This document shows, piece after piece, positions 1 through 64,000 of a DNA stretch of 64,000 bases. The stretch comes from Draconibacterium orientale (GTDB lineage: Bacteria; Bacteroidota; Bacteroidia; Bacteroidales; Prolixibacteraceae), in assembly GCF_000626635.1 (NCBI RefSeq), contig NZ_CP007451.1, positions 4,508,501-4,572,500 on the forward strand. Reading direction: 5' to 3'. The notes under the pieces are model-generated. The model saw nothing but the letters and a program-made list of their open reading frames with translations. It was not told the origin of the DNA and searched no databases. Both the position numbers and the translations under genes were made by a program. How positions within the stretch are numbered: the stretch's first letter is position 1; every line of letters begins with the position of its first letter.

Positions 1-146
1 AGTTTAGCCGGATGTATTGGAAATCTGTACGTCAGCAAAACTTACCGGTAACAATCAAATACCCGGAAATGGTGGCTGAAATATTCCCCCATTTCTCCGG
101 CAATGAAATCCCCGAGTTCGGAAAAGATAATTTGTGGTTTTTATAA
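1..146 (+). CDS. Prokaryotic Argonaute, C-terminal end of PIWI domain (5' part outside window)
   Basis: An open frame runs from base 3 to the TAA at 144-146 and encodes 47 residues. The order is an S-R-M-Y-W stretch, then L-P-V-T-I-K-Y-P-E, then a C-terminal L-W-F-L. Eukaryotic PIWI proteins end the same way (M-Y-W, a P-x-x-x-K-Y segment, then L-F-F-L), and the basic/Tyr segment and C-terminal carboxylate form part of the pocket that holds the guide 5' end. Argonautes use small nucleic-acid guides to bind or cut invading DNA. Only the tail is visible, so neither catalytic residues nor the long or short type can be judged. mcrB begins 43 bases downstream on the same strand. The call rests on recognising a short C-terminal signature. 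Confidence 0.7.
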   Translation, partial: FSRMYWKSVRQQNLPVTIKYPEMVAEIFPHFSGNEIPEFGKDNLWFL

Positions 147-189
147 AAAAAGAAACAGCAAAAATACACAACTATTAAAACGTAATTAA

Positions 190-1686
190 ATGGAACAAGT
201 TAAGACTTCGCAGTTTGAACAAATTTGTAAGAATATAGATGTATGGTCACAGTGGAGAGATCAATACAAGATCTATGTTCCTCTGTTCATTGAAGAAGCT
301 AAGCAAAACAAACACTGGTCGCTTTGGGAGAAAGATTTGTTTTTTGAATTTTTTGAAAAATCAAACGATCAATGTGTTTCCTCTCTTCGTCAAGGATACT
401 TTACGAACAAAGAGAAACAAGATATTAAAGATCATTGGGATGAGTTGTCTCCTCTGTTTGCACAAATAGCAGAAAACCAAGATATACCTCAATGGGAAGC
501 TTATGATGCATTGAAAAAGACAATCCGAAAATATACAAAGGTTGACAGACGTGCCGCTACTAATAGACTGGTAGCCTCTTTGCAACCTCGATTGCTTTCT
601 ACTATCGTCAATGAGGATAACCTTTCCGAGCTTTATTGGTTTCTCCAACATAAAACAGACGAGCAAATTCCTCCATATGTTGGCGGTAATTGGTTTCAAA
701 ACAGTTATAACATTCTGCAATTCTTTAAACAGAAACTTACCGATCTGGATTACTACGATATAATAACATACCCATGGCAGGTCAGGGATTCATTTTTACA
801 TGCAAAAAGTAAGAACGAACAAGTAACAAAAAAGCAAAATATGGAAATCGATTTCTTGAAAAAAGTAAAAAACGTGATATATACCGGTGCGCCAGGCACA
901 GGAAAAACTTACAAAGCAAAACAGTTAGCGAAAACTATAACCAATTATAACGAGGATCAGGATGACGGTCGTATAGCTTTTGTTCAGTTTCACCCATCTT
1001 ATGATTATACTGATTTTGTGGAAGGTCTGAGACCAGTAAAGTCTGCCGAACAAAAAGAAGTTTCGTTTGAATTGCGAGATGGAATATTCAGAAGTTTCTG
1101 CGAACGAGCTAAAAATGACGAGGAAAACGATTATGTATTAGTAATTGATGAAATAAATCGTGGTGAGATTTCCAAGATATTTGGAGAGCTATTTTTCTCA
1201 ATTGACCCAGGTTACAGAGGCCGTAAAGGAAGTGTATTAACACAATATGCTAATCTTAGGAAGAAGGAAGACCAATACTTCTACGTGCCGGATAACGTCT
1301 ATATCATTGGCACAATGAATGATATCGACAGAAGTGTTGAAAGTTTTGATTTTGCAATGCGTCGTCGTTTCGCTTGGCGCGAAATTAAAGCCAGCGAACA
1401 AACAGATATGTGGCTTGGAAAAATTGATGCCTGGATAGACGAAGCACAAGATAGAATGGAAAGGCTCAACAAAGCCATCGAGAAAACTGAGGGACTAAGT
1501 TCTGCTTATCACATTGGGCCAGCTTACTTTTTAGTTCTAAAAGACCATGATGGAGATTTTAGTAAACTGTGGAACTACCACATTGAACCACTATTGACTG
1601 AATACTTGCGTGGTTTCCCAAACCCGTCAGAAACACTTAAAAAACTTCAATGGAGATACGATGGCTCAGATATCCAGAACAACTGA
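190..1686 (+). CDS. mcrB: McrB-like AAA+ GTPase subunit of a McrBC restriction system
   Basis: This is the motor subunit of a modification-dependent restriction enzyme, which translocates DNA and activates the McrC nuclease. Residues 1 to about 210 are an N-terminal region I cannot assign; in this family that part reads the modified base or other target. The AAA+ module follows: Walker A GAPGTGKT at about 233-240, the F-H-P-S-Y-D-Y-T-D-F-V-E-G segment typical of McrB, Walker B V-I-D-E-I-N-R-G-E around 317-325, and the sensor G-T-M-N-D-I-D-R-S near 375 followed by A-M-R-R-R-F. The M-N-D variant occupies the place of the M-N-T-A-D McrB signature. At 498 residues it is a normal size. The end overlaps mcrC by 26 bases, which suggests coupled translation. 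Confidence 0.93.
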   Translation: MEQVKTSQFEQICKNIDVWSQWRDQYKIYVPLFIEEAKQNKHWSLWEKDLFFEFFEKSNDQCVSSLRQGYFTNKEKQDIKDHWDELSPLFAQIAENQDIPQWEAYDALKKTIRKYTKVDRRAATNRLVASLQPRLLSTIVNEDNLSELYWFLQHKTDEQIPPYVGGNWFQNSYNILQFFKQKLTDLDYYDIITYPWQVRDSFLHAKSKNEQVTKKQNMEIDFLKKVKNVIYTGAPGTGKTYKAKQLAKTITNYNEDQDDGRIAFVQFHPSYDYTDFVEGLRPVKSAEQKEVSFELRDGIFRSFCERAKNDEENDYVLVIDEINRGEISKIFGELFFSIDPGYRGRKGSVLTQYANLRKKEDQYFYVPDNVYIIGTMNDIDRSVESFDFAMRRRFAWREIKASEQTDMWLGKIDAWIDEAQDRMERLNKAIEKTEGLSSAYHIGPAYFLVLKDHDGDFSKLWNYHIEPLLTEYLRGFPNPSETLKKLQWRYDGSDIQNN

Positions 1687-3031
1687 TAACAATCAGGGAA
1701 AAAAGATAACCGACATTTTTAAAGGATCAGATCACACGAAATGTGCATCTGATCTGGCTCTAATTGCCGGAATTCCGGTCTCAACTTTGGTTGAAAAGAA
1801 TGACAGTTTACTTGTGTTTCCGGCTGTTGTTAATGAGTATGGTGATGATATAGGAAACTCCTCTGTTTTTTCTTTGTCAGCAGACAAACTCACCACTTAC
1901 AATTTAATGGGATTTATCGGATGTAATCAAACAGAGTTGACGATCGCTTCCCGATTTTACTCGAAAGGGAATGATTACTTTTTGCACTATATGCTGCAAA
2001 AAGTCTTTTCGATCAATTTGTTCGATCTGAAACACAGTACTGACAAAGAAAACCTCTGGGATTTCCTAATTTATCTTTTGCCATTTTACTTGAAAAAGGC
2101 ACTTTCCCAAGGTCTATTTAAACAGTATCAGAATCAGGAGTACAATAATCCGAGTGTCAAAGGCGCGATTGATATCAACCGGCATATCCGCTCGAACATA
2201 CCTTTTACCGGTAATATTGCTTTTAGAACAAGAGAACATGTATACGACAATTGGATGACACAATTGATTCGTCATTCAATCGAATATGTACTAAAGCATA
2301 AACGGGGAGCAAGTGTTCTCAATGCTGATGTCGAAACACAAACCGCTATAACCCAGATTAAGTTGGCAACACCGGCTTACAATGAACGCCACAGAACCCG
2401 CATTATTCAAATGAATCTAAAACCAGCAAATCATCCTTTTTTTACAGAGTATAGAGTATTGCAAAAAATTTGCTTGCAGATTCTGCGGAGAGATGGTTTG
2501 ACTTATGGCGAAGAGAAAGATAAAGTTTACGGGCTGCTCTTTGATGGCGCCTGGTTATGGGAAGAATATCTAAATACAATCTTGAAACAAATAAACTTTG
2601 TTCACCCAAGGAACAAAGGGAAATCTGGTGATAAAAATCCGATTTATCTCTTCAATGGAAACAGTTATAGCCGTTTTCCTGACTTCTATTGTCATTCGAA
2701 AAAAATGGTTTTAGATGCGAAATATAAACACTTGGATAATAAAAAGATATCGCGCGAAGATATTCACCAAATTGTAACCTATATCCATGTTCTAAGATCA
2801 GAACTGGGAGGATTCATTTATCCTATTGGAACAAATGGCATAAATGAACCGGTTACTATAAAAACAATAGGACTTTTAAACGGATTTGGAGGAAGAGTCA
2901 TCTCTGCAGGAATACCTATATATAAACAAAGTAAATCTTTCGATGATTTTGCATCCAAAATGAAAATTACGGAGAGCTGTCTCGTCGATGAAGTTATTAA
3001 CATGACACAGAGGCAATTGACATCTAATTAG
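1661..3031 (+). CDS. mcrC: McrC-like nuclease subunit of McrBC restriction system
   Basis: This is the nuclease partner of McrB. The C-terminal half has a PD-(D/E)xK core: R-F-P-D-F-Y followed by V-L-D-A-K-Y-K, at about residues 339-361. The central region has the R-x-x-V-K-G-A-I-D-I-N type segment common in McrC proteins. I chose the ATG at 1661 because GGAG lies at the right distance upstream and the start sits inside the mcrB end, the usual coupled arrangement; a GTG at 1610 in the same frame would give a 17-residue extension of doubtful reality. The product is 456 residues. The gene closes the operon, and the inverted repeat at 3038-3073 lies just after it. Confidence 0.92.
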   Translation: MAQISRTTDNNQGKKITDIFKGSDHTKCASDLALIAGIPVSTLVEKNDSLLVFPAVVNEYGDDIGNSSVFSLSADKLTTYNLMGFIGCNQTELTIASRFYSKGNDYFLHYMLQKVFSINLFDLKHSTDKENLWDFLIYLLPFYLKKALSQGLFKQYQNQEYNNPSVKGAIDINRHIRSNIPFTGNIAFRTREHVYDNWMTQLIRHSIEYVLKHKRGASVLNADVETQTAITQIKLATPAYNERHRTRIIQMNLKPANHPFFTEYRVLQKICLQILRRDGLTYGEEKDKVYGLLFDGAWLWEEYLNTILKQINFVHPRNKGKSGDKNPIYLFNGNSYSRFPDFYCHSKKMVLDAKYKHLDNKKISREDIHQIVTYIHVLRSELGGFIYPIGTNGINEPVTIKTIGLLNGFGGRVISAGIPIYKQSKSFDDFASKMKITESCLVDEVINMTQRQLTSN

Positions 3032-3037
3032 CCAAAG

Positions 3038-3073
3038 AAATATCTACATTATCTTTAGACAATGTAGATATTT
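3038..3073. promoter_or_regulatory. Perfect 13-bp inverted repeat between mcrC and the WYL regulator gene
   Basis: The arms 3038-3050 and 3061-3073 are exact reverse complements, separated by 10 bases. No T-run follows on the + strand, so a simple rho-independent terminator is not obvious. The repeat lies 70 bases before the start of the WYL-domain regulator, which makes an operator for that protein plausible. An ATATTTACA string from the right arm recurs just after the regulator gene near 4059. The role is inferred. Confidence 0.6.
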
Positions 3074-3142
3074 ACATGTGCTCGGACATGTTATGTCGTA
3101 GCCGATTCCTAACTTTAATTCAAAATTGAAATTAATACGCCT

Positions 3143-4057
3143 ATGTCAGACCGCAAAACCGTCCTCCGCTATTTCCATATCCTGAACAGACTCCGTAAAT
3201 CACCGGCTTCTTTCAGGGAAATTGATGCTTATCTGAGCATGCAATCCGAGTGGCAGGATGAAAATTTTAACGTTTCCAAAAAACAGTTTGCCCGCATTCT
3301 AAAAGATATCAGTTCCATTTTTGAACTAGATATTGAATACGATGCTAGCCGGAATGTGTACTTTATTGACGAAGAAAGTGAGTCGAATATCGCCCAAAGA
3401 CGACTGGAAGCCTTGGATACTTTTCACGCGTTAAAAGTTGGTGAGGATACTTCGAAAATTATCCATTTTGAACAACGTCATCCGCAAGGCTCCGAATACC
3501 TGATGACCTTAATTCAGGCCATTAAAAAAGAAGTTCGAGTGCAGTTCACTTACCAAAAGTTTTGGGACAACTTTTTCACCTCAAGAACAGTTGAACCTTA
3601 TGCCCTCAAAGAATTCAAAAACCGGTGGTACCTGGTAGCCAAGGACAAAAAGGACGACAAGATCAAAACCTTCGGTCTGGATCGTCTCTCCAATCTGATT
3701 CTGTCGGACATTAAATTCGCAGTCCCGGATACATTTAGTGTCGACAGCTACTTTCAGCACTGCTTTGGAATTATTACAACCGAAGAAGATGAACCCAAAG
3801 ATGTCGTTCTTTCTTTTCCTCCGTATCAGGGAAAATACATCAAAACAATGCCCCTCCACGAATCGCAGGAAATATTGATCGACAATGAAAATGAAGTCAG
3901 AATCCGTCTAAAACTATTCCTAAGCTACGACTTCTTGTTGGAGATCTTGTCACATGGTGATAATGTCAAAGTAATTAGTCCGCTGAAATTAGTAGAGCAA
4001 ATCAAAGCCGTATATAAAAATGCTTTAAAACAGTATTCTTATGAAACGAGTATGTAA
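3143..4057 (+). CDS. WYL-domain transcriptional regulator (YafY/DeoR-like)
   Basis: The N-terminal roughly 90 residues form a winged-helix-like region starting R-K-T-V-L-R-Y-F-H-I-L-N. A WYL domain follows at about 125-200, with V-E-P-Y-A-L-K-E-F-K-N-R-W-Y-L-V-A and then F-G-L-D-R-L. A WCX-like C-terminal extension ends the protein. WYL domains bind ligands, often nucleic-acid-derived, and this family frequently controls phage-defence operons (BrxR, CapW). Here it follows mcrBC and a perfect inverted repeat, so control of neighbouring defence genes or of itself is likely but inferred. The length of 304 residues is usual. No SD site is obvious, as is normal in Bacteroidota. Confidence 0.88.
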   Translation: MSDRKTVLRYFHILNRLRKSPASFREIDAYLSMQSEWQDENFNVSKKQFARILKDISSIFELDIEYDASRNVYFIDEESESNIAQRRLEALDTFHALKVGEDTSKIIHFEQRHPQGSEYLMTLIQAIKKEVRVQFTYQKFWDNFFTSRTVEPYALKEFKNRWYLVAKDKKDDKIKTFGLDRLSNLILSDIKFAVPDTFSVDSYFQHCFGIITTEEDEPKDVVLSFPPYQGKYIKTMPLHESQEILIDNENEVRIRLKLFLSYDFLLEILSHGDNVKVISPLKLVEQIKAVYKNALKQYSYETSM

Positions 4058-4134
4058 AATATTTACACCTAAGATGATAATTAAAATTCATGCGAGTTCC
4101 ATACGATGCCTTATAAATACACAATTTTAATCGT

Positions 4135-4518
4135 ATGAAAAGATTAATTGAAATTGCCGACCAACTGAATATCCTCCTGAATACTGAATCGTTGGACATT
4201 CCATTGCTGAATAAACTGGCGCTTGAATTATCGCAAACATCTAATCCGCGCATCAAGCTTCTCGATTTCGAAAAGTACAATGAGGAAAACTTGGCAAAGT
4301 TGACAGCCGAAAAATTCACAAAGATCAAAGAACAGGATTTTGAAGCAGGAGCCAATGCCCGGGAGCAGGAAAAAGAATGCCTCAAGTACACAAAATTTCA
4401 AAAGTACTTCAAACTGAAAAATTCCTTCTTCTACCCCGAAGATGACAAACTCTTTTACTTCTACCTGGGTACAGAAAAAAATGATAAATTAATTAAAGCC
4501 TCTCTGTTTGAGGAATGA
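4135..4518 (+). CDS. Small protein with a UVR-like motif, function unknown
   Basis: This 127-residue soluble protein has no signal peptide or membrane segment. Residues about 65-90 (E-K-F-T-K-I-K-E-Q-D-F-E-A-G-A-N-A-R-E-Q-E) resemble the UVR motif, a helical hairpin with the pattern D-F-E-x-A-A-x-x-R-D-x-I that mediates protein contacts in UvrB, UvrC and some Clp-associated proteins. The rest is Lys/Glu-rich and matches nothing I know. It lies 77 bases after the WYL regulator on the same strand and may be its partner or target. I have no firm function. Confidence 0.6.
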   Translation: MKRLIEIADQLNILLNTESLDIPLLNKLALELSQTSNPRIKLLDFEKYNEENLAKLTAEKFTKIKEQDFEAGANAREQEKECLKYTKFQKYFKLKNSFFYPEDDKLFYFYLGTEKNDKLIKASLFEE

Positions 4519-4601
4519 ATACTATTACATGGCTGTATCAGATTCCATCCGCTGACTCTTATCTAACTTGCAGCCTACTATTCAGTACTTGCGACCATAA
4601 G

Positions 4602-4638
4602 GAAAAGAGGAAAGCAAATAAATCACTTTCCTCTTTTC
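4602..4638. repeat. Perfect 13-bp inverted repeat (strong hairpin)
   Basis: The arm GAAAAGAGGAAAG at 4602-4614 is exactly complementary to 4626-4638, with an 11-base loop. It begins 84 bases after the UVR-motif gene. It could end transcription from either side, although no long T-run follows it. Confidence 0.6.
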
Positions 4639-4815
4639 AGGGGCATGAGAGCCAAAAAATGACCCTCTCACCTTTTTATACTGGATTTGCCAGTTCTGTA
4701 ATTTGTTGAGTAAATAAAGGTCGGCTAAAAAGATGAAAATCTGCAATTAGCAAAAATTAAATAGAAAGCTTGAATATCCTCCCATGTGCCTACAGTAGGT
4801 TCATTCCATTCGTTT

Positions 4816-4836
4816 GACCCGAAATTCTTTCGGGTC
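4816..4836. repeat. Perfect 9-bp hairpin with 3-base loop
   Basis: GACCCGAAA at 4816-4824 pairs with TTTCGGGTC at 4828-4836 around a TTC loop. It is a very stable stem in either strand's transcript, and no T-run follows. It sits in a cluster of weaker stems and may belong to a structured RNA or a recombination site. Confidence 0.55.
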
Positions 4837-4960
4837 CACTCATTGCATTCACCAACTTCGGCAACCCACACAAGAGTAGCTTGGCATTCCATTTTATTCC
4901 ATGCCAGGCTCCCCTTGCCTTTGCCAACCCGCGGCAAAAATCACAGCACTACTCCATAAA

Positions 4961-5665
4961 TTAAATACAGATGAAATTTATTTTTTTGATGTCCCTTCGT
5001 TTATCGGTAGTAACTCGGGCGTTAGGCTGATGAATCCAGTCAACATGAGCATTAAGCTGCTTCAACTCAAGCTGAAATAGTGAATAGACACTTTTCCCGA
5101 TGACCAAAATATTTTCAGGTTTTTCTTCCAATAAAATAGGCTTACAGTAATTCAGAAAGGAAGTGACTAAAATATCGTTCATATCATTGATGGATGGCTT
5201 CTGCCTGTTTTGATATAAGCCAACAATACTGCAATCGAGCAACCATACACCACTATCCTTCAAAAACTGAAGCAGTTGAATTTTTTGCTCAAGCTTATCT
5301 TTCGGATTTTGATTATTGACCACACGAAATTTGTTTCCGGCAATTTCGTTAAACAATTTCCAAAACTGAGGAGTACCACCATTATTAGGCGGCGATTCTG
5401 GTAAAGTATCACTTTGCCCATAAGCCAGATTATAAACAAAGCGCACATAACTGGTAGGATAATCAGGTAGATTTATTGTGTGTTTAAATGCCAATTCAAA
5501 CTCGTCTGTAAAAACATGTGATTCCGCGAAAAGGATGGTTTTTATCCGTTGAGGTTTCCAGTATAAACGATAATCATTCACAAGCTTGACGACAGGATAA
5601 CTCTCAAAAGTCAAATTAGGATGTTCCTGAATTATTTTATTGTAGGTCGATTTTAGAGCAGTCAT
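4961..5665 (-). CDS. Possible uracil-DNA-glycosylase-superfamily protein
   Basis: This soluble protein has 234 residues counted from the ATG at 5665. The frame is open to a GTG at 5719, but that start lies inside the 21-bp repeat and is less likely. Visible segments are I-K-T-I-L-F-A-E-S-H-V-F near residue 43, W-L-L-D-C-S-I-V-G-L-Y in the middle, I-L-V-I-G-K-S-V-Y-S-L-F near 190, and W-I-H-Q-P-N-A-R close to the end. The order (hydrophobic strand with polar loop, a V-I-G-K strand, then H-x-x-x-A-R) resembles UDG-fold proteins, whose last motif is H-P-S-x-R. No standard catalytic motif is certain. It is transcribed against the neighbouring defence genes. Confidence 0.42.
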   Translation of the reverse strand: MTALKSTYNKIIQEHPNLTFESYPVVKLVNDYRLYWKPQRIKTILFAESHVFTDEFELAFKHTINLPDYPTSYVRFVYNLAYGQSDTLPESPPNNGGTPQFWKLFNEIAGNKFRVVNNQNPKDKLEQKIQLLQFLKDSGVWLLDCSIVGLYQNRQKPSINDMNDILVTSFLNYCKPILLEEKPENILVIGKSVYSLFQLELKQLNAHVDWIHQPNARVTTDKRRDIKKINFICI

Positions 5666-5715
5666 TAATTCAATAGATATTGATTGTTCAGCAGACCAAA
5701 GATAACTAACCCCTC

Positions 5716-5736
5716 CCACAATTCCACACAGGAAAA
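5716..5736. repeat. 21-bp direct repeat, left copy
   Basis: Bases 5716-5736 are identical to 8387-8407 in the same orientation; the repeat core is CACAATTCCACACAGG. The two copies enclose the DUF3883 gene and little else. Outside the 21 bases and a short CT-N stretch the flanks do not match. Confidence 0.85.
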
Positions 5737-5859
5737 AATCATACCTGCTAATTAAAAATATTGTTTCCGAATTTTAACATATATATCTTTATGCCGACTC
5801 GATGCTCTTGTTAAAGAGTATAATGGTACGCTAAAAATAACAAACCTATTGTGAAATAT

Positions 5860-8220
5860 ATGATTGAAATAGTTGACATTAACCCCGACATAATAAGAAT
5901 AAATTATGAAATAGATGTAAAAGGTGGCAAGCCTGTAAAGTTCTCAGACACAATTAATTTTTCTGATATTCTGGCTGACTTTAAGCCTATCCATTACAGA
6001 TATTGTGATTATCAGGATGAAATTGACTTTCTAAAACCATTCACCGATTATCTTCTAACAAGGCGTGCAGGAGAGGAAAATTGGATTTTAGCTTATGAAA
6101 GTGATTTTGAAGAGTCCCGTGAAATGTTTAAAAGATATTTTTTATGGGGCCTTTGGCGTTTTAAAGAAAAATTCTTTTCACATTCAAATTCGTATATACA
6201 GAATGTTGAGGATGAATACTCCAGATATAATAAAAATCCCAAACAACAATTATTCATACAATTACAAAAGCTTCTATTAAATGGTAAAAGCAACCAGCAC
6301 CTGGCGCTGGAAGAAACCGAAATAGGGACCTTAAAAGAGGCATCAATTATTGAGATATTAGAGAAATATTTCGATAAAATTGATATTATGGTTCACAATT
6401 GTGTAGAAGAAAGTAGGCGATTGATTGGAAAGATCAAAATGGAATATAACGAAAGGGTTGCTCATATTGAACAACTTGGATTTTCTCATCCATTTGGAAT
6501 AGACTTAAGTTCCGTTTTCAGAAATGAGGACACTTTCTTTACCTTTTTCATTAAAGAAATTAGAAAAAATAAGGCAGAACAGCTATCTAAAAAATATAAG
6601 AGAGATTTCGTTGCGTACGCAAAAGACATTTCGATAGAGACGATTTTGATCAAGACAGATTATCCAATGGGGCCAATCTGGGGAAGTAAATACCATGATA
6701 ACCTATTTAGTAATGCAACTCCCCCATTTCGACGAATACATTTTATGGAATTCTCGTCAGAAAACGGGTATAACTTTCCATACTTTTATTATAGTTTTGG
6801 TGATTTTGATCCTTCAAAAAATGAAATCCATTTCCTTAATTTCCTTGAGGATTATCTTGATAATTTATCGGGAATCGAAATAGAGACAAAACCAGCGCCT
6901 CAGCACGACTGTTATGTTCTGAAATTACTTATTAATGATCATGAGTTCGCAACTGAGTTCGCGCGAATAATTCATAAATATAACGAAAATTGGACAGGGA
7001 ATAAATGGACAAAAAACACAAGTGCATCCATCTCAATATTAATCCCCTTTGATTCAAAATGTTCCTTTATTAACAATAGAGTTGATAAATTAGATTTCAA
7101 GAATGGAAGATTGGCAGCAACAAAAGGGAATTTTGAAGGAATCTACATTCTTAAAAATGATAAACTAATCAAAAAGGATATTTCACTTCTTTTAGAACAA
7201 TCGTGGAGAGCAGATAAGCAATTGGAAAGGTTGTCCTGGGATGTAAATAAGCAATCAGAATTTATAAAAAGTGATTTTAATGTAATTATAAATAATGTAT
7301 TCTCAGAAAGTAAATTCAACGCCTTTTTCGAAGTAAAAAAGAATAAAATTCGGGATAGCAGAAATCAGTTGAGCTATGACCTCATAAGGAAAGTCAGCAA
7401 AATCCAAAATATTAAATTGAATTTTTTCAAAGATGAAATCTTTAATAAAAGTAAGGATTCAATTAATAAAATAGAAAATCAACATCAGTTTGTAATTTCA
7501 AAAACAAGGAAGCGTAACAATGAAGATTTTGGCCGAAAAGCTGAACAGGAAGTATATAAATACTTCTCCCAAAAACTTCTTACATATCAGCTTTCAATTA
7601 ACTTAATTGGATCAAATTTCCCTTTTGTAAAAGACCTTAAAGTTGAATGGAATAATAAAAATGAAGAATCATATTTGCCATATGATATGGTTTTTAAGTG
7701 CGAAGACTTTGAATTTTTCATTGATGTAAAAGCAACCAGGGGAACAAAAGATACCATTTTTTATCTCAGTATAGCTGAATTGAAAAAAATATTAGAAGAT
7801 CCTAAACGATACGCTATTGCCCGAGTTTATTATGATGAAGATTCTTTCGATGATAACTTTATTCAACTAAATTCAGAACTAAACCTGAGTTTTTATCAAG
7901 TATCAAATGAAACAATCAAAATTATCAATGAAAACATTGACGAGTGGGAAAATTACTATGAGGAGAATAGCATTCGTTTCAATTTGTCACACTTTGAAAA
8001 GTTTGTTATGCCTGAAAATACAAAAAAGCTAATTGATAAATATTGTGCTGAATACCATAGAGATTTTCGCTGCATCGTATCTAAACTCGTGGACGAATAT
8101 GCATCTGATTTAATTTTTACAGCAGATTACTACCAGGCCCTAACTAAAGATAACGAATTGAAGAAGTATATTGAAAAAAGAAAAAATACGTTTATTAATT
8201 ACATCGTATCTGAGAATTAA
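5860..8220 (+). CDS. Large protein with C-terminal DUF3883 nuclease-like domain
   Basis: This 786-residue protein starts at the ATG at 5860; a GTG three codons earlier is also possible. Residues 1 to about 550 are Lys/Asn/Phe-rich and unrecognised. A DUF3883 domain occupies about 555-700: F-G-R-K-A-E-Q-E-V, then L-P-Y-D-M-V-F, then F-F-I-D-V-K-A-T, the D...(D/E)-x-K core of the PD-(D/E)xK nuclease fold, followed by F-Y-L-S-I-A-E-L. DUF3883 proteins are common in restriction and other defence loci. The gene is markedly AT-rich and stands alone between two 21-bp direct repeats, which suggests separate acquisition. It is likely a stand-alone effector; its target is unknown. Confidence 0.78.
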   Translation: MIEIVDINPDIIRINYEIDVKGGKPVKFSDTINFSDILADFKPIHYRYCDYQDEIDFLKPFTDYLLTRRAGEENWILAYESDFEESREMFKRYFLWGLWRFKEKFFSHSNSYIQNVEDEYSRYNKNPKQQLFIQLQKLLLNGKSNQHLALEETEIGTLKEASIIEILEKYFDKIDIMVHNCVEESRRLIGKIKMEYNERVAHIEQLGFSHPFGIDLSSVFRNEDTFFTFFIKEIRKNKAEQLSKKYKRDFVAYAKDISIETILIKTDYPMGPIWGSKYHDNLFSNATPPFRRIHFMEFSSENGYNFPYFYYSFGDFDPSKNEIHFLNFLEDYLDNLSGIEIETKPAPQHDCYVLKLLINDHEFATEFARIIHKYNENWTGNKWTKNTSASISILIPFDSKCSFINNRVDKLDFKNGRLAATKGNFEGIYILKNDKLIKKDISLLLEQSWRADKQLERLSWDVNKQSEFIKSDFNVIINNVFSESKFNAFFEVKKNKIRDSRNQLSYDLIRKVSKIQNIKLNFFKDEIFNKSKDSINKIENQHQFVISKTRKRNNEDFGRKAEQEVYKYFSQKLLTYQLSINLIGSNFPFVKDLKVEWNNKNEESYLPYDMVFKCEDFEFFIDVKATRGTKDTIFYLSIAELKKILEDPKRYAIARVYYDEDSFDDNFIQLNSELNLSFYQVSNETIKIINENIDEWENYYEENSIRFNLSHFEKFVMPENTKKLIDKYCAEYHRDFRCIVSKLVDEYASDLIFTADYYQALTKDNELKKYIEKRKNTFINYIVSEN

Positions 8221-8386
8221 AACGAACATTTTTAAATTATCAATAATCCTGTGAGGTCAATTACTTGTAATAAAAAGAATTTTAACGCCTTACAAGCTAT
8301 CATAAAGCGAAATTGAAGTGTCATTTTATCGATTAATAAAGGGATTCGTTCCACTCTCTAATTAATAACAAAAAATACGATCTCTA

Positions 8387-8407
8387 CCACAATTCCACAC
8401 AGGAAAA
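8387..8407. repeat. 21-bp direct repeat, right copy
   Basis: This is an exact copy of 5716-5736 in the same orientation. It lies 166 bases after the DUF3883 stop codon and marks the beginning of the C-rich segment. Confidence 0.85.
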
Positions 8408-9446
8408 GCGGTGTTCGTCCGCCTTCTTCGGCAAGCCCGGTGCCAGCCCGTTTAGTCCTTTTTTATGAATCGTCAATTTTTATGGTGTAAAAAAGCACTA
8501 ACCGCCCTGCGGGTTCGCTGCGCTCAGGCTGTCACAGTGCTTGCAACTCAGTCGTTGTCCTCACGGCAGCCTACTCTGTCCAGCAAGCCGCTTCACTTAT
8601 TTCACCGCTACTACGTTCAGAGCTTCGTACCTCAACTACTTCACTCCGTACCAGTTCCATTCGTTTCAGCCGCTCGCAGTCCACCGGCTGCCAGTGTTAG
8701 GCTCGCCTGCTGGTCGCTGCGGGCTGCGGCTGAATTATCTGATTTGCCTCCGCTTCGCTCTGGCATTTTTCAGCGGTAGCCTTGTGTACTCGTTCCACTC
8801 CGTGTTTCCTTCCCTAAAACCACCCCAAAACACGACGTTCCACTTCGCACATATGCCGCAAAGGGTTATCGGATTCTCAAACCATCTCTTTGCATCACCC
8901 TTGCTCCACTCGCAGGCGGCTCGCGATGCTTGGTCAGTGTCCGCAAACCATTCCGCTGCGCTCCATTCATTGCAGCCACCGCCCAGCCGTTTGACTCAAG
9001 GCTGTTTCTCCTGTGTGTAATTTTTTCCGACGCACCCGTGCAAAAACCATCGATACAGCATTCCGAAACCGGTTTGAACCAATTAAAAAGCATTCCCCTC
9101 AACCCTACCCGGTTTAATTGATTGCGCAAACAAATTTAAAGTCGGTCTGAATCGACCAAAAGACTACGGCATAAAGCCGCTTCGCTATTTATTCCGTTTC
9201 CTTTTGTCCGTTTCATCCCTTTGATTTTTTCGGTGTTTACGCATTCAATTAAGCCCCATTGAATCATTACCTACTGACAGTTTCAAGATTGTCAGTCAAT
9301 TGAATGAAAAACGATGCAAACCACCTTTAGAAACCTTAATTGCCCAATGTTTGATATTCAGAAAACGACAGTCGCATGGTTTGAGCCGAGTTTCCTCCGT
9401 GCCAACTCCAAGTGACAATTTGTTGAACACTTAAATGATAAAGAAA
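8408..9446. other. C-rich, apparently non-coding segment upstream of the DUF6266 gene
   Basis: This is about 1.04 kb with no gene I can defend. Base use is unlike either neighbour: in bases 8581-8640, for example, I count 21 C and 8 G on the + strand, and poly-pyrimidine runs recur. Frames open on both strands (8465-8779, 8541-9020, 8866-9129 minus) give low-complexity Leu/Ser/Arg/Pro products typical of non-coding DNA. Small hairpins are present, such as CTGACA/TGTCAG near 9275-9296, GGTC/GACC near 9150 and GCACT/AGTGC near 8495-8540. It could be a long structured RNA, an unusually long leader of the DUF6266 gene, or a decayed element. Confidence 0.5.
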
Positions 9447-10085
9447 ATGGGAAAGATTTCTCAAGGTATTTTAGGAGGGTTCTCAGGAAAAGTGGGAACT
9501 GTAATCGGTGGTAACTGGAAAGGTATCGACTACATGCGTAGCAAAGCATCTAAAGTTACCAACCCGAACTCGAAAGCTCAAAAAGACCAACGGTCTAAGT
9601 TCTCTCTGGTTTTGTCTTTCTTGCAACCAATCACTGCTTTTATTAAAATTGGTTTTAAAGACTATGCCATTAAAATGACAGCATTTAACAGTGCCATGTC
9701 TTACAACGTGAAGAATGCTATAACCGGCGCTTACCCGAATTATAGCATGGACTATGCCCAGGCATTGGTTAGCCGTGGCTCTCTAGCAGGAGCTTTGAAC
9801 CCGGCTGCAAACTCTGCCGCTGCCGGTGAAGTTACTTTCACTTGGGAGGATAATTCAGTCGAATCAAACGCCAATGTGGACGATTTGACTATGCTTCTAG
9901 CTCTGAATCCAGACAAAAACGAAGCAGTATTTACGACTGAAGGTTCTACCCGCGCAGCAGGAACCCAAACGCTGACCGTACCGGACAGCTATTCCGGTGA
10001 CTCTGTTGAATGTTTTATCGCTTTCATTAGCGTTGATGGTGAAGTTGCTAACAGCAAGTACATTGGTTCGGTTGTAGTTGCTTAG
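9447..10085 (+). CDS. DUF6266 family protein
   Basis: This 212-residue protein begins M-G-K-I-S-Q-G-I-L-G-G-F-S-G-K-V-G, the hallmark start of DUF6266, followed by G-N-W-K-G-I-D-Y-M-R-S-K-A and a basic N-P-N-S-K-A-Q-K-D-Q-R segment. I chose the ATG at 9447 because family members start there; an ATG four codons upstream is also possible. The N-terminus is basic and Gly-rich, while the second half looks like a beta-sandwich (E-V-T-F-T-W-E-D). There is no signal peptide or membrane segment. Members are widespread and often multicopy in Bacteroidota, and I know of no assigned function. A terminator follows at 10108, so it is probably transcribed alone with the long C-rich leader. Confidence 0.85.
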   Translation: MGKISQGILGGFSGKVGTVIGGNWKGIDYMRSKASKVTNPNSKAQKDQRSKFSLVLSFLQPITAFIKIGFKDYAIKMTAFNSAMSYNVKNAITGAYPNYSMDYAQALVSRGSLAGALNPAANSAAAGEVTFTWEDNSVESNANVDDLTMLLALNPDKNEAVFTTEGSTRAAGTQTLTVPDSYSGDSVECFIAFISVDGEVANSKYIGSVVVA

Positions 10086-10107
10086 CAGTATATTTCGGAT
10101 TTCAATT

Positions 10108-10137
10108 AAAACCGCTTTATTCAAGGCGGTTTTTTTG
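10108..10137 (+). terminator. Rho-independent terminator after the DUF6266 gene
   Basis: An AAACCGCTT arm and an AAGGCGGTTT arm form a stem with one bulged base and a 5-base loop, followed by a run of T. It begins 23 bases after the DUF6266 stop. Confidence 0.85.
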
Positions 10138-10162
10138 TTTCTTTTATGTAAAAAATATCGTC

Positions 10163-11314
10163 ATGGAAAAAATCGTTTTTACGCGAAAGGAACTTTATGA
10201 ACTGGTTTGGAGTGAGCCATTATCCAGATTAGCAAGAAAATACAACATCTCCGACAATGGTATCCGAAAGAGATGTAAGAAGATGAATATTCCTTTACCC
10301 AAAGCCGGTCACTGGTCAAAAATACAACATGGATACAAAGTTATAGTGCCAAAGCTGCCTGGCAAATATGAAGGAGAAAACGAAACTATTCTATGCTATC
10401 GTGATAAGGATGGCAACTATGTTGAAAAGGTGGATGTGGTCACTCCTCAAACCAAATTAAAACATGAATTACAAAATGATCCCCAATTGCCATTAACCGT
10501 ACCGGAAAAAATTACTCGCTTTGATAGTCTAATTGCTCAGGCAAAGAAATCTTTACAAAAGAAGAGTTCGGGAGTATACAACTATGAGGGAATGAGAGCT
10601 ACTGAACGTGGTGAAATTAATATCATGGTATCAGAATCCAATATTGACAGAGCCTTATATTTTATGAATACATTGATAAAATTATTTCGCGCAAGAAAGC
10701 ACAATATAATCATCGAAGATAATGAAACGTATGCGGTCATTTTTGGAGAAAAACTACCGATCAAGTTTAAAGAGAAAGCAAAAATTTCTTATGAAACTAG
10801 TACATATGGCTGGAGAAGCCGCACCTATCATCCAAGTGGGAAACTTGCTTTTGTACATGACAATCGTCCATATAATCAAAAGGAATGGTTAGACGGCAAA
10901 AAACCATTAGAATCACGTTTAGCTGAAATTTTAGCCTATTTTGAAACATATGCAAAGAAAGAAATCGAAGATCGAATTGAATGGGAAAAACGCCGTAAAA
11001 TTGAGGAGGAGGAACAGAAAAGACAGCAAGAGCTTCAAATTAAAAAGAACGATGAAATAAGAAGAATTAAAGTGCTTATAAATATGGCCAATTACTGGAA
11101 GCAAGCACAAATTCTGCGAGATTATATCACAGCTCTTGAAAACACCAATGGATTGGATTTTAAAAAAATGGATTGGATTCCTTGGGCAAAGCAAAAATTT
11201 GAATGGTTCGATCCATTTACTCAAGGACCAGACGAAATACTCGATGATGACGACCGACAAGAACTAATGGAAGAACTCAATAAAAAAGTGCCAAGGTCAA
11301 ATTCCTATTGGTAA
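10163..11314 (+). CDS. HTH and coiled-coil protein of unknown function
   Basis: Residues 5-55 (F-T-R-K-E-L-Y-E-L-V-W, then L-A-R-K-Y-N-I-S-D-N-G-I-R-K-R-C, then P-L-P-K-A-G-H-W) read as a helix-turn-helix of a family common in accessory DNA. The middle, about 110-240, is a mixed alpha/beta region I do not recognise. Residues about 255-305 are a highly charged Glu/Lys/Arg coiled coil. The 383-residue protein has no signal peptide. It lies between the DUF6266 unit and the tRNA fragment at the island edge, so it may be part of the mobile cargo. It could be a regulator or a DNA-binding defence component; I cannot choose. Confidence 0.6.
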   Translation: MEKIVFTRKELYELVWSEPLSRLARKYNISDNGIRKRCKKMNIPLPKAGHWSKIQHGYKVIVPKLPGKYEGENETILCYRDKDGNYVEKVDVVTPQTKLKHELQNDPQLPLTVPEKITRFDSLIAQAKKSLQKKSSGVYNYEGMRATERGEINIMVSESNIDRALYFMNTLIKLFRARKHNIIIEDNETYAVIFGEKLPIKFKEKAKISYETSTYGWRSRTYHPSGKLAFVHDNRPYNQKEWLDGKKPLESRLAEILAYFETYAKKEIEDRIEWEKRRKIEEEEQKRQQELQIKKNDEIRRIKVLINMANYWKQAQILRDYITALENTNGLDFKKMDWIPWAKQKFEWFDPFTQGPDEILDDDDRQELMEELNKKVPRSNSYW

Positions 11315-12157
11315 GAAATCGAAAACAATAATTAGTTTGGTCCCATCGAATCATAAGATGTTTTTCCAGTTGGAAAGTTTTCAAAATGCAGCCAAACAAA
11401 TCGTCGTCATATAATTAACGATAGACAGATATTTTTATAACTTTGTGTCAGATAACAAGTTCTTTAAGATATGTCGTACCGTGTTGTCATTTGTGGCTTT
11501 TGACGGTTTCCATGTTCCTACATGGATTAACAAATTAAATCAATTGCTTATGGATACAACAATTACATCTTGCATTCTGATGGCGGGGCTCATAGTGTGG
11601 AATCCATGAATGTTACAAATTATACACGATAGACGTACGGTTGAGCCGGGGGTTCGAATCCCCCGTTCCGCACCCCTTTTTCTTATGCTTGTTGTACGAT
11701 TTCTTATAATTGGATGGATTTTGTACCCTATTTGTAGCCCAATCATTATAAATAACTAATAATCAACATGTGTTACTTTCTGTATCGGAAAGTAATCTAA
11801 ACGCTCTCGGATTCAAGTGTGTGGCCAATGGGGTTGCTACCAAAACGTGCTCCAATATTTTACATGGAATGTTCTTTCTTCCCCGAAATTGTTGTTCTGT
11901 CAAGGCTGCTCGATTTGAACATATCATAGAAAGGTTATCTCACTCTTTGAGTTTTACTCTAATTTTTATTGCATTTACGCCTTGCCCTAATTTTTAATAT
12001 TCCCCTGAATATCTTACCTTTAATAAAGAAAGTAGGGAAAAACATAAATCACACAATTTCCCGGGAGAAATAAGTTAGGGCACTCCGTTTTTTTCAAGGA
12101 ATTAATGAAAAATTCCTAGTTCACGATCAAGCATCGAAAAAGAATAATGCAAGTATC
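11315..12157. other. Island-edge intergenic region
   Basis: This is 843 bases with no convincing gene; the short frames on both strands look spurious. It contains the tRNA 3' fragment at 11646-11672, a GAATATT-type inverted repeat near 12000, and an exact AGGAATT/AATTCCT inverted repeat near 12097-12117, about 40 bases before the next gene. Confidence 0.55.
11646..11672 (+). other. 3' fragment of a tRNA gene, candidate attachment site
   Basis: A complete T arm is present: GGGGG at 11648-11652, loop TTCGAAT, CCCCC at 11660-11664. The 3' acceptor strand GTTCCGC (11665-11671) and discriminator A (11672) follow. No matching 5' acceptor strand (GCGGAAC) or D arm lies within 90 bases upstream, so the gene is not complete. 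Such fragments are left at the distal end when an element integrates into the 3' end of a tRNA gene. Given the orientation, the element would lie to the left of this site. The isotype cannot be read from the fragment. Confidence 0.75.
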
Positions 12158-12916
12158 ATGAAAAAATTAGTCATCTTTTTCATTATTTGCTTTCACCCAA
12201 TTATTTTAATTGCGCAGCAAACCAACAATAATTCACCTGTAGCTGATCATCAAAATCCTTTACAAATCACTATTTTTTCCGAGTATACCACACAACATTA
12301 TTGGCGGGGACTTGGGCGGGGAAATCTATTTGGGAAAGGCCCTGCTTTTGAGTCAAGAATAATTTTCAAGCAAAACAAATGGACTTACGGCCTGTTTGCA
12401 GCAGCATCTTTCGACAATATCTATAAAACGGCTATGCCTTTTGTTATTTACAATGTAAACTACCAATTTTCTGTAGCCCTGCAAGATATTTATTCTCCAG
12501 GCAAAACATTTTGGCAATCCGATCCATTGAATTTCAACATTAATGAATCGAAACATTTTGTTGATTTTTACACCACCTATAAATTCAAAAAAATCCCATT
12601 AAACCTAAAATGGGCTTCCGTTGTGTTAGGATACGACCCGAAAGAAGATGGTGGAAGGAATTTCTCATCATACGCCGAAGTTTCCACAGTGCATAAATTT
12701 GGAAGATGGCAGGCATCTGGAGCAATTGGTGTAACTCCGTGGAAAGGACTTTATGCAAAAGAAGCCGGGATTTGCAACCTTGAAACCAAACTTCAATATA
12801 ACTTTACTACAAGCGAAACCGTACCCTCTTGCATCTATGTAAAGGCAACTTACAACACCATAACTAATTTTTCGCATTTTATTGCCGGAGCAACATTTAC
12901 GCTAAAACTTAAATAA
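12158..12916 (+). CDS. Putative outer-membrane beta-barrel protein
   Basis: A signal peptide (K-K-L-V-I-F-F-I-I-C-F-H-P-I-I-L-I-A-Q) is followed by about 230 residues of alternating aromatic and polar strands, such as E-Y-T-T-Q-H-Y-W-R-G-L-G and W-T-Y-G-L-F-A-A-A-S-F, with a hydrophobic C-terminus (F-T-L-K-L-K). The R-G-L and G-P-A-F motifs recall the TorF/Gcw_chp type of predicted porins, but the match is weak. It precedes the MFS transporter and M20 amidohydrolase genes on the same strand and may supply their substrate across the outer membrane. It is intact, unlike the two genes after it. Confidence 0.6.
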   Translation: MKKLVIFFIICFHPIILIAQQTNNNSPVADHQNPLQITIFSEYTTQHYWRGLGRGNLFGKGPAFESRIIFKQNKWTYGLFAAASFDNIYKTAMPFVIYNVNYQFSVALQDIYSPGKTFWQSDPLNFNINESKHFVDFYTTYKFKKIPLNLKWASVVLGYDPKEDGGRNFSSYAEVSTVHKFGRWQASGAIGVTPWKGLYAKEAGICNLETKLQYNFTTSETVPSCIYVKATYNTITNFSHFIAGATFTLKLK

Positions 12917-13006
12917 GTAGTGATGGCTGCATTATAAAACAGTACGAACTAAAATCAAGATATACAAGTGAATACAATTCATTTTTAACAATAAAAACTT
13001 ACTGGC

Positions 13007-14457
13007 ATGACAAATTCAGTTGAATACAAAGGAAATGATAAGTTATTATTTGGTATCATTCTTGGCGTTTTGGCGTTTTGGCTCTTTGCGCAAACCACCT
13101 TAAACATCAATGTTGATATGGCGAAAGACCTCAACATGGATGTATCGATGATGAACATTGCCGTCTCAATTACAGCATTGTTTTCGGGTATTTTTATTGT
13201 TGTATTTGGAGGGTTAGCCGATAAAATCGGACGAATGAAACTGATTCGTATCGGATTTTATTTTAGCATTACCGGTTCACTTTTAGTCGGCCTTACACCA
13301 GTTGGGGGTGCTGCTGCTGCCGTTTTAATTCTTGGCCGCATTTTTCAGGGACTTTCGGCGGCCGCCATAATGCCTGCAAGTTTGGCGTTGGTAAAAGCCT
13401 ATTGGCAAGGTAAAGAGCGGCAACGTGCCATTTCATTATGGTCTATGGGGTCGTGGGGCGGTTCCGGTTTTGCTGCACTCTTTGGCGGACTGATGGTTAA
13501 TGTTGGCTGGCGATGGATTTTCTTTTCCGCTGCTGCTCTTGCAGTCATAGGTTTGATCATGATAAAAGGTACCCCGAAAGTAAGGCCGAAGGAAAAGAAC
13601 ATAACAAAAATGATTATGCCGGTATTTTTACATTTATGCTGGCAATGATTGGCCTGCAAATATTAGTAACCAAAGGTTCACAATTAGGCTTTACCAGCGT
13701 TATCGGGATTGTTTTAATCGCTGCAACACTCCTTTTTTCATTTATATTCTTCTACATTGAAAAAGGGAAAAAAGGTGCTTTTATCGATTTTAAGTTGTTT
13801 AATAACATGATTTTTACCGGCGCTACTATTTCAAACTTTTTGCTCAATGGTACTGCCGGAATGTTAATCGTATCGCTCATGCTTCTACAGGTTGGCGGAA
13901 ACCTTTCGGCACAGGAAGCCGGAATGCTAACCTTAGGCTATGCCATTGCCATTGTTTTGTTTATCCGTATGGGTGAAAAACTATTGCAGCGATTTGGAGC
14001 ACGCAAACCCATGATTTGGGGTTCGCTCATCGTAGGAGTGGCCATCTTCCTTCTCATGTTTACCAATGTAATGACCGATACGTATAAAATACTGGCGATT
14101 ATTGCTTATACCTTATTTGGATTAGGCCTGGCATTTTACGCTACTCCATCAACTGATGCCGCATTATCGAACCTGCCCGGAAATCAGGCCGGTGCTGGTG
14201 CGGGAATTTACAAAATGGCATCATCGCTGGGCGCTGCATTTGGTGTGGCTATTTCTGCCGGCGTTTTTGCTGCATTCAATGTTGGCGACCATATTCAATG
14301 GTTAGAAGGTGTACTCACTTTTGTAGGACGTCAGGACAATGTAGTGGTACGTCAGGCGGCTATTATTGGTCTGGGAGTAAACCTGATGATGATCGTTATG
14401 GCCATTCTTTTTATAATGATTACAATACCTAAATCTACAGGAAAAGCCAATGACTGA
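13007..14457 (+). pseudogene. MFS transporter (14-TM, DHA2/EmrB-like), frameshifted
   Basis: Two overlapping frames make one transporter. Bases 13007-13648 give the first six or so helices, with the MFS motif G-G-L-A-D-K-I-G-R near residue 70 and G-R-I-F-Q-G-L-S-A-A near 110. The remainder continues one frame over to 14457. The junction lies in a run of five A's near 13606-13610: six A's would restore K-N-D-Y-A-G-I-F-T-F and continuous homology. Either this is a recent null allele or a one-base sequencing deletion. With the M20 amidohydrolase gene downstream it probably formed an uptake-plus-hydrolysis unit, or a drug-efflux unit; the substrate is unknown. Confidence 0.82.
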
Positions 14458-14505
14458 TTCAATGCTCAAATTTATCTTTTTAGTAACTTGTTAAAAACGA
14501 ATTCA

Positions 14506-15669
14506 ATGAATACAGAACTGATAGCTACATTAAAAAGCAAAAAAAAGGAATTAAAAACATGGCAGGAAACCATGCACAAAAGTCCAGAACTGTCGATGCA
14601 AGAGGAAAACACAGCGAAGTATATTGCTGATGTGGTAAAATCGTTTGGTGCCTAAGAATTGGTTGAAGGCATTGGCAAATACGGTATGGTAGCTTCGCTA
14701 AAAGTTGGCGATGGCAAAAAAGTAATTGGTATTCGTGCCGATTTTGACGGGCTGCCCATCCCTGAAGATAATGATTTACCCTACAAAAGCACCAACAAAG
14801 GACAATCGCATCTTTGTGGTCACGATGGTCATACTTCAATGGTGCTTGGAGCCGCTAAATACCTAGCCGAAACCCAAAAATTTAATGGAACGGTACGCTT
14901 TTTCTTTCAACCGGGGGAAGAAACCATGCAAGGAAGCCCGGCAATGATAGCCGATGGATTGTTTGAGCGCTTTCCGGTAGATGCGATTTACGCCATGCAT
15001 AATATTCCGGGCCTGGAGTTTGGGAAATTCTATTTCCGTGAAGGACAAACCATGTCTGCCGTCGATAACTGGGAAATAGAACTCACAGGGAAAGGCTCAC
15101 ACGGTTCGATGACCGAACTGGGTATTGATCCGCTGGTATGTGGCTCGTCGTTGGTTATGGCATTGCAAACCATCGTCAGTCGTAATGTGTCGCCATGGAA
15201 ACAAACCGTTGTAAATGTTGGCGCTTTCCAATCAGGGAATGCCGGCAATGTAGTACCACAAACGGCTATCCTAAAATTAAGTATCAGAAATATGGATAAT
15301 GACGTACGAAAAATAGTGCTTGATAAAATTCGTACAATTACCAAATCGCAAGCCGAAGCATTTAATTGTAACTATGAAATCAGAGAAGGTATTCCCGGAA
15401 CGGTTTTGGTGAACACACCAGAAAATACCAAATGGGCCGCTAATGTAACGGCTGAAACGTTTGGAGAAGACCGTGTGGAAAGAAATGCCAATGCAATGAT
15501 GAGTAGTGAAGATTTCGCTTTTATGCTCGAAAAATGCCCGGGCAGCTATGTAATGGTAGGTAATGGTGACGGTTTTATGGTACACCATCCGCAATATGTA
15601 TTTAATCAAGATTTATTGCCAATTGGTGCAGCTTATTGGGTAGCGTTGGTAGAAGCCTATTTGAAATAG
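14506..15669 (+). pseudogene. M20 family amidohydrolase (hippurate/IAA-amino-acid hydrolase-like), internal stop
   Basis: Homology starts at the ATG at 14506 (M-N-T-E-L-I-A-T-L-K), but codon 50 is TAA (14653-14655) in an otherwise continuous frame that ends at 15669. The metal-site motifs remain: R-A-D-F-D-G-L-P-I-P-E, L-C-G-H-D-G-H-T, Q-P-G-E-E, Y-A-M-H-N, and S-S-E-D-F-A-F near the C-terminus, with the dimerisation segment G-K-G-S-H-G-S in the middle. Such enzymes are cytoplasmic and cleave N-acyl amino acids or related amides. A TAT or TAC to TAA change would explain the stop. Translation from an internal start would lack the N-terminal part of the catalytic domain. Confidence 0.85.
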
Positions 15670-15825
15670 CTATTTTTAAAACTCGCAATGCTTTTATTTA
15701 TGGGGTGAACAGTACTTTAGGACGCACGACTCCATCCTCAAAACCTAGAATGGTGCCGTAAAAATAGCATCAGTTTTAGTGCTTGATCTATAATACGCAA
15801 AAAAGAATCATCAAAATTCAACAAT

Positions 15826-15863
15826 AAAAAAGTGCATTCCGTTCACGAAATGCAACTTTTTTA
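15826..15863. terminator. Bidirectional terminator-like hairpin
   Basis: AAAAAAGTGCATT and AAATGCAACTTTTTT pair with one bulge around a short loop, giving T-runs on both strands. It lies between the M20 gene and the IS1595 element and can stop transcripts from either side. Confidence 0.7.
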
Positions 15864-15882
15864 TGGCAACAGGAATTTTTAT

Positions 15883-16877
15883 TTTGAATATCCGTATTTA
15901 GTCATAGTCCAGTAATTCCAGCAATAACCAGCCTGTCAAAGAGTTTTTCTCCAAAATACCTCCGGTTTAGCTTGTAGACGAACTCATTCAAATACATTTG
16001 AAGGTATTTCCCCTTAATCTTGTGGTAATTACCAGGGAAGTTTCGTTTAGCATTGCTTATTGTAATATGAACCCAACGCAATGTTTCTTTGGTGAGCTTT
16101 TCGCTTGACTTTTCAGAAAAATGAAGTTCCACATAATCCGAAATATCAACATAAGACGTACTGTCGTCGGTAAATACAATACTTTTTTCATCAAAAGATT
16201 CCCTGACCGTATCATTAATTTCATCTGCATGGTGACTCTCAAGAACCCTGGCTTTGAAGTAACGGCATTGACTTGTTTTTTCCCCGGTCTCTACATCTTC
16301 AAGCTGAGCCGACTCTGCCATTACTGATACCGGCGACTTGCCTGCAGCACCACGTCCTCTTTTCCCTCTCGACTTTTCCACTTCAGAAGATTCTACTGTA
16401 AAATATCCCTCGTCCATTTCAATCATCCCCTCCAAGGTATAACGCGCATCGCGGTTACCCATGGCTTTACGAAGTTTGTGTACCATTGCCCAAACAGGCT
16501 CATAGCGTTTCATTCCAAGTTGCTTTTGGATTTCCTTGCTGGAAAAACCTTTTTTGGTGGCAGTCATTAAGAACATGGTTTTGTACCAGATCATGAACGA
16601 TAGGTTTGATCCCTGCATTATAGTGCCACTACGCAATGAAGTACGGTGTCTACACTTTTTGCACTCGTAACTCCAGCGACTTTTTATCCAGTAATGCTCT
16701 GTATGTCCACATTCCTTGCAGACTACACCTACCTTGTCCCTTTCCTCTTTAAAATGGTTTCGGCAAGCTTCCTCGCTATCAAAATGTGCTGTGAAAGTAA
16801 ATAGGTTCATCTATATCGTTTTAACTACCTTAAAGATAATGAAATAAATCAAATTATGAGTATTTACGGATATTCAA
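15883..16877 (-). mobile_element. IS1595-type insertion sequence
   Basis: Imperfect terminal inverted repeats are visible: TGAATATCCGTA starts at 15885 on the left and, inverted, at 16876 on the right, with similarity running on for about 23 bases. AATTTTTAT occurs immediately outside both ends (15874-15882 and 16877-16885), a probable 8-9 bp target duplication. The AT-rich edges leave the boundary uncertain by one or two bases. One intact transposase gene fills the element, about 995 bp in all. Confidence 0.85.
15902..16810 (-). CDS. IS1595 family transposase (ISXO2-like)
   Basis: This 302-residue protein has an N-terminal zinc ribbon with two Cys pairs (C-K-E-C-G-H near 31-36 and C-K-K-C-R-H near 50-55), a helical region including K-G-F-S-S-K-E-I-Q-K-Q-L-G, and an ISXO2-like RNase-H-fold catalytic domain. 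The domain has E-M-D-E-G-Y-F near 131 with the first Asp, F-T-D-D-S-T near 215 with the second, and a conserved Asn-containing segment (I-S-N-A-K-R-N-F) near 252, consistent with the DDN/E-type active site of this family. The frame is intact and nearly fills the space between the terminal repeats, so the element may be active. Confidence 0.93.
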   Translation of the reverse strand: MNLFTFTAHFDSEEACRNHFKEERDKVGVVCKECGHTEHYWIKSRWSYECKKCRHRTSLRSGTIMQGSNLSFMIWYKTMFLMTATKKGFSSKEIQKQLGMKRYEPVWAMVHKLRKAMGNRDARYTLEGMIEMDEGYFTVESSEVEKSRGKRGRGAAGKSPVSVMAESAQLEDVETGEKTSQCRYFKARVLESHHADEINDTVRESFDEKSIVFTDDSTSYVDISDYVELHFSEKSSEKLTKETLRWVHITISNAKRNFPGNYHKIKGKYLQMYLNEFVYKLNRRYFGEKLFDRLVIAGITGL

Positions 16878-16892
16878 ATTTTTATAAATTCA

Positions 16893-18293
16893 TTAGCCCA
16901 ACTTCATGGTATCCGGATTCCAATGTACCGGTTTACCCTGATAATAGCTTTCGTTGGCCAGAAGGGCTGCACCGGCAGCACGCAATCCGAAAACAGGATC
17001 TTCAGCGATTTCTTTTCGTCCGCGAACACCCTGGAAGAAATTATAGAAATGATCGTAATGAGCGCCTTTGTAGTCACGAGGAGCCTCATAAACCGTTTCG
17101 CCTATATTCAAATCAGCCTTCCTTTCATTCAGGTATTTCATATCGTACTCTTCCTTAATTTTCTTCTGCATCTCCTCAGTATATGCGATTAAAGAATAGC
17201 TTTGCGGCTTCATATTCAGTTTCGAACGGATAAGTTTCACCCTGTCGGAACCGATCTCCATTTCACCTTCAGTTCCCACAAGCCGGAAACCTCCGCCACC
17301 GCCATTCCCGGCTATGAAATTTACACGGAAAGCAGCATTAAACGCGGCATGTGTATTCGTCTGCGGGAAATCGTAAAGCGTAATCGACACATCGGGCACG
17401 TCACGTCCATCGTCCCAGTAACGTAATCCTCCGGTTGCCTGAGCGCGCTCCGGACCGTTTGAACTGATGACATAGTGCAAGGTAGAAAATGCATGTACAA
17501 ACAAATCGCCGGCTACTCCGGTACCATAATCCTTGTAATTTCTCCAACGGAAAAAACGTTTCAGTTCAAAAGGCACTTTGGGAGCACGTCCCAGAAAAGT
17601 ATCAAAATCCACGGTGTCGGGATTGGCATCCGGCGGTATCGGATACTGCCAGGCTCCTTCTGCCGAATAACGGTCGTTAAACATATCGAGCATTACAATC
17701 TCACCAATGGCTCCATCTTCGTACAACTGCTTTGCTTTTTCGTTACCCAGCGACGACATGCCCTGACTTCCAATTTGCATAACTTTACCTGAATTTTGCC
17801 AGGCCTGAATCAAAGGGTGACCTTCATCGAAGTTTTGCACCATGGGTTTTTCGCAATAAACGGCTTTTCCGGCGTTTAATGCTTCGGTACTGATTTTTAT
17901 GTGCCAGTGATCGGGCGTGGCAACAATAACAGCATCAATATCGTCACGGTTAAGAATTTCGCGGTAATCACGGGTCACAAAAATATCGTCGCCCCACAAT
18001 TCTTTTGCACGTTGTAAACGTCCGGTATATAAATCGCATGCAGCAACCAGTTTTACGCCTGGCACCTGAAGCGCTGAATTGGTATCATAAATTCCCTGAA
18101 TTCCGGCTCCTATCAGTGCCAACTGCACCTGGTCGTTGGCTGAATATTGAGTGGGTTCAAACGCCCGGGTTTTTAATAGAACCCGCTGATTGTAGGAATT
18201 CGCTAAAATTGTTGGAGCGGAGGAAACAAGCGCTGTTCCAAGGACCGTATTTTTAATAAACGATCGTCGGGATGAATGACTTTTACTTTTCAT
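16893..18293 (-). CDS. Gfo/Idh/MocA family oxidoreductase with TAT signal
   Basis: The protein begins with a twin-arginine export signal (S-S-R-R-S-F-I-K-N-T-V-L-G-T-A) followed by a hydrophobic stretch, so it should act in the periplasm. The Rossmann domain follows: A-L-I-G-A-G-I-Q-G near 55, a D-L-Y-T-G-R strand end, A-T-P-D-H-W-H near 120 and C-E-K-P-M near 147. These bind NAD(P) and place the catalytic Lys. The C-terminal half is the substrate domain. It is 466 residues, normal for the secreted Bacteroidota members, which often oxidise or epimerise sugars. Its stop codon lies only 16 bases from the IS1595 right end, so the insertion has probably removed its normal downstream context. A TAACTTTG (-7-like) box lies at 18368-18375 on its strand. 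Confidence 0.9.
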   Translation of the reverse strand: MKSKSHSSRRSFIKNTVLGTALVSSAPTILANSYNQRVLLKTRAFEPTQYSANDQVQLALIGAGIQGIYDTNSALQVPGVKLVAACDLYTGRLQRAKELWGDDIFVTRDYREILNRDDIDAVIVATPDHWHIKISTEALNAGKAVYCEKPMVQNFDEGHPLIQAWQNSGKVMQIGSQGMSSLGNEKAKQLYEDGAIGEIVMLDMFNDRYSAEGAWQYPIPPDANPDTVDFDTFLGRAPKVPFELKRFFRWRNYKDYGTGVAGDLFVHAFSTLHYVISSNGPERAQATGGLRYWDDGRDVPDVSITLYDFPQTNTHAAFNAAFRVNFIAGNGGGGGFRLVGTEGEMEIGSDRVKLIRSKLNMKPQSYSLIAYTEEMQKKIKEEYDMKYLNERKADLNIGETVYEAPRDYKGAHYDHFYNFFQGVRGRKEIAEDPVFGLRAAGAALLANESYYQGKPVHWNPDTMKLG

Positions 18294-18795
18294 TACTTTG
18301 ATTATTAGTTTTAGTTAGTTTAAAATGCCAAATGTCTGTTTGCACAAAATCTGGCCATTCTTTGTACCAAAGTTATAAAAGATTACGATAGAAGAAAATA
18401 CTTAACTGTAGGATGTTTCAAGCCCATATCACAATCTTTTATGATCGTTATTTTAGAGCAAAAAATATTACAACGTTATAAGCAACACGTTTTAAAAAGT
18501 GGAAATAAAAAAATCATGATTCTCTGGAATCATCAACAGGGATGAAAGTGAGGCCTAACGACAGCATTTCATAAAAATAATCAGATTACGAGGCGCATAC
18601 AGCAGTTGTGCGTTGAATAACTGATTATTTGCGCCTTTGATTTACGTTCTCATCACCCCCGGGTTTCACCCGAGGTTAGTCCTATTTTATCCCTTCGGGA
18701 TATTGAATTGGATGACAAAGTTAAAACGACTTTATTGGCCAGCTATGTCGGAATTGCAAATTTTACATGACACTAAAAGCGTCTAATGTGATTAA
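18294..18795. other. Intergenic region with REP-like palindromes
   Basis: This is 502 bases without a gene. AAATAATCAG at 18575-18584 is exactly inverted at 18621-18630, with a smaller CGCA/TGCG stem inside. A 23-base string ending CAACAGGGATGAAAG near 18527-18549 recurs with one change near 20699-20721, beyond the IS1182 element. A CCCGGGTTTCACCC segment and a TCCCTTCGGGA stem near 18658-18700 resemble dispersed palindromic repeats. Confidence 0.5.
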
Positions 18796-18796
18796 G

Positions 18797-18827
18797 AGGC
18801 TGTCCAAAAAGTAAAATTGGACAGCCT
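18797..18827. promoter_or_regulatory. Left-end palindrome of the IS1182 element
   Basis: AGGCTGTCCAA at 18797-18807 is exactly inverted at 18817-18827 around a 9-base spacer, so the left terminal repeat has a second inverted copy just inside. It lies about 45 bases before the transposase ATG. The hairpin could block read-through from outside promoters or act as an extra transposase-binding site; both are inference. Confidence 0.65.
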
Positions 18828-18870
18828 TTGTTTTTATTGTCCCTTTAAGATTTGTATCTTAAAGGTGGAT

Positions 18871-20541
18871 ATGACAATAAGATCAAACGTACGATTTAAA
18901 AGCGTTACTTCCCAGCAATCGATGCTGTTTCCAAGTAATTTAAGCGATAAAATAGCGGCTAATCACCCTGTTCGTCTTGTTAACCAGATAGTTGATGGTT
19001 TAAACATCGACGATATTTTATCGACCTACAAAGGTGGTGGCACCAGTTCTTATCACCCTCGGATCATGCTTAAGATCCTGTTCTACAGCTATCTGAACAA
19101 TGTTTATTCATGCCGGAAGATTGCACGCCAGTTGGAAGAAAACATCCATTACATGTGGCTTTCAGGCGAGGCAACGCCTAATTTCCGAACGATCAACAAC
19201 TTTCGCAGTCAGAAACTGAAACACCAGATCCAAACCTTGTTTGCCCAAATGGTACAGCTAATGGCAGAGATGGGCTATGTGAGCCTCGATGTTCAGTACA
19301 TAGATGGGACGAAAATCGAGGCAGCATCTAACCGCTATACTTTTGTTTGGCGTGGGTCGGTTGAAAAATACAAGGAGAAACTTGAACATAAAATCCAGAC
19401 TGTTTTAAAAGATATTGAGGCAAGTATTGATGTCGATTCTGCTGAACAAACAGAAGACGATCAGCCGCAACCAGTTAATGCAGTGTTGCTTAAGAAGAAA
19501 ATCGGTCAACTAAACGAGCAACGGTCGAAACTGGATAAGAAACAGCAAAAACAGGTAAAACAACTGGAAGAAGATGCATTGCCACGACTTCAAAAGTATG
19601 AACAGCAATTGGAAACACTGGGCACCCGTAACAGTTACTCGAAAACCGATACCGATGCCACTTTCATGCGCATGAAAGAAGACCATATGAAAAACGGCCA
19701 GTTAAAGCCGGCTTACAACACGCAAATCAGTACCGAAAACCAGTTTATTACAGGCTTTTCACTTCACCAGCGCCCCGGCGATACAGCTACACTAATTCCG
19801 CATCTCGACCAGTTTGAAGCACTCTACAACAAACAATCATCTACCGTTGTGGCCGACTCAGGCTATGGAAGCGAAGAAAATTACCAGCACCTGGAAAATA
19901 AAGATATCCAGGCTTTTGTCAAGTATAACTACTTTCATAAAGAACAAAAAAGAAGCTACAGGAACAATGTTTTTCTGCAGGCAAACCTGTACTACAACCA
20001 GGAGCAGGACTATTATGTATGCCCCATGGGACAACACCTGCATAACGCAGGTAAAGGAAAACGGAAATCAGAGCTGGGATTCGATTACCAGGTGAGTATT
20101 TACCAGGCACAAAACTGCACGGGCTGTCCGCTACGGGGGCAATGCCACAAAGCCAAAGGAGATCGGAAAATCGAAGTTAACCACAACCTGAATCGTTTAC
20201 GACAAATTGCACGCGATAAACTGTTGAGCGATGAAGGACTTTACCATCGGAGCAAACGCCCCATTGAGCCCGAAGCTGTATTCGGACAGCTGAAATCGAA
20301 CAACAAATTTAACCGGTTTACCCTCCGGGGATTGAGCAAAGTTGAAATCGAGTTTGGTTTAATGGCAATCGGGCATAACCTGAGGAAGATAATAGCTATA
20401 ATTATGTCCTCAAAACGGGAAAAAACAGTCTTTTGGGCCATTATTGTTGTTTTTGAAGTAGTAAGCACAAAAAACAACAACTTGAAAAAGCAACAATCTA
20501 AAATCTGGATGAAAAACTACTATTCTGAAATTGCAGCATAA
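18871..20541 (+). CDS. IS1182 family transposase
   Basis: I place the start at the ATG at 18871, which follows an AAAGGTGG ribosome-binding site; the open frame extends 18 codons further up but through the element's end. The 556-residue protein has the N-terminal family domain (A-N-H-P-V-R-L-V-N, then [12 protein letters not shown]), a charged coiled-coil insertion at about 165-255, and a DDE core: D-G-T-K-I-E-A near 148, V-V-A-D-S-G-Y-G near 330, and E-A-V-F-G-Q-L-K near 485. Cysteines around 400-445 may bind zinc. The frame and both terminal repeats are intact, so the element may be mobile. Confidence 0.93.
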
Positions 20542-20704
20542 AAAAAGAGACCGCCTTTTTGGACAGCCTCAAGAAATGACCAAAGCGAAATCGTCCGGCG
20601 AAGAAAGCAGATCGAAGCCAGATGGTGCTTCCGGACGAAACACAAAAGGCAATACACCTAAAAAGATGGGGACTTTCAGAAAAACATTCATGATTTATGG
20701 AATC

Positions 20705-20856
20705 ACCAACAGGGATGAAAGGACATCAATATTGTTTCACGCAAAGAAAAGAAGAAGCGCAAAATTCGCAAAGGTATAGAATCTGTTTTGCGTGCTTTGC
20801 GAAAACTTAGTGATCTACTCTGCGTGAACTTTTTTGTTTTTACCAAAGTTGCTTTC
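20705..20856. repeat. Dispersed nested-palindrome repeat, copy 1
   Basis: About 130 of these bases are nearly identical to 37972-38098. The outer arms GTTTCACGCAAAG and CTCTGCGTGAAC and the inner arms TTCGCAAAG and CTTTGCGAA can fold into a long stem. A T-run follows the outer arm. Both copies are intergenic and preceded by a GGGATGAAAG-like string. Confidence 0.8.
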
Positions 20857-20861
20857 AGGAA

Positions 20862-20885
20862 AAAAGCCGGTAAAAACCGGCTTTT
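20862..20885 (-). terminator. Terminator of the DUF349 gene
   Basis: AAAAGCCGG and CCGGCTTTT form an exact 9-bp stem around TAAAAA, with T-runs on both strands. It lies 20 bases past the DUF349 stop on the minus strand. Confidence 0.85.
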
Positions 20886-20904
20886 AAATATTACATTTTA
20901 TTCT

Positions 20905-23029
20905 TTAGTCATTATCCATTTCATCGATAACCCGGATTTTGTCTTTCAACAATTCAATTTTTTGCTTGGTTACCTCAATTTTCTTTTTCACATCCTTAAT
21001 CAGCGATTCTGCATTTTTCGATTTGGCAAAAAATCCAACGTTATTATCCAGCAGTACTAGGTCGTTTTCCAGCTGCTTCATTTTGTTCATGTACTTATCG
21101 CGTTCCATGCGCATTTTGTTTTGCCCACGCGACGACTCCGAGAACGACGACATTTTATTCCTGAATTTCAGCAGGTTGCGCTTTTCATCGTCCAGATTAA
21201 GATCGTCGAAAAGTTTGTTGATTGCATCTCTGAACTGTACTTTAATTTCGTCTTTCTTTTTAAACGGAACATGGCCAATTTCTGTCCACCTGCGCTGGAA
21301 AGTTTTAAGCGTTTCCAGATTTGTATCAACGTCGTCAATCGGTTTAAAGTTCTCCACCTCTTTAATCAGGTCTTCTTTCAATTTCAGATTATCATCCTGC
21401 TCAGTATCCACATCCGAGAAATGCTCTGATTTTTTATCAAAGAAAGAGTCGCATGCGGCACGGAAACGTTTCCATAAAATATCAGAGTATTTACGAGGCA
21501 CCGGGCCTATTTCTTTCCATTTTTTCTGAATGTTAATAAAGTCCTGTGTTGTTTTTCTCCAATCTTCACTGTCTTTCAGCGACTCCGCCTGAACACACAA
21601 ATCAGTTTTTAACTGCAGATTATTTTGTTGCTCTTCTTTGTTTTTAGCGTAAAATGCGCGTTTGGCATTAAAAAATGCATCGCAGGCAGTACGAAAACGC
21701 TCGTAAATTTTATTGTTATCTTTTCGGGGTGCGAAACCAATTGTGCGCCAAACTTTCTGCAATTCAACTAGTTGCCTCGATTTTTCGTCCCACTCTTTAT
21801 GGTTTTTTATTTCCTCCTGAATGATCTCTTCAGCTTTTTCGCACAGTGCAGTTTTGGCTTCCAGGTTTTTCTTTTGCTCAACTTTTCTATTCTCGAAAAA
21901 ATCCTGATGCTTTTTATTTATCTTGGTTGTTGCTGCCTTAAAACGTTCCCAAATATCATCTTTTTGCTCACGCGGCACCGGTCCAATTTCGCGCCATTGT
22001 TCGTGATATTTCTGAAGCGTATTAAATGCTTTTAGAATTGATGGCTCTTCAACCAACAACTCCTCTGCCCGCTCGCAAAGTTTAATTTTCGCTTCCAGAT
22101 TCTTTTTCAAATCCAGATCGCGCAGCTCGCGGTTGATTTTGATGTAATCGTAGAAATTCTCAACATGAAAATGATAAGTGTCCCAAAGATTTTTCATTTT
22201 TGATTGCGGAACCAAACCAATCTCACGCCATTCTCTTTGAAGATCACGAAATTCATTAAAGGTTTTATTAATCGACTCTTCGTTATTGATTAAGCCTTTA
22301 ATTTTTTCAATTACATCATATTTTTTCTGCAAATTTTCCTCTTTTTCGGCTTCCATCTGCTTGTTGTGCTCGATACGAATGTGGCGGTATTTTTTAGCAG
22401 ATCTTTAATGTCTTTTCGTAGGGGTCTTCTTCGGGTTTAAAAGCCTCTTCATCACCACCATCAGCAATAAATTTCTTTTTATCAGCTTCTATGCTTTCTT
22501 TCAAATTCTTGTAAAATGCTGCTTTAATGGTGTCTATTTCTTCTTTTACTCTGATATCACTGTCATCATCTTCAAGCACATCGCGAAGTGCATTAACAAG
22601 CTCAACCTGAGAATAATTAGAATAATCAACCGCCTCTCGTTTTTCCGGTTTTTCTTCTTTAACAGGCTCGGCTTTTTCGACTGTGCTTTCCGTTGTTTGC
22701 TGCTCTTTTTCTTCAGTAGTATCACCAGAAACTTCAGCTGAATCAGTTGTACTTTCTTCTTCTGACTTTGGTTCGGGCTCCGATTTACTTTCCGGTTCTT
22801 CTGCTACTTCCGCTTGAGGCTCTTCCTTTGCAGTTCCTTCAACAGATTCTGCCGCAGGCTGTTCGGGTGTTTCCTCCTCGGTTGTTTCAACACTTTTTTC
22901 ATCCTCAACAGTATTCGGTTCTTCCGATTTAACAGCTTCTTCCGAGGTTGGTTTAACTTCAGAATTCTCAAGGTCAGTATTCTCCGTACGCTTTAACTCT
23001 TCCGAGTTTTTTAGATCTATAGGTTCCAT
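20905..23029 (-). pseudogene. DUF349 repeat protein, frameshifted (two open frames)
   Basis: The N-terminal part (start 23029, ending 22394) is an acidic Glu/Ser/Thr-rich region followed by Y-S-Q-V-E-L-V-N-A-L-R-D. The C-terminal part (to 20905) holds at least five DUF349 repeats, each with a W-x-x-I-G-x-V-P core and a charged helix pair. They read as one protein of about 700 residues, as in related Bacteroidota, broken near 22390-22405, where a run of six A's and a TTTAATG context suggest one or two lost bases. DUF349 proteins are cytoplasmic, mostly coiled coil, and of unclear function. The terminator at 20862 and the long AT-rich region above the start suggest single-gene transcription. 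Confidence 0.82.
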
Positions 23030-23518
23030 TTACAGTATTTTTTACATCGTATTGAAACGATTTTCATACGATTTAAATTGTTTATATTCAACGGTATCGT
23101 ATGTAACTCGCCTCGTTAAATCATTCTTGCGAATGTAAATGATTTACATGCTCGTTTCATGATATCATTCACCTACGAAAATAGGGAAATCCCCATTAAT
23201 ACTCAATTAATCAGAGAAAATAATAGTTTATGAATTTTATAGCAATTGGTTTTCAATTGGTTAGCCATTACATTTTTGCAACTTTATTGGCTAAAATCTT
23301 CTGTACGAGCCATTTTTAGCAGGGTTTGTACACTTATACTTTACATTTTCAGATTAAAGTTATTTCTGCAACTTTGTTCATTTAACTGTATTCTGAAATT
23401 ATGTTCCAAAACATTGTTAAAAGTTTTACTATCAAATCATAAGACATTTTTAATGTGAAAAAATTATAGTAAATTACATTTTCCAATTTTAAACGGTTAC
23501 CAACTTAAATCTAAAATG
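23030..23518. other. AT-rich divergent intergenic region
   Basis: This is 489 bases between the divergent DUF349 and ArsC-like genes. It is strongly AT-rich, with several ATACGAT/ATCGTAT inverted strings at 23045-23100 close to the DUF349 start. Open frames here (such as 23246-23458) look spurious. It probably holds both promoters, but I cannot place them. Confidence 0.45.
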
Positions 23519-23961
23519 ATGGGATAAGTATTTTATTCTTAAGCAACCGAAACTCATGCAGAAGTCAAATGGCAGAAGCCATACTTCGAAACTTCAATGA
23601 TGAAAATCTTTGCATTTATTCTGCCGGATTAGATCCGGTGGATCATGTCAGTACAATTGCCATGGAAGTGATGGGCGAAGCGGGAATTAATTTAAAACAA
23701 AGTGTTCCTCATAATTTTTCGGAATATGCCGATATGGATTTTGATTACCTGATTACAGTTGGCGAAGGAACAAACGAAGAGTTAACAATTCCGAGAGTAA
23801 AGTATAAAAGGAAGCTTCATTTGGGTTTTAAAAGCCCTTACAAAGGCGCCAAATCGCAGGAAGAAATTCGGGAACGATGTTGTGCTGTGCGCGATGAGCT
23901 TCTATCGGAAATGGATTATTTTTACCACCGGATATTAAAAAAAAGGCACTCACAACTATGA
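23519..23961 (+). pseudogene. ArsC/low-molecular-weight phosphatase-like protein with altered P-loop and disrupted start
   Basis: The first in-frame ATG (23569) gives 131 codons starting M-A-E-A-I-L-R, but homology extends upstream in frame from 23527: S-I-L-F-L-S-N-R-N-S-C-R-S-Q. That is the LMW-PTP/ArsC P-loop C-x5-R with Ser (AGC, 23542-23544) in place of the nucleophilic Cys. ATG-ATG at 23516-23521 would join this frame if one base were added after it. The rest is family-like: Y-S-A-G near 20, D-F-D-Y-L-I-T-V-G near 70, and a C-terminal helix. If the Ser is real, the protein cannot work by the usual phosphocysteine route and may only bind anions. The start and the substitution both deserve resequencing. 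Confidence 0.68.
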
Positions 23962-23969
23962 ATGCCTTT
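23942..23969. terminator. Hairpin shared by convergent genes
   Basis: AAAGGCA and TGCCTTT pair across a 14-base loop between the ArsC-like stop and the aminopeptidase stop, with a T-run on the minus strand. Overlap with the end of the ArsC-like gene is normal for convergent pairs. Confidence 0.5.
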
Positions 23970-23976
23970 CTACTAT

Positions 23977-25369
23977 TTATCCTTGTTGAACGATCTTTTC
24001 AACTTCATCCGGTTCAATCGGAACCCGCTCTCCTATTATTTCGCTACCGGTTTCGGTAACCAAAATATCATCTTCCAAACGGATCCCGCCAAAATCACGG
24101 TATTCATTCAGTTTATCGAAGTTGATAAAGTCTTTGTTTATGCCTTCGGCCTGCCACTTGTTAATCAGCGCCGGAATAAAATAACAGCCCGGTTCGTTGG
24201 TAATTACAAAGCCCGGTTTTAAACGTTTGCCCAAACGTAAAGCTGCTGCCCCAAACTGATCCGACGGCCTTGTCTCATCATCGTAGCCCACATAAATCTG
24301 TCCCAGATCTTCCATATCGTGAACATCCAGTCCCATCATGTGTCCCAAACCGTGTGGAAAAAACAGGGCGTGTGCTCCGGCAGCCACCGCTTCTTTTACA
24401 TCTCCTTTTATTAATCCCAGCTCTTTTAATCCGGCAGCAATTACCTCGGCTGCAGCCATGTGAACAGACAAATAGGTAACGCCCGGCCTGGTAAGTTCTG
24501 TGGCCTTATTATTGGCAGCCAGAACCACTTCATAAACCTCGCGTTGCTTGCTGGAGAATTGGCCACCTACCGGCGTAGTACGTGTAAAATCGGATGCATA
24601 ATGAAGTAATGACTCTGCACCGGCGTCGCATAACATTAAACGGCCTTTTTCGAGCGTTTGCGAATGATCGTGATTGTGCAATGTTTCACCATTTTGCGAA
24701 AGGATGATAGGAAAAGATGCCATTCCACCACCGGCAAATGAAATACCTTCCATCGTTCCGGCAATTTTTTGCTCCCAGGTTCCGGGTTGCGCCATGCGCA
24801 TTGCCGCTACATGCATTTGATAACCGGTTGCACAGGCTTTTTTTATCTCTTCCACTTCCTGCACTTCCTTAATTTCCCGAATCGAAATAATGGCTTTAAT
24901 AAACTCCAGCGATGCGTAATTCTGAACCGACAACGCAGAAAGTCCGGTTAACTTCTCGAGCAAAATTTTATTCTCGCCGCGATATGCCGGAAGGAAATGA
25001 ACCTTTCGCCTGGCATCCATCGCTTTTTTTACAATATCGAAAAGTTTTGCGAATGGCGCTGTTTTGGCAATTCCCACTTTTGCTGCATTATCTTTTAAAG
25101 CAACCTGTGGCCCCATCCAAATAATGTCGTCAATTTCAACATCGTCGCCAAAAATGTATTCATCGCCACTTTCAAAGTCAATTACTCCGGCCAGCCCGGG
25201 AAAATCAAGAACCGAAAAAATACAGAAAAGAACTATCCTGGCGAAAATGATAAGTATTGTCCAAACAATTCATTGGCGATTCGCCATTTCCGAGGAATAA
25301 TCCAATACCTTTTAAGCCTTTGGATTTAAGCTTATTTCTACGGTCGGTGTAAGTATTTTTGTCAAACAT
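23977..25369 (-). pseudogene. Xaa-Pro aminopeptidase (M24, aminopeptidase P type), frameshifted near N-terminus
   Basis: This enzyme removes N-terminal residues before proline using two metal ions. The main open part (25116 to 23977) carries the M24 ligands: D-A-G-A-E...Y-A-S-D-F-T-R with two Asp, H-G-L-G-H-M-M-G-L with His, T-N-E-P-G with Glu and G-G-I-R-L-E with the last Glu. Upstream, an ATG at 25369 opens a frame (M-F-D-K-N-T-Y-T-D-R-R) that hits a stop near 25208; removing one T of the TT before CTTGATTTTCC restores F-F-G-L-D-F-P-G-L-A-G-V-I-D-F. The repaired protein is about 464 residues, the normal family size. A sequencing insertion is likely. Confidence 0.88.
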
Positions 25370-25667
25370 ATTGTGCAGTTTTATAAAAATTTCACGAAGA
25401 TACTGTTTCTGATAATTATTTAGAATAATAAAAAATTAACAGAAGTTAAAGATAGTTTTTCGCGTTCAGAATAGAGCTGACTCTTGTCACAACAAGGGAG
25501 AAGGGGCTGCCAAACAACAGATAATCTGACAGTTAAAAACAACAATAATATGAGCTCAATTCAGGAAAGTTGTAAAGCCGGTTAGGACTGGCACTAAAAT
25601 CACCGGCAAAAACATAACATGATTACCATAATTAGCGTAATCTATAATGTAACAAAGCTTGGAAATT

Positions 25668-26390
25668 ATGGGAAATTCATTGATGAACTATCTGAACAGC
25701 CGCCTGAAAGAGGCCAAAACTCATGAATATGACAACATGAGTGAAGCAGGACCGGTGATAACCATTTCCCGGGAAGTGGGATGTAACGGTTTGGTTTTGG
25801 CACGGCTAATTGCCGAACGACTTAACAAGAAACACCCGAAGGATTCGTGGAGTGTATTGAGTAAGGAAATATTCTACGAAAGCGCCAGGGAGCTTGATCT
25901 GGATCCGGAAATGGTGCGCCGAACCTTTAAAAAGACCGACCGCTATGTTTTTGAAGAGATTTTAAAAGCTTTTAGTGAGAAGCGTTATAAAAGTGAGGAA
26001 ACGATTATTAAAACGGTAAAAGAAGTAGTACGCACGCTTGCTATTGACGGACATTGCATCATTGTTGGCCGGGCAAGCCATATTATTGCCAGCGACATTA
26101 AAAATGCGCTGCACATTCGCTTAACCGCACCGCTTGGCTATCGGATAAATACCATAATGACGAATAATAAACTCAACCGGAACGAAGCAATTGCTTTTAT
26201 TGAAAAAGTTGAAAAAGAGCGGGCGGCATTTCGTAAAACTCTTAGAGAAAGCAGCTTGCGTGAAGAATTTTTTGATCTAACGATAAACCGCGGATCATTT
26301 ACCAACGAGCAGGCAGTTAACCTGGTAGAGTTTGCCGTTGAAGAAAAAGGTATTCTTCATAAATTCAGCCACAAAATGGCGTTTCATTAA
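25668..26390 (+). CDS. Cytidylate kinase-like family protein
   Basis: This 240-residue cytoplasmic protein starts at the ATG at 25668. V-I-T-I-S-R-E-V-G-C-N-G near residue 30 is the degenerate P-loop region of the cytidylate-kinase-like family, and G-H-C-I-I-V-G-R-A-S-H-I-I near 130 is its second conserved strand and helix, followed by a L-H-I-R-L-T-A-P lid-like segment. The family is related to CMP kinase but lacks a tested activity in most members, and the true substrate here is unknown. It stands alone, with 300 bases upstream and a strong terminator downstream. Confidence 0.82.
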   Translation: MGNSLMNYLNSRLKEAKTHEYDNMSEAGPVITISREVGCNGLVLARLIAERLNKKHPKDSWSVLSKEIFYESARELDLDPEMVRRTFKKTDRYVFEEILKAFSEKRYKSEETIIKTVKEVVRTLAIDGHCIIVGRASHIIASDIKNALHIRLTAPLGYRINTIMTNNKLNRNEAIAFIEKVEKERAAFRKTLRESSLREEFFDLTINRGSFTNEQAVNLVEFAVEEKGILHKFSHKMAFH

Positions 26391-26411
26391 ACGAGCAATA
26401 TTTCCCATAAA

Positions 26412-26443
26412 AAAAGGGTAAGATTATTTGGTCTTACCCTTTT
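26412..26443. terminator. Bidirectional terminator
   Basis: AAAAGGGTAAGA at 26412-26423 is exactly complementary to 26432-26443 around an 8-base loop, with A and T runs outside. It serves the convergent kinase-like and DUF1080-PHP genes. Confidence 0.9.
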
Positions 26444-26484
26444 CTCATACTACTGAAGTTGCTTATCTTCAGTGCATAATATTT

Positions 26485-27948
26485 CTATCCCGTAATTTTA
26501 TCGGGTAGTCCAATTACATTTACCGGTTTTTCGGCATCCGGTTTGGGCTCAAACATATCATTTGGTGTTAATTCGCACTCCTCAAGCATTTGCAGGCAAT
26601 ACTCCAGCTCGCCAAGGTTTTTGGTTACGTTGTTTGTGCCGAACGAGAACTTTATTCCTGCTTCTTTGGCCATTTTTATCATTTCAGCACCTGGTGTTTT
26701 ATAACGGGCATTTATTTCCAGTGCGATACCGTTATCAGCCAAAACTTTTACTACACGTTGCATACGTTCTTTTGTCCAGAGCTGGTCGTATTCGGGCATT
26801 AATTCATCCGGCAAAACGGTTGGATTCACGTAAATATCCACCGGCTCCTGCGAGAAAATGGCTTCAATCTTCTCAACCAGATCGTCCATAAACTGCTGCT
26901 TATCGTCCACCCACACTTCTTCAGGTATCCAAATACGGTTTCGGCGTCCTTTTTTATCGGTAAAGGTCATGGCATCGGTAAACACATAATCAAATTCAGC
27001 CACTGCTTCCGGCGAAAACAGTGTTACCCATTCGCGGCCTTCAGCCTGCATTCCTTTATAAGTTGGGCTGCCTTTTACTTCGTTCATATAGGCGTACAAC
27101 GATTCATCGTTGGTTACCGGAAAATACAGGCCGCAGTTGGGTGCCACCCCATAGTTTATTCCCAAACGCTGCGAATTTTCCGCCAGATCGTCGAGTGTTA
27201 ATCCGCCTTTTAAGTGTATGTGGTAATCCACCAACGGAAAACCGGCAAACATCAGTTTGGTAACTTTTGTATCCCACTCTTTATCCACTTCGGGAGTTGC
27301 CGGTTCTGCTTCAGGCAGTGCTTTTACACGAATATTCCGGTAATACGTTGTACTGCCAGGATCATGCGCCTGCAACGCAAATGTGCCGTGGCTTAACTTT
27401 ACATTTTCGCCCCCGTCCCATCGCCACGGATTTTCAGGTTCGGTGTATTCATTTACTTTTACATCATTCACAAAAACTTCAACAACATTTTCCACCACTT
27501 TAATGCGCATGGTAAACCACTCGTTATCGCCAGCAAGCGGATAATAAACGTTGCGCACATTGTATATACTTCCGGTTTTTCGTCGCTCGGGAAATTTAAC
27601 AGAGCCACGATACGAATTATTCACCTGAATTTCGTAGCCTTTTGCCGGCCATCCTTCTTCCTGGTATTCGGTATGAATAAATACGCCCGAATTGGAATGC
27701 TCCAGAGCTTTTATTTCAGCTTCAAATTCAAAGTTTTTAAAATCGCCGTTGTAAAACAGGTGTGATCGTTCTCCGGCACATTTTATCATTCCATTTTCAA
27801 CGCTTATACTCTCCGGATTTTCGCCCGCTTTTTTCCAGCCATCCAGTGTTTCGCCATCGAAAATAGTTTGCCACTCTCCCACCGGAACTTTATTCTGGCA
27901 AGCGGTAAAAACGAATAAAATAATTAGAGGAAAAAATAACTTTCTCAT
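26485..27948 (-). CDS. Lipoprotein with DUF1080 (3-keto-disaccharide hydrolase) domain fused to a PHP-like domain
   Basis: A lipoprotein signal ends in F-T-A-C at residues 14-17. Residues about 25-210 are a DUF1080 LamG-like jelly roll: I-F-D-G-E-T-L-D-G-W-K, then S-G-V-F-I-H-T-E-Y, then G-Y-E-I-Q-V-N. From about 240 a PHP-type metal hydrolase starts with D-Y-H-I-H-L (H-x-H at 243-245), continuing to F-S-F-G-T-N-N near 455. Secreted DUF1080 proteins act on 3-keto-glycosides, and PHP domains are phosphoesterases. The fusion suggests two-step processing of a sugar derivative at the cell surface or in the periplasm. The MlrC lipoprotein gene lies just upstream on the same strand. The product is 487 residues. 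Confidence 0.85.
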   Translation of the reverse strand: MRKLFFPLIILFVFTACQNKVPVGEWQTIFDGETLDGWKKAGENPESISVENGMIKCAGERSHLFYNGDFKNFEFEAEIKALEHSNSGVFIHTEYQEEGWPAKGYEIQVNNSYRGSVKFPERRKTGSIYNVRNVYYPLAGDNEWFTMRIKVVENVVEVFVNDVKVNEYTEPENPWRWDGGENVKLSHGTFALQAHDPGSTTYYRNIRVKALPEAEPATPEVDKEWDTKVTKLMFAGFPLVDYHIHLKGGLTLDDLAENSQRLGINYGVAPNCGLYFPVTNDESLYAYMNEVKGSPTYKGMQAEGREWVTLFSPEAVAEFDYVFTDAMTFTDKKGRRNRIWIPEEVWVDDKQQFMDDLVEKIEAIFSQEPVDIYVNPTVLPDELMPEYDQLWTKERMQRVVKVLADNGIALEINARYKTPGAEMIKMAKEAGIKFSFGTNNVTKNLGELEYCLQMLEECELTPNDMFEPKPDAEKPVNVIGLPDKITG

Positions 27949-28196
27949 GTTTATTGGTTTAGATTATTAATGGTGAAGTTGTCTAAAGTCAATCTGAAAA
28001 ACTGCAAGCAACATCTTGATTCCATTGGCTTTAGCTAATTTTTCTTCCGTAGCTATGGCTATGCAAGAAAAATGGAGCTTCGCCACTGAGAATCAATATG
28101 TCACTCTCGAAATTCCCGCTTAACTTTTGACAACTTCGGTTTTTAAAACTAAAGAAAAAATCGTTAGCAGAATAACGATTGACAATTTGTTTTAAA

Positions 28197-28236
28197 AATT
28201 AAGGCGCTTGCACCAAATGTTACAAACGCCTTAATT
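28197..28236 (-). terminator. Terminator of the MlrC gene
   Basis: AATTAAGGCG and CGCCTTAATT form an exact 10-bp stem with a 20-base loop, placed just after the minus-strand MlrC stop. The long loop lowers confidence. Confidence 0.6.
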
Positions 28237-28240
28237 TCTT

Positions 28241-29797
28241 TTATTCATCAGCCAGTGGGATCAGTCGTGCTGAAAGATCTGGATCGGCCATGTCCTTATC
28301 CAACGGGAACATTGGGCGATGAATTCGTTTATACCCCAGCCGCTCCAAATCCTGGTCAACACCACCGGGAGTAAGCGCCATCAGCCAACCGGCGCGCATA
28401 TTGTAAAGCTCCGGAACCAGGTAGCCAATTTTAACTACTACAATGTCGGCTTCGCGCGGATACAGACTCAAATCAGTAAAATCAGTTTCGTGATGGTAGG
28501 GTTTCCGTTTTTTAGTCACAATCACATCAACACTGCCAATATTAATCACCACTTCGGTTTCGGCGTACCTGTCACCCTCTTTAATGGCTTCTACCCTGCC
28601 GGTTAGTTCAAGTGGCCCGCAATAACGATCATCCACTTCTGCTCCAACCATACCTGTAACGGTTTCGCCAATGCCGGCTTCAACAGCTTTGGCAACAAGA
28701 TCGGGCCCCGGAATTGATGCATAAATTAACGATGGCCCGTTTTTCTTTTTAAATTCTTTTCGCCGAAGGATTTCGTTCAATGTCCAGGTAACATCTCCGG
28801 CACCACCAGCCGTAGGATTGTCGCCCATATCGCTGATGATAAATGGCTTTTCTTTAAAGGCAATTGCGCGGTCCAAACATTCGTCCAAAGAGGCTACCGG
28901 AGCCACAAATTCAAACTGTTCGCGTACATCCCAAAAGGCCTGCGCCAGTTCTTCGGCCGATTTTGTTACTGCTTCTTTGTCGTCGCCGTAAGCCATAACC
29001 ACCGCACGGTTGCGGGGCTCGTCGGCCCATGCGTAGCCCACCCAAATGGCGGCATCATTAACGCCTTCGCGCGCTGCTGCCGGGGCAACTTTGGCATAAA
29101 GGCTTTTCCCCGGTTCGATGCGGGTACTGGTTTTTTCGCCGGGCAATAATATCGGAACCGGAATCCAGGCTTTGTATTTTGGTTTGCCTAAACCGCTCTC
29201 CAACCGGTCGAGCAAATTGGTTAACGCACGTTTTTTCGATTCAATCGCATCTTCGTGTGGTGCCATGCGGTAGCAAGTAATCATATCGCTGTAATGTGCC
29301 AGTCGCTCTGTTACATTTCCGTGCAAATCCATCGATGTAGATATCAGCACATCATCACCAATTACTTTACGAATGCGTTCGATAAAATCGCCTTCCGGAT
29401 CATCAAGGCCAACCACACTCATTGCTCCGTGAATATCGAAAAATAATCCATCGTAAGGCATATTTTCCTTTAAGCGGTCGAGTGTTTCACCCACCAGCGT
29501 TTCGTAGGCCTCGCGGGTTACAATTCCTCCGGGCAGTGCATGGCCGCGCAAAGTCGGGAACCACTCAGCCCGTTGACGCGTAGCCGCCGTATCGTCCATA
29601 AACGGATAGTAACTGAATATTTCCTCGCCGCGACGGGCCTGAAACGCCTCAATACCCGACTGTGCAGGCGAAAAAGTACTCGATTCAATGGCCAAACCGG
29701 CAATGGCAACACGCGGCAGTTTGTTCTCCTTTTTCTCTTTGCAGCCCAAAGTAAACACCATGGCGGCAACTAAAAATCCTAAAACAATTCGTCTCAT
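28241..29797 (-). CDS. M81 family metallopeptidase (MlrC), lipoprotein
   Basis: The N-terminus is a lipoprotein signal (L-G-F-L-V-A-A-M-V-F-T-L-G-C). The body has the MlrC layout: V-A-I-A-G-L-A-I-E-S-S-T-F-S-P near 30, F-F-D-I-H-G-A-M near 118, T-S-M-D-L-H-G-N-V near 153 and Y-R-M-A-P-H-E-D near 176. These Asp, His and Glu residues match the zinc ligands of the family. MlrC enzymes were first known from microcystin breakdown, but most relatives have other, unknown amide or peptide substrates. The C-terminal MlrC domain follows from about 315 (D-M-G-D-N-P-T-A-G-G). At 518 residues it is full length. A TAAATTTG box lies at 29835-29842. Confidence 0.88.
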   Translation of the reverse strand: MRRIVLGFLVAAMVFTLGCKEKKENKLPRVAIAGLAIESSTFSPAQSGIEAFQARRGEEIFSYYPFMDDTAATRQRAEWFPTLRGHALPGGIVTREAYETLVGETLDRLKENMPYDGLFFDIHGAMSVVGLDDPEGDFIERIRKVIGDDVLISTSMDLHGNVTERLAHYSDMITCYRMAPHEDAIESKKRALTNLLDRLESGLGKPKYKAWIPVPILLPGEKTSTRIEPGKSLYAKVAPAAAREGVNDAAIWVGYAWADEPRNRAVVMAYGDDKEAVTKSAEELAQAFWDVREQFEFVAPVASLDECLDRAIAFKEKPFIISDMGDNPTAGGAGDVTWTLNEILRRKEFKKKNGPSLIYASIPGPDLVAKAVEAGIGETVTGMVGAEVDDRYCGPLELTGRVEAIKEGDRYAETEVVINIGSVDVIVTKKRKPYHHETDFTDLSLYPREADIVVVKIGYLVPELYNMRAGWLMALTPGGVDQDLERLGYKRIHRPMFPLDKDMADPDLSARLIPLADE

Positions 29798-30268
29798 ATC
29801 TTTCTAAAAATTTTAAACAACACTACAATAAAAACAAATTTACGCAGAATTGCAGTAACGGGGATGAGATTATTCAGAATTGTTTGAAAGCAATTATACC
29901 GACGCCACATCGAAATAAGCCTTATTTCAGTGAATTACTCTTTTCAATCGGCATTAACCATTGTAATTTCGCTGTTTTGATTAAGGCTCACACTGAAATA
30001 CAATTGGTATTACCCGTTTATGCAGGAATAGTTGAAAAAAATGGGAAGCCAGGAATCTCGTATCTCATTTTGTCTATTTTTACACCATTAAATAAACACC
30101 GGAAATGAGAACAAGCAATAACATAGCCAAACCGAAATCGGTTTACATCGATCGCGAGAAATTGCTGATGTTTCTCTTTATCTTCTCCGAACTCTGATTC
30201 CTAACATTTCCTTTCCCCAAACCGATTAACATTCAATTTTAGCAATCGTTGTTCTTTATTATTTTTTA
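29798..30268. other. Divergent intergenic region
   Basis: This is 471 bases between the MlrC gene and the radical SAM gene. It should hold both promoters; a TAAATTTG -7-like box for MlrC is at 29835-29842. A 74-codon frame at 29884-30108 has no recognisable features and is not called. Confidence 0.45.
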
Positions 30269-31510
30269 ATGAAAACGTATTATAACTGGCTGAATCAGCT
30301 GGTGAACAATAATAAGTCTGCTTTTTCGGAGTGGACAAACCTTAACTGGTTAAACAGCTGTTCAGCGCAGGAAGCGCAGGAAAAGAAAATAGTTTTGCTG
30401 GATAAGGCGGAAAATATATTATTTAAGGGCACCAAACCGTATTACAAACAGATATCAAACGGGTGTAAACTTTGCGGGCTGGGCCAATGGAGCTGTTTGT
30501 TTATTACCGGCAAATGTAACGCCTCGTGTTTTTACTGCCCCACATCGCAGCAGGAAGACCATTTGCCTACCACCCAAAACCTGAGTTTTGCCGATCCGGC
30601 AGCATTTGCCGAGTACATTAACCATTTCCGGTTTAAAGGCGTGAGTTTTAGTGGCGGCGAGCCTTTGTTACAGTTCGATAGAACACTAAACTACCTGAAA
30701 CAAGTGCGCCGAAAATGTAACCCGGACACCTATATATGGATGTACACCAACGGAATTCTGGCCGAAACGCAAAAGTTCAGAAAACTGGCGGCAGCCGGAA
30801 TTAACGAAGTGCGTTTTGATATAGGCGCCACAGCATTCCGACTCGATAAAATTGCTGCGGCAAAAGGTATTATCCCCGTAATTACGATTGAAATACCGGC
30901 GGTACCCGAAGAACTGGAACGTTTAAAAAAGCTATTGCCCGAAATGGTAAAAGCCGGCGTATCGAACCTGAATTTGCACCAGCTTCGGCTTACGCAACAC
31001 AACGTAAAACAATTGTCGAAACACAACTACACCTACATTCATGCCGAGCAGCCCGTGGTTTTAGAATCGGAACTGGCCGCTTTGGAACTAATTGCTTATG
31101 CCCACGACCATTCCATCGATATTGGCATCAATTACTGTTCCTTTCATTTTAAAAACCGCTTTCAGAAAGCCGGATTTCGCAATAAGGTAGCTACGGCGCT
31201 GGCCAACGATGAAGATGTGCTTACCCAAAACGGTTATATCAGGCGTTTTACCGACACCGGAATTGGCTACGATTCCATCCGGATATTTGATGAAAAACCC
31301 GATCGATTGGCCGTTCAGGAATTTCAGCTAAAAGACAAAACCTACTATTATTCGCGGCAGGCAGTGTTGAATACGGTAGCGATTGATTCAGCAATTAAAG
31401 ACAAAATAGACAGGCTGCTTGCTGCCGAACCAAGGGAAATCCCCGACGATCCGCTGTTGTTTCGGATATGGCAACTGGAATATATTGAGGCGGGATTAAG
31501 GGAGTATTAA
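30269..31510 (+). CDS. Radical SAM protein with extra cysteine cluster
   Basis: C-N-A-S-C-F-Y-C at residues 83-90 is the C-x3-C-x2-C motif that binds the 4Fe-4S cluster and S-adenosylmethionine, and F-S-G-G-E-P near 130 is the GGE motif. Four more Cys just upstream (G-C-K-L-C-G-L-G-Q-W-S-C) and an I-N-Y-C-S near 290 could hold a second cluster. The 413-residue protein resembles the PFL-activating-enzyme-like group. No substrate protein or peptide gene is adjacent, so the reaction is unknown. It is cytoplasmic and seems to be a single transcription unit. Confidence 0.85.
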   Translation: MKTYYNWLNQLVNNNKSAFSEWTNLNWLNSCSAQEAQEKKIVLLDKAENILFKGTKPYYKQISNGCKLCGLGQWSCLFITGKCNASCFYCPTSQQEDHLPTTQNLSFADPAAFAEYINHFRFKGVSFSGGEPLLQFDRTLNYLKQVRRKCNPDTYIWMYTNGILAETQKFRKLAAAGINEVRFDIGATAFRLDKIAAAKGIIPVITIEIPAVPEELERLKKLLPEMVKAGVSNLNLHQLRLTQHNVKQLSKHNYTYIHAEQPVVLESELAALELIAYAHDHSIDIGINYCSFHFKNRFQKAGFRNKVATALANDEDVLTQNGYIRRFTDTGIGYDSIRIFDEKPDRLAVQEFQLKDKTYYYSRQAVLNTVAIDSAIKDKIDRLLAAEPREIPDDPLLFRIWQLEYIEAGLREY

Positions 31511-31593
31511 AAACTAAACATGAAATTCTTAGCAGGTAAATTCAATGCGGAACATTTACTTAAAATCTGTACCGAAATCATTTACTGATATTT

Positions 31594-32316
31594 TCACCTG
31601 TTAAGAATGAGTAAAACACTGGCTATAAGCGTTAAAATTGTATTTATTATTTTAAAACTACTTACTGATAAAGACGCATTTAGCTGTTTACCCAAAATCG
31701 TTCCGGATAAAAGGATTGGAGTAAACAACAGGGCCGTTTTTATTGTATGAACAGTTAATAATCCGGCATATTTATAGCCAACAATTGCAATGGCAGCCGT
31801 AATTACACTAAACCACGCAAATATTTCGCGAAATTGCTGATTACTGACCTTCGCTTTATTCAGAAACAAGGCTAAAGGAGGCCCACTTATGGAAATAAGC
31901 CTGCTTATAAAGCCAATAAAAGCACCTGCCAAGGGGTAAAACACACCGGGAATTGACGCAACGCTGCTTTCTTTTTTTACCATCGAAACCAGCGTTAATA
32001 CTATAAAAAACGCACCCGAAATATTTACCAACATATTGTTATTCACCCAATTTAAGACACTTACGCCCACCAGCGTAAAAATACCGCCTGTAGCAATTAA
32101 AGCGCCTGCTTGTTTATCAATAAGCTTTTCAGTCTTATTTTGCAATACAATCAGTACCGATGCAATGAAGTTACATATCATTAAAACCGGAATAATTTCT
32201 TTTGGCGTGTACCAAGTCAGCAAAACCGGCAACGATAAAAGAGCAAAACCAAAACCGGTAAGTCCTTTTACAAAGCTTGAAATTACTACCGTAACAACTA
32301 CCCAGATGTTTAGCAT
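31594..32316 (-). CDS. TSUP (TauE/SafE) family anion permease
   Basis: This inner-membrane protein of 240 residues has about eight hydrophobic helices. The start at 32316 gives M-L-N-I-W-V-V-V-T-V-V and the conserved G-L-T-G-F-G-F-A-L-L-S-L-P-V-L-L of the family near residue 20; a longer frame start at 32364 would overlap the YeiH end. The second family repeat, I-S-G-P-P-L-A-L-F-L, is near 150. TSUP permeases move sulfite, sulfonates, sulfoacetate or similar organic anions. The start is 2 bases from the YeiH stop, so the two are co-transcribed from the promoter at 33258. Confidence 0.88.
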   Translation of the reverse strand: MLNIWVVVTVVISSFVKGLTGFGFALLSLPVLLTWYTPKEIIPVLMICNFIASVLIVLQNKTEKLIDKQAGALIATGGIFTLVGVSVLNWVNNNMLVNISGAFFIVLTLVSMVKKESSVASIPGVFYPLAGAFIGFISRLISISGPPLALFLNKAKVSNQQFREIFAWFSVITAAIAIVGYKYAGLLTVHTIKTALLFTPILLSGTILGKQLNASLSVSSFKIINTILTLIASVLLILNR

Positions 32317-32318
32317 AA

Positions 32319-33242
32319 CTATAATTTTAAGAGAAATAAGGAAACTGCAGCCGTAATGACCCACAATGAAATACCAAGTGCAAAACTTTTTACTCCCGAT
32401 TGTTTTACCTGTTTAATGGTAATATTTGATCCGATAAGCAACAACGCGACTACCATTCCGCGTTTTCCGAGCCAGGTGAAATGCACGAAACTTTCTTCTA
32501 ACTCGGGGAAACTATTGGCGAAAAGAATGGCTACAACAAAAAACAGGATAAACCATGGAATCGTTACCGATTTTTGCTTTTGTTCTTTATTAACTACAGA
32601 AACAACGATTGACAGCGGAATAATCCACAAGGCCCTTATCAGCTTTACGGTAGTGGCTATTTGCAAAGCCTTTTCACCATAAATTGCTCCGGCTCCTACC
32701 ACCGAGCTGGTATCGTGAATAGCAATTGCTGCCCAGTTGCCAAAGGTCTCCTGGCTTAAACCAAGCTGGTGCCCAATAAACGGAAACAACAGCAAAGCTA
32801 CGGCATTAAGCACAAACACAACAATCAGCGCAAAAGAGTTCTGATAGTTTTTACTGCCCAATATTGGCGCCACGGCGGCTATGGCACTACCCCCGCAAAT
32901 TGCCGTTCCGGAGGCAATAAGCAAGGTTATATTTTTTTCAACTTTAAATAATTTGCCGAGCAAAATACCCAACGCCATAACAAGTGTTACCGATAAAAAC
33001 GTTTGAAAAAAACCACTTTTCGATGCTGTTATAACATCGTTAAGGTTCATGCCAAATCCGAGCAAGACAATTGAAATTTGTAGAATTTGTGATGTGTGTT
33101 TGTGAAAATTTTGCGGTTTAAATCCCAGTAAAGAAAACAGAATACCTGCAGAAAGTGCCATGGCTGGCGAAACAAAAGGCAAAAGACAAGCAAAAAGCAG
33201 GAGTTTGTACAACCAGTTGATTTTAATTACATCTTTTATCAT
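32319..33242 (-). CDS. YeiH family putative sulfate exporter
   Basis: This polytopic membrane protein has about ten helices and belongs to PF03601 (YeiH/YadS-like). Conserved segments are L-L-G-F-G-M-N-L near 75, S-G-T-A-I-C-G-G-S-A-I-A-A near 120 and A-I-H-D-T-S-S-V-V-G-A-G near 180. I use the ATG at 33242 because a promoter -7 box at 33258-33265 lies across the longer start at 33260. Family members are linked to export of sulfate or other inorganic anions when organosulfonates are degraded. The LysR gene upstream on the same strand is a likely regulator. Confidence 0.87.
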   Translation of the reverse strand: MIKDVIKINWLYKLLLFACLLPFVSPAMALSAGILFSLLGFKPQNFHKHTSQILQISIVLLGFGMNLNDVITASKSGFFQTFLSVTLVMALGILLGKLFKVEKNITLLIASGTAICGGSAIAAVAPILGSKNYQNSFALIVVFVLNAVALLLFPFIGHQLGLSQETFGNWAAIAIHDTSSVVGAGAIYGEKALQIATTVKLIRALWIIPLSIVVSVVNKEQKQKSVTIPWFILFFVVAILFANSFPELEESFVHFTWLGKRGMVVALLLIGSNITIKQVKQSGVKSFALGISLWVITAAVSLFLLKL

Positions 33243-33257
33243 ACAGCTATTTTTCTG

Positions 33258-33289
33258 CAAAAATACCTGTATGATATAATCAAATCAAA
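33258..33289 (-). promoter_or_regulatory. Bacteroidota-type promoter for yeiH-TSUP
   Basis: On the minus strand TTTG (33286-33289) is followed after 20 bases by TATTTTTG (33258-33265), fitting the TTTG-N19-21-TAnnTTTG consensus. It sits 16 bases before the chosen YeiH start. Confidence 0.6.
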
Positions 33290-33312
33290 TAGTAAATATT
33301 AATAGTAAATAA

Positions 33313-34200
33313 CTAAAAGTTATAATGAAATAGAAAATTTTCGAAAAGTTCAACTTGCCTGTTTTTGTGCCCGGGAATAAAAGCCATTCTAAACTTACGG
33401 TGCATTGCAAAGTCTTTAACATTCAGTTTAACAAGGCTTTTCATATACAATTCTGTTGGCACTGCTTTTTCAGAAACAATAGCCAAACCATCAAAATCCT
33501 GAAGAAAGTTTTTTATTGCCTCGGTACTTCCCAAATGAATAAGTGTGTTTAGCTGTTCAAAATCAAGACCTTTGCTTTTTAGGGCTTTTTTTATTACTTC
33601 CAAAGTGCCGGAGCCCTGTTCGCGCAAAACAATCGGCAACTGAAGCAAATCTTCCTTTGTAATTACACTACGCTTGGCATAAACGCTGTTTCGGCCTGTT
33701 ACTACAATCAGTTCGTCGTTGAGAAAATCCTTGTATTGAATTCCCGGTTGCGACGAATGGTTTTCAACCAGGGCAACATCTACCTTGTTTTCCAGCAAAA
33801 GTTTTTCCATTTCAAAAGAATTGCCATTCATTAAATGAATATGGATTTTGGGGTAGCGTTTATGAAACGATGCAATTACCCGGGGAAGCACATATTGCGA
33901 AATGGTAGAACTGGCTCCAATTATAAATTCGCCCAAAATACTTTGGTTTATTTGGCTAATCTCGAAATTCAGGTCGCGGTATTCTTTTTCAATTTGTTTA
34001 AAAGCATTGTAAACCTTTTTTCCCGCCCTAGTTAAGTAGATCTTATTTCCTTTGCGATCGAAAAGGTTCGTGTTGTATTTACTCTCCAGCTCTTTTATGT
34101 GCCGGGTTACCGCCGGTTGACTAATGTGCAGGTTATCGGCCGCTTTTGAAAAGCTTAGGAGTTCGGCCACCGATATAAAAACAGTATCTCTGTAATCCAT
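33313..34200 (-). CDS. LysR family transcriptional regulator
   Basis: This 295-residue protein starts at the ATG at 34200. The winged HTH covers residues 1-60: L-L-S-F-S-K-A-A-D-N-L-H-I-S-Q-P-A-V-T-R is the recognition region and N-L-F-D-R-K-G-N follows. The effector domain from about 90 (G-E-F-I-I-G-A-S-S-T-I-S-Q) resembles the CysB/CbbR/CysL group. Together with the neighbouring YeiH and TSUP genes, this suggests control of a sulfur-anion response, which is inference. The frame runs 21 codons further up, but that part is unlike the family. Confidence 0.92.
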   Translation of the reverse strand: MDYRDTVFISVAELLSFSKAADNLHISQPAVTRHIKELESKYNTNLFDRKGNKIYLTRAGKKVYNAFKQIEKEYRDLNFEISQINQSILGEFIIGASSTISQYVLPRVIASFHKRYPKIHIHLMNGNSFEMEKLLLENKVDVALVENHSSQPGIQYKDFLNDELIVVTGRNSVYAKRSVITKEDLLQLPIVLREQGSGTLEVIKKALKSKGLDFEQLNTLIHLGSTEAIKNFLQDFDGLAIVSEKAVPTELYMKSLVKLNVKDFAMHRKFRMAFIPGHKNRQVELFENFLFHYNF

Positions 34201-34270
34201 TTTTTTAGCTAACAAAATACTAATGTAACAAAAATGCTGGCTGAAACTATTTCCGTGTGGCATTTACGAT

Positions 34271-35602
34271 TTATTGTTTCTCGTACTTATCCTGCGGATT
34301 ATGTGCTTTAAAACTGATGGCCGAAATTACGAGTATAATCCCGAGCAAGGCATAAATGGCATACGAATAGCTGCCCAGATGCGAATGCGACAAACTAAAT
34401 ACAATTGGCCCCAGCGCGCTGAAGAAAACGATAATAGCCATTACAAATCCGGTGATTTTCCCCAGGTGATCGCGGCCGTAAAAACGAGGCCACGTTACGC
34501 TTAACAGCACATTGTACATGCCGCTTGGTATTCCGCTACCGATAATAAATGCATAGTAGTAAAACCCGGTGTTTATATTGGCCAGTGCAATTAAAGCCAC
34601 CACCATTCCGGCCAGCATAAGGTAAAGCAGGTACTGCAGTTTTATGCGGTCGCTAATCCATCCGCCAACAAATGCCAGTACCACCGAAATCATCGAAATG
34701 GGAATAAATACCGAAAGCGCCTGCTCTTTGTCGATGCCGGCCTCGCCAAACACCGAAACCAGGTGAAAGACATAGCCCGTAATAAACATGGCATAAATGG
34801 CCGATGGCAATACAAATAACCAAAAGGTTAGTCCGCTGCGTGCCTCTTTCAGCGTAAATTGTTTAAAGGGTTTAATGATAACATCGTGCTCTTTGTTGCC
34901 GTGTTTCTCTCCGTCAGGAATCTGGTCACAGTCTTCCGGGTTATCGCGAAAGAAAATAAACACAAACAGGAAAAAACCAACACCAATTCCCATTGCCATA
35001 AGCAACCAGGCCCAACGCCACGAGGTTCCTTCTATCAATAAATCGAAGCTAAGCGGCGCAATGGAAAACCCCATCGAAACAAATACCGAAGAAATACCGT
35101 TCACCAATCCTCTGCGGGCGATAAACCACTTCATCAGCATATTTCGTGAGACCATGGTAATTACGCCCTGCCCCGAGAAACGCAGCATAAAAAAGAATAC
35201 AATACACGTTGCCACAGCCACAGCCACATAACCAGGTGAACTTTGCGGAACTATGGCTTTTATAATGCGGTCGGACTGGCTGAACAGTACCAAAACAAAA
35301 CCCAGTGTTAGCGCTGCTGCCATGCCCACCCAACGGGCGCCGTATTTATCGTAGAGTGTACCCGCATAGGTAAGAATAAACGAACTGCCAATGGTTCCAA
35401 ACATATAGGCAGTGCTGATCTGGTCGCGGGAAATGCCAATACTATCGATCAAATAATCGGTGAATGTAGAAACGCCGGTTGTTTGTCCGGGCGCACTACA
35501 CAAAACACCAATGGTAGCGGCAAATAAAATTACCCATCCATAAAAAAACGGCACTTTTGATGGATTGAACGGAAAGTTGTTGTATTTCTGTTTGAGTTTC
35601 AT
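34271..35602 (-). CDS. MFS transporter (oxalate/formate antiporter-like group)
   Basis: This 443-residue inner-membrane protein has twelve predicted helices. The N-terminal P-F-F-Y-G-W-V-I-L-F-A-A-T and G-V-S-T-F-T-D-Y-L near 45 fit the monocarboxylate/OFA group, and G-T-L-Y-D-K-Y-G-A-R near 80 is the MFS loop 2-3 motif, repeated in the second half as G-W-I-S-D-R-I-K. A hydrophilic loop at about 220-250 joins the halves. It lies 70 bases upstream of the LysR gene on the same strand and may be in the same regulon. The substrate is not evident, but organic anions are likely for the group. Confidence 0.85.
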   Translation of the reverse strand: MKLKQKYNNFPFNPSKVPFFYGWVILFAATIGVLCSAPGQTTGVSTFTDYLIDSIGISRDQISTAYMFGTIGSSFILTYAGTLYDKYGARWVGMAAALTLGFVLVLFSQSDRIIKAIVPQSSPGYVAVAVATCIVFFFMLRFSGQGVITMVSRNMLMKWFIARRGLVNGISSVFVSMGFSIAPLSFDLLIEGTSWRWAWLLMAMGIGVGFFLFVFIFFRDNPEDCDQIPDGEKHGNKEHDVIIKPFKQFTLKEARSGLTFWLFVLPSAIYAMFITGYVFHLVSVFGEAGIDKEQALSVFIPISMISVVLAFVGGWISDRIKLQYLLYLMLAGMVVALIALANINTGFYYYAFIIGSGIPSGMYNVLLSVTWPRFYGRDHLGKITGFVMAIIVFFSALGPIVFSLSHSHLGSYSYAIYALLGIILVISAISFKAHNPQDKYEKQ

Positions 35603-35723
35603 TACTGCAAAGCTACTTATTGTTTAGCAACACGATGTACACTCGATGGACAGTGGTAGAAATGATAATGATTTGTTATTGAAGGAAGGAGGTATTGAGG
35701 GACTGAAGGAGACTTTAGCGTTG

Positions 35724-35769
35724 TTAAATGCGTTAATGCTTTAATGCTTAAATGCTTAAATGCTTAAAT
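35724..35769. repeat. Short tandem repeat of TTAATGC/TAAATGC units
   Basis: Five or six imperfect 7-8 base units follow each other (GTTAATGCT, TTAATGCT, TAAATGCT, TAAATGCT). The tract can change length by slippage. Confidence 0.75.
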
Positions 35770-35914
35770 TTTTTAGAGTTTGGTGAATCTGGTTGAGTTA
35801 TTTGCAGAACTGAAAAATTGCTAAATGTTCCCGTGAATCCCTGATTTGGGGTCGGTACCCGGAACGTGCGACAGATCTCTCCTCGTTCCTCGTCGAGATG
35901 ACAGTCTTCCCGAA

Positions 35915-35980
35915 CTTTTGCCTTTCTACTTTTACCTTTTACCTTTTTACTTTTGCCTTTTTACTTTTACCTTTTGCCTT
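35915..35980. repeat. Pyrimidine-rich tandem repeat
   Basis: Repeated CTTTTACCTTTT / CTTTTGCCTTTT units make a strand almost free of G. It ends just before the serine hydrolase stop codon. Confidence 0.7.
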
Positions 35981-35987
35981 GAACAAC

Positions 35988-37373
35988 TTACTCCAACAAA
36001 TACAAATACTTTTCAATCCCCGAAGTTATGGCCCACGAGTCGAATTCATAGTTGTGCCCGGTGGTAATAATTATGGCATCAAGCGTTGGGAAAATATAAA
36101 TAAACTGGCTTCCAAATCCGTTGGCCCAAATACAGGGATACTCCTCTCCTGCTGTTTTTAGCGTTAGATTCCACCACTGAAAGGCATAATCATCGCCCGG
36201 AATATGGGTATGCGTTTTTAAACTTGTCGACGCTTTTATCCATTCTCCGGACACAATCTGCTGCCCATTGAATTTTCCTTTATTCAGCACCATCAATCCT
36301 ATTTTTGCCAATTCGCGCGGCGTTATTTCCAGCGAGCCTGCCATACACGGGTATCCGTTTTGTTTACCTATTTCCCAGCTGTAATGTGTTATATGCAACG
36401 GTTCAAATAAATATTTCTTTGCAAACACATCCGCGAACATTCCGGTTTTCTTTTTAATAATGGCCCCCAGCAACTCTGTATTTCCACCATCGTACTGAAA
36501 TTTGGTTCCCGGTTCGGAATTTAATTCGCGCGAAAAAATTGTGGAAATGCAATCATTGCTCAAATATAGCTGCTCGTCGTTGGGTGTTAAGCCCGAAGTC
36601 ATGGTAAGTAAATGTTTCAGCGTGATTCGCTTATCAAAATCCGGCGCTTTCAGTAGCCTTGCCACTGACTCATTTACATCAGTTATAAATCCTTTGTCCA
36701 CTGCAATTCCGATCAGCAGCGAGGTAATACTTTTTGTTACTGATTCAGCCTGGTGAAGCGTATTTGGCCCGTAGCCGTAAAAATATTCTTCGCAAATTAA
36801 CTGATTGTGTTTGATGAGTAAAAAAGAGTTGATGCGGCCATAATAGCCGTTTATAATCTCTGGCAAAAGCGAATAGATAAAAAGCGAATCGCTTTCAATT
36901 CCGATGTGTGACGTTTGTAAAACATCATCAAGTTGTTTTGGAGTTTGGCATTGATACTTGTAATCTGCGAGATGACAGCCGGGTAGCGCATCAGTTAGAA
37001 ATCGTGCTACTCCATCATTTTTCACCAGCAAGACTGAATCAAAAGGTTCTCCTTCGCAGACAAACCCTCCACAAATTGTATTTCCTTCAAGTTCACCCAG
37101 ATAAGTACAATTCCAGTTTGGCACAAAAAAGCGGATGGAATTGCCATAAATTATCAAACTATCAATTTGAAATCCTGATTCATAAAAACCATTAGCAGTC
37201 CAGTAACCTTTTGCGAGAGTGCTATCTGCATCCATTAGCTGCACATAGAATTTTTTGTTGGGATCTTCGGGATGCGGGCCTTCCCAAAAGCCTGAAAAAG
37301 AATGGTTGCTTTTATCTGCTGAACATGAAGCACAAAGCACCACAATAACCGAAATGATAATGTACCGGAACAT
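35988..37373 (-). CDS. Serine hydrolase (class C beta-lactamase-like), lipoprotein
   Basis: I start at the ATG at 37373 because a promoter -7 box overlaps the longer start at 37397. The N-terminus is then a clear lipoprotein signal (Y-I-I-I-S-V-I-V-V-L-C-A-S-C). Residues about 20-140 are an unassigned beta-rich region. The beta-lactamase/transpeptidase-like domain has S-V-T-K-S (S-x-x-K) near 213 and Y-D-G-G-N (the Y-x-N region) near 297, with a H-N-Y-E-F-D end. Such proteins hydrolyse esters, D-amino peptides or peptidoglycan fragments; few are true resistance enzymes. It is about 461 residues and forms a single-gene unit. Confidence 0.87.
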   Translation of the reverse strand: MFRYIIISVIVVLCASCSADKSNHSFSGFWEGPHPEDPNKKFYVQLMDADSTLAKGYWTANGFYESGFQIDSLIIYGNSIRFFVPNWNCTYLGELEGNTICGGFVCEGEPFDSVLLVKNDGVARFLTDALPGCHLADYKYQCQTPKQLDDVLQTSHIGIESDSLFIYSLLPEIINGYYGRINSFLLIKHNQLICEEYFYGYGPNTLHQAESVTKSITSLLIGIAVDKGFITDVNESVARLLKAPDFDKRITLKHLLTMTSGLTPNDEQLYLSNDCISTIFSRELNSEPGTKFQYDGGNTELLGAIIKKKTGMFADVFAKKYLFEPLHITHYSWEIGKQNGYPCMAGSLEITPRELAKIGLMVLNKGKFNGQQIVSGEWIKASTSLKTHTHIPGDDYAFQWWNLTLKTAGEEYPCIWANGFGSQFIYIFPTLDAIIITTGHNYEFDSWAITSGIEKYLYLLE

Positions 37374-37394
37374 GGCTGTAGATTTTGTTTTATT

Positions 37395-37425
37395 CAAATT
37401 TAGCCCTGTTTTTGCCGGAAAACAA
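37395..37425 (-). promoter_or_regulatory. Bacteroidota-type promoter of the serine hydrolase gene
   Basis: The minus strand reads TTG (37423-37425), 20 bases, then TAAATTTG (37395-37402). This matches the -33/-7 consensus and lies 22 bases before the ATG at 37373. Confidence 0.62.
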
Positions 37426-37492
37426 CATTGATTGACAAACTACCACAAAAGATGTATAGAAGGCTAAAAAACCTTGGTATGTGGCAGTGCGT

Positions 37493-37921
37493 TTATTGCG
37501 GCGTTTGACAAACTACTTCAAACTTAATCCCGTCAGGAGCTTTGAAGAAAACGGCATAATAATTCTCATGGTACTCGGGATATAAACGCGGAATGCTTAC
37601 AATATCAGCATTCATTTCCCGCAGTTTGGTATATACATCATCCACCTCGTTGCGCGATGCAGCTTTAAAAGCCAGGTGATGCAGAGCTCCGGGCCGGCGG
37701 CGGTGAACAGCTTCATCCTTTAACGATTCTCGCGGCGAAGTGAGTGCGATACAAAGATTGGGATGCGAATATTCAACCACGTGTTTGTCGTGCGAAGCAA
37801 TATAAGCAGAAGTTTTCGTATCGAGGCTAAACCCCAGCAAAGGCAAAAACTGATCGTAGAACGAAACGGTTTGCTCCAGATTTTTTACCGTAATTTCAAT
37901 GTGATCGATAATAGGTTCCAT
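37493..37921 (-). CDS. VOC (glyoxalase/dioxygenase) family protein
   Basis: This 142-residue protein has one vicinal-oxygen-chelate fold made of two beta-alpha-beta3 modules. D-H-I-E-I-T-V-K-N-L starts the first, with the first metal His near residue 7. L-H-H-L-A-F-K-A near 78 supplies the second metal His, and F-F-K-A-P-D-G-I-K-F-E-V-V near 125 supplies the Glu. The metal site therefore looks complete. Members may be lyases, dioxygenases or antibiotic-binding proteins, and the substrate here is not evident. It stands alone beside the dispersed repeat. Confidence 0.87.
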   Translation of the reverse strand: MEPIIDHIEITVKNLEQTVSFYDQFLPLLGFSLDTKTSAYIASHDKHVVEYSHPNLCIALTSPRESLKDEAVHRRRPGALHHLAFKAASRNEVDDVYTKLREMNADIVSIPRLYPEYHENYYAVFFKAPDGIKFEVVCQTPQ

Positions 37922-37949
37922 GGTTTTTATTTACAAAGATTACAATAAA

Positions 37950-38100
37950 ACCAACAACAGGAATGAAGATTATCAATATTGTTTCACGCAAAGAAAAGAA
38001 GAAGCGCAAAATTCGCAAAGGTATAGAATCTGTTTTGCGTACTTTGCGAAAACTTAGAAATCTCTGCGTGAACTTTTTTGTTTTACTAAAGTTTCCTTCA
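37950..38100. repeat. Dispersed nested-palindrome repeat, copy 2
   Basis: This matches 20705-20856 almost base for base over about 125 positions, with the same outer and inner arms and the same T-run. A few substitutions and a 3-base gap near 38070 separate the copies. Confidence 0.8.
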
Positions 38101-38151
38101 GAAGAAAAAGCCACCCAAAACCGGGCAGCTTTCCACTTCTTAATCAGGCGA

Positions 38152-38526
38152 TTATTCCCTTTCCTTATGAACTTCGTGGTTGTGTTCGTGCCCATGACCT
38201 TGTGCATGAGCAACAATTTCCTCGTATTCTTTTTGAGTTATTTTGTCTGCTTTGTAGCCTTTCTTTTCGATGGCCGCAGCCAGTTTTTCATCCGAGTTCT
38301 TTCCATCTTTGTATTCCACCAAAATGGTATTCGATGCATGATCAACTTTCAGGTCCTTCACCCCTTTTTCAAACTTCAGGTATTCAGTAACCGTTTTCTC
38401 GCAGTCGGCGCAGTCCATGTTACTTTTAAAGCAAACCACTTTGTTCTCTTTTTTCTGTGCAAACGTTTCGTTACCGGCAAAACCGATAAACATTGCCATT
38501 GTAACTAATAAAATCAGTTTTTTCAT
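38152..38526 (-). CDS. Secreted heavy-metal-associated (HMA) domain protein with His-rich tail
   Basis: A signal peptide (K-L-I-L-L-V-T-M-A-M-F-I-G-F-A-G) precedes an HMA ferredoxin-like domain at about 28-98. The metal motif is M-D-C-A-D-C, the M-x-C-x-x-C type that binds Cu(I) or Zn(II), with G-V-K-D-L-K-V-D and K-G-Y-K-A as the other family hallmarks. The tail H-G-H-E-H-N-H-E-V-H can bind more metal. Length is 124 residues. It lies just downstream of a TonB-dependent receptor gene on the same strand, and together they suggest periplasmic metal capture, most likely copper. Confidence 0.88.
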   Translation of the reverse strand: MKKLILLVTMAMFIGFAGNETFAQKKENKVVCFKSNMDCADCEKTVTEYLKFEKGVKDLKVDHASNTILVEYKDGKNSDEKLAAAIEKKGYKADKITQKEYEEIVAHAQGHGHEHNHEVHKERE

Positions 38527-38604
38527 CTTTTTAAAGTTTTTAGTTTCAAACTTCAGGTCACAAGTTATTCTTTCTTGAAGCTTGTAGCTATAGGCTTGAA
38601 ACTT

Positions 38605-40827
38605 CTATTCATAATTCAAATTTAAACGTAATCCGAGGTAGATTTTCCGCCCCATTGTAGGCCCCCATATATTGGTTGCACTGAAATTTTCGCCAAACGG
38701 ATTGTCGGCACCTTCAATCGGATTTCGTTGTGTAAAATCAGTAAGGTTCTCCACCCCGAGGTAAATATTCCAGTAGCGGAAATATTTGGTTACCTGGGCA
38801 TTCATAATGGTGTAAGGCAAAAACTCAAAAAAGTCTCCGGCGAAATCTGCCCGATTCATCCACTCTTCATGAACACGGGGAATTCGTCCGCCGCCATTAA
38901 ACTGAATGGTGTAATCGAACATCCATTTTTTCAGGTTGGTCGTGTAATTCAGGTTAATCAATCCTTTGTAATCGCTGGTTAATGGCGCATCTTTTAATTC
39001 GCCGCCAATGGTTTCTTTAATGTCGTTAACACGGTAGGCCAGCAACATATCCAAACGTTCAATGGGTTGCCAGCGCACATCAAACTGAAGACTATTGGCA
39101 TAGGCCTTTTCGGTGGAAGGCAACAGGTAAATAAAATCAGACGATGTTTCCCGGTCAACTACCAACTTTTGCTGAAACTCGGTGCGAAAGAATTCGGCAT
39201 TAATACTCAGGTCGCGATCCAGTAATTTGTAATTCTGTATAAACGCGAAACCAAAGTTCCAGGCTTCTTCCTGCACGGCATCTTCGGTCCAGCTAATTGG
39301 GCGTGAGTTGGCCAGCAAATAGGTATTTTCCGAAATTACATTTGCAGTTCGGTAGCCTTTCCCTGCACTGGTGCGAATGGTATAATGCTCGGCAAACTGG
39401 TAACGGAAATGCATACGTGGCGTTACAAAATTTCCAAAAATATTGTGAAAATCGGCACGAATTCCGGTCATAAGTGTCAGCTTGTCGCTGGGTTTAAAAG
39501 TATATTCGGTAAATATTCCCGGAACTTTTTCGGTGCGCTGTACATCCTGGCTGTAAAGCATTTCGTTAAAATCGTCGTAGATAAAACTTGCTCCGCTATT
39601 CAGCACATGAATGGCAGCTTCGTCCAAATCCTGGGTATAAACCAGGTTGGCGTAAAAACGTGTTTCATCGGCATCGTAACGCGATAACCCGTAATAGGAG
39701 TCCGTTTCATGACGCGCAAAATTGGTCAAAATAGCCAGCGCGCGGTGATTATCTTTCGACACAATTCCCGACTTAAAAAATGCATCTACCCGGTTGGTTT
39801 CAATATTTACACCGTACGGATTATCTACTGAAGGCAGCATCTCGCTGTTGGCACCAACCTGCCCTCCCATTTTGTCGTTTCGTAACAGGGTGAATCCGGC
39901 CTGTGCCATACCGCCCTTGTGGTTGTTGTATTTCCAGCGGTTGGCCACCTCGTAAGTGCTCGAAAGTGGCGAATCAAGAAAACCGTCGTGGTTGTGGTCG
40001 TTTTCTTTCGACAGATCGCTGGCATGCACAAAAATACCGGTTGTAAGCGTATCGCCTTTAACTTTAATGTTTGTGTTCCCGTTAAATTCATAGCGCCCTT
40101 CGTTGTTGGCAAAAACATTCAGAAAAAGCTTTTCCTGACTGTCCGGTTTTTTCAATTCCGCGTTAATTTGCCCTGCTATCGATTCGTAACCATTTAAAAC
40201 CGATGCTGCGCCTTTCGAAACTTGAATGGATTCCAGCCACGGGCCGGGAATATAGGTTAATCCGAAGGTGGTTGCCAATCCGCGAAGCGCAGGCATATTT
40301 TCCACCTGAAGTTGTGAATAGGTTCCGTCGAGCCCCAACAGTTTTATTTGCTTGGCACCGGTAACAGCATCGCTGTAACTTACATCAACCGAAGGATTGG
40401 TTTCAAAACTTTCGGCCAGGTTGCAGCAGGCAGCCTTATGCAACTCGGCTCCGCTAATATTTTCGGTTTGAATAGGGTTAATAACAGAAAGATACGTTCC
40501 ACGGTTCTTTTTTATCACCGTAACTTCTTCCAATTCGAGATTGGGTTGAAGCACGACCTCTAAATTGTTGGTATTGCGCACCTGAACGGTTTGCGACTCG
40601 TAACCAACAAAACTAAAAACAAGCTTATTCTGTCCCGATTTATTTTCCAATGTGAAGCTTCCGTCGGGCTGTGAGGCAGTACCATTGCTGGTGCCTTCCC
40701 AAACTACATTTACGCCGGGAAGCGGTTGTTTTCCATTCTCGTCGTCTCCAAAAACTACACCTGAAACAGACTGCGATTGCGAAAGGAATGGAAACAGTAT
40801 AAATAAAAGTAATATGTATTTCTTCAT
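38605..40827 (-). CDS. TonB-dependent receptor, probable metal-locus member
   Basis: This 740-residue outer-membrane protein has a signal peptide (to about residue 19), a carboxypeptidase-regulatory-like domain at about 20-95 (P-L-P-G-V-N-V-V-W-E-G-T), a plug domain (I-Q-V-S-K-G-A-A-S-V-L-N-G) and a 22-strand barrel ending L-R-L-N-L-N-Y-E. An unusual A-A-C-C-N-L-A-E-S-F segment at the start of the plug is shared by receptors in Bacteroidota copper/heavy-metal loci and could bind a metal. The neighbours (HMA protein downstream, Cys/His-rich protein upstream) support metal or metallophore uptake. Confidence 0.88.
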   Translation of the reverse strand: MKKYILLLFILFPFLSQSQSVSGVVFGDDENGKQPLPGVNVVWEGTSNGTASQPDGSFTLENKSGQNKLVFSFVGYESQTVQVRNTNNLEVVLQPNLELEEVTVIKKNRGTYLSVINPIQTENISGAELHKAACCNLAESFETNPSVDVSYSDAVTGAKQIKLLGLDGTYSQLQVENMPALRGLATTFGLTYIPGPWLESIQVSKGAASVLNGYESIAGQINAELKKPDSQEKLFLNVFANNEGRYEFNGNTNIKVKGDTLTTGIFVHASDLSKENDHNHDGFLDSPLSSTYEVANRWKYNNHKGGMAQAGFTLLRNDKMGGQVGANSEMLPSVDNPYGVNIETNRVDAFFKSGIVSKDNHRALAILTNFARHETDSYYGLSRYDADETRFYANLVYTQDLDEAAIHVLNSGASFIYDDFNEMLYSQDVQRTEKVPGIFTEYTFKPSDKLTLMTGIRADFHNIFGNFVTPRMHFRYQFAEHYTIRTSAGKGYRTANVISENTYLLANSRPISWTEDAVQEEAWNFGFAFIQNYKLLDRDLSINAEFFRTEFQQKLVVDRETSSDFIYLLPSTEKAYANSLQFDVRWQPIERLDMLLAYRVNDIKETIGGELKDAPLTSDYKGLINLNYTTNLKKWMFDYTIQFNGGGRIPRVHEEWMNRADFAGDFFEFLPYTIMNAQVTKYFRYWNIYLGVENLTDFTQRNPIEGADNPFGENFSATNIWGPTMGRKIYLGLRLNLNYE

Positions 40828-40931
40828 TATTCTTAAGATTATAATTCAAAGCATGCGATTTTCATCAGAGAATGAAAAGCATAATTTTATTGCTCCAAAT
40901 ACAGTAGAGTTCTGAGCAAACAGAACAAATC

Positions 40932-41429
40932 TTAAGCTAACGAAGGGATTTTAAGTTGTTGAATATGGATAAGATAATCGAGTGTGGATGTTATCCGTGG
41001 CGGCGGATCGGCGTAATATCGTTTGTTCAGGTTGTCATTAATATCAGTAGGCTGTTCCTCCAGCATATTGGTGCTTAATACTTTAAGCTCAACTGGCTGA
41101 ACGGCAACGAACTTTACTGCATCGTTAATCGCCTCATCCATCAATTTCATGAAAATCGATTCAGGCGCTTCACATCCGCAATTATCTGAATGTTCACCTT
41201 TCGGGGTACATTCATGACACTCTTCTTCGGAACAGGCGATTCCGTTGTTCGACCGATCATGATGATGGTGTTGATGAAAATCGGTTTCACAGGTTTCGGG
41301 TTTTACAATAATGCTGGTGTAATCCTGGCCTGAACATGCACAAGAGCTTTTGTACAGAACGAAGCCGGAAGTTGACAACAGAAAGATTACTCCCAGAAAC
41401 AAAACCGCTATGTTTTTAAACCGATTCAC
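40932..41429 (-). CDS. Cys/His-rich membrane-anchored protein (HYC_CC_PP-like), metal locus
   Basis: This 165-residue protein has one N-terminal hydrophobic segment (I-A-V-L-F-L-G-V-I-F-L-L-S-T-S-G), which may be a signal or anchor. A Cys/His-rich stretch follows: S-S-C-A-C-S-G, H-Q-H-H-H-H-D, C-S-E-E-E-C-H-E-C and N-C-G-C. Near the end is Y-A-D-P-P-P-R. This layout fits the HYC_CC_PP family found beside TonB-dependent receptors and HMA proteins in Bacteroidota. It probably binds copper or a similar metal in the periplasm. It is the first gene of the three-gene minus-strand metal group. Confidence 0.68.
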   Translation of the reverse strand: MNRFKNIAVLFLGVIFLLSTSGFVLYKSSCACSGQDYTSIIVKPETCETDFHQHHHHDRSNNGIACSEEECHECTPKGEHSDNCGCEAPESIFMKLMDEAINDAVKFVAVQPVELKVLSTNMLEEQPTDINDNLNKRYYADPPPRITSTLDYLIHIQQLKIPSLA

Positions 41430-41513
41430 TTTGCAAATATAACCCCGTATGTAACAAAATTGTTGTTAACGGGGTGTTAAACCCTGCTACGAATAAATTA
41501 GCAGAAAAAGGAA

Positions 41514-41536
41514 CCGGGAAGCTATTTACTTCCCGG
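41514..41536 (-). terminator. Terminator of the M49-like peptidase gene
   Basis: CCGGGAAG at 41514-41521 is exactly complementary to 41529-41536 with a 7-base loop, followed on the minus strand by TTCCTTTTTC. It lies 8 bases beyond the stop at 41545. Confidence 0.8.
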
Positions 41537-41544
41537 CTTATATT

Positions 41545-43197
41545 TTAAAGTCCTAAAACTTCAGCTCCCTGTTCAAAAACAATATCGCGTGGAATGCCGG
41601 CCTCTCCTATTCGGTCGAGATCTTTTTGGAGGGCTTCGCGAATAAAGCCTTTTTCTTCAATGATTTGTTTGGCAGTTTCGTAGTCGCCATCGCCCTGAAT
41701 TTTCAGAATGGTTTCCGACAGGTTCATCATCGCGGCTTTCATTTTATCGTAATCAACACGATAGGTTCCGGTGGCTTCATCGCGTGTAAATGCTCCCATT
41801 TCCTGGAAGTAGTAAAAACGCATCATGTTTGCCTTACCGTGCGCACTGGCAGCGCCAAAACGTACCGAGCGGAAAATACCTGCCATAAATGTTACGAAGT
41901 TGTCCATCATATCTTTTTCGCCCAACTCGCCCATTTCGTTCAGCTGGTAAACGCACCACAAACCCAAAATATCGGCTTTCCCTTCTTCAATTGAAGTGTA
42001 AGCATCTTTTAAGGCTTCGCGAACGGTGGTACTTTGATCAACCGTATTTCCTAAGCCAAGGCCATGTGCCACTTCATGAAACATCGTGTTTTCGAAGAAA
42101 GCATCGAATTTAACGTGCTGACGCTGATCTTCAGCAATTAACAAATCAGCAATGGGCACCAAAATTTTATCGAATTTCGCCTGCATCGAATTTTTCAACT
42201 GCAGTTTTCTACTTCCTTTTGTTTCGCGCACCTCTTCGTCGTTTGGCAGGTTGATGGCAATGGTTTTACTCCCTGCATTACAATCGCCGGCGTAATAAAT
42301 GGCATCGTAAACATTCATATCCGAATCAACGCCCGGTGTTTCGTTTTTGTATGGCTGCTCGCAAGGCAGATCTTTTTGTAAGCCCGGAAGCAATGCTGCG
42401 TATTTTTCCAATCGCTGACTCCAGTCTTTATCTTTAATCAGGATAAACGATTCGTGTGCAGCTTTATAACCATAAAGCTGATCTTCGTAATTTTCAATGG
42501 GGCCAATAATAAAATCGATGGTGTTGTTTTTCATTTCCATCCAGGCCACATCGCTGGCATAATAATCATCGGTAATTAGTGCTTTTGAGCGTTCTTCCAG
42601 GTACTTTTTCAGTCCGGCATCTTCAGCCAGCTCAGCTGCCTGCAATAACAGCTCGGCAGCCTTTTTTATTTCTTTTTTGAATGCGATGTGGTATAGAACG
42701 GATTTTAAATTACCGTCTTCGTCGCGGCGTATCAAGGTATACAGGCTGGTTTTTGTTTCATCATTCCAGGCTTCAAATTCGTCCTTGGTCATATCTTTCG
42801 GATAGAAATTTGCCCCTGCCGGTTTTTCATCGTATCCGGGTAAAAATGGTTTATTGGCATTTAAACGTTCCCACGGACCATAATTTAACTTTATAAATTT
42901 CAGGGTGTATTCATCCCAGCTTTGGCTCAACAATTCGTCCTTTTCGCCGTATGCTTCCTGCCAGTAAATGTCGTTCATTAAATTTGCAGCTTCGAGCAAA
43001 ATCGGCAGCATTTGCTTTTCATTCTCGCTAAGTACGCTTAAATCGGTGGTTAATTTAAACGATACAAATTCGTCGGCCTTCGTTTTTATTTCCTCATTCA
43101 CTTCCATTTTTGTGTCTTCTTTTGCTTCTTTTTTAGTGCTTATAGAACAACTAAAGAGTAGAGTTGTTGCCATAAACAGCATGAATATTCGTTTCAT
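41545..43197 (-). CDS. M49-like (dipeptidyl-peptidase III-related) zinc peptidase, lipoprotein
   Basis: The signal ends in a lipobox (T-T-L-L-F-S-C-S). The zinc site is H-E-V-A-H at residues 374-378 with E-E-G-K-A-D near 402, which matches the H-E-x-x-(x)-H plus E-E-x-x-A-(D/E) layout of family M49, although with the short HExxH form. The 550-residue length fits the bacterial group. M49 enzymes release dipeptides from oligopeptides; as a lipoprotein it should face the periplasm or cell surface. It is divergent from fabI and followed by a terminator, so it is probably transcribed alone. A TAGCTTTG -7-like box lies at 43221-43228. Confidence 0.82.
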   Translation of the reverse strand: MKRIFMLFMATTLLFSCSISTKKEAKEDTKMEVNEEIKTKADEFVSFKLTTDLSVLSENEKQMLPILLEAANLMNDIYWQEAYGEKDELLSQSWDEYTLKFIKLNYGPWERLNANKPFLPGYDEKPAGANFYPKDMTKDEFEAWNDETKTSLYTLIRRDEDGNLKSVLYHIAFKKEIKKAAELLLQAAELAEDAGLKKYLEERSKALITDDYYASDVAWMEMKNNTIDFIIGPIENYEDQLYGYKAAHESFILIKDKDWSQRLEKYAALLPGLQKDLPCEQPYKNETPGVDSDMNVYDAIYYAGDCNAGSKTIAINLPNDEEVRETKGSRKLQLKNSMQAKFDKILVPIADLLIAEDQRQHVKFDAFFENTMFHEVAHGLGLGNTVDQSTTVREALKDAYTSIEEGKADILGLWCVYQLNEMGELGEKDMMDNFVTFMAGIFRSVRFGAASAHGKANMMRFYYFQEMGAFTRDEATGTYRVDYDKMKAAMMNLSETILKIQGDGDYETAKQIIEEKGFIREALQKDLDRIGEAGIPRDIVFEQGAEVLGL

Positions 43198-43491
43198 ATG
43201 TACCAGTTTTTATTTGCTTTCAAAGCTAAAAAAAGCAGCTGCCATATAAAAGATTATTTCACAGCTTTTGCGTTTAACATTCATATTTTCGAATGTTATT
43301 GAACAAAATTCGATGAGAAAAGTTAAAAAAGCAGACTTAAGAGCTGAAAAATGACCATTCGTGAATAATTTAACTAGACTGAATTAAATTTGCAAGCGTA
43401 TTTTCATTTGTGAAAAGAACACATGAATATAACATGTATTTAATAATTATCGTGTATGTCATTTGTCGTACACGTTTCATAAAAATAAATT

Positions 43492-44364
43492 ATGAATAAT
43501 CTACTAAAAGGAAAAAAGGGAATTATCTTCGGGGCACTTAATCCCGATTCAATTGCCTGGAAAGTGGCAGTAAGAGCACACGAAGAAGGAGCCACAGTAA
43601 CATTATCAAATACCCCGGTTGCCATTCGTATGGGCGAGACAAATAAACTGGGAGAGCAAATTAATGCCGAAGTTATTGGTGCCGATGCCACCAATGTTGA
43701 AGATCTGGAAAACCTGATAAAAAAATCGATGGAGGTTTTAGGTGGTAAAATCGACTTCATTTTACACTCTATTGGTATGTCGCCAAACGTAAGAAAAGGG
43801 CGTCATTACAGTGATTTGGATTATAACTACCTGGACAAAACACTTGATGTATCGGCAGTGTCGTTTCACAAAGTACTTCAGGTGGCCCGTAAAATGGATG
43901 CCATTAACGAGTGGGGATCGGTAGTTGCCTTGTCGTATGTTGCGGCACAGCGTTCGTTCTTTGGCTACAACGACATGGCCGATGCTAAAGCCTTGCTGGA
44001 ATCGATTGCACGTAGTTTCGGTTATATTTACGGACGTGAGCGTAACGTAAGGGTAAATACCATTTCGCAATCGCCAACCATTACCACTGCCGGAAACGGA
44101 GTAAAAGGTTTCGACCGTTTGCTGGACTTCGCCGAAAGAATGTCGCCACTTGGAAACGCAACCGGCGATGAGTGTGCCGATTACTGTATCACACTTTTCT
44201 CTGATTTAACGAAAAAGGTTACCATGCAAAACCTTTTCCACGATGGAGGATTCTCGAACATGGGAATGAGTTTACGTGCATTGGAGCAATACGAAAAAGG
44301 GTTGGATAAGATATGTGCATGCGACAATGACAAACCGCATGCAGATGAACATCGTTACGACTAA
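43492..44364 (+). CDS. fabI: Enoyl-[acyl-carrier-protein] reductase, NADH type
   Basis: This enzyme reduces the trans-2-enoyl-ACP double bond in the last step of each fatty-acid elongation cycle. The Rossmann start G-I-I-F-G-A-L-N-P-D-S-I-A-W is typical of FabI, and the catalytic pair is in Y-N-D-M-A-D-A-K near residue 163 (Tyr and Lys seven apart). R-V-N-T-I-S-Q-S-P and N-L-F-H-D-G-G-F-S are family motifs. At 290 residues it carries a slightly longer C-terminus with C-A-C-D, as in Bacteroidota FabI. A TAAATTTG box (43385-43392) may be its -7 region. A strong terminator follows. Confidence 0.95.
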   Translation: MNNLLKGKKGIIFGALNPDSIAWKVAVRAHEEGATVTLSNTPVAIRMGETNKLGEQINAEVIGADATNVEDLENLIKKSMEVLGGKIDFILHSIGMSPNVRKGRHYSDLDYNYLDKTLDVSAVSFHKVLQVARKMDAINEWGSVVALSYVAAQRSFFGYNDMADAKALLESIARSFGYIYGRERNVRVNTISQSPTITTAGNGVKGFDRLLDFAERMSPLGNATGDECADYCITLFSDLTKKVTMQNLFHDGGFSNMGMSLRALEQYEKGLDKICACDNDKPHADEHRYD

Positions 44365-44389
44365 GTAATACAAAAAGAGATAATTGAAA

Positions 44390-44422
44390 GGCCGTTTCTG
44401 TTTAGAGACGGTCTTTTTTTTT
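44390..44422 (+). terminator. Rho-independent terminator of fabI
   Basis: GGCCGTTTC pairs with GAGACGGTC (two G-U pairs) around TGTTTA, and nine T's follow directly. Confidence 0.92.
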
Positions 44423-44609
44423 GTCCGTTACATTATGAAATTCATCGTTACTCGCCCTAGTTAGACTTTGAAGCGCCGGATATGACTTTGATGGTGCTGC
44501 AGAAATCCTTTCGCAGGCCTGCAAAAAGCCTAAAATTTCTAACTGAGGTGTTGCTGAAAAACAATGCCGGCTTCAAATTGTCGACAAAATCCGGGTTAAA
44601 CAGTTACTT

Positions 44610-44735
44610 CGCTTGCAAAATGGTTGTTTTAAAGCTTTCGTACTGCTACAACGCTTACAAAATGGTTGTTTTGAAGCTTTCGTACTACTACGACAGTTGC
44701 AAAATGGTTAATGGGGAGCTCTTGTATTCAGCAGG
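44610..44735. repeat. 42-bp tandem repeat, three units
   Basis: Units begin at 44610, 44652 and 44694. The first two differ at only a few positions (both contain GCAAAATGG or ACAAAATGG, then TTGTTTT and AAGCTTTCGTACT); the third is diverged in its second half. The unit is a multiple of three, so any reading frame is kept across it. Confidence 0.85.
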
Positions 44736-44763
44736 TAAACGGCAGGCATCTGCTGAATGGCTA

Positions 44764-44800
44764 AAAAAAAGCCGCTTCAAATTAATGAAGCGGCTTTTTC
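44764..44800. terminator. Bidirectional terminator
   Basis: AAAGCCGCTTCA and TGAAGCGGCTTT form an exact 12-bp stem with A and T runs outside. It ends the SusC-D-E operon from the right and anything crossing the tandem repeat from the left. Confidence 0.9.
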
Positions 44801-44819
44801 TATATTCTACTATTCAGTA

Positions 44820-46793
44820 CTAAAGCACTACTGAATTTGTTGTCACTCTTTTCTTTGGAGATCTTTTTCCTTGTACTGCGAAATTGTTCGTAGTACGTTC
44901 TGCTTTTTGTACCATTTCCTGTATTGTACGTACGTTGAATGGAACAATGCTTTGAGTTGCGATTCCTGCAGACTTGCTGGCATCTGGTGTAAACGACAGT
45001 CCATAATAACCATCCAACCAACCTCCGGCTGCTTCACTGCGAATCAGGTAACCATCAGCTGCACTTGAACTTGTCATCACCAAATCGCCCTGCATATTAA
45101 ATGTAAAGTCCATAACGGCTGTGGTGCTTACGCCTCCGTCAAGATCGGTTGTATATAAAGTAACATCGTATGTTCCGCTGCTTAGTACCAAATCAGGTAA
45201 TACTTGCGGGGTAATAGTCATTACACTTGTAGCAGGATCGAAAAGTGCAAGCACTTCAGGAGCATAATCAATACCGGTAATAACAAATGTATTCTCATCG
45301 TCACCTTCTGCAATGTTCACGTCCATGCTAGCATCTGCCTCGCCAAACTGACTTATACCAGTCATTACAAAGTTACCAATGAAATCTTCTTTTGCATAAG
45401 AAACTGCATCTTCAGAGTAAAAGAATTTTTCAGCAAATTCACCCACAACAGTACCATCAGCATAGTGGAAAGTTAATCCCAGCGTATAAATAGTAACTCC
45501 TTTTGCATTTACAACAACCGATGATTCGATGTCTTCGCTTGGCGATACATAAAGCGCCTGGCCGAATACTTCAGTACCAATTGGCTGGTTTTCAGGAATT
45601 GTTACGCCAACACCTTCTTCGTAATAGAAAGCAACGCCGTATCCTTCAGCGAACAAGTCAGACAAATAGTACAGGTTTTTATATTCACTGTCTGCATTAT
45701 CCGGATCAGCATCAACAGCCATTGCTAATGTTTGACTCCAGCTTTCGCTGTATGCAGCTGATATAAATTCGCTTACTGCACCATCTGCAATTGCGTTGTA
45801 TTCAACATCATTGAAATCTTCAATTTTAAGGTTAGCTGCAATAAAAGCCTCTTTGGTAAGGTAAATATAAGTAGGTGTAGAAGAAGGATAAGGTTTACCA
45901 TCTTCGTAGCCGGCCTCACTCAGGTAAAGAGAATTAGCAGGGAAAGTAATAACTCCGTTACTTATTGTTCCCAACGGGTAAGAACTGATATTTTCTGAAA
46001 GGTTTCCATAAACAGAACCAATAGTTATCATTCCATACCCCCAGTCATTACCTATTTCGTGTGCTGGCATAAAAACATCACCCGACACTCCTGCAGGATC
46101 GTAAATTTCAATAATAGTGTAGTAGTCGTTGTCAGCATCAACCTTTTCGGCATCATTATATGGATAGCCGTCATAAATTCCATCTGCATCAGCATCCTGG
46201 GTTGGTACATCATATGCATTTTTAAAACGGTAACGTACTGATTCACCTAGCTGAGCTTTTTCGGCTTCAACATACATTGGATATTGACTAACGCCGTAGC
46301 CTGCAGCAAATACTCCATCAACATAAACCATTGGCTCGGCAACAGGAGTCCACTTAATTCGGGTAACCTGAGTTGAAACAACAGGCGAAGCTGCTGAATA
46401 TGGATTTATATACTGATCTCCTTCAACAATCAATTTCAGACCATAGGTTGTACCTTCTCCGGCATTCGGAAAAGTTATTGTAAAATCTACCTCTGTTTCA
46501 CCATCGGCAAAACTTACTGTTGCCGGTACGTTAAACACATCATCAGAGTTTACTTGAACTGAAATTGGCACCTCAACATTTCCTGATGAAACAGTTCTGG
46601 CAAGAGTTAACGAAATTTCAGTTGCTTCTGTTGGCTCCAGCTCAAAAACAGCTGTATTCGAACTAGGGAAATATACTCCCTGGCATCCTTCTGGTACGGC
46701 AGGACTTGGCTCTACCGTATCTTCATATTCATCACAAGCCGCAAAAAAGAGCGTTGCGATAAAAAACAATATATATAACTTATTAATTTTCAT
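44820..46793 (-). CDS. SusE/SusF-like surface lipoprotein
   Basis: The lipoprotein signal ends in F-F-A-A-C, followed by acidic residues (D-E-Y-E-D) that favour surface export in Bacteroidota. Residues about 45-130 look like a Calx-beta/Ig-type domain (E-I-S-L-T-L-A-R-T-V-S-S-G-N, then V-S-F-A-D-G-E-T-E-V-D-F-T). The rest of the 657 residues are beta-rich with no catalytic motif. An Asp-rich D-A-D-A-D-G-I-Y-D-G segment near 205 could bind calcium. As third gene of the SusC-SusD operon it probably binds the same ligand at the cell surface. The basic C-terminal tail is odd. Confidence 0.75.
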   Translation of the reverse strand: MKINKLYILFFIATLFFAACDEYEDTVEPSPAVPEGCQGVYFPSSNTAVFELEPTEATEISLTLARTVSSGNVEVPISVQVNSDDVFNVPATVSFADGETEVDFTITFPNAGEGTTYGLKLIVEGDQYINPYSAASPVVSTQVTRIKWTPVAEPMVYVDGVFAAGYGVSQYPMYVEAEKAQLGESVRYRFKNAYDVPTQDADADGIYDGYPYNDAEKVDADNDYYTIIEIYDPAGVSGDVFMPAHEIGNDWGYGMITIGSVYGNLSENISSYPLGTISNGVITFPANSLYLSEAGYEDGKPYPSSTPTYIYLTKEAFIAANLKIEDFNDVEYNAIADGAVSEFISAAYSESWSQTLAMAVDADPDNADSEYKNLYYLSDLFAEGYGVAFYYEEGVGVTIPENQPIGTEVFGQALYVSPSEDIESSVVVNAKGVTIYTLGLTFHYADGTVVGEFAEKFFYSEDAVSYAKEDFIGNFVMTGISQFGEADASMDVNIAEGDDENTFVITGIDYAPEVLALFDPATSVMTITPQVLPDLVLSSGTYDVTLYTTDLDGGVSTTAVMDFTFNMQGDLVMTSSSAADGYLIRSEAAGGWLDGYYGLSFTPDASKSAGIATQSIVPFNVRTIQEMVQKAERTTNNFAVQGKRSPKKRVTTNSVVL

Positions 46794-46817
46794 AGTTTAA
46801 AATATAAAATTGAAACA

Positions 46818-48413
46818 TTATAAATCAGCAACTGGAGTTGGAACCGGTGCAGACGGGTTGTTATCACCTTCGTTTAATGCACGGTTTGCCTGAACCTCTG
46901 CCTCAGGAATTCTCCACAATAAAATATCTGATTCTGGCGCAATATTAAAAATCATATTGGCATTCGGATAGGCTCCGCCTCTACGATCAACGCCTTTGTT
47001 TAAACGCATAATATCGAACCAGTTCAGTCCTTCGCCCCATAGCTCAATTCTACGTTGGTGGAAAACTTCTTCCTGTACATCGCCACCGCTGAATGAATAA
47101 GAAGGATCGCGATAAGTTTGAACGAAAGAAGTAAGTGTTGCTGTTCCGTCACCTCCGCTCATGGCTTCAGCTTCAGCTTTAATCAGGTACATTTCTTCAA
47201 TTCGCATTAAAGGAATATCGTTTGAGTTGATTGAAGTACCCACCTCATTTTTGTAAGGAGCAAATTTCACTTGCGTATAGGGCACATAACCGTACTCAAC
47301 CATAAAATCTTCCTGATCTGAAGACAGGTTGTCAGAAATGCCATTTTCGTCCAGGAACCAACCTTTACGAACATCGGTTTCAGGAATTGATTCAAACAAG
47401 ACTTTGTTGATTTGTTTACCTCCCGAGTAGTTGGCGTAACCATAATTCAACGATCCCATGTGTGAGATCCAGTTTACGATACCGGACGATACAACATCGT
47501 CGGTTTCAGAGATGATAATTCCCCACATCCAGTTTGATTCGTCAACAGTCCAGAAAGCCGGCTTGTTAACATCCTCAATTGCAGCAGGCGTAGCGTCTGA
47601 AACTTCAATTGCTTTAGTTGCATCGGCTGCAGCATCGCTCCATTTTTGCATAGTAAGGTTTACACGGGCACGAAGACCGTATGCTACTGCCAGGTTAACA
47701 TAGCGTTTGTCGGCACGCATCATTCCGTTTTCTTCTGCTGATTCCAATAAAGTAACAGCGGCATTAATATCGGCTAAAATCTGTGTATAAATTTCGCCAA
47801 CAGTTGATCTTGGAGAACCTAGCAAAGCAGCCTCGTCGGAGTTTTCGTTGGTAATAAGAGGTACACAAGGATCAGACTCGTGACCTACATAGTTGAATTG
47901 ATACAACTGAGCCAATACCCAATAACTAAAGGAACGGGCAGCTAAACCTTGCGCTAGGTAAAACTGTGTAGTTGGATCTTCAGTTGCCGGGTCGATAGAA
48001 CCTACAACATTATTTGCTGTAAAAATAATCGAATACATATCGTTCCACAGAATCTGACTTTCGTTTGATGTGTAGTCACGATCAGAAAATTCAAGGTTGT
48101 TACCAGTCCAGTTATAACCGTTGTTATCAGAAACCATGTCTTGGCCGTTATTATCAGTAAAAAGCATTACTGAAGGATAACCGAAGTCGTTGTGACGCGA
48201 TGCACCAAGGGCATCCTCGTTAGGCATATAAGTGGTGAACTGCGCAAAAATCGCGTTTACCCCTGCTTCTGCCTTGGCAGGATCATTTGTTACAACATCT
48301 TCTTTCTGCGAAGATGTAATTATATCACCTTCGGGCAGGGTATCTAAATCCTCACACCCCACGAAAGCAAATAAACTAATTGCTAGTAAAGCAAATATAT
48401 GTTTTCTCTTCAT
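46818..48413 (-). CDS. RagB/SusD family nutrient-uptake lipoprotein
   Basis: A lipobox (L-F-A-F-V-G-C-E-D) is followed by the all-helical TPR-type SusD fold. G-L-A-A-R-S-F-S-Y-W-V-L-A-Q-L-Y near 155, the Y-L-I-K-A-E-A-E-A helix near 415 and F-H-Q-R-R-I-E-L-W-G-E-G near 455 are standard SusD landmarks. SusD caps the SusC channel on the outside and delivers the ligand. The length is 531 residues. It lies 19 bases after susC and 24 before the SusE/F-like gene. The ligand is unknown, as no polysaccharide enzyme is adjacent. Confidence 0.95.
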   Translation of the reverse strand: MKRKHIFALLAISLFAFVGCEDLDTLPEGDIITSSQKEDVVTNDPAKAEAGVNAIFAQFTTYMPNEDALGASRHNDFGYPSVMLFTDNNGQDMVSDNNGYNWTGNNLEFSDRDYTSNESQILWNDMYSIIFTANNVVGSIDPATEDPTTQFYLAQGLAARSFSYWVLAQLYQFNYVGHESDPCVPLITNENSDEAALLGSPRSTVGEIYTQILADINAAVTLLESAEENGMMRADKRYVNLAVAYGLRARVNLTMQKWSDAAADATKAIEVSDATPAAIEDVNKPAFWTVDESNWMWGIIISETDDVVSSGIVNWISHMGSLNYGYANYSGGKQINKVLFESIPETDVRKGWFLDENGISDNLSSDQEDFMVEYGYVPYTQVKFAPYKNEVGTSINSNDIPLMRIEEMYLIKAEAEAMSGGDGTATLTSFVQTYRDPSYSFSGGDVQEEVFHQRRIELWGEGLNWFDIMRLNKGVDRRGGAYPNANMIFNIAPESDILLWRIPEAEVQANRALNEGDNNPSAPVPTPVADL

Positions 48414-48432
48414 AGTTATTCAATTTTAAAAA

Positions 48433-51400
48433 TTAGAATGATAAGTTAATACCTCCCGAAAGTGTACGAATCGGTGTATAACGTGCAGTTGTGGCCGATG
48501 TAAAACTTTGACGTGGATCCAATCCTTTGCGGCTTGTTAATAATGCTACGTTATCAGCTGCAAAATAAATTCTAAGTTTTTCAACTTTTAATACATCGGT
48601 TAATCTCGATGGCAATGTGTATCCTAAGGTAATGTTATTGATACTCAAATAATCAGAGCTTGTTAAGAAACGAGTTGAAGTAGAATTTGCATACAAGTCG
48701 CTGGCATCAACACGTGGTACATCAGTAATTGTATTTTCTGGTGTCCATGCGTTGTAAATATCTTTATGCCAGTTATTTCCTGCAGACCCTGAGTTTCCTT
48801 CGTGCATCAAACGTGAATAACCAGAATCGTAAATATCGCCACCCAGTTGGTAAGAACATTGAATAGAAGCGTCGAAACCATAAGCTTCAATGCTTGTGCT
48901 GAAACCACCATAAACGGCTGGTAATAAATCATCAGTTGCAACTTTGTGCTCCAGTGCAGATGAGTAATCGCTTGTTTTTACGCGTTCTCCGTCTTCACCT
49001 TCTCCTGCGTAATAAAGTGCCAAACCTGTTTCCGGATCAACACCGGCATACTCAACAAAGTAATAGCGGTACATTGATTCGCCTTCTTCGTAAATACGGC
49101 TACCATCAATTAACTGACCTTCCAGGTCGGGGTGCAATTCATTAATTTTATTTTTAATAAAGGTTGCGTTGGCATTTGCAGTCCAGTTAAAGTTATCGCG
49201 ATTCATAATGCTCAAGTTCAGGTTTAATTCAACACCTGAGTTAGTCATCGAACCAATATTCATTGGAATTGAAGTATAACCAACACTACCTTGTACAGGC
49301 TTGTAGTAAAGCATATCGGTTGATTTACGTCCGAAGTATTCAACCGAACCCGACAGTTTACTATTCAGCACAGCAAAGTCAACACCAATATTATATGAAG
49401 TAGAAGTCTCCCAGGTAATATCAGGATTTCCTTTGTAATCCAGCGTACCATCAGAGAAAACGCCGTCGGCACCCGACATAGAATACTGGTCGAGCCAAGC
49501 GTAGTAGTTACCAATGTTATCATTACCCTGCTCACCGTAAGAAGCTTTCAGTTTTAACATATCAACCCATGAAATGCCTGCCATAAAATCTTCCTGAGTC
49601 AACATCCAGGCAGCACTTGCCGACCAGAAGTCACCCCAGCGATTATCCGGGCTAAAACGTGAAGAAGCGTCACGACGATAAGCAACATTCAGGAAATATG
49701 CATCGCGTAATGAGTAATTAATACGACCAAAATAACCTTCAGTTGAGTAAGTATCTTTCTCGCCGCCGGTATTCAAATTATCAATCGCATTACTTAGGTA
49801 ATAACTTTCAGGGTTGTACAAATTCTGGCCGCTACCTGAAATGTATTCATCTGTATATGAATAACCATCGTAACCGGCAGTAATGTCAAATTGGTGTTCG
49901 TCGTTTATTGTAAACAGGTAGTAACCAATGTATTGTTGGTCAAATCCCCATACACGAGTTTGACTTTGGTAGGCTGTACCACCGTACTGAGCACTTTGTC
50001 CCATGTAGGCGTTACCTAAATCGCTGTAACGAGTATTGTCGATATGTAAACCATACTTTGCAGTAAGCGTTAAGCCTTTCATTGGTGTTACTTCAGCAAA
50101 CCAGTTCGCATTAATGATATCCATTAAATAGTCGGTTTTATTGTATGCAAGGTCTCCGGCAGGGTTGGCAATCTGCATAAATGAACGAGAGAAGTTTGTA
50201 CTTACTCCGTCGCCATAATCGTAAACTTTACGGCCATTAATATCCATTACCTGCATTGTTTCGCCATCGCGAACATACATTGGATATACCGGCGCAACGT
50301 AGTTGGCAATAAAGAAGGCATTACCACTTGATGAAGTAGATGTTTGCTCGCCCGGGTAATTACTTTCAATTTTGTTGAAGTTTACGTTGGCACCAACTTT
50401 TAACCAATCGTTTACTTTTTGGTCGCCTTTAAAACGGCCTGAAAAACGATTGAAGCCAGAACCAGCAACAATACCTTCATCATCAAGATAACCAAACGAC
50501 AGGTAGAAGTTTTGCTTTTCGTTAGCACCTGATATGGTTAGGTTATACTCTTGTCTCATGTTGTTTTGGAAAGTCTCATCAGCCCAGTTGTCGGGAGTGT
50601 AATAGTACTCGCCATCGTTATAACCCAAAGTTGCATTTGGATTCAGTTTTCCGTTTGTTCCAACCAAAGACTCTCCAGCAGGCAATGTATATACTTTGTA
50701 GCCATATCCACCTTCACTGTTTGAGGTAAGACGTGCATTGGCATACGAATTCGCCTGTACCGGATCATAACCCAGGTTATAAATACCTGCATTATAAATA
50801 GCTGCATAAGCCATTTCGGTATAATTCTTAGGGCTGGTTAAAACATCGTAGTTTTTAATAGCCCGTGCATTCGATCCTACTTTTGCATCAAAAGTAACTT
50901 TTGTTTCACCGCTTTTACCTTTTTTAGTGGTAATCATGATAATTCCGTTTGCACCACGTGCACCGTAAAGTGCGGTAGAAGCAGCATCCTTCAACACTGT
51001 CATCGACTCAATGTCGGCAGAGTTAAGAGATGAAAGGTCGCCATCAAAAGGCACACCATCAACAACGTATAACGGGTTTGTACCTGCATTAATAGAACCT
51101 ACTCCGCGAACACGGATTGTTGCAGAACTTCCAGGCTGACCATTATTACTTAATACCTGTACCCCGGCAACTGTTCCGGCTAAAGCATTTGAAATGTTGG
51201 AAACCTGACGTTTCTCAATTTCTTTTGCTTCAACAACTCCGGCAGAACCGGTAAAAGATCCCTTGGTAGAAGTACCATAAGCAACTACCATTACTTCGTC
51301 AACTCCAATAACATCAGGAACGAGAGTTGCATTGATTACACTTCCAGAGATTGGTGCTTCCTGCGTTTTCATACCAACAAAGGAGAAAATAAGGGTTGCA

Positions 51401-51606
51401 GCATCTGACGGAACTTCCAGCTGGTAAACCCCATCAAGGTTTGTAACTGTACCAATTGTGGTACCTTTAACACTTACTGAAACACCAGGTATGCCCATAT
51501 CATCATCGGAACTGATTACAGTACCTGTGATACTTTTTACCTGTGCTTCAGCCACAAGCACGCCAAACAAGGCAATGCCCAATAGCATTAGCGCAATTTT
51601 TTTCAT
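48433..51606 (-). CDS. SusC/RagA family TonB-linked outer-membrane protein
   Basis: This 1,057-residue protein has a signal peptide, an N-terminal carboxypeptidase-D-like domain (G-I-P-G-V-S-V-S-V-K-G-T), a TonB-box region (V-D-E-V-M-V-V-A-Y-G), the plug (T-V-L-K-D-A-A-S-T-A-L-Y-G-A-R-G-A-N-G), and a large barrel ending in S-G-G-I-N-L-S-F. It is the TonB-powered channel of the uptake complex with the SusD and SusE/F-like proteins. No SusR, anti-sigma or hybrid sensor gene is near, so regulation is not evident. A TAAATTTG -7-like box is at 51804-51811, about 200 bases upstream. Confidence 0.95.
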   Translation of the reverse strand: MKKIALMLLGIALFGVLVAEAQVKSITGTVISSDDDMGIPGVSVSVKGTTIGTVTNLDGVYQLEVPSDAATLIFSFVGMKTQEAPISGSVINATLVPDVIGVDEVMVVAYGTSTKGSFTGSAGVVEAKEIEKRQVSNISNALAGTVAGVQVLSNNGQPGSSATIRVRGVGSINAGTNPLYVVDGVPFDGDLSSLNSADIESMTVLKDAASTALYGARGANGIIMITTKKGKSGETKVTFDAKVGSNARAIKNYDVLTSPKNYTEMAYAAIYNAGIYNLGYDPVQANSYANARLTSNSEGGYGYKVYTLPAGESLVGTNGKLNPNATLGYNDGEYYYTPDNWADETFQNNMRQEYNLTISGANEKQNFYLSFGYLDDEGIVAGSGFNRFSGRFKGDQKVNDWLKVGANVNFNKIESNYPGEQTSTSSSGNAFFIANYVAPVYPMYVRDGETMQVMDINGRKVYDYGDGVSTNFSRSFMQIANPAGDLAYNKTDYLMDIINANWFAEVTPMKGLTLTAKYGLHIDNTRYSDLGNAYMGQSAQYGGTAYQSQTRVWGFDQQYIGYYLFTINDEHQFDITAGYDGYSYTDEYISGSGQNLYNPESYYLSNAIDNLNTGGEKDTYSTEGYFGRINYSLRDAYFLNVAYRRDASSRFSPDNRWGDFWSASAAWMLTQEDFMAGISWVDMLKLKASYGEQGNDNIGNYYAWLDQYSMSGADGVFSDGTLDYKGNPDITWETSTSYNIGVDFAVLNSKLSGSVEYFGRKSTDMLYYKPVQGSVGYTSIPMNIGSMTNSGVELNLNLSIMNRDNFNWTANANATFIKNKINELHPDLEGQLIDGSRIYEEGESMYRYYFVEYAGVDPETGLALYYAGEGEDGERVKTSDYSSALEHKVATDDLLPAVYGGFSTSIEAYGFDASIQCSYQLGGDIYDSGYSRLMHEGNSGSAGNNWHKDIYNAWTPENTITDVPRVDASDLYANSTSTRFLTSSDYLSINNITLGYTLPSRLTDVLKVEKLRIYFAADNVALLTSRKGLDPRQSFTSATTARYTPIRTLSGGINLSF

Positions 51607-51998
51607 AGAATAAAATTTAAAATATTAGTAAATAACTCACTCACTTTTAATACTCACCGGCAAATTAGAAAAAAAAACATCAATTAACAAATATTTACAT
51701 CAAACAGTTACTTTCTTAAAATTTGTTTCTGATTGGCCGTTTAAGGATAAAGACTTAAATTAACTAATTCTAATTCGAAGTGTTATCATATTCATATACA
51801 TCACAAATTTAACGAATGAGAAACAGAATGATGTGATATTTGTCATGTTTCTTCGTCAAAAACCCTCTTTAATACTAAACAAATTAACAATATTTAACAA
51901 TTGTATAAGTATAAAAAATATTTAACAATTAATGTTTTGTTGATGTTCAAATTTTCGTTTGATTTTTGTAAAAATAGTAACCATAAAAATACTTGTTG
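51607..51998. other. AT-rich leader of the SusC operon
   Basis: This is 392 bases with no gene and very rich in A and T. A minus-strand TAAATTTG (51804-51811) is a candidate -7 box, which would give an untranslated leader of about 190 bases, but no good -33 box is seen. Confidence 0.45.
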
Positions 51999-52878
51999 TT
52001 ATTTCAGGTACTTTCTTTTCTCGTGCTTTGTCATTTCCAGTCCTCGAATAGCCTGAGGGTGAAAAACGGTGTAGGGGCTTACAACATTAAGGATTTCGGT
52101 ATCGCCATTGTTGTTTACCACAAACTGCGGAATAATAAACGATAACTTTTGGGTAAATAGGGAATCATGATAGATAAGCACTATCAATTCGCCGTTTTTA
52201 TTGGACAACTCCCCTATTTTTTGCCCGGCAAATACTTTTTGCCCTACAACGAGTTGCTCCGGATTATACTTTACACCATGATAACAAATTAAAGTTCCGT
52301 CGGGTTGCAACAAGGTAATACTGTTTGTAAAGGTATGATACCAAAAAACGCGATTCTTCGGTTCTCGTTTCCCCAACAAGTTCAGTTACAATACCATTTC
52401 TGCTGGCAAAAACGGCATCTCCCCGACCGGCCTTAAAACCTGATGCAAACCAGGAATCGGGTGTGTCATTTCCCCAAAAACCATCAATATTTTTCACATC
52501 GAAAACCGATACGCTTTTACCTTCTTTTAACGGAATTAAATAAGGAAAATCAAGATCAATATCGGCCGTTGGATTCGACCGGAAAGTTTCAATATCGTAA
52601 TTAAAACGCGGAATTTCGGCATCGATATCGCGCTGAAGTGTAAAAAGACTATTAAAACCCGGTGCTACTTTCTTTACATAGGGTAAGGTTTCGTTAAACG
52701 TGGTGTTCTCCAGGTCGGCAAAGTTAATATGCAGATACATTGGCACTTTTGCATTGTTGGTTGCACTAAAAACACAATCGCCAAGCGAATTGTAATTGGC
52801 CTGCACTTCAACATACTGAGCTATTGTGACACTGGTAATCAATATTAATTTTAACAATAGAAGTATTTTGTGAATCAT
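51999..52878 (-). pseudogene. Secreted M23-like (LytM fold) protein, frameshifted
   Basis: The start at 52878 gives a signal peptide (L-L-L-L-K-L-I-L-I-T-S-V-T-I-A-Q). The first frame continues to G-D-A-V-F-A-S-R-N-G-I-V-T-E-L-V-G, and the rest lies one frame over, from about 52370 to 51999 (G-K-R-E-P-K-N-R-V-F-W-Y). Losing one base of GGGG near 52370 joins them. The joined protein is about 292 residues. The C-terminal part follows the M23 pattern (Y-H, V-x-x-G-Q-K-V-x-A-G-Q-K-I-G), but the usual H-x-x-x-D and H-x-H zinc ligands are not evident, so it may be a non-enzymatic relative. Divergent from the DUF4268 gene. Confidence 0.72.
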
Positions 52879-52934
52879 ATAGCACATGTTTACAAATGAT
52901 AAAAGTAAAATTAAATTTAGTTTACCTTTGGCGC

Positions 52935-53402
52935 ATGTATTCAAAAGAGGAATTGCGACAATTAAAGCTGGATTTTTGGCAACTGTTTGACAAGCGCTGC
53001 AGTGTACATCCTGAATTACAATACCGGAAACGAAAATGGGTGCTACATAAAACAAAAATTAAAGGTGTGGCGCTGCGTTTTGATGTTAGTCGTAAAGATG
53101 CAAAGGTAATTCTGGAACTGGGTAATAAAAATGAAAACAAAAGACTGAAAGCCTACGAATTTCTGGAAAAATACAAGCCGGTTATTGAAGATGGTTTTGC
53201 AAATGGTTTGCAGTGGGACTTTTTGCACGAACGCGAAGACAGTGGTGCCGAAGTATGCCGGATATATACACAATTGGAAGGCGTTGATTTTCACCGTCAG
53301 AACCAATGGCCCGACATCTTCAACTTCTTTATTGAAAACATGCTAAAACTCGAACACAACTTTCTTGAAATAAGAGACCTTTTACAGGAAGAGCTGAAAT
53401 AA
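52935..53402 (+). CDS. DUF4268 domain protein
   Basis: This 155-residue cytoplasmic protein starts at the ATG at 52935, right after a TACCTTTG -7-like box (52923-52930), so the message may have almost no leader; the in-frame ATG at 52896 would lie upstream of that box. The body fits DUF4268: W-V-L-H-K-T-K-I-K-G-V-A-L-R-F-D-V, then G-L-Q-W-D, then F-H-R-Q-N-Q-W-P-D-I-F-N-F-F. DUF4268 is often the C-terminal part of nuclease-like proteins, but here it stands alone as is common in Bacteroidota. I cannot assign a function. Confidence 0.82.
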   Translation: MYSKEELRQLKLDFWQLFDKRCSVHPELQYRKRKWVLHKTKIKGVALRFDVSRKDAKVILELGNKNENKRLKAYEFLEKYKPVIEDGFANGLQWDFLHEREDSGAEVCRIYTQLEGVDFHRQNQWPDIFNFFIENMLKLEHNFLEIRDLLQEELK

Positions 53403-53439
53403 GAAGCCTTTTCCTCTCGAACAGAAAACTATTACCTAA

Positions 53440-53817
53440 CTAGATAAACAGTTCGTTAAGTGCTCCAAAATAGTCTTCATCCCAGCCTTCCGAGATGTTA
53501 TCAAAAGCATCGTCGGGAATATTGGTATGACGCAATTCAATGCTTGTACCCTTTTTATGCGGATGTAGTTTTATGGTCACCAACGAATTTTCTACTTCTT
53601 CACCAAAAAACCACTTTTGAACGATCTTTTTATCTTGCTCAAATTCCACATTCACACCCGAAATACTTCCGCCCCACAACGAAAATTCGGCGTTTGGTTC
53701 CAGCGGCATAACTGCTGTTTCGCCGGTCCATATTTCAAGCATATTTTCGTTGGTTAAAGCATTGTAAACGTCTTTCGGATCAGCGGTTAAAATATAGTAG
53801 CGTTTTAAATCTTTCAT
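53440..53817 (-). CDS. SRPBCC/AHSA1-like START-domain protein
   Basis: This 125-residue single-domain protein has a helix-grip fold. Y-Y-I-L-T-A-D-P-K-D-V-Y-N-A-L-T-N-E begins it, W-T-G-E-T-A-V-M follows, and the C-terminal helix ends E-G-W-D-E-D-Y-F-G-A-L-N. The G-W-x-x-x-x-x-x-A-L end is typical of AHSA1-type proteins, which bind hydrophobic ligands or Hsp90. The ligand is unknown. It is likely cytoplasmic and transcribed alone. A TACTTTTG box is at 53834-53841. Confidence 0.85.
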   Translation of the reverse strand: MKDLKRYYILTADPKDVYNALTNENMLEIWTGETAVMPLEPNAEFSLWGGSISGVNVEFEQDKKIVQKWFFGEEVENSLVTIKLHPHKKGTSIELRHTNIPDDAFDNISEGWDEDYFGALNELFI

Positions 53818-53896
53818 GAATTTGTCTTTTTATCAAAAGTAACTTTTTTCTTCTTTTAAATGATTTATTGTTTGCACAAAACAACATCGTTGCCCA

Positions 53897-55885
53897 TTAG
53901 CGAATTCGGTGTGTACGCATCACCTTCTTATTTATTTTATACGAAAACCCAATGGTAAAGAACTCTTTTACCTGGAGTTTGGCTTCCTCGCCACTTTTGT
54001 TGCCTTCAGCATCGAAAACCGGGAACTTCACATCGTCGTCGTAAATAAAATGAAGCATTAAACGTATGTCGATATACGAGTTTAACTGCATTTTAAAGTT
54101 GTTTTCCCAGTTCAAGTCGAATTTTTTAAACGGGTCTTTGTAGTTAATAAACATCTTATATTTTGTCTCATACGAGATATTGTCGGTTATTTGAGTTTTG
54201 TAACGCAGATCGGCATTCAAACCAGGCTCCCAAAATGCCTTTCGACCTTCGTTGATACCAAAACTAACCGGGTTAACCAAAGCAGTGTCGCGCACGTAAA
54301 CGTTTTTCATCGTTATTGGCGACAGGAATAACGACAGGTTATTGTTTGGCTTATAATCTAAACCAACTTTAAAATAAGTTGTTGATGGAGCAAGAAATGC
54401 GGAAAGCACCTCCGGGTTATCCGCTTTAGGATATTTATAACCTCTAAATAGCTGTGTATTAAAGTTAAGCTCGGCACTATAGTACCATTTTTTAAAGGCG
54501 CTTAATCCGTAACGCGATGTGAATTCAAACTTATCATCATTCTTTTGCCACTCCGACTCTTCGCCTCCCGGCTTAATCCAACCGTTTCGGAATTCCGCCG
54601 AGTTTTCCCATTTTACCTTAGCGTCTTTACGCGAATAATTCGCGAAACCTTTTAAAACCATTAACGTGGACAGGGCACTTTTGCCCCCTTTTTTCCAATT
54701 ATCAAGATAGGTTTGAGTAAGCCCAATGCTTCCGTCGCCACCAATATTCCAGGGAGTTTCAAGCTCGTAACTTTTTCCCACTCCCTTAAATTTATTATAA
54801 TCTGGCTTCAGGCTTTCAAAATCAAAATCTTTGGTTTGTTTTTCCTTAAACCTCGAAAATGTAACGCCATCGTCAATCAACATCTGCACCGTTCGTTTAT
54901 CGGTATTTTTTACCATCACAGCCAGCGAATCGTTCTGCTGGTTTTTTAACCAAATGCGCGAATAACGTTCGGCACCGTTCTGCAATAAAATTTCCTCCTT
55001 TTCGCCATATAAATTAATTAACGACAAGTGTGTGGTATCAATATGGTCGGCATACTCCATCAAAATATTTAAAACCGCTTTTATCGAATCGTTTACCTGT
55101 GCCACCACTTCATCGTTGTAGGCCTTTAGTACGTAGTAGTTATTGAGCTTAACTTCGTCTTTATAACGTTTTATGCGATATTGCAGGTTTTCATTGTATT
55201 TACCGGCACGGTAAACACTAACTATTCTCGCTATGTAATCGGCTTTAACCGAGTCGTTATAAAATACTCGTTTTTCTTCGATGTAATCCCTCCGCAGGCT
55301 GTCGCGTCGGATAAGTTCATTGAACATGTCGGGGGAATTTAAAATCGAGTCGGGAATCACTTCAGGAATATAGAGCTCTTCCGGAAACGTATAAACAGAA
55401 TCGGTAAAAAGCGACATACCCTCACCTTCGGGCACCTGCTTTACTTCGTTTTCAGCTTCGCGAATTATTACTGGTGGAACAATTATATCTTCGGGTTTTA
55501 CCTTTGCCTTGTAATCCGATTCTATAGCCCGGATTTCCATTTGCTGCCTGGAATAAGGCACAAAACCCGGCACGCTAAGACTGTCTTCAACATTTTCGGG
55601 CAAACGCATTACATAATTCCCGTTAACGCGCTGCGTGTCGTTCAGGTTTTTTATGATCTCATCGAGCGATTCATCCTCGATAAAATGCAATAAGGCATCA
55701 ACATCGGTACCCACTTCCTTTTTAACAACGTGCCAGTTGTTGTTTTCAATAAAATAGCTTCTTAAAACCTGGATATTATTGCGCAAAAGTTCCTCTTCAA
55801 TTATTGGGTTTTGCGCAAATAAAAGTTTTGAGAAGCCGGTAAATAGTAGAATAAGTAAAAAAACTTTCCCTTTTTCTGAGAACAT
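53897..55885 (-). CDS. DUF3078 outer-membrane protein
   Basis: I start at the ATG at 55885, since a TATTTTTG -7-like box (55916-55923) lies inside the longer frame starting at 55930. The signal peptide is V-F-L-L-I-L-L-F-T-G-F-S-K-L-L-F-A-Q. The first 370 or so residues are charged, repetitive and likely helical. The C-terminal DUF3078 part, from about 385 (W-N-I-G-G-D-G-S-I-G-L-T-Q, then L-D-N-W-K-K-G-G), is a predicted beta-barrel. It is 662 residues. The family is common and uncharacterised in Bacteroidota. The long N-terminal extension is unusual for DUF3078, which typically occurs in shorter proteins. Confidence 0.8.
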   Translation of the reverse strand: MFSEKGKVFLLILLFTGFSKLLFAQNPIIEEELLRNNIQVLRSYFIENNNWHVVKKEVGTDVDALLHFIEDESLDEIIKNLNDTQRVNGNYVMRLPENVEDSLSVPGFVPYSRQQMEIRAIESDYKAKVKPEDIIVPPVIIREAENEVKQVPEGEGMSLFTDSVYTFPEELYIPEVIPDSILNSPDMFNELIRRDSLRRDYIEEKRVFYNDSVKADYIARIVSVYRAGKYNENLQYRIKRYKDEVKLNNYYVLKAYNDEVVAQVNDSIKAVLNILMEYADHIDTTHLSLINLYGEKEEILLQNGAERYSRIWLKNQQNDSLAVMVKNTDKRTVQMLIDDGVTFSRFKEKQTKDFDFESLKPDYNKFKGVGKSYELETPWNIGGDGSIGLTQTYLDNWKKGGKSALSTLMVLKGFANYSRKDAKVKWENSAEFRNGWIKPGGEESEWQKNDDKFEFTSRYGLSAFKKWYYSAELNFNTQLFRGYKYPKADNPEVLSAFLAPSTTYFKVGLDYKPNNNLSLFLSPITMKNVYVRDTALVNPVSFGINEGRKAFWEPGLNADLRYKTQITDNISYETKYKMFINYKDPFKKFDLNWENNFKMQLNSYIDIRLMLHFIYDDDVKFPVFDAEGNKSGEEAKLQVKEFFTIGFSYKINKKVMRTHRIR

Positions 55886-56010
55886 ATACACTGTTTTTAG
55901 CTTTCGGATTAAACGCAAAAATAATACCATTGTTATGTTATCCTATATTTTAAATTCCTAAACAACTAACACCCGTTTTTTAATTGTCTCAACATCATTA
56001 TTTTAACACA

Positions 56011-56469
56011 TCACCATGTTGCATAAGGATGCTCTGACAGCCAGGCATTAAAATACCGATAATCGGCACTCACCTCTTGGGTTACCCAGTTTGGCAGCTC
56101 AATTTTTTCATTTTCAGCGCTAAGTTCAACCTCTGCCAAAACAAGACCGGCATTTTTATGTTCAAATACATCAATTTCCCATGTCATTCCATGTATCTCT
56201 TCCACGAAACGCTTTTTTCGAACAGGAAAATCATGACACATTTGCATTAAAATTTCAGCTTCATTAACCGGAATTTCATATTCCATTTCAATACGCGAAA
56301 TTCCCTGTGTTTTGCCTTTAATGGTTAAAAAAGCTCTTTCGCCTTTAATGCGTACCCGAACTACCCGTTCTTTGTCGGTTGACAGGTAGCCTTGAACAAT
56401 AAGATTTCCCGAATCTTTTGGGCACCATAAATTGGTATCAACAAGAAATTTCCGTTCAATTTCAATCAT
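56011..56469 (-). CDS. CYTH domain protein (triphosphate tunnel enzyme)
   Basis: E-I-E-R-K at residues 3-7 is the ExExK signature of CYTH/TTM proteins. The alternating charged strands V-V-R-V-R-I-K, F-L-T-I-K-G-K, I-E-M-E-Y-E-I and A-E-V-E-L line the tunnel. These enzymes hydrolyse inorganic or nucleoside triphosphates with Mg or Mn. At 152 residues it is the short bacterial form (CYTH alone, no CHAD). It is divergent from the HD-domain gene 83 bases away. Confidence 0.92.
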   Translation of the reverse strand: MIEIERKFLVDTNLWCPKDSGNLIVQGYLSTDKERVVRVRIKGERAFLTIKGKTQGISRIEMEYEIPVNEAEILMQMCHDFPVRKKRFVEEIHGMTWEIDVFEHKNAGLVLAEVELSAENEKIELPNWVTQEVSADYRYFNAWLSEHPYATW

Positions 56470-56552
56470 GATATTAAGTTTAGTTGTTTCGAAAAAATAA
56501 CGCTGACAAATTTATCACTATTTTTAATGCGGCGAACATTTATATTCTGAAT

Positions 56553-57107
56553 ATGATTACAAGAGAAGAAGCGCTTGAAATACTAAAATCGAATGTTGAG
56601 GCGGAAAACATGTTAAAACACAGTCTGGCATCGGAAGCAGTACTACGTGCAGTGGCCAAACATCTGGGCAAAAACGAGGAAGAATGGGGCATCGCAGGCT
56701 TACTGCACGATATTGATGTGGAAATTACAAATGCCGACCCGCACACACACGGTCCCTATGCCGAAAAGCTGCTAAAAGGAAAAATTACCGATGAAATGCT
56801 TGATGCCATTGTAATGCACAACGAAGTGGCTACCGGAAAAGAACGTAACACCGAATTTCAGCACGCACTGGCCGCCGGCGAAACAATTACAGGTTTAATT
56901 ACTGCAACAACCCTGGTTTACCCGGATAAAAAGCTGGCCAGCGTAAAAGCAAAATCGGTTACCAAACGGATGAAACAAAAGGCCTTTGCGGCATCGGTTA
57001 AGCGCGAAAATATTATGGAGTGCGAAAAAATTGGTATTCCGCTCGCTGAGTTTGCCGATCTGGCGGTTAATGCAATGCGGTCGATTAGCGATGATCTGGG
57101 ATTATAG
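56553..57107 (+). CDS. HD domain (HDIG-type) phosphohydrolase
   Basis: This 184-residue protein starts at the ATG at 56553; 23 codons of open frame above it are unlike the family. L-K-H-S-L-A near 21, L-L-H-D-I-D near 50 (the HD pair) and H-T-H-G near 64, with M-H-N-E near 87, supply the metal ligands of an HD phosphohydrolase. The C-terminal K-R-M-K-Q-K-A-F-A-A-S-V-K-R is typical of the HDIG group found across Bacteroidota and Firmicutes. The substrate is probably a nucleotide, but this is not known. Confidence 0.88.
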   Translation: MITREEALEILKSNVEAENMLKHSLASEAVLRAVAKHLGKNEEEWGIAGLLHDIDVEITNADPHTHGPYAEKLLKGKITDEMLDAIVMHNEVATGKERNTEFQHALAAGETITGLITATTLVYPDKKLASVKAKSVTKRMKQKAFAASVKRENIMECEKIGIPLAEFADLAVNAMRSISDDLGL

Positions 57108-57278
57108 CACCATATACTTTTTAAACAATAACTATTTTAACCAGACCGCTTTTTTCATTTTCTTGCAAATGAAACGAGTTGTATCGATTTCTTAATGAAA
57201 CGTTGAAAATCGATTGTGCGAGTTCCATCTTATACAAAAAATAGGATTAAGTTAATAAGGTGAAAACAGAATGAAGCC

Positions 57279-59938
57279 ATGAATACCCAAAAAATCTACC
57301 AATCAACCGGCAGAAAACTGTCCGTTTTTTTACGTTTCTATTTCTTTTTGCCCACTTTTTTGCCAGCGGGCAGGTTCTTTCCGGACGCATACTGGATGAA
57401 CAAAAACAGCCAGTTCCCTATGCCACTATTTATATTTCAGAAACGCGGCAAGGAACAACATCAAACACAAACGGAGATTTTAGTTTTAATTTGCCATCCG
57501 GAAATTTTCACCTTACCGTGCGATCGATGGGCTACGAAAAGCTGGAAAAAACGATCGCTGTGCAAACCGACAGTTTATTTTTACCCATTACTTTGCAGAC
57601 TCAGAATTTTGAATTGGCCGAGATAAAAGTGTTTCCCGGAGATGAAGATCCGGCCTATTTTATTATGCGGAAAGCGATTGCCAAAGCGCCTTACTACCGC
57701 AAGAATATAAAACATTATGGTGCCGATCTGTACATCAAAGCCAATTTTGCCTTCAGCAATATTCCGAACCTGATAAAAAAGCAGGAAGTGGAAGACGGCC
57801 GCAAATTCAACGATTACTTTAAAGAGAATGTAACCTATGTAATGGAGTCGCAAAACCGGATTACGTACGATTATCCCAACCAGTACAACCAGCAGGTGAT
57901 AAGCAAAAAAAGCTCGATAACGGGTTTCGACGAGCCGCCGGTAATGGGCCTGATGACAGCCAGTTTTTACGATGAACGCCCCAACGAAGTGGTGTCTCCG
58001 CTATCGGTTTTGGCACTAAAACATTACCATTTTGTTTACGAAGGATTTATTACGCCCGGCGATTACGATGTGTTTAAAATACGCGTTACGCCCAAACGGA
58101 AAAGCGATGAACTGGTTGAAGGTTTTATTTATATTGTTGACCAGCTTTGGTGTATTTACAACCTCGATTTCAGCTCCAGTTTCGAGTTTTTTAATTACCG
58201 TATAAAACAACAGTTCGAGAACCTTGATAATGAAAACTGGCTGCCGGTTTCGCACAATATTACAGGCGATTTCGGTATGCTGGGGCTGCGCGGCAACTTT
58301 TATTATGGCGCATCGGTTAAGTACGATTCCATCGTAAATAATTATTCTAACATACAATACGAAGACGCTGAAATAGCGGAACAAACCAATACCGAACAGC
58401 TTGAACGGAAAGCCGGCGAAAAAGAAGAGAAGTTGGTTAGCGAGCTAAATGATCTGAATGCAAAGGAAGAATTGAGCAATGCAGATGTAAAAAAAGTGGC
58501 CCGCCTGAACCGTAAGATTTTAAAAGAGCAATACAAAGATTCAACGATTGTGGCGCCCGATTACGGCAGCTACCGAATTACAGAAAATAACGATTCGCTG
58601 CAAACAACTATTGCCTGGGATACGGTGAGAAGCATCCCGCTAACACAAGCCGAAATTGAAAGTTACCAAATGGCCGATTCGCTAAAACTGATGGAAAAAG
58701 CGGCTTCAAATGACTCAGTATCGGGTAATGAAAGTAGCAAACGGATTTTAAGCCGCCTTTTGGCCGGAGCTTACGATATTTCGAAAGATTCAACTATTCG
58801 TGTGAGTTATGATGGCTTGCTTTCGCCGGTGAATTTTGATTTTAACGCGGTTGACGGCTATAAATACCGCCAGGAATTCCGAATCCGGTTTTTGGTCGAT
58901 TCCACAAAACGAATTTACCTTACTCCGCAGCTGGGCTATGCCTTTAACCGCAAAGCACTGTTTGGCAGCCTGAACACGCAATTTGTTAATTTCCTGGCAA
59001 AAGGAAACCAAATTAGCCTGTACGCCGGAAAGCAAAGCAGCGATTTTAAAAGCAGCCTTCAGGGAATTAGCCCGGTTGTTAACTCCTTAAGTTCGTGGTT
59101 TTTTGGCGAAAACTACATGCGTTTTTACGAAAGCGAATTTGTGCATCTGAGTTTCTCTCAGCGCTTTAAAAAGTATTTCAGGTATTATGCCAGCGTTAAC
59201 ATGGATCATTTCTACCCGCTGCAAAACAATATTTCGTTTCCGCTTTCAGATTACAAAGATTTTGCCCCCAATTTACCCGCCAACTTTACAGCTGACAATC
59301 GCGCACTTGCCGAGCAAAAAAGTTTCAGTTACGGCATTGGGTTGAATTTCCGCAAATCGCAGCGTAAACCGTGGCTCGAAGAATCGCCCTTTCTGTTTGT
59401 AAATGATTATTATGAACTTAACCTGACCTACAAACAAGGTGTACCCGATCTTTTTGATTCCGAATCAGAATTTAGCCGGGTTGATTTTACGGTGCACCAG
59501 CAGGCCAATATTTCGCCGAGTACTGGTATTGACTGGCAAATAAATGCCGGACATTATTTTTCGAATAAGCAAATGCACTTTTCGCAATACAAACATTTTA
59601 GCACTGCTGAAATACCGGTAATGATGCAACCTTTTACGCATCGCTTTCAACTGATAAACGACTATGCTTTAAGCACTAACAAAAGTTACCTAAACGTAAT
59701 GACGGAATACCGGTCGGAATACCTGCTGCTGCGTTACCTGTCGGTTTTTAATAAAAGAACCTGGAGCGAAAGCCTTCATTTAAATTACCTTACCACGCCG
59801 GAATACAATAATTACTGGGAAGTTGGTTACAGTTTGAACAACCTGTTTTTTGCAGGCAATGTAGGTGTATTTGCAGGTTTTAACGAGAGTGATTTTGAGA
59901 GTTTTCAGGTTAAACTCAGCATTTCTGCTTTTGACTAA
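57279..59938 (+). pseudogene. DUF5686 and carboxypeptidase-regulatory-like domain protein, frameshifted in the signal region
   Basis: An ATG at 57279 begins M-N-T-Q-K-I-Y-Q-S-T-G-R-K-L-S-V-F, but continuity needs one extra T in a seven-T run near 57325-57331. The repaired frame then gives a signal peptide (F-F-T-F-L-F-L-F-A-H-F-F-A-S-G), a CarboxypepD_reg-like domain (G-R-I-L-D-E-Q-K-Q-P-V-P-Y-A-T-I-Y) and the large DUF5686 region to 59938. As written, the longest frame starts at a TTG (57491) and gives 815 residues. DUF5686 proteins are predicted outer-membrane barrels of unknown function, common in Bacteroidota. A charged coiled-coil segment lies near residues 300-345. A sequencing deletion is the likely cause of the break. 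Confidence 0.82.
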
Positions 59939-59945
59939 CAGCACC

Positions 59946-59986
59946 GAAATAGTAGCTTTTATAATGGGATAAAAAGCTACTATTTC
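59946..59986. terminator. Bidirectional terminator
   Basis: GAAATAGTAGCTTTT pairs exactly over 15 bp with 59972-59986 around a short loop. It separates the convergent DUF5686 and acyltransferase genes. Confidence 0.9.
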
Positions 59987-60002
59987 TGATGCTATATTTC
60001 TA

Positions 60003-60554
60003 CTAATAATCGGTTGTAAACAGCTCCGGAAATTTCCCTTTGATTCCTTTTTCGCGGTAAAAATCCTTCATACGTTTGATGTCGTCCTGCGCATTGTCTG
60101 AAAGCTCAAAGGGCTCGCCAACCGAAACTTCTTTTCGTCCCCAGTCAAAATAGCCGAGATACACCGGAATACCGGTTTCTTTGGCAATAATATGAAAGCC
60201 CGCTTTCCAGCGTTTATTCAAACTTCGGGTTCCTTCAGGCGTTAATGCCAAATGAATACGCTCTCGTTTATTGATGAGCTGAATGGTTTGGCGAATTACG
60301 TTAGCCCCTTTTGATCGATCAATGGGTAAACCGCCCATTTTTCTCACAAAATAACCCACCGGCCAAAAGAAAAATTCCTTTTTGATAAGAATATTGGCAA
60401 CCGCACCTTTCGAGGTGTAAAACAACCACGAAATAACAAAGTCCCAGGCGCTGGTATGTGGAACTCCAATAATAATACATTTTTTTGCCGGTGCCGGCTC
60501 TCCAACAACGGTCCAGCCCATCAGTCTGAGCAAAAATTTACAAATTCCTTTCAT
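60003..60554 (-). CDS. PlsC-like 1-acylglycerol-3-phosphate O-acyltransferase
   Basis: This 183-residue protein has the LPLAT motifs in order: P-H-T-S-A-W-D (H-x4-D, motif 1) near 32, a G-G-L-P-I-D-R segment (motif 2) near 74, P-E-G-T-R-S (motif 3) near 105 and a G-I-P-V-Y motif 4 near 129. It probably acylates lysophosphatidic acid or a similar glycerolipid at the inner membrane. The short form without an N-terminal helix is common in Bacteroidota. Its ATG overlaps the stop of the B3/B4 gene by one base, so the two are co-translated. Confidence 0.9.
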   Translation of the reverse strand: MKGICKFLLRLMGWTVVGEPAPAKKCIIIGVPHTSAWDFVISWLFYTSKGAVANILIKKEFFFWPVGYFVRKMGGLPIDRSKGANVIRQTIQLINKRERIHLALTPEGTRSLNKRWKAGFHIIAKETGIPVYLGYFDWGRKEVSVGEPFELSDNAQDDIKRMKDFYREKGIKGKFPELFTTDY

Positions 60555-61222
60555 TATATTGCTTGAATAATTTTTAATTCAAAGTTAGTGGCTCCGGCAT
60601 GCTTTTTTAAAAGTTCCTGAGCCTGGTTGGTGGCATTTTTAATACTTTCTGTGGGTTCGTAGGCGATAATTATCATTAAAAAACGTTTTGTTTGTTCGGT
60701 AACACAAGTCCTCACCGAATCACTTGTTGGTGTTCCAAAAGCGCCTTTCGCATCTCTGAACACCGGCATAAATTCAATATTCAACTCCCCGCGCCCGATT
60801 CCTTCGTAAGCTTCGTCTTTTTTACCAATGCCAAAAGTAACTGCTCCGGTTATGCTATCGGCATCATAACCACCAATTGAAAATCCGCTTGAAATGGAAA
60901 CCAAATTCAGTTGATCGACCACATTATTTATCTGGTAAATTTCGCCACGTTTTAAAACCCGTCGAAGTAATGCTTCGGCCGACAAGCGATAGCGAGCGGG
61001 ATCTTTTCCGCATACTTTATAGGCCCTTCGCGATGCAGCAATGGCAGGCATTTTGCTTATTTCTTCCACGCGCAGGCTTTTATTTAACTCTTCAATTTTC
61101 GATTCGATCTCTTTCCAAAGTTCGCTATTATGCTCCTGAAATTTCACATCGCATTCAATACACGACAAAACCAATGCCGGTACTTTTTCTGTTAATTCAC
61201 TACTAATAGTTATACTTTGCAT
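60554..61222 (-). CDS. B3/B4 (tRNA-synthetase editing-like) domain protein
   Basis: This 222-residue cytoplasmic protein has the B3/B4 fold of the phenylalanyl-tRNA synthetase beta subunit as a stand-alone unit: A-S-R-R-A-Y-K-V-C-G-K-D-P-A-R-Y-R near 65-80, then R-G-E-I-Y-Q-I-N-N-V-V-D near 93. Free B3/B4 proteins may edit mischarged tRNA or bind amino acids; no function is proved for this group. It is the first gene of a two-gene operon with the acyltransferase. Confidence 0.87.
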   Translation of the reverse strand: MQSITISSELTEKVPALVLSCIECDVKFQEHNSELWKEIESKIEELNKSLRVEEISKMPAIAASRRAYKVCGKDPARYRLSAEALLRRVLKRGEIYQINNVVDQLNLVSISSGFSIGGYDADSITGAVTFGIGKKDEAYEGIGRGELNIEFMPVFRDAKGAFGTPTSDSVRTCVTEQTKRFLMIIIAYEPTESIKNATNQAQELLKKHAGATNFELKIIQAI

Positions 61223-61568
61223 TGTTTATCTGAATAACTGCATTTTTTTATTATTCAACTTTACTCTTTTAAATTTTTTGCAAAAGTAATACCTTTGCTA
61301 CGAAAGAATAAACAGCATTAATTTTACCTGTTGTTGTAAAGAAACGTTGCAAAGAAAAGAACTTTTGTATTCGATGCCAACTGTTTTAAAAAATACGGCG
61401 CACAATTGGTATTGAATAAAAATCGGTTTGAAATTTTTCAGAAATCATATAAAGTGATTTTATTTAGTTAAACTGCACGAAAAGGGATATAAACATGTCC
61501 CTTTTCTTTTGTGTAATCCATTGACTTTGCGGCATATTTTTTGTATTTTATATCCAAAATCTGGAGTC
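61223..61568. other. Divergent promoter region
   Basis: This is 346 bases, AT-rich, with no gene. Two -7-like boxes lie close together: minus-strand TACTTTTG (61281-61288) for the B3/B4 operon and plus-strand TACCTTTG (61290-61297), possibly for the DUF4251 gene. No clear -33 boxes were found. Confidence 0.5.
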
Positions 61569-62090
61569 ATGAAACGAATAATTTTATTGGTATTTCTGCT
61601 ATTTTCAATTGTAGCAGTGCATGCACAAGACAAAAAACCTACAAGAAAAGAGAAGAAAGCACAACGTGAAGCTATGCTTACCGAGCAAACAAAAAAACTT
61701 ATTGAAGCCAATGTCTGGCAATTTGATGCTACACAAATGCTTCCTTCAGGCGGAAGAACACGTACATTAACAACTCCGTATAATGTTGTATTAACGGATG
61801 GTGAGGTAGATTCTTATCTTCCTTACTTTGGCCGTGCTTATTCTGTTGATTACGGATCGACAGACTCGCCAATGATTTTTAAAGCACCTGTTACCGACTA
61901 TAAAGTTGAGGATGCAAAGAAAGGTGGTTACACCGTTAAGTTTAGTGCAAAAAACAAAAACGACAACGTGGAATTTATTTTTTCAGTAGGTGCTACCGGA
62001 TCGGCAAGTTTAAAAGTAAACAGCACCAATCGCCAGTTTATTTCCTATAATGGCGACTTGGTTCCGATTGAAGAAAAAGAGAAAAAGTAG
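61569..62090 (+). CDS. DUF4251 secreted protein
   Basis: A signal peptide (I-I-L-L-V-F-L-L-F-S-I-V-A-V-H-A-Q) is followed by a short Lys/Arg/Glu-rich helix and then the beta-rich DUF4251 domain (Y-L-P-Y-F-G-R-A-Y near 95, then Y-T-V-K-F-S-A-K). The family is restricted to Bacteroidota, and structures in it show a small beta fold of unknown role, probably periplasmic. The start at 61569 is preferred because the signal peptide begins there. It is 173 residues and transcribed alone, with a strong terminator after it. Confidence 0.88.
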   Translation: MKRIILLVFLLFSIVAVHAQDKKPTRKEKKAQREAMLTEQTKKLIEANVWQFDATQMLPSGGRTRTLTTPYNVVLTDGEVDSYLPYFGRAYSVDYGSTDSPMIFKAPVTDYKVEDAKKGGYTVKFSAKNKNDNVEFIFSVGATGSASLKVNSTNRQFISYNGDLVPIEEKEKK

Positions 62091-62110
62091 AATTTTATTT
62101 TTCACAGAGT

Positions 62111-62144
62111 AAAGCCGGGATAATTAAATATTCCGGCTTTTTTA
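62111..62144. terminator. Bidirectional terminator between DUF4251 gene and sfsA
   Basis: AAAGCCGGGATA and TATTCCGGCTTT pair over 12 bp (one G-U) around a 5-base loop, with T-runs on the + strand. Its right end touches the sfsA stop codon. Confidence 0.88.
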
Positions 62145-62834
62145 TAGCTCAAAAGGTAGTTTTTTGCTCCATGTAATTTCCGAGGGAGTTACTTTGGCCT
62201 GCATCGGAAAAATCTCGACACCGGCCCTGTGAGCTTGCTTTAACAAGTCGGCATACACCGGATCGATTTCTTTGGCAGGGGCAAATAGCTGCACATCGCT
62301 GCGCTGAATAATATAAAGCATAACAGCACGCATTCCCTGCCTTTTTACATCCATCAGTGTTTTCAAATGCTTCTGTCCGCGTGTAGTAACGGCATCCGGG
62401 AACAAGGCGTATTCGTTTTCTTTCATAGAAACGTTTTTTACTTCAACGAAACACTTTTCTGTCTCATTCTCCGCATACACATCAAAACGCGAATCGCCAA
62501 ATTTCACTTCGCGCTTTACGGTTGTATATTCATCCAGTCCCGGAATTTCTCCGTACAAAAGGGCTTCGTACGCCAACTTATTCGGATTGCCGGTATTAAT
62601 ACCTACCCAGTCGCCGTTTATTTTTATCATTTCCCAGGTGAACTTTGTTTTTCGTTTTGGGTCGTCAACCGGTGTAAGATATACCTCTGCCCCATTTTCG
62701 AGGCAACTTTTCATCGACCCGGAATTGGTGCAGTGCGCCACAATAATTTCACCGGTATCCAATTCAATATCAGCCAAAAACCGTTTGTAACGTTTTATCA
62801 GCCGGCCATGAACAAGTTCTTTCTCAAATTTCAA
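62142..62834 (-). CDS. sfsA: DNA/RNA nuclease SfsA (sugar fermentation stimulation protein)
   Basis: L-I-K-R-Y-K-R-F-L-A-D-I near residue 10 is the SfsA N-terminal signature, with C-T-N-S-G-S-M near 35, F-V-E-V-K-N-V-S near 138 (the PD-(D/E)xK-like core) and F-P-D-A-V-T-T-R-G-Q-K-H-L near 155. SfsA is reported as a nucleic-acid-binding protein with nuclease-like fold. I use the TTG at 62834 because it aligns with the family start (about 231 residues); the in-frame ATG at 62891 adds 19 unlike residues and overlaps tsaD by 32 bases. Confidence 0.9.
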   Translation of the reverse strand: MKFEKELVHGRLIKRYKRFLADIELDTGEIIVAHCTNSGSMKSCLENGAEVYLTPVDDPKRKTKFTWEMIKINGDWVGINTGNPNKLAYEALLYGEIPGLDEYTTVKREVKFGDSRFDVYAENETEKCFVEVKNVSMKENEYALFPDAVTTRGQKHLKTLMDVKRQGMRAVMLYIIQRSDVQLFAPAKEIDPVYADLLKQAHRAGVEIFPMQAKVTPSEITWSKKLPFEL

Positions 62835-62859
62835 AATCAGGTATTTTCTGGTAATAATA

Positions 62860-63888
62860 TTACAGCTGAGTTCGTGCAAACGGAACGGCATCCTGACCGG
62901 TAAATTCCTTATTCAGGTATTTGTAATAGCCGGTAATGGCAATCATAGCTGCATTATCCATGGTGTATTCAAACTTTGGAATAATCAGGTTCCAGCGGTG
63001 CTTTTTGGCATTATTCTGCAGTGCCTTACGCAACCCCGAATTGGCAGAAACACCACCGGCAACAGTAATTTCGTTAACGCCTGTTTCGCGGGCAGCCCGT
63101 TTTAATTTGCTAAGCAAAATTTCAATAATGGTGTGCTGCAACGATGCACAAAGATCGGCCAGGTTCTCTTCCACAAAGTTTTCATTCTCTTTCAGATTGT
63201 CGCGCAAAAAGTACAGAAAATTGGTTTTTAAGCCACTAAAACTGTAGTCTAAACCCGGAATCCGTGGGCGCGAAAATTCAAAACGGTGCGGATCGCCTTC
63301 TTTTGCCAAACGATCGACATGCGGACCTCCCGGATAAGGCAAGCCCATAACTTTTGCACATTTATCAAACGCCTCTCCGGCAGCATCATCAATGGTTTGC
63401 CCAATCACTTCCATATCCAGATGGTTGCGCACAAGAATAATTTGCGAATTACCGCCTGAAACCAACAAACACAAAAACGGAAATTTGGGCGGGTTAAATT
63501 CCACTCCATTTTCTTTGATAAACAGAGCCAGCACGTGCCCCTGCAAATGATTCACCTCAATTAACGGTATTTTCGAAGCCAGCGAAAAACCCTTTGCAAA
63601 CGAAGTACCTACCAGTAACGACCCCAGCAATCCCGGACCACGCGTAAAAGCTACAGCCGAAATTTCTTCACGTTCAATTCCGGCCCGTTTCATCGCCAGA
63701 TCAACCACCGGGATGATATTTTGCTGATGTGCACGCGAAGCCAGTTCGGGCACTACCCCACCGTACTCTTCATGAACTTTCTGCGAAGCCACCACATTCG
63801 ACAGTATTTCTCCATCGCGAATGATGGCAGCAGAAGTATCGTCGCACGACGATTCGATACCCATTATTATAATTCCTTTATCAGCCAT
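62860..63888 (-). CDS. tsaD: tRNA N6-adenosine threonylcarbamoyltransferase TsaD
   Basis: TsaD transfers the threonylcarbamoyl group to A37 of ANN-reading tRNAs with TsaB and TsaE. The ASKHA fold is clear: I-M-G-I-E-S-S-C-D-D-T-S near residue 8, R-G-P-G-L-L-G-S-L near 84, the metal H-x3-H in V-N-H-L-Q-G-H near 112-118, S-G-G-N-S-Q-I near 142 and the C-terminal D-N-A-A-M-I-A near 305. The 342-residue length is usual. It is essential in most bacteria. It is followed by sfsA on the same strand. Confidence 0.96.
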   Translation of the reverse strand: MADKGIIIMGIESSCDDTSAAIIRDGEILSNVVASQKVHEEYGGVVPELASRAHQQNIIPVVDLAMKRAGIEREEISAVAFTRGPGLLGSLLVGTSFAKGFSLASKIPLIEVNHLQGHVLALFIKENGVEFNPPKFPFLCLLVSGGNSQIILVRNHLDMEVIGQTIDDAAGEAFDKCAKVMGLPYPGGPHVDRLAKEGDPHRFEFSRPRIPGLDYSFSGLKTNFLYFLRDNLKENENFVEENLADLCASLQHTIIEILLSKLKRAARETGVNEITVAGGVSANSGLRKALQNNAKKHRWNLIIPKFEYTMDNAAMIAITGYYKYLNKEFTGQDAVPFARTQL

Positions 63889-63942
63889 AAAAATCTTCCC
63901 TTTTTTTACCTCAATAAAACACGATAAACGCTGTTGGGTTTA

Positions 63943-63950
63943 TATCTTTG
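63943..63950 (+). promoter_or_regulatory. Possible -7 box for a rightward gene beyond the window
   Basis: TATCTTTG fits TAnnTTTG on the + strand, 55 bases after the divergent tsaD start. No gene begins before base 64000, so it would serve the next gene to the right. No good -33 box is seen. Confidence 0.4.
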
Positions 63951-64000
63951 CACTTATTAAAAATAAATAGTTAACAAAAACGCGCTATCCTTTTTATTGT

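What the first reader, a model, noticed from the sequence alone, without database searches (positions are those of the whole stretch)
1..11672. Defence-type island whose right end is a tRNA 3' fragment
A T arm, 3' acceptor strand and discriminator of a tRNA gene stand at 11646-11672 without a 5' half. Everything to the left is accessory in character (Argonaute tail, McrBC, WYL regulator, DUF3883 protein, DUF6266 unit, direct repeats). From 12 kb on, genes are mostly ordinary for the lineage. Elements that integrate in a tRNA gene leave such a fragment at the far end, and its orientation puts the element on the left.
Basis: partly seen in the sequence, partly recalled or inferred. Interest (0 to 1): 0.75.

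Follow-up and report, generated by a model that had tools for sequence, protein, structure and literature searches.

The report
Defence island integrated at mnmE gene

Summary
The tRNA 3' piece is real (T arm 11648-11664, acceptor strand and discriminator 11665-11672) and the genes to its left are accessory. It is not the attachment site: the genome is a single contig with no second copy of the 25-mer at up to 2 mismatches. The boundary is a 19-bp repeat of the end of mnmE/trmE (window 11777-11795), identical to the end of intact mnmE 37.3 kb to the left, which a tyrosine recombinase follows. In 24 of 27 loci found with that integrase it also lies behind mnmE. Paired mnmE ends 24.7-37.3 kb apart occur in 11 of 33 chosen genomes; relative G009 shows the empty site. 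The sibling element in G006 matches over window 8384-11316 and at the last 96 bp, but has other DNA where the tRNA piece lies. The piece is a passenger, nearest to tRNA-Leu 3' ends. Cargo includes DRT2, DISARM/Druantia-like genes, a PIWI Argonaute, McrBC and a NOV_C protein. Islands at trmE are a known kind (SGI1); this Bacteroidota family is a new member of it.

The parts
1..146 (+). 3' end of a 704-aa PIWI-domain Argonaute (gene starts left of the window, G000 4506532)
   Evidence: Pfam Piwi E 5e-13; PADLOC pAgo E 4e-278
190..1686 (+). McrB-like AAA ATPase, 498 aa
   Evidence: Pfam AAA_5 E 3e-14; name McrB rests on the neighbouring McrC gene
1610..3031 (+). McrC-like protein, 473 aa (true start probably downstream of 1610)
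   Evidence: Pfam McrBC E 4e-53
3143..4057 (+). WYL-domain regulator, 304 aa
   Evidence: Pfam WYL and WCX
4135..4518 (+). 127-aa ORF with a close copy near the right end of the mnmE element of G017 (91% DNA identity)
   Evidence: no Pfam match
4961..5719 (-). 252-aa ORF shared with sibling element G006 (90%)
   Evidence: no Pfam match
5713..5736 (+). 24-bp direct repeat, left copy, flanking the NOV_C cassette
   Evidence: single copy in sibling G006, which lacks the cassette
5851..8220 (+). 789-aa NOV_C (DUF3883-type) protein, TmtA-like
   Evidence: Pfam NOV_C E 1e-9, PADLOC TmtA E 6e-16
8384..8407 (+). 24-bp direct repeat, right copy (1 mismatch to the left copy)
8408..9035 (.). conserved, apparently non-coding segment of the element's right module
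   Evidence: matched, in whole or in pieces, in G006, G007, G336, G332
9435..10085 (+). DUF6266 protein, 216 aa; conserved in the close elements
   Evidence: Pfam E 1e-88; 64-99% in G006, G007, G332, G336
10163..11314 (+). 383-aa ORF; of the ten other elements compared only G006 has it (92%)
   Evidence: no Pfam match
11317..11676 (.). DNA not found elsewhere; occupies the zone that varies between elements just inside the right terminus
   Evidence: sibling G006 has other DNA here; no match in phage or plasmid records (run on 11317-11699); of 11540-11700 only the T arm matches in 60 relatives' top hits
11648..11672 (+). T arm, 3' acceptor strand and discriminator of a tRNA (tRNA-Leu-like), no partner in the genome
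11677..11776 (.). conserved right terminus of the element, with a probable integrase arm site TTTGTAGCCC at 11731-11740
   Evidence: alignment of 7 elements; motif positions
11777..11795 (+). attR: exact 19-bp copy of the end of mnmE (TTTCTGTATCGGAAAGTAA); left copy at G000 4482929-4482947
11796..16880 (.). separate lineage-specific insertion between attR and the native flank (outer-membrane-like ORF, MFS, amidohydrolase-like, IS1595-type transposase 15902-16810); right limit approximate
   Evidence: transposase by Pfam; other names are from reading the translations
16893..18293 (-). Gfo/Idh-type oxidoreductase: native right neighbour of mnmE in relatives
   Evidence: match begins 98 bp after mnmE in G009, 94 and 96 bp after attR in G007 and G002; family name from reading the sequence

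Best explanation
Window 1-11795 is the right third of a 37.3 kb integrative element. Its tyrosine recombinase recombines the element's attP with the last 18-19 bp of mnmE (the FCIGK-stop codons). This leaves mnmE intact at the left end and a copy of its end at the right (attR, 11777-11795). The backbone at the left end is excisionase-like HTH, integrase, DUF6617, HTH, BT4734-N and DUF3987/PriCT_2 primase-type genes. At the right end it is a conserved non-coding segment, DUF6266 and a terminus with arm sites. Between them lie exchangeable defence modules: DRT2, a DrmD/DrmMI/DruE-like cluster, RhuM, an AbiC-like protein, Argonaute, McrBC, WYL and NOV_C. The tRNA 3' fragment is a passenger in the variable zone just inside the terminus, most likely a scrap of a tRNA-Leu-type gene from another genome. 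Shown: att repeats, empty site in a relative, integrase-mnmE linkage, conserved ends, absence of the tRNA piece from the other right ends compared. Inferred: that Int performs the reaction, that the element can still move, that the cargo defends against phages, and the origin of the fragment.
For: Exact 19-bp mnmE-end repeat at both ends. In 24 of the 27 loci that the genome-contig scan gave for the integrase, mnmE lies upstream on the same strand, its end 0.15-0.86 kb before the integrase. Paired mnmE-end copies on one strand and contig, 24.7-37.3 kb apart, in 11 of 33 distinct genomes searched; I chose these genomes, most of them because an integrase lies near mnmE, so this is not a frequency. 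Empty site in G009: 98 bp after mnmE begins the match to the oxidoreductase that follows attR in G002 and G007. TTTGTTGCCC sites (at most 1 mismatch) at +83, +125, +146 from the left repeat and -47 or -48 from the right repeat in all 5 close elements, none near the ends of the 6 other mnmE stretches compared; 1 to 4 further copies lie elsewhere in each of the 5. The last 100 bp or so align among 7 elements, the conserved part starting just right of the tRNA piece. Tyrosine recombinase domains by Pfam. No tRNA by ARAGORN in 15 other right-end or mnmE regions.
Against: In this genome the native flank does not follow attR directly: 5.1 kb of other DNA lies between, so the clean empty/occupied comparison rests on relatives G009, G002 and G007. 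G013, first taken as a second empty site, shares no right-flank gene within 8.6 kb and proves nothing. 3 of 27 integrase loci lack mnmE nearby: L096, L117 (starts at a contig end) and L119 (27% identity). No relaxase or transfer gene was found among the 23 element proteins scanned, so mobility is not shown. ARAGORN does make a full-length, if poor, tRNA call over the fragment, and only 5 of 1000 shuffles do the same.
Confidence: 0.93

Rival explanations
1. One reading: the element integrated into a tRNA gene, and 11648-11672 is the displaced 3' end of that gene.
For: The T arm and acceptor strand are real, the orientation fits, and the piece lies about 105 bp from the true end.
Against: No second copy of the 25-mer in the single-contig genome at up to 2 mismatches, none at up to 1 mismatch in the other 294 order genomes searched. 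Of the 45 tRNA genes Rfam finds in the genome, those printed by ARAGORN (all but one tRNA-Pro) include Leu TAA, CAA, TAG, CAG, GAG and Ser GCT, TGA, GGA, none with this acceptor end. The integrase sits at mnmE with its own repeat. The piece is absent from the related right ends compared.
Confidence: 0.03
2. The fragment marks an older or nested tRNA-Leu-targeted element, whose end was captured inside the mnmE element and then lost its integrase.
For: It lies in the zone just inside the terminus where elements differ. 8 of the 9 nearest matches that ARAGORN calls are tRNA-Leu genes, and the DNA around it was found nowhere else in what was searched.
Against: No second integrase among the 23 element proteins scanned, no direct repeat of the piece.
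Confidence: 0.2
3. The 92-nt stretch 11583-11674 is a working tRNA-like RNA (an odd tRNA or decoy) carried by the defence element.
For: ARAGORN call, matched by only 5 of 1000 shuffles; the 5' GCGGGGC can pair with GTTCCGC.
Against: 4-base anticodon and mismatched anticodon stem, no similarity of the 5' part to 60 tRNAs above shuffles, fold energy ordinary (z -0.94), not found in the other right ends compared.
Confidence: 0.05

Closest known systems
SGI1 and related islands at the 3' end of trmE (mnmE) in Gammaproteobacteria
   Same: Same target: tyrosine-recombinase island inserted at the 3' end of trmE (PMC5704250 Table 1, passages seen; abstract starts of PMC8409611 and PMC6531882, the latter giving a site 18 bp from the 3' end).
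   Different: Different phylum, and backbone genes of the families DUF6617, BT4734-N, DUF3987, DUF6266; defence cargo. No SGI1 sequence was compared: integrase relatedness and helper control were not tested.
Integrative and mobilizable elements of Bacteroidota (NBU1, NBU2, Tn4555 type)
   Same: Integrated elements of the same phylum (PMC5704250, passages); that BT4734-N/DUF3987 primase-type genes are typical of such elements is recalled.
   Different: PMC5704250 counts the few known Bacteroidetes IMEs among those with their own relaxase; none was found here among the 23 proteins scanned.
Mobile defence islands / hotspots (E. coli defence islands, P2/P4 hotspots)
   Same: Conserved integration ends with different defence modules between them (PMC10121019, PMC9122126: search listing and abstract start only).
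   Different: Target gene mnmE, Bacteroidota hosts, and an Argonaute present in 9 of 11 genomes with a close integrase.
Catalytically inactive full-length (long-B) prokaryotic Argonautes
   Same: Best solved relatives by profile are AfAgo and EcAgo; the GVGA motif aligns with GTGA of AfAgo, which from recall is inactive.
   Different: No effector of the kinds in PMC10620215 (abstract start only) was assigned; the class of this Argonaute was not tested by a tree.

Membership tests
Integrative element (genomic island) with site-specific integrase | Tyrosine recombinase gene at one end | tested here: met
   Phage_integrase, SAM-like and arm-binding domains, about 580 bp after mnmE
Integrative element (genomic island) with site-specific integrase | Direct repeats of the target at both ends | tested here: met
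   19-bp exact repeat, 37,348 bp apart
Integrative element (genomic island) with site-specific integrase | Empty site in relatives | tested here: met
   G009 against occupied G002 and G007; in this genome itself a further 5.1 kb insertion follows attR; G013 uninformative
Integrative element (genomic island) with site-specific integrase | Excision to a circle | not testable with these tools
   needs PCR or reads across attP
   single copy in the genome; mnmE at the other border
SGI1 family | Integration at the 3' end of trmE/mnmE | tested here: met
SGI1 family | SGI1 backbone (Int/Xis of SGI1, mobilization genes, IncC control) | not tested
   no SGI1 sequence was fetched; backbone Pfam families here are DUF6617, BT4734-N, DUF3987, DUF6266
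Integrative mobilizable element (canonical, own relaxase) | Relaxase gene | tested here: not met
   no relaxase family among 23 element proteins scanned with Pfam; a 102-aa ORF and ORFs under about 90 aa not scanned
DISARM | drmA, drmB and drmC core | tested here: inconclusive
   The SNF2 helicase matches DrmD (E 7e-113), DrmA (E 1e-82) and BrxHI (E 3e-77) models; methylase DrmMI-like (E 7e-96); large helicase DruE-like (E 1e-111). No DrmB or DrmC among the models listed, but only the best 25 are shown for four of the ten proteins
Prokaryotic Argonaute | PIWI domain | tested here: met
   Pfam Piwi in 4 of 4 proteins tested, from four elements

The most novel reading that the evidence does not exclude
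The mnmE elements of this Bacteroidota family are a dedicated defence-exchange platform with a fixed Argonaute slot. Backbone and ends stay constant, the restriction or DISARM-like module is swapped, and a full-length PIWI Argonaute is kept a few small genes downstream of it. The Argonaute would then act with the neighbouring restriction module or guard the element itself.
Probability: 0.35. Interest if true: 0.6.

Novelty: new member of a known kind. Interest (0 to 1): 0.42.

Why it matters
It corrects the boundary logic: a tRNA scrap near an island's edge is not proof of a tRNA attachment site, and the true site can be found by looking for repeats of the gene next to the integrase. It also gives exact ends for a Bacteroidota element family at mnmE. 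Because both ends are defined, its cargo can be catalogued across genomes, and the recurrent presence of an Argonaute beside changing restriction-type modules can be tested.

Tried and rejected
Rejected: a tRNA attachment site; a hidden complete tRNA (the shuffle result is the one point in its favour); a source for the fragment in what was searched (viral contigs, phages, plasmids, samples of the order, class and phylum): the exact 25-mer was seen in no other record, and the one viral match to a looser pattern is a phage tRNA-Leu(GAG). A tmRNA end: only the T arm matches tmRNA, 17 bits against a cut-off of 47. G013 as a second empty site was dropped because its right flank shares nothing within 8.6 kb with the flanks compared. 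Most short repeats are weak two-copy matches and were not used, except the 24-bp pair at 5713 and 8384. The literature was searched five times, with listings capped at 20, 20, 20, 8 and 12 papers of 25, 212, 25, 9 and 32; none of the listed titles or abstract starts describes mnmE-targeted elements in Bacteroidota. Only one paper (PMC5704250) was opened, and there only passages.
Full report
The observation. The sequence 11648-11672 is a perfect T arm (GGGGG TTCGAAT CCCCC) followed by the 3' acceptor strand GTTCCGC and discriminator A. It is the only match to a strict T-arm pattern on either strand of the 144 kb scanned; the real tRNA-Pro in that stretch is missed by the pattern. ARAGORN turns the piece into a 92-nt tRNA of unknown identity at 11583-11674 with a four-base anticodon and a mismatched anticodon stem. 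Five of 1000 dinucleotide shuffles of the upstream DNA also give a call, all five with a normal anticodon; taken alone that would favour a degenerate 5' half. But the 5' part shows no more similarity to 60 real tRNAs than shuffles do (227 of 500 local, 203 of 500 global). On balance I agree that there is no convincing 5' half. In a sample of 395 class genomes at up to 3 mismatches there are 11 matching places in 10 other genomes; of the 9 for which ARAGORN gave a call with the motif, 8 are tRNA-Leu and one is tRNA-Met.

The window lies in a genome held as one contig (5,132,075 bp). The 25-mer GGGGGTTCGAATCCCCCGTTCCGCA occurs once in it at up to 2 mismatches, in 1 of 295 order genomes at up to 1 mismatch (that one is this genome), and in no viral contig exactly. 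A 38-base version at up to 3 mismatches is found in 1 of 395 phylum genomes, again only here. Rfam finds 45 tRNA genes in the genome. The sequences printed by ARAGORN, all but one tRNA-Pro, include Leu TAA, CAA, TAG, CAG, GAG and Ser GCT, TGA, GGA, and none has this acceptor end. There is no intact partner tRNA.

The true attachment site. In the 80 kb to the left the gene mnmE (trmE) ends with TTTCTGTATCGGAAAGTAA, and about 580 bp later a 362-aa tyrosine recombinase begins. The same 19 bases stand at window 11777-11795, about 105 bp to the right of the tRNA piece. The element between the repeats is 37,348 bp long. In the one scan of the genome collection, 27 loci encode a relative of the integrase. 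In 24 of these 27, mnmE lies upstream on the same strand, ending 0.15-0.86 kb before the integrase; the exceptions are L096, L117 (starting at a contig end) and L119 (27% identity). I then searched 35 handles (33 distinct genomes, since G331 is G006 and G334 is G015), chosen mostly because an integrase lies near mnmE. The mnmE-end pattern occurs twice on one strand of one contig, 24.7-37.3 kb apart, in 11 of the 33. The other 22 have a single copy near mnmE, copies on separate contigs, or copies over 100 kb apart. In G009 the match to an oxidoreductase gene begins 98 bp after mnmE; in G002 and G007 the same gene follows attR at 96 and 94 bp. That is the empty and the occupied site. G013 also has a single copy, but its right flank shares nothing with the others within 8.6 kb, so it is no evidence. 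In the window's genome a further 5.1 kb (11796 to about 16880) lies between attR and the oxidoreductase gene, so the right flank of attR here is not the native one.

The ends. All five close elements (G000, G006, G007, G332, G336) have TTTGTTGCCC, at most one mismatch, at +83, +125 and +146 from the left repeat and at -47 or -48 from the right repeat; the six other mnmE stretches compared have none near their ends. Each of the five also has 1 to 4 copies elsewhere. I read the end copies as integrase arm sites (inference). The terminal segment from about 11677 to attR aligns among seven elements. The tRNA piece ends at 11672, just outside that segment, in a zone that differs between elements: G006 is 93.8% identical over window 8384-11316 and 80.6% over 11700-11795 but carries about 390 bp of different DNA with a small ORF in between, and in G007 only about 117 bp separate the DUF6266 match from the terminus. 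ARAGORN finds no tRNA in any of the 15 other right-end or mnmE regions fetched. The 383 bp around the piece match nothing in the phage or plasmid collections.

The cargo. Backbone: HTH_17, integrase, DUF6617, HTH_17, BT4734-N, DUF3987 with PriCT_2, and DUF6266 at the right. Cargo: DRT2 reverse transcriptase (E 3e-139), an SNF2 helicase that fits DrmD best but also DrmA and BrxHI models, a DrmMI-like methylase, RhuM, a DruE-like helicase, an AbiC/AbiP-like protein, Argonaute, McrB, McrC, WYL and a NOV_C protein. The DRT2, SNF2, methylase, DruE-like, AbiC-like, McrB, McrC and NOV_C proteins have no tblastn match at E 1e-5 in the ten other mnmE stretches, so cargo differs between elements. A 24-bp direct repeat (5713, 8384) flanks the NOV_C gene; G006 has one copy and no NOV_C gene, and its two flanks are contiguous. 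This is either a gain or a loss across the repeat.

Argonaute. With the 704-aa protein as query, 9 of 11 genomes whose integrase is close (70% or more) have a match; G335 and G337, both drafts, do not. In seven (G000, G006, G007, G330, G332, G333, G336) it lies on the same contig and strand, about 8-24 kb downstream of mnmE; in G330 and G333 the right repeat was not seen on that contig, so its place inside the element is inferred. For G742 and G334 the place relative to mnmE is unknown. G048 (integrase 56%) has a match 16 kb downstream of mnmE. In G330 the match is split in two and has a stop. Of 14 genomes with a distant integrase that were searched (L104 and L113 were not given), one has a weak match (25%). 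Of seven genus relatives with another mnmE element or none (G002, G003, G005, G009, G010, G012, G013) none has a match, and G017 keeps a 67-residue remnant with a stop. Three other Argonautes are 40-54% identical to this one, less than the close integrases (70-80%), which fits exchange or fast change. In G332 type I HsdM and HsdR genes stand upstream, confirmed by Pfam, with four ORFs between HsdR and the Argonaute; in the other elements the restriction-type neighbours are judged only from reading ORFs. The profile's best solved relatives are AfAgo and EcAgo.

Verdict. The island is an mnmE-targeted integrative element; islands at trmE are known from SGI1 (PMC5704250, passages).

Noticed in passing
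window 5713-5736 and 8384-8407: 24-bp direct repeat (1 mismatch) around the NOV_C gene; sibling G006 has one copy, no NOV_C gene and contiguous flanks: a cassette gained or lost across the repeat.
   Followed up: partly
window 11796-16880: 5.1 kb insertion between attR and the gene that follows mnmE in relatives; holds an IS1595-type transposase at 15902-16810 and genes that read as metabolic or transport genes.
   Followed up: partly
mnmE 3' ends of G002, G003, G005, G010, G012 (L170-L177, L180, L181): The same mnmE site holds other element types whose cargo reads as non-defence in part; in G002, G005, G010 and G012 the integrase is about 41-46% identical and an ORF read as relaxase-like stands near it (reading only); G003 has no integrase match and polysaccharide-type genes.
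   Followed up: partly
L182, L184, L168, L166/L167, window left of 146: A full-length PIWI Argonaute recurs in the close mnmE elements near different restriction or DISARM-like modules.
   Followed up: partly
L062:3386-17727: Cluster of DrmD/DrmA-like helicase, unknown 269-aa protein, DrmMI/type IIG-like methylase, RhuM, DruE-like helicase and AbiC-like protein: a mix of DISARM and Druantia parts.
   Followed up: partly
L198:7250-8851: DRT2-type reverse transcriptase between the DUF3987 gene and the small HTH gene; none of the ten other mnmE stretches compared has it.
   Followed up: partly
window 18817-20541: 574-aa ORF that reads like a DDE transposase, right of the oxidoreductase gene; not scanned.
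   Followed up: no
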